The notes under the pieces were generated by a model. The model made no database searches and was not told the DNA's origin. It saw nothing but the letters and a program-made list of their open reading frames with translations. 35,576 nucleotides of DNA from Candidatus Thioglobus sp. (GTDB lineage Bacteria > Pseudomonadota > Gammaproteobacteria > PS1 > Pseudothioglobaceae). How positions within the stretch are numbered: the stretch's first letter is position 1; each line of letters begins with the position of its first letter. Positions 1-35,576 of this stretch are shown here, in pieces. The translations under genes and the position numbers were made by a program. The stretch spans positions 1-35,576 of the forward strand of contig JAOMCO010000011.1 in the NCBI GenBank assembly GCA_028345055.1, read 5' to 3'.

Positions 1-718
1 CAGCCAGCAAGTCTGGATTCTTTGAAACTGCAGATGAACTTATCTCAGATGGAGTTTTAAAAACTATATCTTTAGCATTAATTTGACATAAAGCCTTGTA
101 CAAATTAACAATTCCAGGTCCAGACAAAATTCTTTCAATAGCAACATGTCCAAATTGTTTTTGAAGTAATGATAAGATCTCAATTTCTAGCTTAGAATTT
201 GGTGCAAAATCGGAGTGTCCACCCTGAGCAGGGAGTGTCTTCCAGCCATTCAATGCCTTAGTCAGACCACAAGTCCCAAGACCAGTTCCAGGCCCAATGA
301 CTAGCCTGACTCGATCAGCTTGTGGATTACCTTTGTTAACCTCTATAAGATCATTATTTGAAAGGGTTGAAGTTGCGAGTGCCTGAGCTGAGAAGTCGTT
401 AATCCAGTCAACTTTAATATTATTTAATGCTGACGAAACATCCTCTTTATTAATAACCCAGTCATTATTGGCAGGTTTAAAAACATCAAGATGAGTTGTT
501 CCCGCTGATGCTATGCAGGATAAGTTAATCTCTAACTTATTAATTGAGGAAAGATAAGACTGTATTGCTTCTTGAACAGTTTCAAATTCACTACATGAAA
601 GTGCTTTAATGCTAATCAGCTCTGATTCGCCTGGAACTAAAAGCGCAAATCTAGCATTTGTTCCCCCAATATCCCCAACTAAGTTGTAACTTTGAGTATT
701 AATGATTTCTATCCCCAT
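1..718 (-). CDS. glk: glucokinase (Glk family), C-terminus beyond window
   Basis: Phosphorylates glucose to glucose 6-phosphate with ATP, feeding the zwf-pgl-gnd enzymes encoded just upstream. The frame is open from an ATG at 718 to the left edge, giving about 239 residues of a usual ~320. Seen in order: the phosphate loop GDIGGTNARFAL near residue 16, the catalytic-base motif INDFSAQ, the GPGTGLG nucleotide loop, GGHSDFAP and ERILSGPG. These mark the bacterial Glk family rather than ROK kinases. The start overlaps the cupin gene by 20 nt, suggesting translational coupling. Oddity: the glucose-binding Glu of E. coli Glk (E157, in EGGH) is Gln here (LPAQGGH), while the His and the later Glu (ER of ERILSGPG) are kept. 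Family call is firm; glucose as the sole substrate is inferred. Confidence 0.9.
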   Translation of the reverse strand, partial: MGIEIINTQSYNLVGDIGGTNARFALLVPGESELISIKALSCSEFETVQEAIQSYLSSINKLEINLSCIASAGTTHLDVFKPANNDWVINKEDVSSALNNIKVDWINDFSAQALATSTLSNNDLIEVNKGNPQADRVRLVIGPGTGLGTCGLTKALNGWKTLPAQGGHSDFAPNSKLEIEILSLLQKQFGHVAIERILSGPGIVNLYKALCQINAKDIVFKTPSEISSSAVSKNPDLLA

Positions 719-1022
719 CAAAAATGCACACCAAATATAAATCAATATCGCCAGTATTGTGAACTCGATGAAACGCACCATCTTCGATCAAAACAATTTC
801 GCCACCAGAAATATCAAACTCTTTATCATCAACCTGCATTCTCCCAGTTCCGCTCATTATCATATATACCTCCTCTTTTCCTGGATGGGAATGGCCACGA
901 GTTGACTTCCCTGGATGAAGAGTTGTAGAGCTAACAACAAGATTTTTGAGAGAGGTATTGTCTTTAAGTAGATAAGTTTCGTTATCTTTAACAACTTCAC
1001 CATCAATATTGTTAATTTTCAT
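699..1022 (-). CDS. small cupin-domain protein in sugar-oxidation operon
   Basis: A 107-residue single-domain cupin (cupin_2 type). The first cupin motif is visible as GHSHPGKEEVYMIMSGTG (two His and a Glu as probable metal ligands) and the second as HRVHNTGDIDLYLVC near the C-terminus. It has no signal peptide, so it is probably cytoplasmic. It lies between pgl (93 nt upstream) and glk, whose start codon is inside its last codons. Small cupins can be sugar isomerases, epimerases, lyases or ligand sensors, and the sequence alone does not say which. The archaeal cupin phosphoglucose isomerase is nearly twice as long, so that identity is unlikely, although no ordinary pgi is seen in the window. 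Function unknown; a role with sugar phosphates is inferred only from context. Confidence 0.8.
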   Translation of the reverse strand: MKINNIDGEVVKDNETYLLKDNTSLKNLVVSSTTLHPGKSTRGHSHPGKEEVYMIMSGTGRMQVDDKEFDISGGEIVLIEDGAFHRVHNTGDIDLYLVCIFDGDRNH

Positions 1023-1115
1023 AAGTTTTGTATAAAATTTTTATATCAAAAATATTATTATCCCTTGCTTTTTTATAAACAATTAAGTCTTTAAGTATTA
1101 TGATGCTTAATTAAC

Positions 1116-1835
1116 CTAAGGACTCCAAAATATATCAAGACCATGCATTAGAAAAGCATAAATTGGCATTTTGTTAAAATCACTTAAGTTCATTGCCTCC
1201 TCAAGAGTATGAAGCTTACTTGATCCATTAAGATGAAGAAAAACTTTTCTTGCGCTCATAATGGATTTTGCTGTTAAGCTAATTCGCTCATATGGTGCTG
1301 TTTTAGGATTTGAAGAAATCAAAATATTCTTGGTATTTAAATCCATTCCAATAGATAGTTCTTCAGAGCATGGGAAAAGTGATGCTGTATGACCATCTTG
1401 ACCCATTCCTAATACAACTATATCTAATGGCATTGAAAGGCTTTCAAGGGATTTTTCGCTTGAAATAGTCCCTTCTTTGGCTGTATTAGCATCATTCTTT
1501 AAAGGAAAAAAATTAACACCTGCTGCTTTGTTTTTTATTAAGTGAGTTTTAACCAAAAGCTCATTACTATCCTCACTATCAGAATCAACCCATCGATCAT
1601 CAACCAGAGTTAAATCGACTTTAGACCAGTCTAGATTTAAGTTAGATAATTCTTCAAAGAGAGGTTTGGGTGTTCTTCCTCCAGAAACTGCAATACTGGC
1701 TCGTCCTCTCTTCTTAATTGCCTCATTAAGAACTTCATTAATGTTTTGACCAAGATCTATTGCCAAAGACTCACTGCTATTTGCACTGAAAAAGCCAACA
1801 TGGTCAGGAAGATAATATTTTTTACTACTCCTCAT
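1116..1835 (-). CDS. pgl: 6-phosphogluconolactonase (DevB/SOL type)
   Basis: Hydrolyses 6-phosphogluconolactone made by Zwf to 6-phosphogluconate in the oxidative pentose phosphate or Entner-Doudoroff route. The 239-residue length fits the DevB/SOL family, which is unrelated to the beta-propeller YbhE type. Typical motifs are the N-terminal SGGRTPKPLFEEL phosphate loop (residues about 50-62), LTLVDDRWV with SNELLVK following, and the LGMGQDGHTASLFP segment with its conserved Gly-Asp-Gly-His. Its ATG lies 11 nt inside the end of zwf, so the two are probably translationally coupled. After the stop a 93-nt AT-rich gap precedes the cupin gene; I see no convincing terminator there. Confidence 0.94.
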   Translation of the reverse strand: MRSSKKYYLPDHVGFFSANSSESLAIDLGQNINEVLNEAIKKRGRASIAVSGGRTPKPLFEELSNLNLDWSKVDLTLVDDRWVDSDSEDSNELLVKTHLIKNKAAGVNFFPLKNDANTAKEGTISSEKSLESLSMPLDIVVLGMGQDGHTASLFPCSEELSIGMDLNTKNILISSNPKTAPYERISLTAKSIMSARKVFLHLNGSSKLHTLEEAMNLSDFNKMPIYAFLMHGLDIFWSP

Positions 1836-3297
1836 GCCAGCTATGACCGTAATTTGAAATTAACTCTTCACTCTGTGTTGGACCATTACTTCCAGCATCA
1901 TAATAGTAAAGCTCCTGACTGGATTGATTAAATGCATCCAGAGCATCATCACACCACTTCCAAGCTAGCTCAACCTCTTCCCTGCACAAGAATAGGCTTT
2001 GATTACCATTGAGAATATCCATCAAAAGACTCTGGTAACCACTTGGGATGTTCAGTAGTTTTTGAGTTTTGATGAAATCTAGGCTCATAGGATCTGATCG
2101 CACTGTTGAGTGCTTATCAACACCATGAGGTTTTGTAAAAACCTTAAGGGATATTCCTTCTTTTGGATGCAAGCTAATAATCAGCGTATTTCCCCTTAGA
2201 CTCTCTTTACTTTCATTAAAAATATAGTGCCCATCTGACTTAAAGTGAATCACAATCTGCGTTGTTTTTGAGGCCATCCTTTTGCCAGTCCTAAGGTAAA
2301 AAGGAACTCCAAGCCATCTCCAGTTTTGTATCTCTGCCTTGACAGCAACAAAAGTTTCAGTTTTGCTCTCTGTTTTTCCTCCATCCTCATTCACATAACC
2401 AGACTTTTGATTTCCATCAATTTCACCATCAATATATTGTGCTGACACAAAGTTAGATGAAATACTCTCTTCATCAAGTGGTTTCAATGCCTCTAATACC
2501 TTTACCTTCTCTGATCTTATGCTTTGATCATCAAGCCTGTTAGGTGGCTCCATTGCGATGAGGCATAAAAGCTGAAGAAGATGGCTTTGGACCATATCTC
2601 TCAACTGCCCCATTCCATCAAAATAACCCCAGCGATCTTCAATTCCAACCGACTCTGCCGCTGTTATCTCAACGTACTCAATTCCCTTACTATTCCACTG
2701 ACTTGAAAACAGAGAGTTAGCAAACCTAAGAGTGATTAAGTTTTGAACTGTTTCTTTACCTAAATAGTGATCAATACGATAAATTTGAGATTCATCAAAA
2801 TATCTGGTGAGTTTTTCATTGATCTCTTGAGAGGTATCTAGGTCAAAACCAATCGGTTTTTCGATTATGATTCTGCAATCAGGAGTAATCAAATTTGAGC
2901 CTTTAAGACCATCACAAACCATTTCAAAAAGGCTAGGTGAGATAGCTAAATAATAAGTCACAGGCTTTTTCCAATCACTAAGCTTTAGACTGAGATCTTT
3001 ATAGCTCTCTATTTTTGATAAATCACAAGTGCAGTAACTGAAGCGCTCTACTAATCGAGAAACCGCCTCAGGATTTAAATACTCAGGAGAAACAAATTTA
3101 TTAAGTACCTCTTTGACCTGATCTTTTAAATCTTTATCTGAAATATCCTTTCTTCCAACACCTAAAATTTTCAAGGCATCGCTAAGCATATTATCTCTTT
3201 CGAGGTAATACCATGCTGGAATAAGCTTACGAATCGAAAGGTCCCCTAGAACTCCAAAAAGAACAAAGCTATCAATTTTTTTTAATGATTCAGACAA
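1825..3297 (-). CDS. zwf: glucose-6-phosphate 1-dehydrogenase
   Basis: Oxidises glucose 6-phosphate to 6-phosphogluconolactone with NAD(P)+. The 490-residue length is normal. The substrate-binding and catalytic signature RIDHYLGKE lies near residue 173, and the C-terminal domain has WRWLGVPFYLRTGKRM, including the conserved Lys-Arg of the substrate and structural-NADP region. The N-terminal nucleotide motif is FGVLGDLSIRKL; most family members have G-A-S/T-G-D-L, so the second and third residues are unusual, but the Gly-Asp-Leu and Arg-Lys-Leu parts are intact. It lies 19 nt after gnd and overlaps pgl by 11 nt. Cofactor preference cannot be read safely. Identity is near certain. Confidence 0.97.
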   Translation of the reverse strand: MSESLKKIDSFVLFGVLGDLSIRKLIPAWYYLERDNMLSDALKILGVGRKDISDKDLKDQVKEVLNKFVSPEYLNPEAVSRLVERFSYCTCDLSKIESYKDLSLKLSDWKKPVTYYLAISPSLFEMVCDGLKGSNLITPDCRIIIEKPIGFDLDTSQEINEKLTRYFDESQIYRIDHYLGKETVQNLITLRFANSLFSSQWNSKGIEYVEITAAESVGIEDRWGYFDGMGQLRDMVQSHLLQLLCLIAMEPPNRLDDQSIRSEKVKVLEALKPLDEESISSNFVSAQYIDGEIDGNQKSGYVNEDGGKTESKTETFVAVKAEIQNWRWLGVPFYLRTGKRMASKTTQIVIHFKSDGHYIFNESKESLRGNTLIISLHPKEGISLKVFTKPHGVDKHSTVRSDPMSLDFIKTQKLLNIPSGYQSLLMDILNGNQSLFLCREEVELAWKWCDDALDAFNQSSQELYYYDAGSNGPTQSEELISNYGHSWHEE

Positions 3298-3316
3298 GTC
3301 AGCCCACTCCTATATT

Positions 3317-4747
3317 CTAATCTTTATCCTCAATCCATTCGTTATGGAAAAACTCACCTCTATTTCCATCCACTCGCTCAAAACTGTGCGCACCAAAGTA
3401 ATCTCTCTGAGCTTGAAGCAGATTAGCTGGTAGGTGAGCATTTCTGTAGCCATCAAAATAAGAAAGAGAAGAGGTCATAGCTGGAATAGCTGCTCCATTT
3501 GAAATGGCAATAGATACCACTCTTCTCCATCCCTCTTGCGATTTATTAATCTTATCCTTGAAAAAGGGATCTAACAGTAAATTTTTAATGTCTGGGTTTC
3601 TATCATAAGCATCCTTTATCTTTGATAGGAATACTGATCTAATAATACAACCACCTCTCCACATGAGTGCAATTGCACCATAATTGAGGTTCCATTTGAA
3701 CTCTTTAGCGGCCCTTGATAGAAGAATATATCCTTGAGCATAAGAGACCATTTTTGAGGCATAAAGCGCGTCATGAATATCTTTAAGGATTTGTCCTTTG
3801 TCGCCATCAAACTTAATGGATGGACCATCAAACATGGATGATGCCTCCACTCTTTCATCTTTTCTTGAAGAAAGATATCTAGCAAAGACAGCCTCGCCAA
3901 TTAGCGTAAGCGGCGCACCCAGCTCTAGTGCTACTGCAGCGGTCCACTTACCGGTTCCCTTTTCTCCAGCAGTATCAAGAATATTGTCTATTAAATAGCT
4001 TCCATCTTTCTCTTTAAATTTAAGTATGTCAGCAGTAATTTCGATGAGGTAGCTGTTGAGCTCTCCATTATTCCATTCTTTGAAAACTTCGTGCATCTCG
4101 TCATTAGACATGCCTAAAATGTCCTTCATAATCTCATAGGCTTCACAAATGAGCTGCATATCACCATACTCAATGCCATTATGAACCATCTTAACGAAGT
4201 GGCCTGAGCCACCTTCTCCTATCCAGTCACAACATGGCTCATTATTACCCACCTTTGCAGATATGTTTTGAAAGATATCTTTGACTTCGGGCCATGCAGA
4301 AGCTGAACCTCCAGGCATGATTGATGGACCTTTAAGAGCACCCTCTTCACCTCCAGAGACTCCAGCACCAATAAAACTCAAACCTATGGCTTCTAGCTCA
4401 ATAGTTCTTCTTGAAGTATCAGGATAATGAGAGTTTCCTCCATCAATAATGATGTCGCCTTTATCAAGAAGTGGAATTAATTTTTGTATGTACCCATCAA
4501 CAACAGAGCCAGCAACTACCATAAGCATTATTTTTCTTGGTTTTTTGATTGAATCAACAAACTCCTCAAGGTTTTTAAATCCAAAAATCTTTTTGTGCTT
4601 TGATCTATTATTGACAATGTTATCTATTTGTGGGACAGTACGATTATAAACGGCCACGATGTAGCCATTACTCTCCATATTCAAAGCTAAGCTTGATCCC
4701 ATTACTCCAAGGCCAATTAAGCCGATATCTGCGTTGATATTTTTCAT
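3317..4747 (-). CDS. gnd: 6-phosphogluconate dehydrogenase, decarboxylating
   Basis: Converts 6-phosphogluconate to ribulose 5-phosphate and CO2 with NADP+. The dinucleotide loop IGLIGLGVMGSSLALNM is at the N-terminus. The substrate motifs are IIDGGNSHYPDT and HFVKMVHNGIEYGDMQ (catalytic Lys), with the C-terminal LDTAGEKGTGKWT. Length (476 residues) matches the long bacterial/eukaryotic Gnd. I chose the ATG at 4747, which leaves 7 nt after the upstream stop and puts 7 residues before the Rossmann strand, as in relatives. An in-frame TTG at 4762 would add five residues and overlap the upstream gene. Having gnd here means oxidation can run to pentose phosphates; no edd or eda is visible, though they could lie beyond the left edge. 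Confidence 0.96.
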   Translation of the reverse strand: MKNINADIGLIGLGVMGSSLALNMESNGYIVAVYNRTVPQIDNIVNNRSKHKKIFGFKNLEEFVDSIKKPRKIMLMVVAGSVVDGYIQKLIPLLDKGDIIIDGGNSHYPDTSRRTIELEAIGLSFIGAGVSGGEEGALKGPSIMPGGSASAWPEVKDIFQNISAKVGNNEPCCDWIGEGGSGHFVKMVHNGIEYGDMQLICEAYEIMKDILGMSNDEMHEVFKEWNNGELNSYLIEITADILKFKEKDGSYLIDNILDTAGEKGTGKWTAAVALELGAPLTLIGEAVFARYLSSRKDERVEASSMFDGPSIKFDGDKGQILKDIHDALYASKMVSYAQGYILLSRAAKEFKWNLNYGAIALMWRGGCIIRSVFLSKIKDAYDRNPDIKNLLLDPFFKDKINKSQEGWRRVVSIAISNGAAIPAMTSSLSYFDGYRNAHLPANLLQAQRDYFGAHSFERVDGNRGEFFHNEWIEDKD

Positions 4748-4754
4748 ATTAAGT

Positions 4755-5615
4755 TCAATCAAAAGGGTACTTTAATTCATTAATTTCAAGGTTAGGAACT
4801 AACCGTTGATTTCTCTCAAGACCATATATCTCAAGCATATCTTTATCTTCAATCTCAAAATCATAAATATCAATATTTTCCTGAAGTCTATATGAATTTG
4901 CTGTTTTAGGAATCGATATAATTTTCTGCTGATAAATCCATCTGAGAGCTATTTGAGCTGGTGTTTTTAGGTACTTCTCAGATAACCTAATAAGGACGTC
5001 ATGCCTCGCAACATCACCTCTACAGATTGGGCAATACGCAACAGGTAGTATTTCAAAATCTTGCATTACCTCGAGTAATTTAGTCTGTGATAAAAAAGGA
5101 TGATATTCAATCTGATTACAAAAGATATCTTTAAATCCAAGATCAAAGCATTCTTTTAGAAGGTGAGAATTAAAGTTAGCAACTCCTACTTCATTTACCT
5201 TTTTTTCATCTTTAAGTTTATAGAGAATTTCTAACATATCACCTAAATTAGTTTCAAATCTTGGCCAATGAATCAGCAAAAGATCAACATAATCTGAATC
5301 TAAATCTAGGAGACTTTTATCAAATGACCTAGTGATTTCTTGGTTTTTTAGGTAGGGTCCATTTCCTTTAGAGGGAGTCCATCCAGTTGTATTAATTTTT
5401 GTAGTAATAAAAATCTCTTCTCTATCTACTCTAGAATTAGACATTCCTTTCCCTACTTCTTTCTCATTCTCATACATCGAAGCACAATCAATATGGCGAT
5501 ATCCAATCTCTAGCGCTTCCTGCACAATATTAATGCATGAGGATCCTTGAATATCCCAAGTACCAATACCTATTGAAGGAATTTTAAGGCCATTTTTAGA
5601 GAACGTATGATTCAT
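4755..5615 (-). CDS. aldo/keto reductase
   Basis: NAD(P)H-dependent (beta/alpha)8-barrel oxidoreductase of the AKR superfamily, about 286 residues. The catalytic tetrad can be read: Asp and Tyr in HIDCASMYENE, Lys in IFITTKIN and His in DLLLIHWP. The C-terminal cofactor segment IISIPKTAN follows. The sequence is nearest in style to the 2,5-diketogluconate reductase (AKR5-like) branch. The substrate is probably a sugar or sugar acid, given its place between the importer ATPase and gnd. A longer frame starts at 5675 but would overlap the ATPase gene; the ATG at 5615 lies 4 nt after that gene's stop and gives the usual N-terminus (MNHTFSKNGLKIPSIGIGTW). Confidence 0.9.
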   Translation of the reverse strand: MNHTFSKNGLKIPSIGIGTWDIQGSSCINIVQEALEIGYRHIDCASMYENEKEVGKGMSNSRVDREEIFITTKINTTGWTPSKGNGPYLKNQEITRSFDKSLLDLDSDYVDLLLIHWPRFETNLGDMLEILYKLKDEKKVNEVGVANFNSHLLKECFDLGFKDIFCNQIEYHPFLSQTKLLEVMQDFEILPVAYCPICRGDVARHDVLIRLSEKYLKTPAQIALRWIYQQKIISIPKTANSYRLQENIDIYDFEIEDKDMLEIYGLERNQRLVPNLEINELKYPFD

Positions 5616-5619
5616 TAAT

Positions 5620-6726
5620 TTATCTAATTCTCTCTTCAGATTTACTATCAAAGAAAACAGCTCGCGACAGATCAAAAGTCAATTCAACGGCATCTCCTGC
5701 CGCGACTCTAGAATTACCATTAAGTCTAGCAATAATTTGTTTTTGTCCTAATTCCACAACTGCGAATGTATCTGAGCCTGCTGGCTCAACAACATCAATT
5801 ATTACCTCTCTTACTTCAGATTCAGCCTTTGACCCCAAATCGAGATCATTTATTGATTCAGGCCTTATTCCACAAATAACAGTTTTATTTTCATAGTTTT
5901 TTAGGCCATTAACGCCATGAACTGGCAAGGAGATGGTATCTCCTTTATTATTTTTCATCTGAAATTCATAATTTTTCTTCAATTTAGAAACTTTACCTTC
6001 TATTAAGTTCATCGCAGGAGCGCCCATAAAGTTTGCAACAAACATATTATTAGGGTTATTATAAATTTCATAAGGGGTATCAAACTGCTGGATGCATCCA
6101 TCTTTTAGAACGGCTATTTTAGTAGCCAATGTCATTGCCTCAATCTGATCATGAGTTACATAAATGATCGTTGAACCTAAGCGCTGATGGAGCCTCTTGA
6201 TTTCAGTTCGCATATCAATTCTAAGTTTTGCATCTAAATTAGATAAAGGCTCATCAAACAAAAATACCTCTGGCTCTCTAACAATCGCACGACCCATTGC
6301 AACCCTTTGTCTTTGTCCACCTGATAATTGGCCAGGCTTGCGATTTAAAAGTTCACTAATTTGAAGAGTTTCAGCTACTTTATTAATGGATTCTTGACGG
6401 GCACTTTTCTCAATACCCTTCATCTCCATTCCAAAGCCAATATTTTGAAAAACAGTCATATTGGGGTAGAGTGCATAGGACTGAAAAACCATCGCAATAT
6501 TTCGTTTTGAAGGATGGAGTCCTTCAACTGAATTATCTCCAATTTTTATCTCACCACTAGTAATTTCTTCAAGACCGGCAATTGTATTGAGTAAAGTTGA
6601 CTTTCCACAACCTGAGGGGCCAACTAAAACTAGAAACCCACCATTTTCAATATGAAGATTGATTCCTTTTAATACCTCAACAGAGCCAAAACTTTTATGT
6701 AGATCATTAATTGTTAATGAAGCCAT
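5620..6726 (-). CDS. sugar ABC transporter ATPase (MalK/UgpC/GtsD type)
   Basis: Energises the importer formed by the two permeases and binding protein encoded upstream. Motifs in order: Walker [10 protein letters not shown] (about residue 37), Q-loop [12 protein letters not shown], signature [16 protein letters not shown], Walker [14 protein letters not shown] and switch His in [10 protein letters not shown]. The C-terminal third (from about residue 235) has the MOI/TOBE regulatory fold typical of CUT1 sugar-importer ATPases, with GIRPES. Length (368) is normal. It lies 37 nt after the second permease and 4 nt before the aldo/keto reductase. It is one of three MalK-type ATPases in the window; by position it is the GtsD equivalent. 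Confidence 0.95.
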
Positions 6727-6763
6727 TTTTTTTCCTTAACTTTAAAATCTTAATCAATTAAAA

Positions 6764-7636
6764 CTATCCTTTTACTGCTCCAGCCATTAGACCTCTTACA
6801 AAATAACGTCCCGATACAATATAAACTATAAGCGTTGGTAATGCAGCGAGTATAGCTCCTGCAAAATGCACGTTATATTCTTTTACTCCAGTTGATGAAT
6901 TGACAAGATTATTAAGAGCCACCGTGATTGGAGTGGAATCAAAATCTGCAAATGATGCACCAAATAAAAAATCATTCCAAATATTCGTAAATTGCCAAAT
7001 CACGCTGACAACAATAATTGGGCCTGAGCTAGGGAGGAGAACACGCCAAAAGATTCTAAAAAATCCTGCACCATCAATCTGAGCTGCTTTAACTATCTCA
7101 GTAGGAAAGGCTGCATAGTAGTTTCTAAAAAATAATGTAGTGAAACCTATACCATAAACTAGATGAACTAGAACTAAGCCAGATGTGGTTCCGGCTAAAC
7201 CAAAAACACCTAATAGTTTTGCCATCGGAATGAGCACAATTTGAAATGGAATAAAACATGATAATAATAATAATCCAAATACAATACCATGACCTTTAAA
7301 CTGCCATTTTGTTAGAACATATCCATTCAGAGAACCAAAAATAGTTGACAATAAAACTGCTGGAACAACCATTGCTATAGAATTCCAAAAGTAAGGCTTA
7401 AGACCACTAGGATCAACACCAATCTGGGCACTAGACCAAGCCGCTCTCCATGGATCTATAGTCCAAACTGATGGAAGATACAACATTCCACCTCCACGAA
7501 TCTCATCAAGCGGCTTTAAAGAGTTAACGAGCATTACATATAAAGGAAGTAAATAATAAAATGCAAATACAATTAATACAACATAAATAAGTATTCTAGA
7601 AAGCTTAATTTGGCTATTCATTGAATTTTGACTCAT
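6764..7636 (-). CDS. gtsC: sugar ABC transporter permease (MalG/GtsC type)
   Basis: Inner-membrane CUT1 permease of 290 residues with six predicted membrane segments, the first near residues 14-35. The cytoplasmic EAA loop that docks the ATPase is visible as VKAAQIDGAGFFRIFWRVLLP. Its start overlaps the end of the other permease by 4 nt (ATGA), a typical coupled pair. The C-terminus RGLMAGAVKG matches the R-G-x-x-x-G-A-x-K-G ending common to MalG-type permeases. The symbol follows the Pseudomonas glucose/mannose importer that the neighbouring binding protein resembles. Confidence 0.9.
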   Translation of the reverse strand: MSQNSMNSQIKLSRILIYVVLIVFAFYYLLPLYVMLVNSLKPLDEIRGGGMLYLPSVWTIDPWRAAWSSAQIGVDPSGLKPYFWNSIAMVVPAVLLSTIFGSLNGYVLTKWQFKGHGIVFGLLLLSCFIPFQIVLIPMAKLLGVFGLAGTTSGLVLVHLVYGIGFTTLFFRNYYAAFPTEIVKAAQIDGAGFFRIFWRVLLPSSGPIIVVSVIWQFTNIWNDFLFGASFADFDSTPITVALNNLVNSSTGVKEYNVHFAGAILAALPTLIVYIVSGRYFVRGLMAGAVKG

Positions 7637-8508
7637 GACTGATTCTCACTTCTTAATTCGCTGTAAAGATAAGGAATAATAATTGAAAAAATCATAATCA
7701 ACATAATGATTGCAGATGTCGCACCAACTCCCATTTGATTCCTAGAAAAGGTATACGCATACATAAATGTTGCGGGAACTTCTGTTGCTCTTCCTGGACC
7801 TCCATTGGTTAAGGCAATAACTAAATCATAGGCCTTAATTGATAGGTGAGCTAATATGACAAAAGCAGATAAAAACGCTGGCCTTAACATTGGAATAATG
7901 ATTCTTCTGTAAATTTTAAAGCCTGAAGCCCCATCAATCTGGGCAGCTTTCATAATTTCACCATCAATACCTCTGAGTCCAGCTAAAAACATTGCCATAA
8001 CAAAACCTGAGCTTTGCCATACAGCGGCAATAACGACAGTATAAATTGCAAATGTTCGATCTTTAATCCATCTAAATTCAAAGCTTTCCCATCCCCATTG
8101 ATGCATAATATGTTCAAGGCCTATACCTGGATCTAAAAACCACTTCCATGCAGTTCCAGTGACAATAAATGATAGTGCCATTGGATATAAAAAAATAGGA
8201 CGCAAAAAGCCCTCTCCTCTTATTTTTTGATCTAAAAAAATTGCCAGAAGAAGACCGATGACTGTGCAAATAACAATATATAAAATTCCAAAAATTGCTA
8301 AGTTGTTAACCGCAATTTTCCAGTGCCTGAGACCAAAAAGTTTAGTGTAATTACCAAAGCCCATATACTCATATGTTGGGAGCATTCTTGAATCAGTCAG
8401 AGAGAGGTAGCCAGTATAGATAATGAATCCATACACAAATATCAGAATAACGAAGAAGCTAGGTGCTAAAACAATTCTGGGTAATAAGTGTTGGAAATAA
8501 TTTTTCAT
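7633..8508 (-). CDS. gtsB: sugar ABC transporter permease (MalF/GtsB type)
   Basis: Inner-membrane CUT1 permease of 291 residues with about six membrane segments; the first, near residues 11-33, is rich in Phe, Ile and Val. The EAA loop is visible as MKAAQIDGASGFKIYRRIIIP. It is preceded by a 104-nt gap containing a strong hairpin with a T-run, which probably lowers expression of this gene and those downstream relative to the binding protein. It overlaps the next permease by 4 nt. Confidence 0.9.
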   Translation of the reverse strand: MKNYFQHLLPRIVLAPSFFVILIFVYGFIIYTGYLSLTDSRMLPTYEYMGFGNYTKLFGLRHWKIAVNNLAIFGILYIVICTVIGLLLAIFLDQKIRGEGFLRPIFLYPMALSFIVTGTAWKWFLDPGIGLEHIMHQWGWESFEFRWIKDRTFAIYTVVIAAVWQSSGFVMAMFLAGLRGIDGEIMKAAQIDGASGFKIYRRIIIPMLRPAFLSAFVILAHLSIKAYDLVIALTNGGPGRATEVPATFMYAYTFSRNQMGVGATSAIIMLIMIFSIIIPYLYSELRSENQS

Positions 8509-8524
8509 TTAATATAATTCTAAT

Positions 8525-8563
8525 CAAAAAAATAGTTGGCGAACTGTTAATTCGCCAACTATT
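8525..8563 (-). terminator. intrinsic terminator-like hairpin after binding-protein gene
   Basis: On the minus strand, a perfect 13-bp stem (AATAGTTGGCGAA pairing with TTCGCCAACTATT; arms 8551-8563 and 8531-8543) with a 7-nt loop is followed by a run of T. It lies between the binding-protein gene, whose stop is 50 nt upstream, and the first permease 17 nt further on. Since the downstream genes have no other obvious promoter in the gap, it probably acts as a partial terminator or 3' mRNA stabiliser that keeps the binding protein in excess. Confidence 0.82.
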
Positions 8564-8612
8564 AGAGAAGTAAATTTAATAAAAACTAAAGTAAATTTAG
8601 CTGATATTTAAT

Positions 8613-9860
8613 TTATCTTGCTGCTGCAACTGCAGCAACCATTTCTTCTGCAGCTTCTTCAGCTGAGAACTCACCATTGAAATGAGCTGATACAACATCT
8701 ACGATAGCTGATTGGATTGCTGGACGAACAGTGTGTCCGTGCGCCATTGATCCAAATAAGCTTCCAGCTGCGTTAGCAGCTGCTAGATCAGCCATTCCTT
8801 TCTTACCACAATGATCAAACATCATGTCTGGAACGTCTGTACGTGCAGGTACTGAACCTTTAACAACGTTAAACGCTGATTGGAAAACAGGATTCATTAC
8901 AGAAGAAGCCATAGCCTCTTGAGCAGCTGAACTTCCAGAACCGCTGAACATAGCAAACTGATCAGAGTTGAAAGTTACAGAACCTTGAGTTCCTGGGAAG
9001 CGAATACATACGAAGTCAGAACCAGGCTTTTGACCAGCTTTAAGGAATTCACCTTTAGCCCAGTCGCCCATCATTTGCATTCCAGCTTCACCATTTATAA
9101 CCATAGCTGAAGCTAAGTTCCAGTCACGGCCTGAGAAGTTGTCATCAACATATGAACGGAGTGTTTCCATTCTGTTGAAAGCCTCTACCATCAATGGGCC
9201 ACCAAGTGCATCTTCATTTAAGTCAATTAAAGCAGACTTATAAAAGCCATTTCCAAGGCTAAGCGCTACGCCATCAAAAATAGTTGCATCTTGCCATGCT
9301 TGACCACCATGAGCTAGTGGAGTAATTCCATTTGCTTTCATTGAATCAAGAACTGATACTAATTCTTCCCATGTGCTTGGAGCATTACCACCAGTTGCGT
9401 CTAGAGCAGATTTACTTATCCAAACCCAGTTAGTTGAGTGAACATTTACAGGAGCAGCAACCCAGTCACCATTGTGCTTAGAAAAAGCCTGAAGTGCAGA
9501 AGGCACAACAGCATCCCAACCTTCAGAAGCAGCTAAATCGTTTAGATTTGCTAGTTTTCCTTGATCTCCCCAGTCTTGAATAGCATATCCAAGCATTTGA
9601 ACTGCAGTTGGTGCATTACCAGCAGTAACACGTGCTTTAAGCGTAGTCATTGCAGCGTCACCGCCACCACCTGCGATAGGCATATCTTTCCAACCAATTC
9701 CTTTACCCTCTAGGTCATCCTTAAGGACTCCAACAGCAGCCGCTTCACCGCCTGAAGTCCACCAATGTAGAACTTCAACGTCATCAGCAATTGCTTGAGT
9801 TGCGCCGAAAGAAAGAACCAAGCTGGCAGCTACACCTTTTACAAAGTATTTATTTACCAT
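8613..9860 (-). CDS. gtsA: periplasmic sugar-binding protein (GtsA-like)
   Basis: Extracytoplasmic binding protein of a CUT1 importer, 415 residues. The N-terminus is a signal peptide (Lys-rich start, hydrophobic [11 protein letters not shown], cleavage near AIA-DD). The mature start [19 protein letters not shown] and the following [19 protein letters not shown] are characteristic of the glucose/mannose-binding GtsA family of Pseudomonas. No lipobox Cys is seen, so it should be soluble in the periplasm. An SD-like GGAG lies about 9 nt before the ATG. Its codons look less AT-rich than its neighbours', fitting high expression. It is the first gene of the operon, behind a near-consensus promoter. 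Glucose is the likeliest ligand, from family and the zwf/glk context. Confidence 0.9.
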
Positions 9861-9957
9861 TTTTGTTTCTCCATCTTTAGAAAAAAACTACTTAGTAAGT
9901 CAACAGTGACTTAAAAAATAGACCATAGTTACTAAATATTTTTAGAACTAAGGTCGA

Positions 9958-9986
9958 ATCTTAGATATGATTTTTTAAACTGTCAA
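9958..9986 (-). promoter_or_regulatory. sigma70-type promoter of the sugar operon
   Basis: On the minus strand, -35 TTGACA (9986-9981) is separated by 17 bp from -10 TAAGAT (9963-9958). The expected start near 9951 gives a leader of about 90 nt before the binding-protein ATG. A perfect 12-bp palindrome overlaps the -35 box, suggesting control by a dimeric regulator. Confidence 0.7.
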
Positions 9987-9994
9987 TCGATTGA
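9983..9994. promoter_or_regulatory. perfect 12-bp palindrome overlapping -35 box (candidate operator)
   Basis: TCAATCGATTGA is fully self-complementary and overlaps the -35 hexamer of the sugar-operon promoter. A repressor bound here would block the polymerase. The regulator is unknown; the adjacent response regulator at 14383-15048 is a candidate by proximity, although OmpR-type proteins usually bind direct repeats. Confidence 0.4.
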
Positions 9995-10001
9995 TACAAT
10001 T

Positions 10002-10018
10002 TGTAATACTTTGTTACA
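10002..10018. promoter_or_regulatory. inverted repeat TGTAA-N7-TTACA (candidate operator)
   Basis: A 5-bp inverted repeat with a 7-bp spacer lies between the divergent sugar operon and the DUF1479 gene, just upstream of the sugar-operon -35 box and about 58 bp before the DUF1479 start. Such half-sites are common for dimeric regulators, but short repeats like this also arise by chance in AT-rich DNA. Confidence 0.25.
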
Positions 10019-10075
10019 GTGAGAAATAATTTAATTTAAGTAATCCTTATTTTTTTAGTTATACTGCAGTTCAAT

Positions 10076-11311
10076 ATGCAATCTCAAGAACAAATTACTA
10101 AGTCAATTATTGTTTCAAAAGAACTTCTTAGAAACCATTTTGATGTTACTAAAGCCTTTGAAAAGGCCAAATCTAACATTAATAAAGAAGTTGATAATAT
10201 TCTTGAGATACAAAATAAAGAATTACCTGTTATTCCAGAAATTCACTATCGGTCTATTTTAAATGGAGATATTTCAGAAGATGAAATTATCAATTTAAAA
10301 AGAAGAGGTGCTGTCATTATAAGAAATGTTTTTGATCGAAATCAAGCAAATGAATGGAATGATGAGATTGGTGAATATATTGCAAGTAATGACTATTTTA
10401 CAAAGTCCTTAGCTCGAGAGGGAATGGATAAGTATTTCTCTCAATTAAAGTCTGGCGCCCCTCAAATTTTTGGAATTTATTGGTCAAGACCTCAAATGCT
10501 TGCAAGACAATCTGAGTCAATGGCAAATACTAAAAAATTCCTCAATTCACTTTGGGATATATCATCTTCCAATGGAAATGTTTTTAACCCCAATAAAGAT
10601 TTCATGTATGCAGATAGAATTCGGAGACGAGAGCCAGGTGATGAAACATTAGGTCTATCACCACACATTGATGGGGGTTCTTTTGAACGATGGACAGATA
10701 CTGCCTTTCAAAAAGTATATCAGTCTGTATTTAATGGAAATTTAGACTCTTATGATCCCTGGAAAGCAGAATATAGAACTGAAACCAAGGAATTTAAATC
10801 ACCCGCAGTTTGCTCTATGTTTAGAACATTCCAAGGATGGACAGCTCTCACTGCACAGGGTCCATCAGATGGAACTCTATCACTTATTCCAATTGCAAAT
10901 AGTATGGGATATCTTCTTCTTAGGGCACTTCAAGATGATATCGCTCCAGATAATCTCTGTGATGCAACTCCAGGAAGACCTCTACTTATATCGAAGAGTT
11001 ATCATAAAGACTTGTTAGAAGGTCTAGTCTCAATTCAAGATGTTAACCCTGGTGATACAGTTTGGTGGCATCCAGATCTTACTCACTCAGTAGCTGACAA
11101 GCACACAGGAAAAGATTACTCAAATGTTATGTTTATTGGCTCATCACCTCAGTGTCAAAAAAATTTAGATTATGCCAAGCGCCAAACTGAAAATTTTCTT
11201 TTAGGGAAAAGCCCTCCAGACTTTGCAGCTGAAGATTATGAGGTCGATTTTGAAGGGAGATTTAGCTCTGACCAGCTAACTAGCTTAGGTCGAAATCAAA
11301 TGGCACTCTAG
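10076..11311 (+). CDS. DUF1479 (YbiU-like) putative Fe(II)/2-oxoglutarate oxygenase
   Basis: A 411-residue protein of the DUF1479 family, to which E. coli YbiU belongs. The fold is assigned to the cupin/2-oxoglutarate-dependent oxygenases. A candidate metal triad can be read: His and Asp in LSPHIDGGSFERW (about residue 197) and a distal His in DTVWWHPDLTHSVADKH (about residue 337), with an Arg in the C-terminal part. No signal peptide, so cytoplasmic. It is transcribed away from the sugar operon. A TATACT -10-like box at 10060-10065 ends only 10 nt before the ATG and no SD is seen, so the mRNA may be nearly leaderless. The last 32 nt overlap the convergent NTF2-like gene. Substrate unknown; a hydroxylation linked to sugars or amino acids is only a guess. 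Confidence 0.85.
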   Translation: MQSQEQITKSIIVSKELLRNHFDVTKAFEKAKSNINKEVDNILEIQNKELPVIPEIHYRSILNGDISEDEIINLKRRGAVIIRNVFDRNQANEWNDEIGEYIASNDYFTKSLAREGMDKYFSQLKSGAPQIFGIYWSRPQMLARQSESMANTKKFLNSLWDISSSNGNVFNPNKDFMYADRIRRREPGDETLGLSPHIDGGSFERWTDTAFQKVYQSVFNGNLDSYDPWKAEYRTETKEFKSPAVCSMFRTFQGWTALTAQGPSDGTLSLIPIANSMGYLLLRALQDDIAPDNLCDATPGRPLLISKSYHKDLLEGLVSIQDVNPGDTVWWHPDLTHSVADKHTGKDYSNVMFIGSSPQCQKNLDYAKRQTENFLLGKSPPDFAAEDYEVDFEGRFSSDQLTSLGRNQMAL

Positions 11312-11663
11312 AGGAATGATGGTGCCTAATTGGCGACTCATCTGATACATCAATTAAAAAACTATACCAGGACTCATATTGCTCTCCTCCTTTGCTCGGA
11401 AGACAAAACACATAGCTACCTGTCATTAAATATGTATTTGCAGATAACTTAGTTTTAATCGATGTCTCAACATTCACATTTATAGAAGCCTTACCCTCAA
11501 TTGCAGAACTAAAATATCCAATTATTTGCTCTCTTGAATTCATCAGAACAGGCATAAAGGTTGGCAATAAAGTGCTATCTGAATGATATAGTTTGGATAT
11601 TCCATCTAAATCACCATTATTGAAGTATTGAGCCCATTGCTCTATTACATATTCAGGTGTCAT
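11280..11663 (-). CDS. NTF2-like/SnoaL-like small protein
   Basis: A 127-residue single-domain protein with the cone-shaped NTF2-like pattern: an N-terminal helix (VIEQWAQYFNNGDLDGISKLY), the D-S-T-L-L-P motif, a helix around SREQIIGYF, and C-terminal strands with SYVFCLP, WYSFLID and HHHSSRVP. It looks like the SgcJ/EcaC or CaMKII-association-domain branch. These proteins can be small isomerases, hydratases or binding modules. It is the last gene of the response regulator-kinase-epimerase operon, 30 nt after the epimerase stop, and its 3' end overlaps the DUF1479 gene by 32 nt. No specific reaction can be assigned. Confidence 0.75.
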   Translation of the reverse strand: MTPEYVIEQWAQYFNNGDLDGISKLYHSDSTLLPTFMPVLMNSREQIIGYFSSAIEGKASINVNVETSIKTKLSANTYLMTGSYVFCLPSKGGEQYESWYSFLIDVSDESPIRHHHSSRVPFDFDLS

Positions 11664-11693
11664 AAGCTAGTTGGCATTATTGAGACAAGCTTA

Positions 11694-12887
11694 CTATTTT
11701 ATAGTATTTAATGCCTCATAACATGCACCCATCGTATGGTAGTCAGTCTTGCCAGCTGGACTTTTTAGCTTATCATATTTATTATTTTTTGAATCTAAAA
11801 TTCTAAACCAAGCCCCATACTTGTGATCAATCATATTTTCCCAGCTAAATTTCCAAATTCTTTCATACCAGTCCCAGTATTTATCAACTTTTGTTCGATT
11901 AGCTAATATTGCTGCAGCTGCAAATGTTTCAGCCTGAACCCAAAAATACTTATCTCGATCACAAATATCTCCATTCGGTGCAAAACCATAAAATAAACCT
12001 TGATTTTTTTCATCCCAACCCATTTCGACTGCATCTTCAAAAAGCTCTATAGCACGTGGAAGGAGCCAATCTTTATTTACATGTCGTTCAAGTATTAATA
12101 GGAGCTTTGACCATTCAGTTAGGTGTCCAACTTGAAAACCCCAAGGTCTAAATAAGTCATCCGGTTTATCTTTATTGAAAGTCCAATCAACCTCCCAATT
12201 AGAGTCATAGTGCTCCCAAATTAGTCCGTCAGCTTTTTCTGCCTGTCTAATACAAATACTCTCAGCAATTAAGAGTGCCCGATCTATATATTTTTTTTCA
12301 TTAGTTACCTCGTAAGCTGCAATAAGTGCTTCACAAGAATGCATGTTCGCATTCTGCCCTCGATATGTTGAAACAACATTCCAGTCATTACTAATTTCAT
12401 CTGAATAAAGACTAAAGTCCTCTTCCCAAAAATACTCTTCCATCAATTGATAGGTTTCTTCAATGTATTCTTTAGCCTCTTGCAAACCGGCTTTAAAGGC
12501 CACAGAATATGCAAGTAATACAAAGGCAAATCCATAACAATAGTTTGTTGAATCCTTAACTTCATTATTTTCAAGAATCCATGAGTAAGCCCCAGTCTCT
12601 TTGTTTAAATGAAATTCTCTTAGAAAGTCTACGCCATGCTTGACAAAATCATAATATTCATCATTTTTGAGATGAATTGATGCCATTGAATAATTAAATA
12701 CAAAGCGGGTGCTACTTACTAAATGTTTAGTTTTTGAATCGTAAATTGTTCCATCATCTTTAAAATGTTGATAGAAACCACCATTCTTACTATCTATACA
12801 ACTTGGATGATAAAAATCCATAACGGATTGAATATGATTAATTAAAAAATCCTTATCTTTAAATTTTGGCTCGTTTATTGGATTCAT
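11694..12887 (-). CDS. AGE-family sugar epimerase/isomerase
   Basis: A 397-residue (alpha/alpha)6-barrel protein of the N-acylglucosamine 2-epimerase superfamily, which includes mannose isomerase, cellobiose 2-epimerase and YihS aldose-ketose isomerase. Conserved active-site regions are STRFVFNYSMA, RGQNANMHSCEALIAAYE, the segment FRPWGFQVGHLTEWSKLLL (catalytic His near residue 250) and the C-terminal YHTMGACYEAL (second His near 385). The W-G-F-Q-x-G-H-x-T-E-W pattern is closest to mannose/YihS-type isomerases, so interconversion of a free hexose such as mannose or glucose with fructose is likeliest. Its ATG shares one base with the kinase stop (TAATG), so it is translationally coupled to a two-component system, an unusual partner. 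Confidence 0.88.
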   Translation of the reverse strand: MNPINEPKFKDKDFLINHIQSVMDFYHPSCIDSKNGGFYQHFKDDGTIYDSKTKHLVSSTRFVFNYSMASIHLKNDEYYDFVKHGVDFLREFHLNKETGAYSWILENNEVKDSTNYCYGFAFVLLAYSVAFKAGLQEAKEYIEETYQLMEEYFWEEDFSLYSDEISNDWNVVSTYRGQNANMHSCEALIAAYEVTNEKKYIDRALLIAESICIRQAEKADGLIWEHYDSNWEVDWTFNKDKPDDLFRPWGFQVGHLTEWSKLLLILERHVNKDWLLPRAIELFEDAVEMGWDEKNQGLFYGFAPNGDICDRDKYFWVQAETFAAAAILANRTKVDKYWDWYERIWKFSWENMIDHKYGAWFRILDSKNNKYDKLKSPAGKTDYHTMGACYEALNTIK

Positions 12888-14386
12888 TAAACTGGAAAGT
12901 AAACTTCAACAATTAACCCACCACCAGTTCGATCTTTAAGCTCTAACTCACCACCATGAATATTTGCAATATTTCTAGCAATACCCATGCCCAAGCCAGA
13001 ATGGGAGTCATTTAATTTATTCTCTAATCTGTAGTAAGGTTTGAAAACATTCTCCTTATCAGCATCACTTAAACCTGGACCTCTATCTTTGATTTGAATA
13101 AATATTCCATTGGCTTTTTCTGAGCCACTCACTTCTACTTCCTTTCCATAAATTAGAGCATTATTTATTAAATTTGAGAATAATCGTTCAAGTGCAATAG
13201 CCCTGCCTCTTAATTTTATTTCCTTAGTAATGCTCATTTTAATAGGTAAGCCCAAAATTTCTTCTTGTTTTAGAATAGCCTTAAGCATTGCTGTTAGCTC
13301 CACTTCAGATGTATTTTCATGTTCAATACCATCGGTCATAGTCTGGAGGCTTCCCTTTACCATGGTTTCAAGATACTCAAGATCTTCTATTAGATCTTCT
13401 TTTATGCTTTCATCTTCAATTCCCTCTACCCTCAGTCTTGCTCTAGTTAAGGGAGTTCTTAAATCATGAGAGATAGCTGCAAAAGAGCTCTCTCTATCAG
13501 CTATAAACTTTTTAATACGCCTTGCCATTGAGTTGAAGGCTCGAATTGTTGCAATAATCTCTTTGGAGCCCTTTTCTTCAAGCTGTCTAGGAAATCTCCC
13601 CTTTCCTAATAAGTCTGCTTGTTTTGCTAATAATTGAAGAGGAGAGACCAGCCAACGTACAAATAGGAATGTTATAAGAAGCATTGTTATTGAAACAAGA
13701 ATCGAGGTAAAGATACGCTCACCATTAATCCAATCAAAACTCAGCAAAAGCTCTCCTTTTGGAATGATTGATGCTAAATACATCCAATCATTTTGATTTG
13801 TTAATCTGAATTGAATAATTGCTATAGGGCTATCAGCACTTGGAACACCTAAACCCAGACTTTTCCATATTGGAGAGAGTGAGGCTAATACTTGATTATT
13901 TGTAAGCCCCTCACTTGGAGCATTAGGAATCATTGTTTTAGTATCATTAAACTTTACAAACCTAATATTGAGATCGTCAACTTTTCCAATTTGAGAATTT
14001 AAGGAATCCTCCAAATTCTCACGAAATAGTATTGAAAACTCAGAGTTTGCTATTTGAGATAAGTCAACATACTGATTGTTTGATGTCACAAAAAATTCAG
14101 CGCCAAAATCTAAAAAAGTACCTCCATTTTGACGAAGCTGGCTGAGAGTTTCCTCTCTATATTGGCTCGGTAATTTTTCAAAAAATCCTACTGCCTGTGC
14201 AATATGAGATCCTAATTCTTTTGATATATTTGTAACACGTGCCTTTTCAGATGACTTTAATTGCTCAACCCAAAGCCAGGTTCCCAAAACCTGAGCTGCA
14301 AGAATGCCGATAAAAAGAACCGAGGTCATTCTGCCGATGACAGTCTTGGGCGCTATGAAGCTAAAAATAGTTTGAGTAGATTTCAA
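12887..14386 (-). CDS. membrane sensor histidine kinase
   Basis: A 499-residue sensor: first membrane segment about residues 20-40, periplasmic domain 41-225, second membrane segment 226-245, HAMP about 246-298, then the HisKA motif ISHDLRTPLTRAR with phospho-acceptor His near 307. The ATPase domain has an N-box NLINNA (~406), G1 DRGPGLS (~434) and G2 GLGMG (~464). It partners the response regulator upstream: its TTG start overlaps that gene's TGA by 4 nt. The next in-frame ATG would remove the N-terminal tail and cut into the first membrane segment, so TTG is preferred. Architecture matches EnvZ/GtrS-like kinases; with the adjacent GtsA-type importer a role in sensing sugars is reasonable but unproven. 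Confidence 0.92.
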   Translation of the reverse strand: MKSTQTIFSFIAPKTVIGRMTSVLFIGILAAQVLGTWLWVEQLKSSEKARVTNISKELGSHIAQAVGFFEKLPSQYREETLSQLRQNGGTFLDFGAEFFVTSNNQYVDLSQIANSEFSILFRENLEDSLNSQIGKVDDLNIRFVKFNDTKTMIPNAPSEGLTNNQVLASLSPIWKSLGLGVPSADSPIAIIQFRLTNQNDWMYLASIIPKGELLLSFDWINGERIFTSILVSITMLLITFLFVRWLVSPLQLLAKQADLLGKGRFPRQLEEKGSKEIIATIRAFNSMARRIKKFIADRESSFAAISHDLRTPLTRARLRVEGIEDESIKEDLIEDLEYLETMVKGSLQTMTDGIEHENTSEVELTAMLKAILKQEEILGLPIKMSITKEIKLRGRAIALERLFSNLINNALIYGKEVEVSGSEKANGIFIQIKDRGPGLSDADKENVFKPYYRLENKLNDSHSGLGMGIARNIANIHGGELELKDRTGGGLIVEVYFPV

Positions 14387-15048
14387 TTTTTTAATAGGAG
14401 AACGTATCCCTTTCCTCGAACACTCTGAATAATTTCACCCTCGAAATGATCGCTCAACTTATGGCGAAGTCGACTAACAATAGTATCAATAGAACGATCT
14501 AGTGGATCAACTCTTCTACCATGTAAAAGTTCACCAATTTCATCTCTACTTAAAACTACACCTATTTGCTTGTGAAAGACCAAAAGTAGATCAAATTCTG
14601 TTCCAGTTAAATCGAGCTGATTACCAGCTATAAATGCACTCCTTGCTGCATAATTCATTACAATATTGTTGTCTACATTCTCTTCTTTCACTTCTGCCCT
14701 TCTTAGAAGCGCTTTAATTCTTGCGAGAAGCTCTCTTGGGTTAAAGGGTTTACCCATATAGTCATCAGACCCAAGCTCAAGTCCCAGTATGCGATCTAAA
14801 TCATCACTTGCAGCAGTCAGCATAATAATTGGTATATTTGAATTCTGACGAATCCTTCTACATACTTCCAGACCATCTATTCCTGGCAAACCAATATCTA
14901 AAATAACCAGACTAAATTTTGTCTCATTCGCCTCTAAAAAAGACTCTCCATCATTAAAAGCGTCAACCTCAAAACCATTTTTTGTAAGATATTGATCCAA
15001 TAATTTACGTATTTCTGGATCATCGTCAATGATTGCGAGTTGTTTCAT
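14383..15048 (-). CDS. OmpR/PhoB-family response regulator
   Basis: A 221-residue two-domain regulator. The receiver has the acidic pair D9/D10 in AIIDDDPEIR, phospho-acceptor D51 in LVILDIGLPGIDG, T78 in IIMLTAA and K100 in DDYMGKPFNPRELLARI. From about residue 125 there is a winged-helix DNA-binding domain with LTGTEFDLL, LSRDEIGELLHGR and the recognition region SIDTIVSRLRHKL, ending in the G-K-G-Y hairpin. It is first in an operon with its kinase and the AGE isomerase, behind its own promoter and a terminator. OmpR and the Pseudomonas glucose regulator GltR have this layout. Regulation of the nearby importer operon is inferred from proximity only. Confidence 0.93.
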   Translation of the reverse strand: MKQLAIIDDDPEIRKLLDQYLTKNGFEVDAFNDGESFLEANETKFSLVILDIGLPGIDGLEVCRRIRQNSNIPIIMLTAASDDLDRILGLELGSDDYMGKPFNPRELLARIKALLRRAEVKEENVDNNIVMNYAARSAFIAGNQLDLTGTEFDLLLVFHKQIGVVLSRDEIGELLHGRRVDPLDRSIDTIVSRLRHKLSDHFEGEIIQSVRGKGYVLLLKN

Positions 15049-15077
15049 TTTTAAATATTAATTATTAAAAAGAATTT

Positions 15078-15105
15078 ATTATAGACAATGATAATATTTA
15101 TGCAA
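15078..15105 (-). promoter_or_regulatory. sigma70-type promoter of response regulator operon
   Basis: On the minus strand, -35 TTGCAT (15105-15100), 16 bp spacer, and a perfect -10 TATAAT (15083-15078), with a start expected about 30 nt before the ATG at 15048. It begins just after the terminator of the preceding gene, so the operon is insulated from upstream transcription. Confidence 0.72.
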
Positions 15106-15110
15106 TTTTG

Positions 15111-15138
15111 AAAAAAATGACCTCAGAGAGGTCATTTT
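15111..15138 (-). terminator. intrinsic terminator
   Basis: On the minus strand, an 11-bp stem (AAAATGACCTC pairing with GAGGTCATTTT) with a 3-nt loop runs into seven consecutive T's. It lies 23 nt after the stop of the 94-residue gene and ends its transcript before the response-regulator promoter. Confidence 0.88.
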
Positions 15139-15160
15139 AATTTGTCTCTATATGAAAGTA

Positions 15161-15445
15161 TTATCCTAAAAAATATTCATCTATTTGCGTCATAACCTTT
15201 GTTGATGAAACATCCGCACCACCTGCTTCTCTAATCTCAACAATATCAGGTCTCTCTCCAAAAGTTTTAACAAATGATGGATCCTTCGCTTCAGCCAATA
15301 CATAGACAGCTGTCTCATCTGGGTTTGCTCCTGCCCAAATCATCTTTGCACCTTGTTCATTCATTTGAGGTTCTAGACCTTTTGCCATTTCTGACCAAGT
15401 TTTCCAGCCCTTAGAAATATTAATTGTCACCAACATACGTACCAT
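15161..15445 (-). CDS. small uncharacterised protein (possibly DUF3764-like)
   Basis: A 94-residue cytoplasmic protein of mixed alpha/beta character: an initial strand VRMLVTINI, a helix around KTWSEMAKGLEPQMNEQG, a strand KMIWAGANPD and TAVYVLAEAKD, then a C-terminal helix. This order looks like a ferredoxin-like (dimeric alpha/beta barrel) fold and reminds me of DUF3764, but I am not sure of the family. A strong SD (GGGAG) lies 9 nt before the ATG, and an intrinsic terminator follows, so it is probably a well-expressed monocistronic gene. A 28-bp dyad lies 86 nt upstream of its start. Function unknown. Confidence 0.75.
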   Translation of the reverse strand: MVRMLVTINISKGWKTWSEMAKGLEPQMNEQGAKMIWAGANPDETAVYVLAEAKDPSFVKTFGERPDIVEIREAGGADVSSTKVMTQIDEYFLG

Positions 15446-15530
15446 TTAACTTCTCCCTGCTATTAAAAATAATTTTATTGACAAAAAAAACGCTTACCCA
15501 GGCAATTCCCCAAATAAACGTCTTTGTTAT

Positions 15531-15558
15531 AACTTAAAACCAACGTTGGATTTAAGTT
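15531..15558. promoter_or_regulatory. 28-bp near-perfect dyad
   Basis: Thirteen of 14 base pairs match across the centre; the arms begin AACTTAAA and end TTTAAGTT, around CCAACGTTGG. It lies between the umuC stop and the 94-residue gene. There is no real loop and no T-run, so a protein-binding site fits better than a terminator, though cruciform or mRNA hairpin roles are possible. The outer arms resemble those of the dyad at the umuD promoter. Confidence 0.6.
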
Positions 15559-15605
15559 CGAATTTATTATATATCACTTATCATTTTAAAAAATATTTTT
15601 AAACC

Positions 15606-16886
15606 TTAAATAACTAACAACTCCCCCCAGCTAGTTGTGTACCTATTTGATCTAAAGTCAGCCCTTGGAAGCCATTTATTATTACCCAATTCACTGGCAT
15701 ATTTGATTGACTCATTAAACTTACTATTTACACTTCTGATCGTATTAGATTTTTTGCGCTCTATTATCTGAGATGGACTATTTTGATTAATTGAAAAAAG
15801 ATCTTGTTGCTGATAGTTTTTGGCTAGATTTCCAAGCACCAAGCCTCCCTTATAAAAAGAGTATCCAGGCTTATAAATTAGCCTTAATATTTGTGCTACT
15901 AAGGGAATAATTTGAGACTGATCCTGAATAGCACTTGTCATCCCTATAGTTTTGGATAAGTGAACACAAGGCTTATCTTTCTTGTGCGGATTTGTATAAA
16001 TAAAAACAGTGATAGTTGTCGTTGAAAGCTTATGATTATTTAGCTTATTAACGGCCTTTCTAGTTAGGTTAGTGAGGGCCTGATTTAACTCATCAAAGTC
16101 TTTTAAATCACAGCCAAAAGAGCGGGAAGAGACAATCTGCTTTCTTGTTGGAGGAATAGACTCGATAGGAATACAAGAGTTACCATAAAGCTCTTGATGA
16201 ATCCTTTTACCATTAACCCCCAGAAGCGTTTCAATAACGCCAACATCAGCCTGATAAAAGTCATGGCTAGTATGGACGCCAATACGATTTAATTTTTTAG
16301 CACTTTGTCTTCCTACGCCCCATAAATCTCTCACTTCAACAGATCGTAATAGTTTGCAATACCTATCATAAGGCAGGTCATCTATATCAAAAACACCATC
16401 AAATCTTGAATACTTTTTAGCAATACGGTTGGCGAGCTTTGCCAAAACTTTAGTACTTCCAACGCCAACACATACCGGAATACCTGTCCAATTTTTGACG
16501 CGCTGTCTTAAGGACTGCATATGGCTCATTAAGTTAAATGGAAGTCTTTCTAAATCGATAAAACTTTCGTCAATAGAATAAACCTCCTGAACAGGTGAAT
16601 ACTCTCCAATAATCTTCATGACTCTAGAAGACATATCTCCATACAAAGGGTAGTTTGAGGACTTAACCACAACATCATTCTTAGCCACTAAATCCTTAAC
16701 TTTAAAAAAAGGTGCTCCCATTTTAATACCTAGTGCTTTGGCTTCATTAGAACGGGCAATAATGCAGCCATCATTATTAGAAAGTACAACTATTGGTTTT
16801 CTTTCTAGCTTAGGTTCAAAAACCCTTTCACAGGAGGCATAGAAATTATTGCAGTCGACTAATGCAAACTTAGTTCGATTATTCAT
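15606..16886 (-). CDS. umuC: DNA polymerase V catalytic subunit UmuC
   Basis: Y-family translesion polymerase of 426 residues (E. coli UmuC has 422). The catalytic acidic residues are visible: D11 in [17 protein letters not shown] and D106-E107 in [11 protein letters not shown]. The palm motif [15 protein letters not shown] and the helix-hairpin-helix region [18 protein letters not shown] are typical. It acts with cleaved UmuD (UmuD'2C) to copy damaged DNA. The start overlaps the umuD stop by 8 nt. No beta-clamp motif can be assigned with certainty, but the Gln-rich QQQDLF segment in the C-terminal part (about residue 365) fits the clamp-binding consensus. Identity is firm. Confidence 0.96.
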
Positions 16887-17460
16887 ACTGATGAATCACT
16901 GACGTCACAACGCCCCATATAATCAGCTCATCATCACCCCCAATCTTAATATCTTTAAAATCAGGGTTTTCAGCCTTAAGCGTTATATTTCCTTTGTATT
17001 TATGTAGGCGCTTAACAGTAAACTCGCCATCGACAACCGCGATGACTATCTTTCCACTTTTAGCAGTTAAAGATTTATCAACTATCAGAATATCTCCTTG
17101 CTGAATACCTGCACCTATCATCGAGTCACCCTGAGCCTTTACAAAAAATGTAGCCTCTTTATGGTGAATTAAATGTGTATTCAGATCAAGCGTATCCTCC
17201 AAATGATCATCTGCTGGAGAAGGAAAACCTGCCTGAACTCTAGAGGTAAAAATTGGAATCGATAATTCAGTTGGATTGTCATTAGCCAAAAGCACCTCAA
17301 CATCAGATTTGACCTGAGATTTATAGATTTCAATGACAGGATTAATGGCATTAACAAGACTAACAGGAACCCTAATAACTTTTGTTCCTTCCTTAAAACT
17401 TCCTGAGTTTTTTTTACGACCAGCGCCCTTTCTGGCGCCTCCATGATTTGCTGTATTCAT
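16879..17460 (-). CDS. umuD: UmuD with long basic N-terminal extension
   Basis: LexA/UmuD-type self-cleaving serine protease, 193 residues against 139 in E. coli. The core is intact: cleavage site Ala77-Gly78 in [12 protein letters not shown], nucleophile Ser113 in GDSMIGAGI and general base Lys150 in DGEFTVKRL; the Ser-to-Lys spacing of 37 equals that of E. coli (S60, K97). The N-terminus adds some 53 residues, beginning with a Gly/Lys/Arg-rich [14 protein letters not shown] stretch that looks nucleic-acid binding. This part would be removed on cleavage. Behind a consensus promoter and an overlapping dyad. The extension suggests that the uncut form may bind DNA, possibly as an autorepressor. 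Confidence 0.94.
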
Positions 17461-17464
17461 ACCT

Positions 17465-17493
17465 AACTTGATTTATGTAACAATATTCAAGTT
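17465..17493. promoter_or_regulatory. 29-bp dyad overlapping umuDC transcription start
   Basis: Arms AACTTGA and TCAAGTT match perfectly and further inner pairs bring the match to 11 of 14, centred on 17479. It covers the expected start site and leader, ending 5 nt before the umuD ATG. It does not match the gammaproteobacterial LexA box (CTG-N10-CAG), so either LexA has a different site here or another repressor acts. Confidence 0.55.
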
Positions 17494-17495
17494 TA

Positions 17496-17524
17496 ATTAT
17501 AGATAACTCTATATGGCAAGTCAA
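17496..17524 (-). promoter_or_regulatory. near-consensus sigma70 promoter of umuDC
   Basis: On the minus strand, -35 TTGACT (17524-17519), exactly 17 bp, and a perfect -10 TATAAT (17501-17496). Such a strong promoter on a mutagenic polymerase operon implies tight repression; the adjacent 29-bp dyad is the likely operator. Confidence 0.8.
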
Positions 17525-17543
17525 CGGCTGTTTTAAGAAAAAA

Positions 17544-18908
17544 CTATAGACTAGATAATCGGCTTAATTGTTTGGCTGCATTACTATGACGACTGATCAA
17601 TTCAGATTCATCTTGACCAGTAATCTGACCATCAATAACCTTCCAGTTTCCAGCAATCATAACCCTGTCAGCCTTTTGAGCACCGCAAAGAAGCAATGCT
17701 GCTAAAGCATCATGGCTACCAGAGAATCTCATTTCATCTAGCTTAAAAAATGCTAAATCTGCCTGCTTACCAACAGCAATCTCACCAATATCATCTCTCC
17801 CTAGGAGCGCAGCAGAGCCTTTGGTAGCCCAATGATAAGCTTTTTGGTGAGTAATCTTGGATGCGCCATAGCGAAGGCGCTGTAAATACATTGCCTGTCT
17901 TAGTTCAGCAATCATATTAGAGCCATCATTCGAGGCAGAGCCATCCACACCAAGACCAATAATAGATCCTGCATCTTCAAGCTCAAGACTATGACAAATG
18001 CCAGAAGCTAGCATCATATTCGAGGTTGGACAGTGACAAATACCAACGCCAGACTGGCCTAATTTTTGTATCTCTTCTTTATTAAAATGTATCCCGTGAG
18101 CGAGCCAAGTTCTATCAGACAACCAGCCTACACTCTCAAGATAGTCAACTGTTCTTAAGCCAAATTTTTCTAAACAGAAATTTTCTTCATCGATTGTCTC
18201 CGCTAGGTGTGTATGAAGCCTTACATCATGCTCTTTCGCAAGCTGAGCAGTTTCAATCATCAAATCAGTACTGACAGAAAAAGGAGAGCATGGGGCAAGT
18301 GCAATTTGAGTCATTGCGCCTTCACTTCTATCATGATAAGTTTTAATGAGACGCTCACTATCGGATAAGATCTGTTCTTTGGTTTGAACAACAGACTGAG
18401 GAGGCAAACCTCCATCTTTATCTCCAAGACTCATCGAGCCCCTAGTTAAAACAACGCGTACACCTAATTTTTTAGCCTCCTGAACCTGAATGTCGATAGC
18501 ACTCTCTAGCTGACTTGGAAAAAGATAATGATGGTCACTTACTGTTGTGCAGCCTGATAGCAAAAGCTCGGATAACGCTAGCTCTGTTGATACTGATATC
18601 ATCTCAGGCTGAATATTTGCCCATACCTTATATAGACTCTTTAGCCATGGAAATAGCTCCTTATTTAAGGCCTCTGGATAAGCTCTTGTTAGTGTTTGAT
18701 AGAAGTGATGATGTGTATTTATGAGTCCAGGCAATAAAACACTATTGCCTGCATCATAAGTCTCATTGAATTGACTTTTAGGACTTTGACCCTTTGGAAC
18801 CAGTTCAATAATTTTTTGACCTTGGGTAACGATACCCTCTTCAGCATTTTCAGCTAAGATTGCCATAGGACTTTTAATCCAGGTTATTGATTGATCTTTT
18901 GTAGACAT
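17544..18908 (-). CDS. 8-oxoguanine deaminase-like amidohydrolase
   Basis: A 454-residue metal-dependent deaminase of the ATZ/TRZ/guanine deaminase group. Metal ligands are in PGLINTHHHFYQTLTRA (residues 60-76), VRLHTHLAET, LAHGIH and LGVDGSASND. The motifs HHHFYQTLTRA, LFPWLKSLY and APCSPFSV are those I associate with the 8-oxoguanine deaminase subgroup (Pseudomonas PA0142 type), which converts 8-oxoguanine to urate; related hydroxyatrazine hydrolases share them. It lies 49 nt after the importer ATPase and 83 nt before umuD on the same strand, so it may be the last gene of the importer operon or have its own promoter. A salvage or detoxification role for oxidised purines is the best guess. 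Confidence 0.85.
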   Translation of the reverse strand: MSTKDQSITWIKSPMAILAENAEEGIVTQGQKIIELVPKGQSPKSQFNETYDAGNSVLLPGLINTHHHFYQTLTRAYPEALNKELFPWLKSLYKVWANIQPEMISVSTELALSELLLSGCTTVSDHHYLFPSQLESAIDIQVQEAKKLGVRVVLTRGSMSLGDKDGGLPPQSVVQTKEQILSDSERLIKTYHDRSEGAMTQIALAPCSPFSVSTDLMIETAQLAKEHDVRLHTHLAETIDEENFCLEKFGLRTVDYLESVGWLSDRTWLAHGIHFNKEEIQKLGQSGVGICHCPTSNMMLASGICHSLELEDAGSIIGLGVDGSASNDGSNMIAELRQAMYLQRLRYGASKITHQKAYHWATKGSAALLGRDDIGEIAVGKQADLAFFKLDEMRFSGSHDALAALLLCGAQKADRVMIAGNWKVIDGQITGQDESELISRHSNAAKQLSRLSSL

Positions 18909-18957
18909 AAAAGACTTGATTGAAACTAATTAAAAACGATGATACACAATCAAAAAA

Positions 18958-19974
18958 TTAAAGAGAAACTCCTTTTTCATTAAACCAATGCGTATTATCT
19001 TCATCAAAGCCAACTTTGACAGATTCTCCTCCTTTGATAATGGTTTGATTATTTAGCTTGATTGATATCTCTTGATTATCTATGGTTGTTCCATAAAGGT
19101 AGCTGTCAGATCCCAATTGTTCAACACTTCTCACATCAAGAGGAAGAGCATTCTTCTCTTGAATTCTTAAGTGCTCAGGTCTAATACCAAAAGTTACTGC
19201 ACCTTTTGGAGCATGCTTTTTAATATCTTCTGGTAAAGAAGAGCTATCTAAAAAATTCATTTTTGGTGAGCCAATAAACCCAGCTACAAACAAATTAGCA
19301 GGTTTATTATATAAATCCAAAGGGGTACCAGTTTGTTCGATAATGCCGTCATGCATGACCACAATTTTATCAGCCATAGTCATAGCTTCAACCTGATCAT
19401 GGGTCACATATATCATGGTGTTTCCAAGCCTTGCATGAAGCGCTTTAAGCTCAACTCGGGTTGCAACACGAAGCTCAGCATCTAAGTTTGATAGGGGCTC
19501 GTCAAATAGATAGATTGATGGCTCTCTAACAATTGCTCTTCCAATTGCAACGCGCTGTCTTTGCCCGCCAGAAAGCTGTCCTGGTCTTCTTTTAAGGTAG
19601 TCCTCCATTCGTAACTGATTCGCAGCTTTGGTAATTCTCTCTTCAATATCATCTTTGTCTAACTTAAGATTTTCAAGACCAAAAGCAAGATTTTGACGAA
19701 CTGTCATATGTGGGTATAGAGCATAGGACTGAAAAACCATAGCAAGCCCTCTTTTCGCAGCAGAAATATTATTGACTATCTCATCATTGATTAATATTGA
19801 ACCTTCCGTAATTTCCTCTAATCCAGCTATCATTCTTAGGAGAGTCGATTTACCGCATCCAGAAGGGCCAACCAAGACGCAAAACTCGCCATCAAGAACT
19901 TCAAGATCAAGCCCATGTATAACTTCGGTTTTGCCATAAGATTTTTTAATATCAATTAGTTTAAGATTTGCCAT
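18958..19974 (-). CDS. sugar ABC transporter ATPase (MalK/UgpC type), second importer
   Basis: ATPase of the importer encoded at 19978-23797; its ATG follows the permease stop by 3 nt. Walker [11 protein letters not shown]-loop [11 protein letters not shown], signature [16 protein letters not shown], Walker [14 protein letters not shown] and His-switch YVTHDQVEAM are all intact. The C-terminal regulatory domain is shorter than in the other two copies (338 residues in all) but keeps GIRPEHL. Probably located at the inner face of the cytoplasmic membrane as a dimer under the two unusual permeases. Confidence 0.95.
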   Translation of the reverse strand: MANLKLIDIKKSYGKTEVIHGLDLEVLDGEFCVLVGPSGCGKSTLLRMIAGLEEITEGSILINDEIVNNISAAKRGLAMVFQSYALYPHMTVRQNLAFGLENLKLDKDDIEERITKAANQLRMEDYLKRRPGQLSGGQRQRVAIGRAIVREPSIYLFDEPLSNLDAELRVATRVELKALHARLGNTMIYVTHDQVEAMTMADKIVVMHDGIIEQTGTPLDLYNKPANLFVAGFIGSPKMNFLDSSSLPEDIKKHAPKGAVTFGIRPEHLRIQEKNALPLDVRSVEQLGSDSYLYGTTIDNQEISIKLNNQTIIKGGESVKVGFDEDNTHWFNEKGVSL

Positions 19975-19977
19975 AAT

Positions 19978-21411
19978 TTATTTCATGCCTGTTGAGGCAA
20001 TACCTGTTGTAATGTACTTTTGAAGGAAAACAAAGACTAGTGTTGTTGGAATCAAGCTGACCACTGTCATTGCTAATGCATAGTGCTCTCTAGCAAGATA
20101 CTCACCATTAAAATCTAGTAAACAAAGCTGAATAGTATAGGCAGCTTTAGTTGTCGAAACGGCTATCATTGGCAGAATCAAATCATTCCAACGCCATATG
20201 ATTGAGAGAATACCGAGCACTGCAATAGCTGGAAGTGCTAGTGGAAATATAATTCGCCAATAGATGGTCCATTCACTTGCCGCATCCATTCTTGCTGCCT
20301 CAAGCAGCTCGTCTGGAATAGTGAGCATGTATTGCCGCAACATAAAGACCCCGGTGGGTGTTGCAGCTCCCGGGATAATAACCCCCCACAGAGAGCCAGA
20401 TAATCCTGTCATGGTTACCATTTTAAAGATTCCAACAATAAGAACAGAGGCTGGAACCATTAGAGTTGCCAAAATAATCACAAAAAATACAATCTGTCCA
20501 TTGAAGCGATACTTTGACAAAGCGAAAGCAGCCATTGAGTTAATGAGAAGAGTGATGATAGTTGCAACAATGGTAACAAATACTGAATTATTCAAACACC
20601 TAACAGCATCAAAACTTCCCAATGCTTTCTTGGTGAGAGGATCTGTATAGTTAATCCAGGACGGCTTTAAACTCTTATTAATGATAATTTCATTCTGAGG
20701 AAGCTTGGTTATTCCTCCTTTAGGATCAGAAACAAGCCTTGCATTAACGGTATCCTTGGTTGGATTGATTCGACTTACAGAATATTCAATTATTTCTCCA
20801 GTCTCAGGGTCTGGCATAGAAACTAGGATTTGAGCAGTAAATCCATTTCCTTTATATGGCTTAAGCCCAAGGTATTCTGACAATAATCTTACATCTTCCT
20901 CATTCAGCGTGTCAACTATGGATTGAGGATCATACTCTTTTTTTGCACTAGGAAACATGCTTGGATATTTAATGAGCCATTCAGGTAAATTCTGATCAGC
21001 GATTAACTCTTTCGCAAAAACTGAAACCAAACCAAAGTGAGATCTTAAGGCGTAATACTCATTTCCAGTGAAATTTTTAATGTAATTAACAACATCTTTT
21101 TCAGCACGCTCTTCATCATCTAAATTCTTCCAAAACATGACCCATGGCTCTAAATCTTTCATGATAAGAATATCTTTTCCATCTGGACCATAAGTAGTTG
21201 CCCTTGCAACACGCTCATAATCCATTGGTAGAAAATTTGTATCATATTTTTGAAGCAGGAATTGCGACTTCACAGAATTCATTACAAGCCACAAAACTGG
21301 CAAAAATATAATTAAAAAGCCAAGAAATAAGAAACCATAAGATATCCAATCAGTTAAGCTGGCTTTCTTTTTTCCTTGCCTTCTAGTAAAAAATTTAATG
21401 ACGTCTGTCAT
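19978..21411 (-). CDS. MalG-type permease with giant extracytoplasmic insertion
   Basis: CUT1 permease of 477 residues; ordinary MalG-type proteins have about 280-300. The first membrane segment is residues 24-46, the next begins near 275, and the roughly 225 residues between them are polar and soluble-looking (with DPETGEIIEYSV and TKLPQNEIIINKSLK) and so should be outside the cytoplasm. The rest is standard, with the EAA loop LEAARMDAASEWTIYWRII and a C-terminus ending TGIASTGMK. The frame is continuous with no sign of a frameshift or gene fusion error. The insertion may contact the binding protein or the cell wall. It overlaps the preceding permease gene by 4 nt. Confidence 0.9.
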   Translation of the reverse strand: MTDVIKFFTRRQGKKKASLTDWISYGFLFLGFLIIFLPVLWLVMNSVKSQFLLQKYDTNFLPMDYERVARATTYGPDGKDILIMKDLEPWVMFWKNLDDEERAEKDVVNYIKNFTGNEYYALRSHFGLVSVFAKELIADQNLPEWLIKYPSMFPSAKKEYDPQSIVDTLNEEDVRLLSEYLGLKPYKGNGFTAQILVSMPDPETGEIIEYSVSRINPTKDTVNARLVSDPKGGITKLPQNEIIINKSLKPSWINYTDPLTKKALGSFDAVRCLNNSVFVTIVATIITLLINSMAAFALSKYRFNGQIVFFVIILATLMVPASVLIVGIFKMVTMTGLSGSLWGVIIPGAATPTGVFMLRQYMLTIPDELLEAARMDAASEWTIYWRIIFPLALPAIAVLGILSIIWRWNDLILPMIAVSTTKAAYTIQLCLLDFNGEYLAREHYALAMTVVSLIPTTLVFVFLQKYITTGIASTGMK

Positions 21412-22463
21412 AGCTTAACTTGTCTCCTAGTTAAATAGAATTGTAGCAAAGATAAAATAATCAATATGAGTGCTACAATTAAGGACGCCATTGCGGCAAT
21501 ACCAAGACCAAAAAATGTTTTTTGACCCCTAATACCAGCATTTTCAACAATATACGAGACCAAAGAAATCCATCCCACTTGAAGTGCATACAACTCTTCA
21601 AAAGCCTGAACAGCTTTAATTAGTGAAAGCACTGTAACGACGAGCAGAATTGGCATTAATAGTGGTAATGTAATGCGCCAAAATACCCTTCCATCTGATG
21701 TACCATCCATTTGTGCTGCCTCATAAAGATCTCTAGGGATTGATTGCAGACCAGCCAACAATATAAGCATATAAAAACCCATATGAGCCCATGTATAAAC
21801 AAAGATAGACCAAAACATAGTCCAAGAAGGGTCCACCAGCCACTGAATCGGCTCGCTAATCCAATTCCAATCTATTAAGGTTTGAGATAGCATTCCCTGC
21901 CGCTTCAAAATAAGAGTCCATAAAAAGGCAACAACAACAGGGCTTAGCATCACTGGATAGAAAAAAACAGCCCTCCAAAAACCTCTTCCAATAATCTCCC
22001 TATTAAGAACTATTGCAGTAAATAGTGCAATGAGAATCATAATTGGAACTTGGAGAATGACAAAAATAAAAGTGTCATAAAGAGCAGCCTGAAATTTATC
22101 ATTCTCAACATTAATTCCACCTGTATCAATTTGAACTTCTTGGGTAATTCTTGCGAGGTTATCAAGACCAGAGAAGTCTCGAGATTCAAAGTTTATACTT
22201 GTTCCATCCGTTACCGAAAAACCAAAATTCATAAACAACGGAAGGAATGTAAACAGACCAAATATCAGAATATTTGGGAATAAAAATAAATAAGGTAGTG
22301 ACTTGGTGCCGAATAATCTTTGAGTAAATTCTATTGGCCAACCTATACTAGACATTAGTTTAGGCACAAAACCATAAACCTCTTTTGAGAGCACAAAGCC
22401 AATCAAAAGATAGACAGTAAAGAACACAAACCAACTATTAAGATTTATAACAGACTCAAACAT
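21408..22463 (-). CDS. MalF-type sugar permease with N-terminal extension
   Basis: CUT1 permease of 351 residues. An extra membrane segment (about residues 12-28, FFTVYLLIGFVLSKEV) and an amphipathic stretch precede the usual core, which begins at LPYLFLFPNILIFGLFTFLP (about 56). The EAA loop reads LYEAAQMDGTSDGRVFWRITLP. Extracytoplasmic loops are longer than usual between the first two core segments (DGTSINFESRDFSG and a following stretch). It is separated from the upstream binding-protein gene by an 83-nt gap with a hairpin, and it overlaps the next permease by 4 nt. Confidence 0.9.
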   Translation of the reverse strand: MFESVINLNSWFVFFTVYLLIGFVLSKEVYGFVPKLMSSIGWPIEFTQRLFGTKSLPYLFLFPNILIFGLFTFLPLFMNFGFSVTDGTSINFESRDFSGLDNLARITQEVQIDTGGINVENDKFQAALYDTFIFVILQVPIMILIALFTAIVLNREIIGRGFWRAVFFYPVMLSPVVVAFLWTLILKRQGMLSQTLIDWNWISEPIQWLVDPSWTMFWSIFVYTWAHMGFYMLILLAGLQSIPRDLYEAAQMDGTSDGRVFWRITLPLLMPILLVVTVLSLIKAVQAFEELYALQVGWISLVSYIVENAGIRGQKTFFGLGIAAMASLIVALILIILSLLQFYLTRRQVKL

Positions 22464-22488
22464 TATCAGGGTTGAATTTTAAATAAAA

Positions 22489-22516
22489 TTAAGGCCGCCT
22501 CAAGAGACGGCCTTAA
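22489..22516 (-). terminator. hairpin between binding-protein and permease genes
   Basis: A perfect 9-bp stem (TTAAGGCCG with CGGCCTTAA) and a 10-nt loop, followed on the minus strand by T-rich but interrupted sequence. It lies 31 nt after the binding-protein stop. The same layout occurs in the first importer operon, so it is probably a partial terminator or mRNA-stabilising structure that favours the binding protein. Confidence 0.65.
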
Positions 22517-22546
22517 AGTTTAGACCTTAGTATAACTGAATTATGT

Positions 22547-23797
22547 TTATTCAGCTATCTTAGCTGCTACGTCAGCATCAATTGCTATCAAAGCGTCATC
22601 TAGGCTCATTTCACCTGTAATTGCTTTAGTTATGTAGTCAGGAACGATGCCATAAATCGCAAAGTTCTTGTTGTAACCTTGGAACCAATACGCTTGTGGT
22701 GTTGATTCAGCTGCTTTACCAGCGTTCGCCGCAAAAGTTGAAAGTCCTTCAGAAACTCTTGCACTTACACCAGGATAGTCAATTCCTGCCTTTTGAAGGC
22801 CTTGGTGAGCAGTAATATTCCTTGTATTAGCTGCAAAGTAACCAGCTCTTCCAGCTTGTGACATAAAGTCAACGAAAGATGCTGCAACATCTGGGTGTTT
22901 AGTTGAATTAAATGCAACAATTCCTGAGCCACCAGGCATTGCACCGCAACCACCAGTTCCGCAAGGAATTGGAACTACTTTCCACTCAAAGTCGGTGATA
23001 TTTGTGTCATAGTTGTTTAGCATCCATGATCCAGACATATGCATAGCTACAGTTCCGTCAAGGAATAGAGGTGCTGCATTTCTATAAGCAGTACCGCCAC
23101 CAGCAGGCCAGCCTTCAGCTGGCATTAAACCTTCTTTATGCCATCCAACAAATGTTTCAGCAAAATCTCTAAAGCCTTCATCAACTAGGATAGGGACTCC
23201 ATTCTCATGAAACTTAGCTCCATAAGAAAAAGCAGGACCAGCCCATCTATGAGCAGTTCTGTCCATTGCAAGGCCTGATGTTAATCCAAGCTCAGACTTA
23301 ACAACTCTTAGAGCATCAGCCCAATCATCCCAAGAAGCTCCTTCTTCTGGCATATCTACACCAGCATCTTCAAACATAGTGACGTTAACGTAAGGACCAG
23401 TCACTGTTAACTGAGTTTGCCAGCCATAAATTCCATTGTCACCAGATGGTTTTCTATACCATGGCAATGTAGCACCATAGTTAGCTTCCCAAGCTCCAGC
23501 ATCAACATAAGGAGTTAAATCAAGGTAGTACTGATTCAGACCACCTAGATTAGTAATACGAGCAACGTCTGGTGCTGAACCAGCTTCAAGTTGGTTTTCG
23601 AGCTGGTCTCTAACAACATCATAACCAACCACCTCAAAATTTACTGTATTACCTGTTGAGTTCTCCCAAACAGATGACATCTGCTGCAAAACGTCACACT
23701 CATTCGAATCTTGATAGCAAACAAACTTAATTTCTGCTGCGTTAACGCTGAATGAGGAGGCGGCAAGAACGGATGCCAATAAAATACTTTTTTTCAT
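22547..23797 (-). CDS. periplasmic sugar-binding protein, second importer
   Basis: CUT1 binding protein of 416 residues. The signal peptide is MKKSILLASVLAASSFSVNA-AE. I chose the ATG at 23797 because GGAGAG lies 5 nt before it; a TTG at 23809 is in frame but would place that SD inside the coding region. The mature protein starts EIKFVCYQDSNECDVLQQM with a Cys pair, and has LENQLEAGSAPDVARITN, QTQLTVTGPY and a Gly-rich MPGGSGIVAFNSTKHP. This style reminds me of proteins labelled digalacturonate-binding, but that is a weak recollection. No lipobox. The divergent operon suggests the ligand is the substrate of the aldolase pathway or its glycoside. Confidence 0.9.
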   Translation of the reverse strand: MKKSILLASVLAASSFSVNAAEIKFVCYQDSNECDVLQQMSSVWENSTGNTVNFEVVGYDVVRDQLENQLEAGSAPDVARITNLGGLNQYYLDLTPYVDAGAWEANYGATLPWYRKPSGDNGIYGWQTQLTVTGPYVNVTMFEDAGVDMPEEGASWDDWADALRVVKSELGLTSGLAMDRTAHRWAGPAFSYGAKFHENGVPILVDEGFRDFAETFVGWHKEGLMPAEGWPAGGGTAYRNAAPLFLDGTVAMHMSGSWMLNNYDTNITDFEWKVVPIPCGTGGCGAMPGGSGIVAFNSTKHPDVAASFVDFMSQAGRAGYFAANTRNITAHQGLQKAGIDYPGVSARVSEGLSTFAANAGKAAESTPQAYWFQGYNKNFAIYGIVPDYITKAITGEMSLDDALIAIDADVAAKIAE

Positions 23798-23911
23798 TTT
23801 TCTCTCCAATTGTTATATTACAAAAATCACAATAACTGCAATTTGTTTTAAGACTAATTCCATACGATTTAAAGGAAAAGCAAAAAAAATATATGAAATT
23901 ATTCAAATTGA

Positions 23912-23941
23912 AGTATACATGAATTCATATATAACAGTAAA
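23912..23941 (-). promoter_or_regulatory. possible promoter of second importer operon
   Basis: On the minus strand, -35 TTTACT (23941-23936), 18 bp, -10 TATACT (23917-23912). The -35 match is modest (4 of 6). Support comes from the near-identical -10 context ATGTATACT(A/T)C and the same 18-bp spacing at the glpK promoter. The leader would be about 110 nt. Confidence 0.4.
23914..23933. promoter_or_regulatory. 20-bp near-perfect palindrome in promoter spacer
   Basis: Nine of ten base pairs match around a perfect ATGAATTCAT core. It overlaps the -10 box and spacer of the proposed importer promoter, which is where a repressor would act. AT-rich palindromes can occur by chance, so this is a candidate only. 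Confidence 0.35.
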
Positions 23942-23966
23942 ATTAAGTTTAGATTTTTGGTACAGT

Positions 23967-23983
23967 GTTCCACTATGTAAAAC
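23967..23983. promoter_or_regulatory. candidate IclR-type operator, copy 1
   Basis: GTTCCACTATGTAAAAC. It matches the site at 30940-30956 at 14 of 17 positions. The GTTC...AAAC ends and the ACTAT core are of the form seen in IclR-family sites. It lies between the divergent importer and aldolase operons, 42 nt before the aldolase start, immediately after a TACAGT box (23961-23966) that could be its -10. Confidence 0.55.
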
Positions 23984-24024
23984 AAGATATCAGAAGTCAC
24001 GATTTTTAAATAATTATCTTAACA

Positions 24025-25047
24025 ATGAAAACTGATAACTTAGGAAAACTAATTCACCTTAAAAAGCTTTGTACTGATAATAATCATTTTCAAATGCTGG
24101 CTGTAGATCAAAGACCACCAATTTTTAATATCATAACTTCTTCAACAGGAAAGAATTACACCTATTCTCAAGTCGTTGAATGTAAAAAGTTAATTACTGA
24201 ACATTTGTCAAAACTTGCTACAGCAATTTTAATGGACCCTCACTATTCATTATCAAATATTCTTAAATACAATCAATCAAAGGGTCTTGTAATTACGCTC
24301 GAAGAGCATAGTTTTGTGGAAACTGAAAAAGGTCGTTATTCAAGTAATATTGATAACTGGAGTGTCGAGAAAATTAAAAGAGCTGGTGGTGATGCAGTCA
24401 AAGTTCTTGCTTGGTATAGACCTGACGCTGAAGATGAATCCCTAGAGCATCAAAAAAAATATGTAAGAGAGATTGGAGAAGAGTGTGAAAAATACAGCAT
24501 TCCATTCTTACTTGAGCTTCTTGTATACCCATTTCAAGATGACGAAAATCACACTAAAGAGTACCAAGAACAAAAACAGAAAAAAACTCAACACGTCATT
24601 GACAGCGTTAAAGAATTTTCAAAAGATAGGTATAAGGTTGATATTTTCAAACTTGAGAGTCCTGTCGATAGCAGTGAACTTGAGCATAAAATATCAGAAG
24701 AGACTGAATTAGCATTCAGAGAGCTTTCTGAGGCGACAAATGATAAGCCATGGGTTGTTTTATCTTCAGGAATGGGGAAAGAATCCTTTTATAAATGCTT
24801 GGAACTTGCATACAAAAATGGAGCTTCAGGCTATCTTGCAGGAAGAACAATTTGGCTTGATGCATTTGAAAACTATCCAAATATCATGGAAGTTGAAGAA
24901 GGCCTTATAAATGATTCTGTTAACTATGTCAGAAAACTTAATGAGCTAACCGCAAGAAATGCACAATCTCTTGATACTTATTTTGATAATGGATTTAAAA
25001 TTGATAACCCTGAACAGTTTACTAAAGATTTTGGAGATTTTGAATGA
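24025..25047 (+). CDS. class I aldolase of the LacD/YihT family
   Basis: A 340-residue (beta/alpha)8 aldolase related to tagatose-1,6-bisphosphate aldolase (LacD) and sulfofructose-1-phosphate aldolase (YihT). Visible motifs are QMLAVDQRPP (D28), DAVKVLAWYRPD (K126), LLELLVYP (E164), the Schiff-base Lys209 in VDIFKLESP, and PWVVLSSGM with GASGYLAGRTIW near residue 280, whose Arg binds phosphate or sulfonate in relatives. It would split a ketose 1-phosphate into dihydroxyacetone phosphate and a three-carbon aldehyde. First of five tightly coupled plus-strand genes. LacD-type and YihT-type substrates cannot be told apart from motifs alone; the neighbouring YihV-like kinase favours the latter or an analogue. 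Confidence 0.85.
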   Translation: MKTDNLGKLIHLKKLCTDNNHFQMLAVDQRPPIFNIITSSTGKNYTYSQVVECKKLITEHLSKLATAILMDPHYSLSNILKYNQSKGLVITLEEHSFVETEKGRYSSNIDNWSVEKIKRAGGDAVKVLAWYRPDAEDESLEHQKKYVREIGEECEKYSIPFLLELLVYPFQDDENHTKEYQEQKQKKTQHVIDSVKEFSKDRYKVDIFKLESPVDSSELEHKISEETELAFRELSEATNDKPWVVLSSGMGKESFYKCLELAYKNGASGYLAGRTIWLDAFENYPNIMEVEEGLINDSVNYVRKLNELTARNAQSLDTYFDNGFKIDNPEQFTKDFGDFE

Positions 25048-26420
25048 TTGGATATTTAGCGCTTGCAAGAGAGACTTTTGATGTTGAATTTGCTGAATCT
25101 AAATTTATCAAAGGAAAAACTATTTTGCAATCTCTCTCGCCAGATGCAATAGGATTTGATAAATTAATTACAAATGATTTAGTGGCAGATGAAGCTTTGT
25201 CTTTTTTTGAAAGCAACATGTGTGAAAAAATTTTTCTCTTTCAAACAACGTTTACTGATGCCAAGTTTCTCTTAAACTTTGCCAAGTCTATTCAAAGACC
25301 ATTATGTATCGTTTCTTTTCCAGAGCCTAGAACTGGTGGAAGATTGAGATTAAATTCAGTTTGTGGGCTTAATCTAGCAATGCACTCTCTAATTAAAAAT
25401 GATATTACTCCTGATTTCGTAATTATGGGAGAGGATGACAAAACTAATGAAATATCGTTTTCTAACTTTATTCAAAGTCAAAATGAAAGCAAAAAAATAT
25501 CATGGAATATAGCGTCTATTTCAGATCATACAGCTGACTTTGACTATTCTATTGACAAACAAACAATTGGAATTATTGGAACCAGGCCTGAAGGATTTGA
25601 TACCTGTGACTATGACTCAAACGAGGTTACTTCTAAACTCAATGTTTCTCTAATTGATCTCGAACTTGAAGATTTATTTGATGAGGCTAGAGATATTGAA
25701 CAAGATACAATTATTAAAACTAAAAATACTGTCTCTAGCTACTTGGCAGGTACAGAGGAATTGGTTCAGGAAGAATTCGACAAGAGCCTTTCTATTTTTC
25801 ACGGACTTGAAAACCTAAAAGATAAACATAATTTAGATGCGTTTGCCATTAGATGCTGGCCTGAAACTTTTACGGAATATGGATGCGCTTCATGTGGCCC
25901 TATGGCAATGATGAATGAAAAGATGGTTAGTTGTGCTTGCGAGGCAGATGTTTTGGGAGGTATCAGTTGTAACATTCTCAATCAAATGAATAATGATCCT
26001 TCGCTTTTAGTCGATATTGTTGATGTTGATAAATCAGATAATTCTCTAGTTTTTTGGCATTGCGGCTTAGCACCTATTAGTATGGCAAAAGAAGGTACCG
26101 CAAAGTCTGGAATTCACTCAAACAGAAAAAAACCACTCCTTCATGACTTTAGCCTGAAGGAAGGAAAAATTACGATATTTAGGGTCTCTAAGGCAAAAGG
26201 AAAGCTTCAGTTTTTTGTAATGAATGGTGAGGTTCTCGATCGACCGAATTCATTCTCAGGAACCTCAGGAGTAATTAATTTAGGCGATGACAGCGCACAT
26301 AAATTAGAGCAAATGTTTAAGGGCGGTTTAGAGCACCATGTAGCATTTACTTATGGTGATATTTCTGACAAACTTATCCATTTTGGCCAGCAAATGAACA
26401 TACCAACTTATACGCTATGA
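25044..26420 (+). CDS. L-fucose/arabinose isomerase-like protein
   Basis: A 458-residue protein of the fucose-isomerase superfamily (COG2407-like). Probable Mn ligands are E300 in ACEADVLGG and D324 in LLVDIVDVD, whose spacing of 24 equals that of E337 and D361 in E. coli FucI, with H339 in FWHCGLAP and a later His pair in GLEHHVAFTYGD. IIGTRPEGFDTCDY and the Cys-rich IRCWPE...YGCASCGP segment are typical. Such enzymes convert an aldose to a ketose; one branch (SqvD/SftI type) isomerises sulfoquinovose. Start and preceding stop overlap as ATGA. It would supply the ketose for the kinase downstream. Confidence 0.8.
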   Translation: MIGYLALARETFDVEFAESKFIKGKTILQSLSPDAIGFDKLITNDLVADEALSFFESNMCEKIFLFQTTFTDAKFLLNFAKSIQRPLCIVSFPEPRTGGRLRLNSVCGLNLAMHSLIKNDITPDFVIMGEDDKTNEISFSNFIQSQNESKKISWNIASISDHTADFDYSIDKQTIGIIGTRPEGFDTCDYDSNEVTSKLNVSLIDLELEDLFDEARDIEQDTIIKTKNTVSSYLAGTEELVQEEFDKSLSIFHGLENLKDKHNLDAFAIRCWPETFTEYGCASCGPMAMMNEKMVSCACEADVLGGISCNILNQMNNDPSLLVDIVDVDKSDNSLVFWHCGLAPISMAKEGTAKSGIHSNRKKPLLHDFSLKEGKITIFRVSKAKGKLQFFVMNGEVLDRPNSFSGTSGVINLGDDSAHKLEQMFKGGLEHHVAFTYGDISDKLIHFGQQMNIPTYTL

Positions 26421-27505
26421 TAGAAAAAATTAAATATGCCATTATTGGTGCTGGATGTATGGGTCAAGAACATATCTTAAACATTGGAATAATTGATGAT
26501 GCTGAGGTTGTTGCATTATGTGATACCAGCGAGCAATCAATTAAAGATAGCCTTGAACTTCTTAATAATGAAGTCGCTATTTTTAATGATTACAATGATC
26601 TAATTGATGCAAATATTGCTAATGCATTCATCATTGCAACTCCCAACTTTACTCATATCGATGTTCTCAAAGATGTCATGAAATCAGAGGTTCATCTTTT
26701 AATTGAAAAACCCCTCTGCACGACTGTAAAAGACTGCAAAGAATTTGAAAAACTAGCAGAAAACTATCCTGGAGTCATCTGGACTGCAATGGAGTATCGT
26801 TATATGCCACCGGTCCAAAGAATGATTAAGGAGATTCATAATAATACAATTGGGGATTTAAAAATGCTTTCAATACGAGAGCATCGTTTTCCATTTCTTC
26901 ACAAAGTAGATGATTGGAATCGCTTTTCCATTAAAACTGGTGGAACTTTAGTTGAAAAATGCTGCCATTTTTTTGATTTGATGAGATTGATTGCGCAAAG
27001 TGAGCCCGTCAAGGTTTATGCCAGTGGCAATCAAGATGTAAACCATCTTGATGAAAACTATGATGGAATGACGCCTGATATTATTGACAATGCATTTGTT
27101 ACTGTTGACTTTGAAAATGGTGTTAGAGCCATCTTGGATTTATGTATGTTTGCGGAAAACTCTGAATATCAAGAGGAATTGTGTGCTGTGGGCTCTATTG
27201 GAAAAATTGAGACTGAAGTTCCGTCAAATGCCTCTGGTATAACTAATTCTGATATCAGAATTGGAATGAGAGTTGAACAAACTGCATTAAAAGAAAATAT
27301 AAAGGTAGATCCTAAAATTCATGATGCTGGTCACCATCATGGCTCCACATATTATGAGCATACTTCTTTTATTAATGCAATTCGGAATAACACAGAGTCG
27401 GAAGTATCCCTTAGAGATGGTTTAATTGCGGTTGCAATTGGTGAAGCTGCAGAAAAATCAATTAAAGAAGGGAGAGTTGTTCAAATGAGTGAATTCAACC
27501 TCTAG
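26417..27505 (+). CDS. Gfo/Idh/MocA-family protein
   Basis: A 362-residue NAD(P)-binding protein: Rossmann loop IIGAGCMGQEH (residues 9-19), EKPL with Lys98, and a second alpha/beta domain with YRYMPPVQRM, REHRFPFL, DWNRFSIKTGGTLVEKCCHF and DLCMFAE. Family members oxidise sugars or polyols, and some are NAD+-dependent glycosidases that use a transient oxidation (GH109, GH188). The conserved KCCHFFDLMR and HHHGSTYYEH segments could hold catalytic His residues. It overlaps the isomerase gene by 4 nt. If the pathway begins from a glycoside such as sulfoquinovosyl glycerol, this protein could be the gateway glycosidase, since no classical sulfoquinovosidase is in the window. That is speculation. 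Confidence 0.85.
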   Translation: MIEKIKYAIIGAGCMGQEHILNIGIIDDAEVVALCDTSEQSIKDSLELLNNEVAIFNDYNDLIDANIANAFIIATPNFTHIDVLKDVMKSEVHLLIEKPLCTTVKDCKEFEKLAENYPGVIWTAMEYRYMPPVQRMIKEIHNNTIGDLKMLSIREHRFPFLHKVDDWNRFSIKTGGTLVEKCCHFFDLMRLIAQSEPVKVYASGNQDVNHLDENYDGMTPDIIDNAFVTVDFENGVRAILDLCMFAENSEYQEELCAVGSIGKIETEVPSNASGITNSDIRIGMRVEQTALKENIKVDPKIHDAGHHHGSTYYEHTSFINAIRNNTESEVSLRDGLIAVAIGEAAEKSIKEGRVVQMSEFNL

Positions 27506-27541
27506 CAACAATAACTCCATATTTTCATTAAAATTGACTAA

Positions 27542-28447
27542 ATGATTACATGCGTTGGACCTATTTTTCTGGATAGAGTGATCAAGATTGATCGCTTTCC
27601 TGATAAGCCAATTAAACTAGTAGCAAGTGGACTTGAAAAACGCCTAGGTGGACCTGCTCCAGTTGCAAGTTTTGCAATTAAATCATTAGGTGGCGAAGCT
27701 GAATTTATAGGGCGTTTTGGCGACGACGATGCTGCTGATTATTTAAAGTCGGAATTACTAAATTCTGGAATATCTATCCAAAAGTCTATTGATGTAGTCG
27801 ATGCGCAAACATCTCAAAGTCATATTTTTGAGGATCGAAAAGGCGAAAGAATGCTTGCAGTATATAACGAAGAAAAGCTTACTAATGAAAAAATCTTACC
27901 ATCATTTGACTTTTCCAGTAACCAATCATATCTTGTAGATACGAATTGGATTGAGGCGGCTCATTTTGTTGCCATTCAGTCAAAAAAACACAAGATTAAT
28001 TGCGTAGTAGATCTTGATAATTTTAATAACAGCAAAATAGTTGATGAAGTAGTCAATTCTGCTTCACATCCGGTCTTTTCGGAAATTGGATTGAACCAGT
28101 ACACAGACAATATGCCTATTATTGATGCATTAAAAAGTCTTTACCAAAAAAATCAAAAGTTTTATGCTGTAACTCTTGGAGCTAAAGGCGTTTATTGGGT
28201 TGAAAATGGAGACATTTTCCACTGCCAATCTCCAGAGATTAACGTCAAAGAAACCAATGGAGCTGGAGATGTCTTTCATGGAGCGTTTGCTCAATTTATC
28301 AGGACTAAAACCTCAAAGGAGGCTATTGAGTTAGCAACTGCTACTGCGTCACTCAAGTGCACTAGATCTGGAGGAATTAAAACTCTCCCAGACTATCCGG
28401 AAGTAAAAGAATTTTTAAATCAAATAGAACCATCTAAACAAATATAG
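27542..28447 (+). CDS. PfkB-family sugar kinase, YihV (sulfofructose kinase)-like
   Basis: A 301-residue ribokinase-fold kinase. The C-terminal signature NGAGDVFHGAFAQF (base Asp243) and LKCTRSGG closely parallel E. coli YihV (GAGDVFHGA, LKCTRPGG), as do EFIGRFGDDD, TSQSHIF, KGER and HPVFSEIGL. This goes beyond general PfkB similarity. From recall of YihV, the sulfonate is held by Lys27, Asn109 and Arg138; here the aligned residues are Lys25, Val107 and Asn135, so only the Lys is kept. It should phosphorylate C1 of a ketose, giving the aldolase its substrate. It follows a 36-nt gap and lies 3 nt before the dehydrogenase. Sulfofructose or another 6-modified ketose is likely. Confidence 0.85.
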   Translation: MITCVGPIFLDRVIKIDRFPDKPIKLVASGLEKRLGGPAPVASFAIKSLGGEAEFIGRFGDDDAADYLKSELLNSGISIQKSIDVVDAQTSQSHIFEDRKGERMLAVYNEEKLTNEKILPSFDFSSNQSYLVDTNWIEAAHFVAIQSKKHKINCVVDLDNFNNSKIVDEVVNSASHPVFSEIGLNQYTDNMPIIDALKSLYQKNQKFYAVTLGAKGVYWVENGDIFHCQSPEINVKETNGAGDVFHGAFAQFIRTKTSKEAIELATATASLKCTRSGGIKTLPDYPEVKEFLNQIEPSKQI

Positions 28448-28450
28448 ACA

Positions 28451-29377
28451 ATGAAAAAAGTACTAATAACAGAATTCATGGAGCAAGACAGTGTTGATAA
28501 AATTTCAAAAAGTTTTGAAGTAACTTATGACCCTAGTCTTTATGAAAATCCCGAGAATTTGAGCTCTTTAATAATGGAAACTGATGCTGTCATAGTTCGA
28601 AATAAGACTCAGCTTACTGAAGAGCTTCTATTGAAGGCGAATAAATTAAGTTTTGTTGGAAGACTAGGTGTCGGTTTGGACAATATTGATACTGATTTTT
28701 GTTCAGCTAATGGTATTTTTGTTCAGCCAGCTACAGGTATGAATGCTGACTCGGTGGCTGAATATGTCATTACTTGTGCATTATCATTATTAAAAAATAT
28801 TCCAATTGCTCACTCCGGAACTGCTTCAGGGCAATGGCCAAGAACCTCTATTGAGTCGAGAGAGTTAGGAGGAAAAACTCTTGGACTTCTTGGTTTTGGT
28901 ACCATTGGAAGAAAGGTCTGTCGGTTGGCCCAGTTGTTTGGAGCAGAAGTAATCGCATATGACCCTTTTTTTCAGAAATCTGATGTTTCTGAATTCGATA
29001 TATCTCTTGTGGAGCAAGAAAACCTTTTTAGTCTTTCTGATGTAATTTCGATTCACCTTCCCTTAACCAATGACACAAAAGACTTAATCAATGAAAATTC
29101 ATTTAAATTGATGAAGCGTAATCCAATTATTATTAATTCTTCAAGAGGTTCAATTGTCAACGAGCTAGATTTGATCGAAGCTTATAGCCAAAATGTAATT
29201 AGTGGCTTTGCTCTTGACGTGTATAGCTCTGAGCCAGTTCAAGAGGATTTTTACAAACAAATCTCAAACTCAATGAACTGTATTCTTACCCCTCATAACT
29301 CAGGTGTAACATCTGAGTCAAATGTCAGAGTTAGCCAATTCATTGCAGAAAAGACGATTGACTTTCTTGAGAGTTAA
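28451..29377 (+). CDS. D-isomer-specific 2-hydroxyacid dehydrogenase (possibly SlcC-like)
   Basis: A 308-residue SerA-like dehydrogenase without the C-terminal ACT domain. The NAD loop [12 protein letters not shown] is central; the catalytic Arg is in [11 protein letters not shown], the Glu region in LDVYSSEPV and the His in [13 protein letters not shown]. The N-terminal [12 protein letters not shown] and [11 protein letters not shown] motifs recall (S)-sulfolactate dehydrogenase SlcC of sulfonate degraders, though SerA relatives also share GVGxDN. It ends the operon and its stop overlaps the convergent glpK stop by 4 nt. A substrate such as sulfolactate, glycerate or phosphoglycerate cannot be fixed from sequence. 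Confidence 0.85.
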
Positions 29378-30873
29378 TTATTGGAGAGTGTTCTCTTAAC
29401 TGCGTCTTTCCATCCAGAGAGTTTCCTTTGTCTATGTTCATCTGTCATCTTTGAATTAAATTGACTTTCTGACTGCCAAGTCTCAGAAAACTCATCCATT
29501 GATGGATAAAAGCCAACTTGCATACCAGCTAAATATGCCGCACCTAATGCAGTTGTTTCAAGATTTTTTGGCCTATCAACTGGAAGTTCAACCAGATCAG
29601 AAAGCATCTGCATTGTCCAGTTTGAAGCGGCCATACCTCCATCCACTCTAATAGCACTAAGTTTGCTTTCACCCAAATCTTTTGAAATTGCATTTAATAA
29701 ATCAGAAGTTTGATAACAGACTGACTCAAGTGTAGCCTTAGTGATTTCAGCTGGACCTGTATTACGAGTCATTCCAAAAAGCGCACCCCGACAGTCTGGA
29801 TCCCAATACGGTGCACCTAGCCCTACAAATGCTGGAACAAGATAAACATCTTGAGACACATCAGCCTGCATTGCAAGTGTTTCAGATTGCTCAGCTGAAT
29901 CAATGAATTTTAAACTATCACGCAGCCATTGAACTGCAGCTCCAGCGATAAAAATTGACCCTTCAAGAGCGTAACAAGTTTTACCACTTACTTGGAAAGC
30001 CAGGGTAGTAAGTAATTTATTGTTTGACTTAATAGGCTCAAAGCCAGTATTAATTAATACAAAGCAACCAGTGCCATAAGTCGATTTCACCATGCCAGGA
30101 TGAAAACATGCCTGACCAACAAGAGCAGACGGCTGATCACCAATTGATGCTGCAATTGGTATCTCTGTGCCAAAGACAGACTCATCAACTTTTCCAAAGT
30201 CAGCAGCATTATCATAAACCTGAGGAAGCATTGATGCAGGAACATTGAAAAGGTCCAGCAAATCTTCATCCCAGCTTCCATCATGAATATTATATAAAAG
30301 GGTTCGACAAGCATTAGTGGCATCAGTTGAGTGAACTTTCTTATCACTTAATCGCCACATAAGAAAGCAATCAATTGTTCCAAAGAGAAGTTGACCTTTA
30401 TTAGCTTTTTCACGAGCACCCTCAACATTATCGAGAATCCAGGCAATTTTAGTGGCACAAAAATAAGGATCAAGAAGAAGTCCTGTTTTTTGGTTCACTT
30501 GAGACTCGTGACCCAAATCTTTTAAACTTTGGCACTGATCAGAGGTTCTTCGATCCTGCCAAACAATGGCATTATAAATCGGCTTACCAGTCTCCTTGTC
30601 CCAAACAACTGTCGTCTCTCTTTGATTGGTGATGCCTATTGCTTCAATTTGATTAGGCTCAATTTTCGATTCTGTAATTGCGCTCCGGCAGCTCTCAACT
30701 GTTGAAGTCCAAATTTCCTCAGGATCATGTTCAACCCAACCAGAATCAGGAAAAAATTGCGTAAACTCTCTTTGCCCTATTGAAATAATTTCATAGTTTT
30801 CATCAAATAAGACGCCTCTTGATGAGGTCGTTCCTTGATCAATCGACAATATATATTTTGTAATTTTTGACAT
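29374..30873 (-). CDS. glpK: glycerol kinase
   Basis: Phosphorylates glycerol to sn-glycerol 3-phosphate. The 499-residue length and motifs are canonical: [17 protein letters not shown] at the N-terminus, [48 protein letters not shown] and [18 protein letters not shown]. It stands alone, without glpF or glpD nearby, between the aldolase operon (convergent) and iclR (divergent). A TTGAAT-N18-TATACT promoter and a candidate IclR-type site lie upstream, suggesting induction together with the aldolase/importer system. Glycerol released from a glycosylglycerol would explain its placement. Confidence 0.97.
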
Positions 30874-30939
30874 TTTTTTACTTTTTTGATTTGAGTAATA
30901 TCTAAGACTTCAAAAGGATATTCCAAATAATGAGACTAT

Positions 30940-30956
30940 GTTCTACTATTGAAAAC
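30940..30956. promoter_or_regulatory. candidate IclR-type operator, copy 2
   Basis: GTTCTACTATTGAAAAC, 14 of 17 positions identical to the copy at 23967-23983. It lies 12 nt downstream of the glpK -10 box, about where transcription would start and proceed, and on the other side upstream of iclR. A repressor bound here would block glpK. Confidence 0.55.
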
Positions 30957-30968
30957 TTAATAAAATGT

Positions 30969-30998
30969 AGTATACATTATCTGTTAAAATTTATTCAA
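30969..30998 (-). promoter_or_regulatory. sigma70-type promoter of glpK
   Basis: On the minus strand, -35 TTGAAT (30998-30993), 18 bp, -10 TATACT (30974-30969). The -10 context ATGTATACTAC is nearly the same as that of the proposed promoter of the second importer. The leader of about 90 nt contains the candidate operator. Confidence 0.55.
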
Positions 30999-31062
30999 AA
31001 ATAGGCTTAAAAGTCTGATTATATAGAGCTATTCTAACTATAAATATATGATCCAATAAGTT

Positions 31063-31851
31063 ATGTCAAATGAAAAAAGAGGAGACGGTACTGTAGGAAA
31101 GGCACTAGATGTTCTCAGTGAAGTTGCAGATATCGGCTCTCCAGTAAGATTCTCCAGTCTACTTAAAACTAGTAAGTATCCAAAAGCTACTCTTTATAGA
31201 CTTCTTCAAACACTTCTAAATCAAGATATGCTCAGCTATAATGAAGAAGAGCAAACCTACAAACTAGGACTCAAGCTTGTTAGGATGGCTCATTCCGCAT
31301 GGCTTCAAAGCTCATTAGCCCCAGTAGCAGTTCCCTTTATTGATGATTTGTCTGCAAAAGTTGGAGAAACTGTTCACTTGGCAGAGCTCGACAATGGTCA
31401 GGTCTTATATGTTGATAAGCGAAATCCAGCCTCTCCCATAGAGATGTATTCTCAAGCCGGTAAAGTTGGGCCGGCTTACTGCACAGGAGTTGGAAAAGCA
31501 ATGATGGCTTTCCTGAATGAATCAGAATTAAATAAGGTTATATCTAAGCAAGCATTTCATAAATATACTAAGCACACAATTACTTCTGCAAAAGCATTAA
31601 AGAAGGAACTCGCTACAATAAAAAAAGAAGGAATTTCATTTGATCGACAGGAGCATGAGGAAAAAATTATTTGTATCTCCTCCCCTATTCTTACAACAAA
31701 TGGTAAGGTGATTGGTGGCCTTTCTATTACAAGCTCTGTTGACATTCATAGCCTAAAAAGTCTTGAAAAATTTAAACCTAAATTGCTCGAAACTTCTCAG
31801 TTGATTGGAAAAGAGGCAGGGGCTTGGAGCTTTCCAGAAAAAAATTACTAA
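31063..31851 (+). CDS. IclR-family transcriptional regulator
   Basis: A 262-residue regulator with an N-terminal winged helix (VGKALDVLSEV, KYPKATLYRLLQTLLNQDML; residues about 10-65) and a C-terminal ligand-binding domain with ETVHLAELDNGQVLYVDKR, MYSQAGKVGPAYCTGVGKAM and a C-terminal ISSPILTTNGKVIGGLSI. Of the IclR families it looks like the sugar-acid/KdgR-type group, but the ligand is unknown. It is divergent from glpK and co-directional with the ATPase gene 16 nt downstream. A pair of similar 17-bp sites next to glpK and the aldolase/importer intergenic region are its likely targets. Confidence 0.92.
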   Translation: MSNEKRGDGTVGKALDVLSEVADIGSPVRFSSLLKTSKYPKATLYRLLQTLLNQDMLSYNEEEQTYKLGLKLVRMAHSAWLQSSLAPVAVPFIDDLSAKVGETVHLAELDNGQVLYVDKRNPASPIEMYSQAGKVGPAYCTGVGKAMMAFLNESELNKVISKQAFHKYTKHTITSAKALKKELATIKKEGISFDRQEHEEKIICISSPILTTNGKVIGGLSITSSVDIHSLKSLEKFKPKLLETSQLIGKEAGAWSFPEKNY

Positions 31852-31867
31852 TTAAATATTACTTGTT

Positions 31868-32926
31868 ATGGCATCCTTAAATATATCCAACGCGACTAAA
31901 AAATATGACGATTTAGAGGTCATTCACGGTATTGACCTAGAGATTCAAGATGGAGAGTTTTGTGTCTTTGTTGGGCCATCGGGATGCGGAAAGTCGACTT
32001 TACTAAGAATGATATCTGGACTAGAAGAGGTTACCAGCGGACAAATTCATATTGGTGAAAGAGATGTAACTACTATGCATCCTGCTGACAGGGGAATTGC
32101 AATGGTGTTTCAGTCCTATGCGCTATACCCACATATGACTGTGAGAGAGAACATGGGCTTTGGACTCAAAATGTCAAAAGTTCCTACAAATGAAATTGAT
32201 AAAAAAGTTAATGAAGCGGCTGAAATCCTTCATTTAGAAGAGTATCTAGATAGAAAACCAAAGACTCTTTCTGGAGGCCAAAGACAGAGAGTAGCAATTG
32301 GAAGGTCGATTGTTAGAGGTCCAGAGGTTTTTCTATTTGATGAGCCTTTATCTAATCTTGATGCAGAGCTCAGAGTTGAGATGAGGGTGGAGATTTCTCG
32401 CCTTCACCGTGAACTGGGGACCACAATCATTTATGTGACTCATGATCAAGTCGAGGCAATGACCTTAGCAGATAAAATTGTCGTTCTAAAGGATGGGTTA
32501 ATTCAACAAGTTGGAACACCATTGTCACTCTATGATGACCCAGAAAATGTTTTTGTAGCTGGATTTATTGGCTCACCGACCATCAATTTTGTAAGGGGTG
32601 ATATTAATGGCTCTAAGCTTTCGATACCTAACCTAAAAACTATCAAACTTGAGATTGATCAATCTATTGCTTCTTCTCACTCAGAACTACTCATTGGACT
32701 CAGGCCTCAACATTTAACTCTTGTTGAGTCAGGCGATCTAGAGGTTGAATTTACTGAGGCCTTGGGAGATATATCCTACGTTTACCTTAAGACTTTAAAT
32801 GGAGAACGAATTGTTGTTGAGTCGAGGGAAGAGAAATTACCATCAACGGGAGCTTTAGTAGGTATTAAAGCTAAAGCCTCAAAAGCTTTATTTTTTGACC
32901 CTAAAACAGAGCTTAGAGTTAAATAA
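31868..32926 (+). CDS. orphan sugar ABC transporter ATPase (MalK/UgpC type)
   Basis: Third CUT1-type ATPase in the window, 352 residues, with Walker [50 protein letters not shown] and YVTHDQVEAM all intact, plus a C-terminal regulatory domain with LIGLRPQHL. It follows iclR by 16 nt and no permease or binding protein is next to it; the next gene, on the other strand, ends 1 nt away. It may serve an importer encoded beyond the window, or be a shared ATPase for several importers, as MsmK is in streptococci. Confidence 0.94.
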   Translation: MASLNISNATKKYDDLEVIHGIDLEIQDGEFCVFVGPSGCGKSTLLRMISGLEEVTSGQIHIGERDVTTMHPADRGIAMVFQSYALYPHMTVRENMGFGLKMSKVPTNEIDKKVNEAAEILHLEEYLDRKPKTLSGGQRQRVAIGRSIVRGPEVFLFDEPLSNLDAELRVEMRVEISRLHRELGTTIIYVTHDQVEAMTLADKIVVLKDGLIQQVGTPLSLYDDPENVFVAGFIGSPTINFVRGDINGSKLSIPNLKTIKLEIDQSIASSHSELLIGLRPQHLTLVESGDLEVEFTEALGDISYVYLKTLNGERIVVESREEKLPSTGALVGIKAKASKALFFDPKTELRVK

Positions 32927-32927
32927 G

Positions 32928-34829
32928 CTAGATTGCTTCCCAAAAAACCCCTGAGGCTGGGATTTTTATTGAGCCTACCGTTGACTCCTCCTCGCTAAAA
33001 TTAAACCAAAAGCGATGAGTTGAAGTCTCTCTAATCCTGACACAATCATTCAGATAAGTAATACTGATCTCTTGATCAGCACATATATCAGTAAAAATAC
33101 TTCTTAACGTATCTTGATCGGCCCAACCAGCGATATAAAGGTTTTTTTCATTTCCAATAATTGCTGGCCTGCCATCATCACAGAACTTAATCACATTATC
33201 AGAATCAACTAAGGTCTCCATCCACTTTTTAAAATAGCCATGATCTTTGATGGGAATTTCTGCCTTAGGCCTTAGTGTTTCGACGCGAGCAACGGTTCCT
33301 TTAATGCCTGGAACCACTGGTGGAAGATTTTTTGGAATCGACATATCTAAAGTCTTTGAGCCAGTTCTGGGGCCTGAAATGATAACCCCATCAAATTCTT
33401 TAATGGCGTTCTCAAGCTGATCTCCAATATGCATTAAGCCTGGCAATAATACAACTTTATAGTCACTCAAATCAATTTCATTGGGAGGTATTATGTCGAT
33501 GGATAAACCTAACGATCTGAGAGCTCTGTAATAGTCATATACCAACTCAAAATAGGTAAAGTCTTTTCCTTGAGGCATGACCTCCCATGCCCAGCAGCTC
33601 TCATAGTCAAAAATCAGTGCTACTGTTGATTGAACTTGATCTATACTATCAAACTCTTTTAATTCTGAAAAGACCTGAGATGCTTCACTAAGTCCTGGGG
33701 CCTTAACTCCATCTGGCCTATTTAGTCCTGCATGCATTTGTTCTTGGGCAAACGGAGCCTGCCTCCATCTAAAATAACTGACCACTTCAGCACCGTGTGC
33801 GATTGCCTCCCAAGTCCACAATCTTACAGCTCCATTTGCAGGCTCTGGGTTATAAGGTGCCCAATTGACTGGGCCGGGCTGCTGCTCCATTACCCACCAG
33901 CGTCCATTTCCAACCGTACGGTAAAGATCATGATGAAATGACTGAAAATCTGGATCTCCAAAGCGCATAAATTTACTTTTAAAGCTATCACTTTGATTCG
34001 ATCGATCCTCCAAAAATCCCAGAGGATAACTGTCCCAGCTCGCTATATCTAAATCCTTGCCAACCTCATAATGATTAAAGTCAGTAATTCGACCCATATA
34101 GTTATGAATTAATGGTGCTTGAGTATATTTTCTCAGGACTTGCGATTGGCTTCGATTGAACTTAATAACTTGATCAGAGCTGAACCGTTTGAAGTCAAGA
34201 GAATGAATTGGATTTGGATCAGTTATGGTTAGATTAGGTAGCTGGATTTGTTCAAAATCATTGTATTCCATCGACCAAAATACATTTTTCCAGGATTCAT
34301 TTAGCTGCTCAATCGTTTTGTACTTTTTTAAAGTCCATCTTCTAAAGGCTTTAAGAGCAGATCGACTATAGGATAGTGTGGTGTCATGACAGCCATATTC
34401 GTTATCCAGCTGCCATGCTTTTATGAATGAATTATCCCCATATCGTTTTGCAACGATTTCTGAAATTCTTATTGCTTCCTCGAGGTACCCTTCATGTGAA
34501 AAGCAATAGTGCCTTCTCGATCCAGATTGACGAGCCCTACCATCAGCATCAACGATAAGCATATCTGGCCATTTATCAATGACCCATCGGGGCGGTGTTG
34601 CGGTAGGCGTGCTCATTACTATATTTAATCCAGCAGAACCCAAAATAGAAATTGCGCGATCAAGCCATTCGAAGTTATAAACACCCTCTTCAGGCTCAAT
34701 TCGACTCCAAGCAAATTCTCCAATTCTTACCCATGCCAAGCCATAGTTAATCATATCATCAGCATCTTTCTGCCACTGCTCTTCAGACCAGTGTTCGGGG
34801 TAATAACAGCTTCCTAGTTTTGGAGTCAT
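32928..34829 (-). CDS. GH42 beta-galactosidase
   Basis: Glycoside hydrolase family 42, about 633 residues. The TIM barrel starts at LGSCYYPEHWSEEQW; the acid/base is Glu144 in WQLDNEYGCH and the nucleophile Glu315 in WVMEQQPGPVNW. The trimerisation domain begins around TVALIFDYESCWAWE and a small C-terminal beta domain follows. No signal peptide, so it should act in the cytoplasm on imported beta-galactosides. I chose the ATG at 34829, 7 nt after the lactonase stop; an in-frame start at 34883 would add 18 unlikely residues overlapping that gene. With the lactonase upstream it suggests galactose oxidation to galactonate. Galactosylglycerol is a possible substrate given glpK nearby. Confidence 0.93.
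   Translation of the reverse strand: MTPKLGSCYYPEHWSEEQWQKDADDMINYGLAWVRIGEFAWSRIEPEEGVYNFEWLDRAISILGSAGLNIVMSTPTATPPRWVIDKWPDMLIVDADGRARQSGSRRHYCFSHEGYLEEAIRISEIVAKRYGDNSFIKAWQLDNEYGCHDTTLSYSRSALKAFRRWTLKKYKTIEQLNESWKNVFWSMEYNDFEQIQLPNLTITDPNPIHSLDFKRFSSDQVIKFNRSQSQVLRKYTQAPLIHNYMGRITDFNHYEVGKDLDIASWDSYPLGFLEDRSNQSDSFKSKFMRFGDPDFQSFHHDLYRTVGNGRWWVMEQQPGPVNWAPYNPEPANGAVRLWTWEAIAHGAEVVSYFRWRQAPFAQEQMHAGLNRPDGVKAPGLSEASQVFSELKEFDSIDQVQSTVALIFDYESCWAWEVMPQGKDFTYFELVYDYYRALRSLGLSIDIIPPNEIDLSDYKVVLLPGLMHIGDQLENAIKEFDGVIISGPRTGSKTLDMSIPKNLPPVVPGIKGTVARVETLRPKAEIPIKDHGYFKKWMETLVDSDNVIKFCDDGRPAIIGNEKNLYIAGWADQDTLRSIFTDICADQEISITYLNDCVRIRETSTHRFWFNFSEEESTVGSIKIPASGVFWEAI
32942..32967 (+). terminator. 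weak terminator-like hairpin after orphan ATPase
   Basis: Sixteen nt after the ATPase stop, AAAAA-CCC can pair with GGG-TTTTT across a short loop, with one bulged A. It lies in the 3' coding end of the GH42 gene. The structure is imperfect and may be fortuitous. Confidence 0.3.
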
Positions 34830-34836
34830 AGTAATC

Positions 34837-35576
34837 TCACAATTCAACTTGATACTCAGCCAAACCGACTGCGTCAGCTTCAAAATGAAACACTTTACCA
34901 GCCAAAGGCTCTGCTTTCAAATCCTCATCACTCAAAGTTTGGCTAGCAGTCGTTACAAAAATAGTATCAAATGATTTACCTCCAAACGCTGGGCAAGTCA
35001 CCTGTGATGCAGGAAAGTTCTCCACCCTGTCTAACCATCCTTCCGGGCTATATCTAGCTATTCTAGATGCACCATATTGAGCATTCCATAGAAAACCCTC
35101 ACTATCGCAAACTGACCCATCTGGATGAAGGCCCTGCGCCTTCAAATCAATAAATATAATAGGTTCATTGATTGGCCAACCATTTTTCTGATCTAAATCT
35201 TGTCTCCAGATTTTCTCTTGTCTTGTGTCTGCAAAATAAACAAATTTTTTATCCGGTGAAAAGCAGATACTATTTGGAATCGTTAGCTCTTGATGCAGCT
35301 GTTCTAACTCACCCTTATAAAAACGATAAATTGAACCTGCTTCTTTTTCCGCATTAAGTCCCATTGTTCCAATCCAGAAGCCACCCCAAGGATCAGCTCT
35401 TCCATCATTTGAACGTGTATGCGGCAAATCAGCCTCTAAATCAACTAAAACTGTCCTTTTATCTGATGTGAGCGATAGTTTTATGAGCGATGAAGCACTG
35501 GCTATGATTAGGTTTTCTTTATCTATCCAACCAGCGGCAGATACTGGTTCAGAAAAATTCCAAGCCTTCAGTTCGC
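34837..35576 (-). CDS. SMP-30/gluconolactonase-family lactonase, N-terminus beyond window
   Basis: Six-bladed beta-propeller sugar lactonase of the SMP-30/gluconolactonase/LRE family; 245 codons are present and the reading frame continues to the right edge, so the true start is outside. The metal-site and family motifs are RSNDGRADPWGGFWIGTMG (about residue 55 of this fragment), SICFSPDKKFVYFADT (the conserved Asn before it is a usual ligand) and LHPDGSVCDSEGFLWNA. The TTG at 35427 is internal: residues before it (KRTVLVDLEADLPHTRSND) clearly belong to the same family. It lies 7 nt upstream of the GH42 gene on the same strand. Hydrolysis of galactono- or arabinono-lactone is likely in a non-phosphorylating sugar oxidation route. 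Confidence 0.9.
   Translation of the reverse strand, partial: ELKAWNFSEPVSAAGWIDKENLIIASASSLIKLSLTSDKRTVLVDLEADLPHTRSNDGRADPWGGFWIGTMGLNAEKEAGSIYRFYKGELEQLHQELTIPNSICFSPDKKFVYFADTRQEKIWRQDLDQKNGWPINEPIIFIDLKAQGLHPDGSVCDSEGFLWNAQYGASRIARYSPEGWLDRVENFPASQVTCPAFGGKSFDTIFVTTASQTLSDEDLKAEPLAGKVFHFEADAVGLAEYQVEL

Follow-up and report, generated by a model that had tools for sequence, protein, structure and literature searches.

The locus analyzed here raises the question of which sugar is consumed by a gammaproteobacterium that encodes five packed enzyme genes back to back with its own sugar importer, and how far the degradation of that sugar proceeds. The window, that is, the whole stretch of DNA under analysis (35,576 nucleotides), comes from Candidatus Thioglobus sp. 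(contig JAOMCO010000011.1), a host whose genus is apparently Ca. Pseudothioglobus. As listed in the first-pass annotation (LacD/YihT-type class I aldolase, fucose-isomerase-like protein, Gfo/Idh/MocA protein, PfkB kinase, and 2-hydroxyacid dehydrogenase), the five genes are all present on the plus strand, in one tight operon (24025-29377), and, in line with the divergent sugar importer described there, an ABC importer consisting of a solute-binding protein, two permeases, and an ATPase (18958-23809) is encoded in the opposite direction, 215 bases away. We consider it probable (roughly 0.72) that the operon serves the use of sulfoquinovosyl-glycerol via sulfoglycolysis to pyruvate and sulfite. 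The relevant features are:

18958-19974, minus strand: ABC importer ATPase (ABC_tran, TOBE_2)
19978-21411, minus strand: ABC importer permease 2 (477 aa), BPD_transp_1 confined to 299-469 and a long insertion at the N terminus
21408-22463, minus strand: ABC importer permease 1 (BPD_transp_1)
22547-23809, minus strand: ABC importer solute-binding protein (SBP_bac_1)
23810-24024, no strand: divergent intergenic region (215 bases, core conserved among the 6 loci aligned, of 14)
24025-25047, plus strand: predicted class I sulfofructose-1-phosphate (sulfohexulose-1-phosphate) aldolase, LacD-side clade (340 aa, DeoC/LacD)
25044-26420, plus strand: predicted sulfoquinovose-sulfofructose isomerase, SftI/SqvD-like, FucI family (458 aa, Fucose_iso_C)
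26417-27505, plus strand: predicted NAD-dependent sulfoquinovosidase SqgA, GH188 (362 aa, GFO_IDH_MocA)
27542-28447, plus strand: predicted 6-deoxy-6-sulfofructose kinase, YihV-like, with an altered sulfonate pocket (301 aa, PfkB)
28451-29377, plus strand: predicted (S)-sulfolactate dehydrogenase, SlcC-like (308 aa, 2-Hacid_dh)
29374-30873, minus strand: glycerol kinase GlpK (NCBIfam GlpK 749 bits, cut-off 498)

Conservation of the operon and its importer

The aldolase and isomerase genes, as well as the isomerase and SqgA genes, overlap by 4 bases; 36 bases separate SqgA from the kinase, and 3 bases separate the kinase from the dehydrogenase. The operon is carried by 15 of the 29 genomes of the host genus, of which strain PS1 is a cultured member. 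In all 14 loci compared (that of the window plus those from 13 of the 14 further genus genomes with the cluster; G016, in which the cluster is split over contigs, was left out), the isomerase, SqgA, kinase, and 2-hydroxyacid dehydrogenase genes adjoin the same importer, so the grouping cannot be attributed to chance. The aldolase gene is absent at the locus in two of the 13 relatives (L024 and L027), and the gene for the solute-binding protein is found in 13 of the 14 loci, the contig of L024 ending inside the importer. All five genes evolve under purifying selection (dN/dS 0.03-0.14 for pairs with dS < 2.5). The intergenic region is expected to hold the putative promoters of both the importer and the operon; a consensus promoter scan produced 25 matches against 25.2 expected, that is, the chance level. 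The PDB matches of the solute-binding protein are weak, and none is a named sulfoquinovosyl-binding protein. A search for viral contigs yielded none.

A predicted sulfoquinovosidase and adjoining glycerol genes

The Gfo/Idh/MocA protein was correctly recorded in the first-pass annotation, but its identity was overlooked: judging from sequence and motifs, it is an NAD-dependent sulfoquinovosidase (GH188, SqgA), predicted to cleave sulfoquinovosyl-glycerol. The best PDB matches are the SqgA structures 8qc2 (375 bits over 355 residues) and 8qc3 (374 bits), followed by 8zn9, a putative oxidoreductase (339 bits), and then by a match at 84 bits. The substrate-contact residues of ArSqgA (Lys107, Tyr136, Glu189, His193, and His321; PMC10755693), placed here via motif rather than numbering, correspond to the EKP, MEYRYM, VEK-CH, and HHGSTY motifs, which are found in all 14 genus SqgA sequences. 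The sulfonate triad (Arg166, Leu170, and Lys172 in ArSqgA) is contained in RFPFLHK in the window, with Arg, Leu, and Lys again present in 14 of 14. An inositol dehydrogenase role for this gene was rejected, with IolG scoring only 128 bits against a cut-off of 355.

GlpK is the probable partner for the released glycerol. Its gene was seen at eight of the 13 loci of the relatives, some of those loci being cut short, and in the relatives, glpK, glpD, and genes for GlpR-type regulators are located inside the operon or adjoin it. These glycerol genes point to sulfoquinovosyl-glycerol as the substrate.

Isomerase and kinase

The isomerase combines Fucose_iso_C with a full-length match to the sulfoquinovose (SQ) isomerase SftI (NF048012; 297 bits, residues 2-456 on profile positions 4-441), its sole match in NCBIfam, in line with the earlier proposal that the fucose-isomerase-like protein could act as an SQ isomerase. 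Because the equivalog cut-off is missed (297 versus 700 bits), the protein is termed SftI/SqvD-like here rather than a member of that family. The isomerases of four other SqgA clusters produce 245-288 bits against the SftI model, and five isomerases from other clusters are likewise under its cut-off (245-343 bits). Glu300, His339, and His431/432 are invariant among the 11 aligned isomerases and are candidates for a conserved metal site, with metal binding provisionally assigned among them. The structure model is poor (pLDDT 58, pTM 0.39). The AGE-family gene at 11694-12887 was considered as a possible YihS and rejected: the nearest entries are 3gt5 and 5x32 (549 and 504 bits), and YihS entries score 143-155. 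Among the entries compared with this gene, 2afa bears the name NAG isomerase.

For the kinase, the nearest solved relative is YihV (7ag6, 154 bits), followed by 2rbc (104 bits) and ribokinases (at most 58 bits), in agreement with the previously noted resemblance to YihV beyond the generic PfkB motifs. In the kinase tree, the deep order is weak, and the genus kinases lie on a long branch. Of the residues that we take to be the sulfonate ligands of YihV (Lys27, Asn109, and Arg138), Lys27 is kept, Asn109 is replaced by Val, and Arg138 by Asn or His in all 14 genus sequences, at positions where 12 of the 20 aligned kinases, YihV among them, have Asn and Arg. Asn109 is not universal among YihV-like kinases because those of Cereibacter and Rhizobium RCAM05350 have Leu. 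A tentative scenario, which we rather doubt, is that the sulfonate pocket was rebuilt, with the Asn109 and Arg138 equivalents lost and an invariant Arg34 gained, resulting in a new mode of sulfonate recognition or in the use of another sulfohexulose, and that one sub-branch lost the aldolase and would depend on a housekeeping aldolase instead.

The aldolase and alternative substrates

The aldolase (Pfam DeoC) matches NCBIfam PRK12858 (331 bits, cut-off 184), which is labeled “tagatose 1,6-diphosphate aldolase”. This name would fit the degradation of a non-sulfonated tagatose- or fructose-type ketose, as would the PDB matches of the last gene product, the best of which are phosphoglycerate dehydrogenases; the Gfo/Idh/MocA protein would then be a sugar dehydrogenase and the last enzyme phosphoglycerate-dehydrogenase-like. 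However, this “tagatose” model also picks up E. coli YihT, below the cut-off (137 bits), and the SqgA motifs, the SftI-like isomerase, the SlcC-like context of the last gene, and three parallel clusters (see below) make such a pathway highly improbable.

The initial assignment as a LacD/YihT-type class I aldolase holds for the LacD/8TNF side and not for YihT. The best PDB match is 8tnf (280 bits), compared to 122-144 bits for LacD and 64-69 bits for YihT, and in a tree where FbaB, LacD, and the second G028 aldolase sit on long branches, the protein falls outside the YihT clade, on the LacD side, with a 97/97 branch in between. The title of 8TNF, from Paracoccus, is “sulfohexulose-1-phosphate aldolase”, the function being that given by the depositors in this title only. 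With the aldolase model (pLDDT 64) as the Foldseek query, 8TNF occupies ranks 1-8 at TM ~0.7, but with an rmsd of ~16. Lys209 aligns with YihT Lys193, presumably the Schiff-base lysine, and Arg132 and Asp134 are common to four YihT-type sequences and differ from the sole LacD aligned. Clustering of the kinase and aldolase with tagatose enzymes had been named in advance as evidence against sulfoglycolysis; taken literally, this applies to the aldolase, yet its nearest clade is found in SqgA clusters. G008 and G014 (82% and 77% complete) carry the cluster and lack an aldolase match at E 1e-10.

The LacD-type (tagatose) aldolase and the altered kinase pocket would both be accounted for if the substrate were the C4 epimer sulfofucose, free or as a glycoside, degraded via sulfotagatose and sulfotagatose-1-phosphate, and 8TNF, the nearest solved aldolase, indeed comes from a sulfofucose degrader, Paracoccus strain Merri. 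The Merri kinase and aldolase, however, are not raised on sulfofucose, the route used being of the ED type; the isomerase matches an SQ isomerase; published SqgA is reported to be active toward sulfoquinovosides but inactive toward the glucosides and the glucuronide assayed; and sulfofucose is described in the literature as rare. We therefore regard sulfofucose as an unlikely substrate and retain sulfoquinovosyl-glycerol.

Parallel clusters in other genomes

Among the 397 other Pseudomonadota genomes sampled (398 with the window's own), the isomerase was found in three (G351, G122, and G316), all of which carry the sulfoquinovosidase/isomerase/aldolase/kinase set. With each gene named after its closest counterpart among references from E. 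coli, Zymomonas, and Paracoccus, the gene orders are SSADH-ComC-SlcC-SuyZ-SuyB-SuyA-GntR-SqgA-isomerase-aldolase-kinase in G351, kinase-aldolase-isomerase-SqgA-mutarotase-SSADH-SlcC in G122, and SqgA-isomerase-aldolase-kinase in G316, with a CsqR-like regulator ~5 kb further on; thus, two of the three clusters adjoin sulfolactate genes. The G351 cluster shares the four upper enzymes and the SlcC-like gene with the Pseudothioglobus operon but additionally contains SSADH, ComC, SuyZ, and SuyAB contiguously, and is a candidate for the whole route to pyruvate and sulfite. On the Zymomonas plasmid pZZM402, the isomerase, SqgA, a YihV-like kinase, a class II aldolase, and SSADH are joined. The family searches and, above all, the recurrence of this gene set in three independent clusters lend strong support to the original proposal that the isomerase, kinase, and aldolase could convert a sulfosugar to DHAP and a three-carbon product.

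The fate of the three-carbon product

The reported lack of a YihU-type reductase is correct as regards the operon, which encodes no dedicated sulfolactaldehyde (SLA) dehydrogenase or reductase; of the sulfo-EMP parts, the isomerase, kinase, and aldolase are in the operon, and for the SLA step, the genome offers only a generic GabD-like aldehyde dehydrogenase (ALDH), encoded at G000:C5:17790-19214. This sole ALDH group close to the ALDHs of SQ clusters passes the SSADH subfamily cut-off and is present in all eight genomes searched, three of them without the cluster. A cluster-specific SLA dehydrogenase was rejected: no ALDH group is shared by all five genomes with the cluster and missing from the three without it, and the top group covers three of the five (62 of 67 matches at E 1e-60 in the eight genomes, grouped at 58% identity; five in 78x-aa frames were left out).

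The 2-hydroxyacid dehydrogenase, present as first noted, can be refined to SlcC-like. It is 41-42% identical to Paracoccus proteins adjoining an Ldh (ComC-like) gene (3 records opened of 10), two of the three with a UxaA-family (SuyAB-like) pair also adjoining, and 42% identical to the SlcC-like proteins of G122 and G351, compared to 29% for a PGDH of the Chlorohelix cluster. The protein thus matches (S)-sulfolactate dehydrogenase, its predicted activity, which suggests further conversion of sulfolactate and not a reduction of SLA.

SuyAB and ComC are encoded elsewhere in the genus genomes, outside the operon. The SuyB family is found in 11 of the 15 cluster-bearing genus genomes (the four without it are 57-82% complete). 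ComC-like genes are 51-55% identical to those of Paracoccus, and in G014, G016, and G017 they lie within the suy locus. It is rather unlikely, although less so than a different substrate, that sulfolactate or another C3 product is excreted instead of sulfite, with SuyAB serving the DHPS route only. In line with such excretion, the suy locus is of the DHPS type, encoding a TRAP transporter along with HpsN/HpsO-like proteins, and SuyB is also found in six of the 14 cluster-negative genomes, so the locus is not specific to the SQ route. Conversely, SlcC in the operon would be of little use if (S)-sulfolactate were merely excreted, ComC is present, in three genomes inside the suy locus itself, and G351 has all the genes in one cluster. 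We therefore prefer the route to pyruvate and sulfite.

Comparison with published systems and the proposed pathway

The operon shares with the E. coli sulfo-EMP pathway (YihS/YihV/YihT/YihU) the intermediates, a YihV-like kinase, and a class I aldolase, but differs in the FucI-type isomerase in place of YihS, the LacD-side aldolase, GH188 in place of YihQ, the absence of YihU, and the extra SlcC-like gene. The Firmicutes sulfo-EMP2 pathway (SqvD/SqiK/SqiA) likewise employs a FucI-family isomerase but with a PfkA-family kinase and a class II aldolase, where the present operon has a PfkB-family kinase and a class I aldolase. Isozymes are similarly mixed in the hybrid sulfo-EMP/EMP2 clusters of Vibrio and Yersiniaceae, the latter also with SqvD, although both hybrids use the class II aldolase SqiA. 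A gene set very similar by its published description occurs in actinobacterial GH188 Tyr-variant clusters (IMCC26103; PMC11465081): GH188, fucose isomerase, SF kinase, D-3-phosphoglycerate dehydrogenase, SFP aldolase, and ABC transporters. These clusters also hold an SLA dehydrogenase and both SuyAB subunits, whereas the Pseudothioglobus operon lacks the former and SuyAB is distant; Leu170 is replaced by Tyr in their GH188 and kept in Pseudothioglobus. The sulfofucose-sulfolactate tandem pathway of strain Merri (PMC12421959) resembles the present case in its SlcC/ComC/SuyAB tail, PF00294 kinase, PF01791 aldolase, and missing SLA dehydrogenase, and differs in the ED-type working upper route, the non-induced kinase and aldolase, and a cluster without an isomerase. 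Thus, the mix of a FucI-type isomerase with an EMP-type kinase and aldolase without YihU is real, but because hybrid sulfo-EMP clusters, including the similar actinobacterial one, are already in print, the operon is a variant and not a new kind.

From the gene families, active-site motifs, conserved synteny, and presence of SuyAB- and ComC-like genes, we infer the substrate, the transporter specificity, and each catalytic step in Pseudothioglobus, SLA oxidation included. Sulfoquinovosyl-glycerol, the delipidated head group of algal and cyanobacterial sulfolipid, would be taken up by the ABC importer and cleaved by SqgA to sulfoquinovose and glycerol, the latter entering as DHAP through GlpK/GlpD. 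The SftI-like isomerase would convert sulfoquinovose to sulfofructose, the YihV-like kinase would phosphorylate it at C1, and the class I aldolase would split sulfofructose-1-phosphate into DHAP and (S)-sulfolactaldehyde. An enzyme encoded outside the operon, the best candidate being the GabD-like aldehyde dehydrogenase, would produce (S)-sulfolactate, which SlcC would oxidize to sulfopyruvate; ComC would then reduce sulfopyruvate to (R)-sulfolactate, and SuyAB would release pyruvate and sulfite.

Sulfoquinovose is produced on the gigaton scale, SQ pathways are predicted in >9% of aquatic genomes, and the published marine degraders include Roseobacter-clade and Vibrio bacteria. The operon may provide a clean comparative case in which a LacD-side class I aldolase, rather than YihT or SqiA, is the predicted sulfofructose-phosphate aldolase in several clusters. 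Its presence in 15 of 29 Pseudothioglobus-type genomes would bring a small-genome marine gammaproteobacterial lineage into the sulfolipid cycle.

Organization and spread of the operon

The 35,576-base window is a complete contig of a 1.31-Mb genome that is 74% complete. Five packed genes, coding for an aldolase, an SftI-like isomerase, SqgA (a GH188 sulfoquinovosidase), a YihV-like kinase and a 2-hydroxyacid dehydrogenase, overlap or lie 3–36 bases apart and constitute a single operon divergent from an importer, the arrangement recognized in the first-pass annotation:

24025–29377, five-ORF operon; genes 1/2 and 2/3 each share 4 bases, genes 3/4 lie 36 bases apart and genes 4/5 lie 3 bases apart
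18958–23809, ABC importer, divergent from the operon
29374–30873, glpK, on the opposite strand, downstream of the operon

The best explanation of the cluster as a whole, with a probability that we put at roughly 0.7, is the use of sulfoquinovosyl-glycerol through the importer, SqgA, isomerase, kinase and aldolase, followed by a sulfolactate route via SlcC, ComC and SuyAB. The glycerol genes beside the operon, together with SqgA, point to this substrate: glpK is found in 8 of 13 relative loci, glycerol-3-phosphate dehydrogenase is encoded between SqgA and the kinase in one genome (G013) and near the importer in another (G014), and DeoR/GlpR-type regulators are present in the four loci tested. 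The weak PDB matches of the importer solute-binding protein (best, 42 bits) count against this explanation. In one importer permease (19978–21411, 477 aa), the match to the permease domain does not begin before residue 299; the long N-terminal region is conserved, as full-length relatives have 477–478 aa.

Relatives of the isomerase with 80–90% identity were identified in eight named loci, labeled uncultured gammaproteobacterium (2), Candidatus Thioglobus (2), Candidatus Pseudothioglobus aerophilus, SUP05 cluster, Thiotrichales and PS1 clade; from these labels, we take the host genus to be Candidatus Pseudothioglobus. SqgA and the isomerase occur in the identical 15 of 58 genomes, all within the 29 genomes of this genus, so the cluster is accessory, present in about half of the genus. 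The operon genes are under purifying selection, the kinase evolving fastest of the five (mean dN to the window 0.189, vs 0.086 for SqgA).

Several neighboring genes were also noted. Beyond the operon and glpK, the contig encodes a GH42 beta-galactosidase and SMP-30/gluconolactonase (32928–35427), followed in relatives (L018, 16391–19774; L021, 117–4409) by KDPGal aldolase and 2-keto-3-deoxygalactonokinase; together these make up a De Ley-Doudoroff-like galactose cassette that may serve galactosylglycerol, the other thylakoid-lipid head group. An amidohydrolase (17544–18908), which matches the 8-oxoguanine deaminase model at 682 bits against a cut-off of 532, adjoins the importer in 7 of the 13 loci from relatives. 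The AGE-family sugar isomerase (11694–12887; nearest, 3gt5 and 5x32), considered as YihS and rejected, adjoins a two-component system; between it and the first ABC importer lies a Gig2-like protein that also matches PhyH weakly (10076–11311).

Independent clusters in other Pseudomonadota

Among 398 Pseudomonadota genomes, the window's own included, the isomerase was detected in 4. In each of the three others (G122, G316, G351), SqgA, a LacD-side aldolase and a YihV-type kinase adjoin it, with genes labeled according to the best-matching reference from E. coli, Zymomonas or Paracoccus. The G122 operon also includes a mutarotase-like gene, SSADH and SlcC; in G351, SSADH, ComC, SlcC, SuyZ, SuyB and SuyA lie alongside; neither SlcC nor SuyAB appears in the 14 kb fetched for G316. 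This joining of the upper genes to sulfolactate genes in two of three clusters is the strongest evidence for function.

Other combinations were encountered. Zymomonas mobilis pZZM402 (L065) carries a sulfo-EMP set of hybrid type, in which an SftI-like isomerase, SqgA and a YihV-like kinase are accompanied by a class II aldolase, an aldose epimerase, SSADH and a TonB receptor. Plasmids of Neorhizobium, Rhizobium and Shinella (L066, L067, L133) encode an ABC importer, a YihV-like kinase with K/N/R and a LacD-side aldolase, along with an annotated TSUP transporter in two, sulfatases in two and SSADH in Shinella; no isomerase was seen within the fetched stretches, and by gene content these look like another sulfosugar pathway. 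A second cluster (L060, G028:C1:1643000-1662900; L061, G008:C12) combines an isomerase distantly resembling SftI (134 bits) with a pyruvate-dehydrogenase-E1-like pair, Dak1/DhaL, ALDH, a reductase resembling YihU (280 bits against a cut-off of 348) and, in G028, a LacD-like aldolase.

Enzymes of the proposed upper pathway

The protein initially described only as Gfo/Idh/MocA gains a new identity as a sulfoquinovosidase: it matches the structures 8qc2 (375 bits) and 8qc3 (374 bits), and motifs with the residues given in PMC10755693, including the Arg/Leu/Lys sulfonate triad, are retained in all 14 genus SqgA sequences. The proposed relatedness of the fucose-isomerase-like protein to SQ isomerases holds, with a full-length match to the SftI model at 297 bits, below the curated cut-off of 700; isomerases of five other clusters score 245–343 bits, so sub-threshold scores are common to the relatives tested.

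As suggested previously, the kinase resembles YihV, its nearest solved protein; two of three sulfonate-position residues differ in the genus. Twenty kinases were aligned and scored at YihV Lys27, Asn109 and Arg138, which we take to be the residues holding the sulfonate. K/N/R is found in 12, including YihV itself and those from G316, G122, G351 and Zymomonas; K/L/R in Cereibacter and Rhizobium RCAM05350; K/V/N in three and K/V/H in one of four genus kinases; all three residues are absent from an Arthrobacter kinase and from ribokinase. Across 14 genus kinases, Lys27 is invariably matched, Asn109 is always replaced by Val, and Arg138 by Asn (8) or His (6). Position 34 of the window kinase is an invariant Arg in the genus and Val in five other kinases compared. 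The pocket thus apparently altered counts against the sulfoquinovosyl-glycerol explanation.

Of the LacD/YihT assignment of the aldolase, the LacD half stands: bit scores fall from 280 (8tnf) through 122–144 (LacD) to 64–69 (YihT), and in the tree the protein lies apart from YihT. The tagatose-type clustering named at first pass as evidence against a sulfosugar role is, taken literally, seen for the aldolase, which falls on the LacD side, but its nearest clade belongs to SqgA clusters; on that side it is joined by the aldolases of G316, G122, G351 and the rhizobial clusters, the order inside that side being unsettled. Arg132 and Asp134 are common to the window aldolase and four YihT-type sequences and absent from the single LacD aligned. 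The title given to 8tnf, a protein of Paracoccus strain Merri, is sulfohexulose-1-phosphate aldolase; we take 8tnf to be the PF01791 protein of the PF00294/PF01791 pair that PMC12421959 presents as a possible EMP-type route, not induced. The aldolase gene is missing from two loci, which also counts against the best explanation:

L024, L027 (incomplete genomes G008, G014), locus lacking the aldolase gene; at E 1e-10 the rest of either genome gives no match

The proposed sulfolactate end of the route

The predicted 2-hydroxyacid dehydrogenase is present; by PDB sequence match alone, it is phosphoglycerate dehydrogenase-like (187 bits). Relatives occur in 10 plasmid records; in all three examined the gene adjoins an Ldh (ComC-like) gene, and in two also a UxaA-family (SuyAB-like) pair. 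Such Paracoccus neighbors are named SlcC, ComC and SuyAB in PMC9594981. In the genus, a separate locus is relevant:

L057–L059, L062–L064, L120, L121, suy (DHPS-type) locus: TRAP transporter, GntR, alcohol dehydrogenase, HpsO-like SDR, HpsN-like, SuyA, SuyB

These genes are conserved across the eight loci fetched, with a ComC-like gene inside the locus in three genomes (G014, G016, G017); it lies elsewhere in G000, G003 and G006. Of the 29 genus genomes, 17 encode a SuyB family (PF04295) member: 11 of the 15 that carry the cluster and 6 of the 14 that lack it. Orthology was examined in 8 of these 17.

The gap at sulfolactaldehyde (SLA) dehydrogenase counts against the best explanation; Paracoccus strain Merri likewise has no assigned gene for SLA oxidation (PMC12421959). 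A GabD-like ALDH, surrounded by ABC-transporter genes, was found in all eight genomes searched, three of them without the cluster; its identity to the SSADH in the G351 cluster reaches 60%, and it passes the SSADH subfamily cut-off (720 vs 646) but falls short of that for the E. coli GabD equivalog (755 vs 828). Because PMC10599462 reports an SLA dehydrogenase that shares 61% identity with E. coli SSADH, this ALDH is a possible SLA dehydrogenase of the route.

Relation to known pathways

Hybrid EMP/EMP2 clusters are covered in the review PMC12890257 and have been shown in Vibrio (PMC13372026); an Arthrobacter sulfo-EMP cluster has YihS, YihV and YihT homologs (PMC8873060), and PMC11465081 lists as a possible new pathway an actinobacterial cluster of GH188, fucose isomerase, SF kinase, SFP aldolase, phosphoglycerate dehydrogenase, SLA dehydrogenase and SuyAB. 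In the publications searched, a scope excluding supplements and most subscription papers, none contains both "Pseudothioglobus" and "sulfoquinovose", and "Thioglobus" and "sulfoquinovose" co-occur in one, without being connected in the passages concerned. Given the published hybrid and actinobacterial clusters, the operon is best read as a variant of a pathway type already described.
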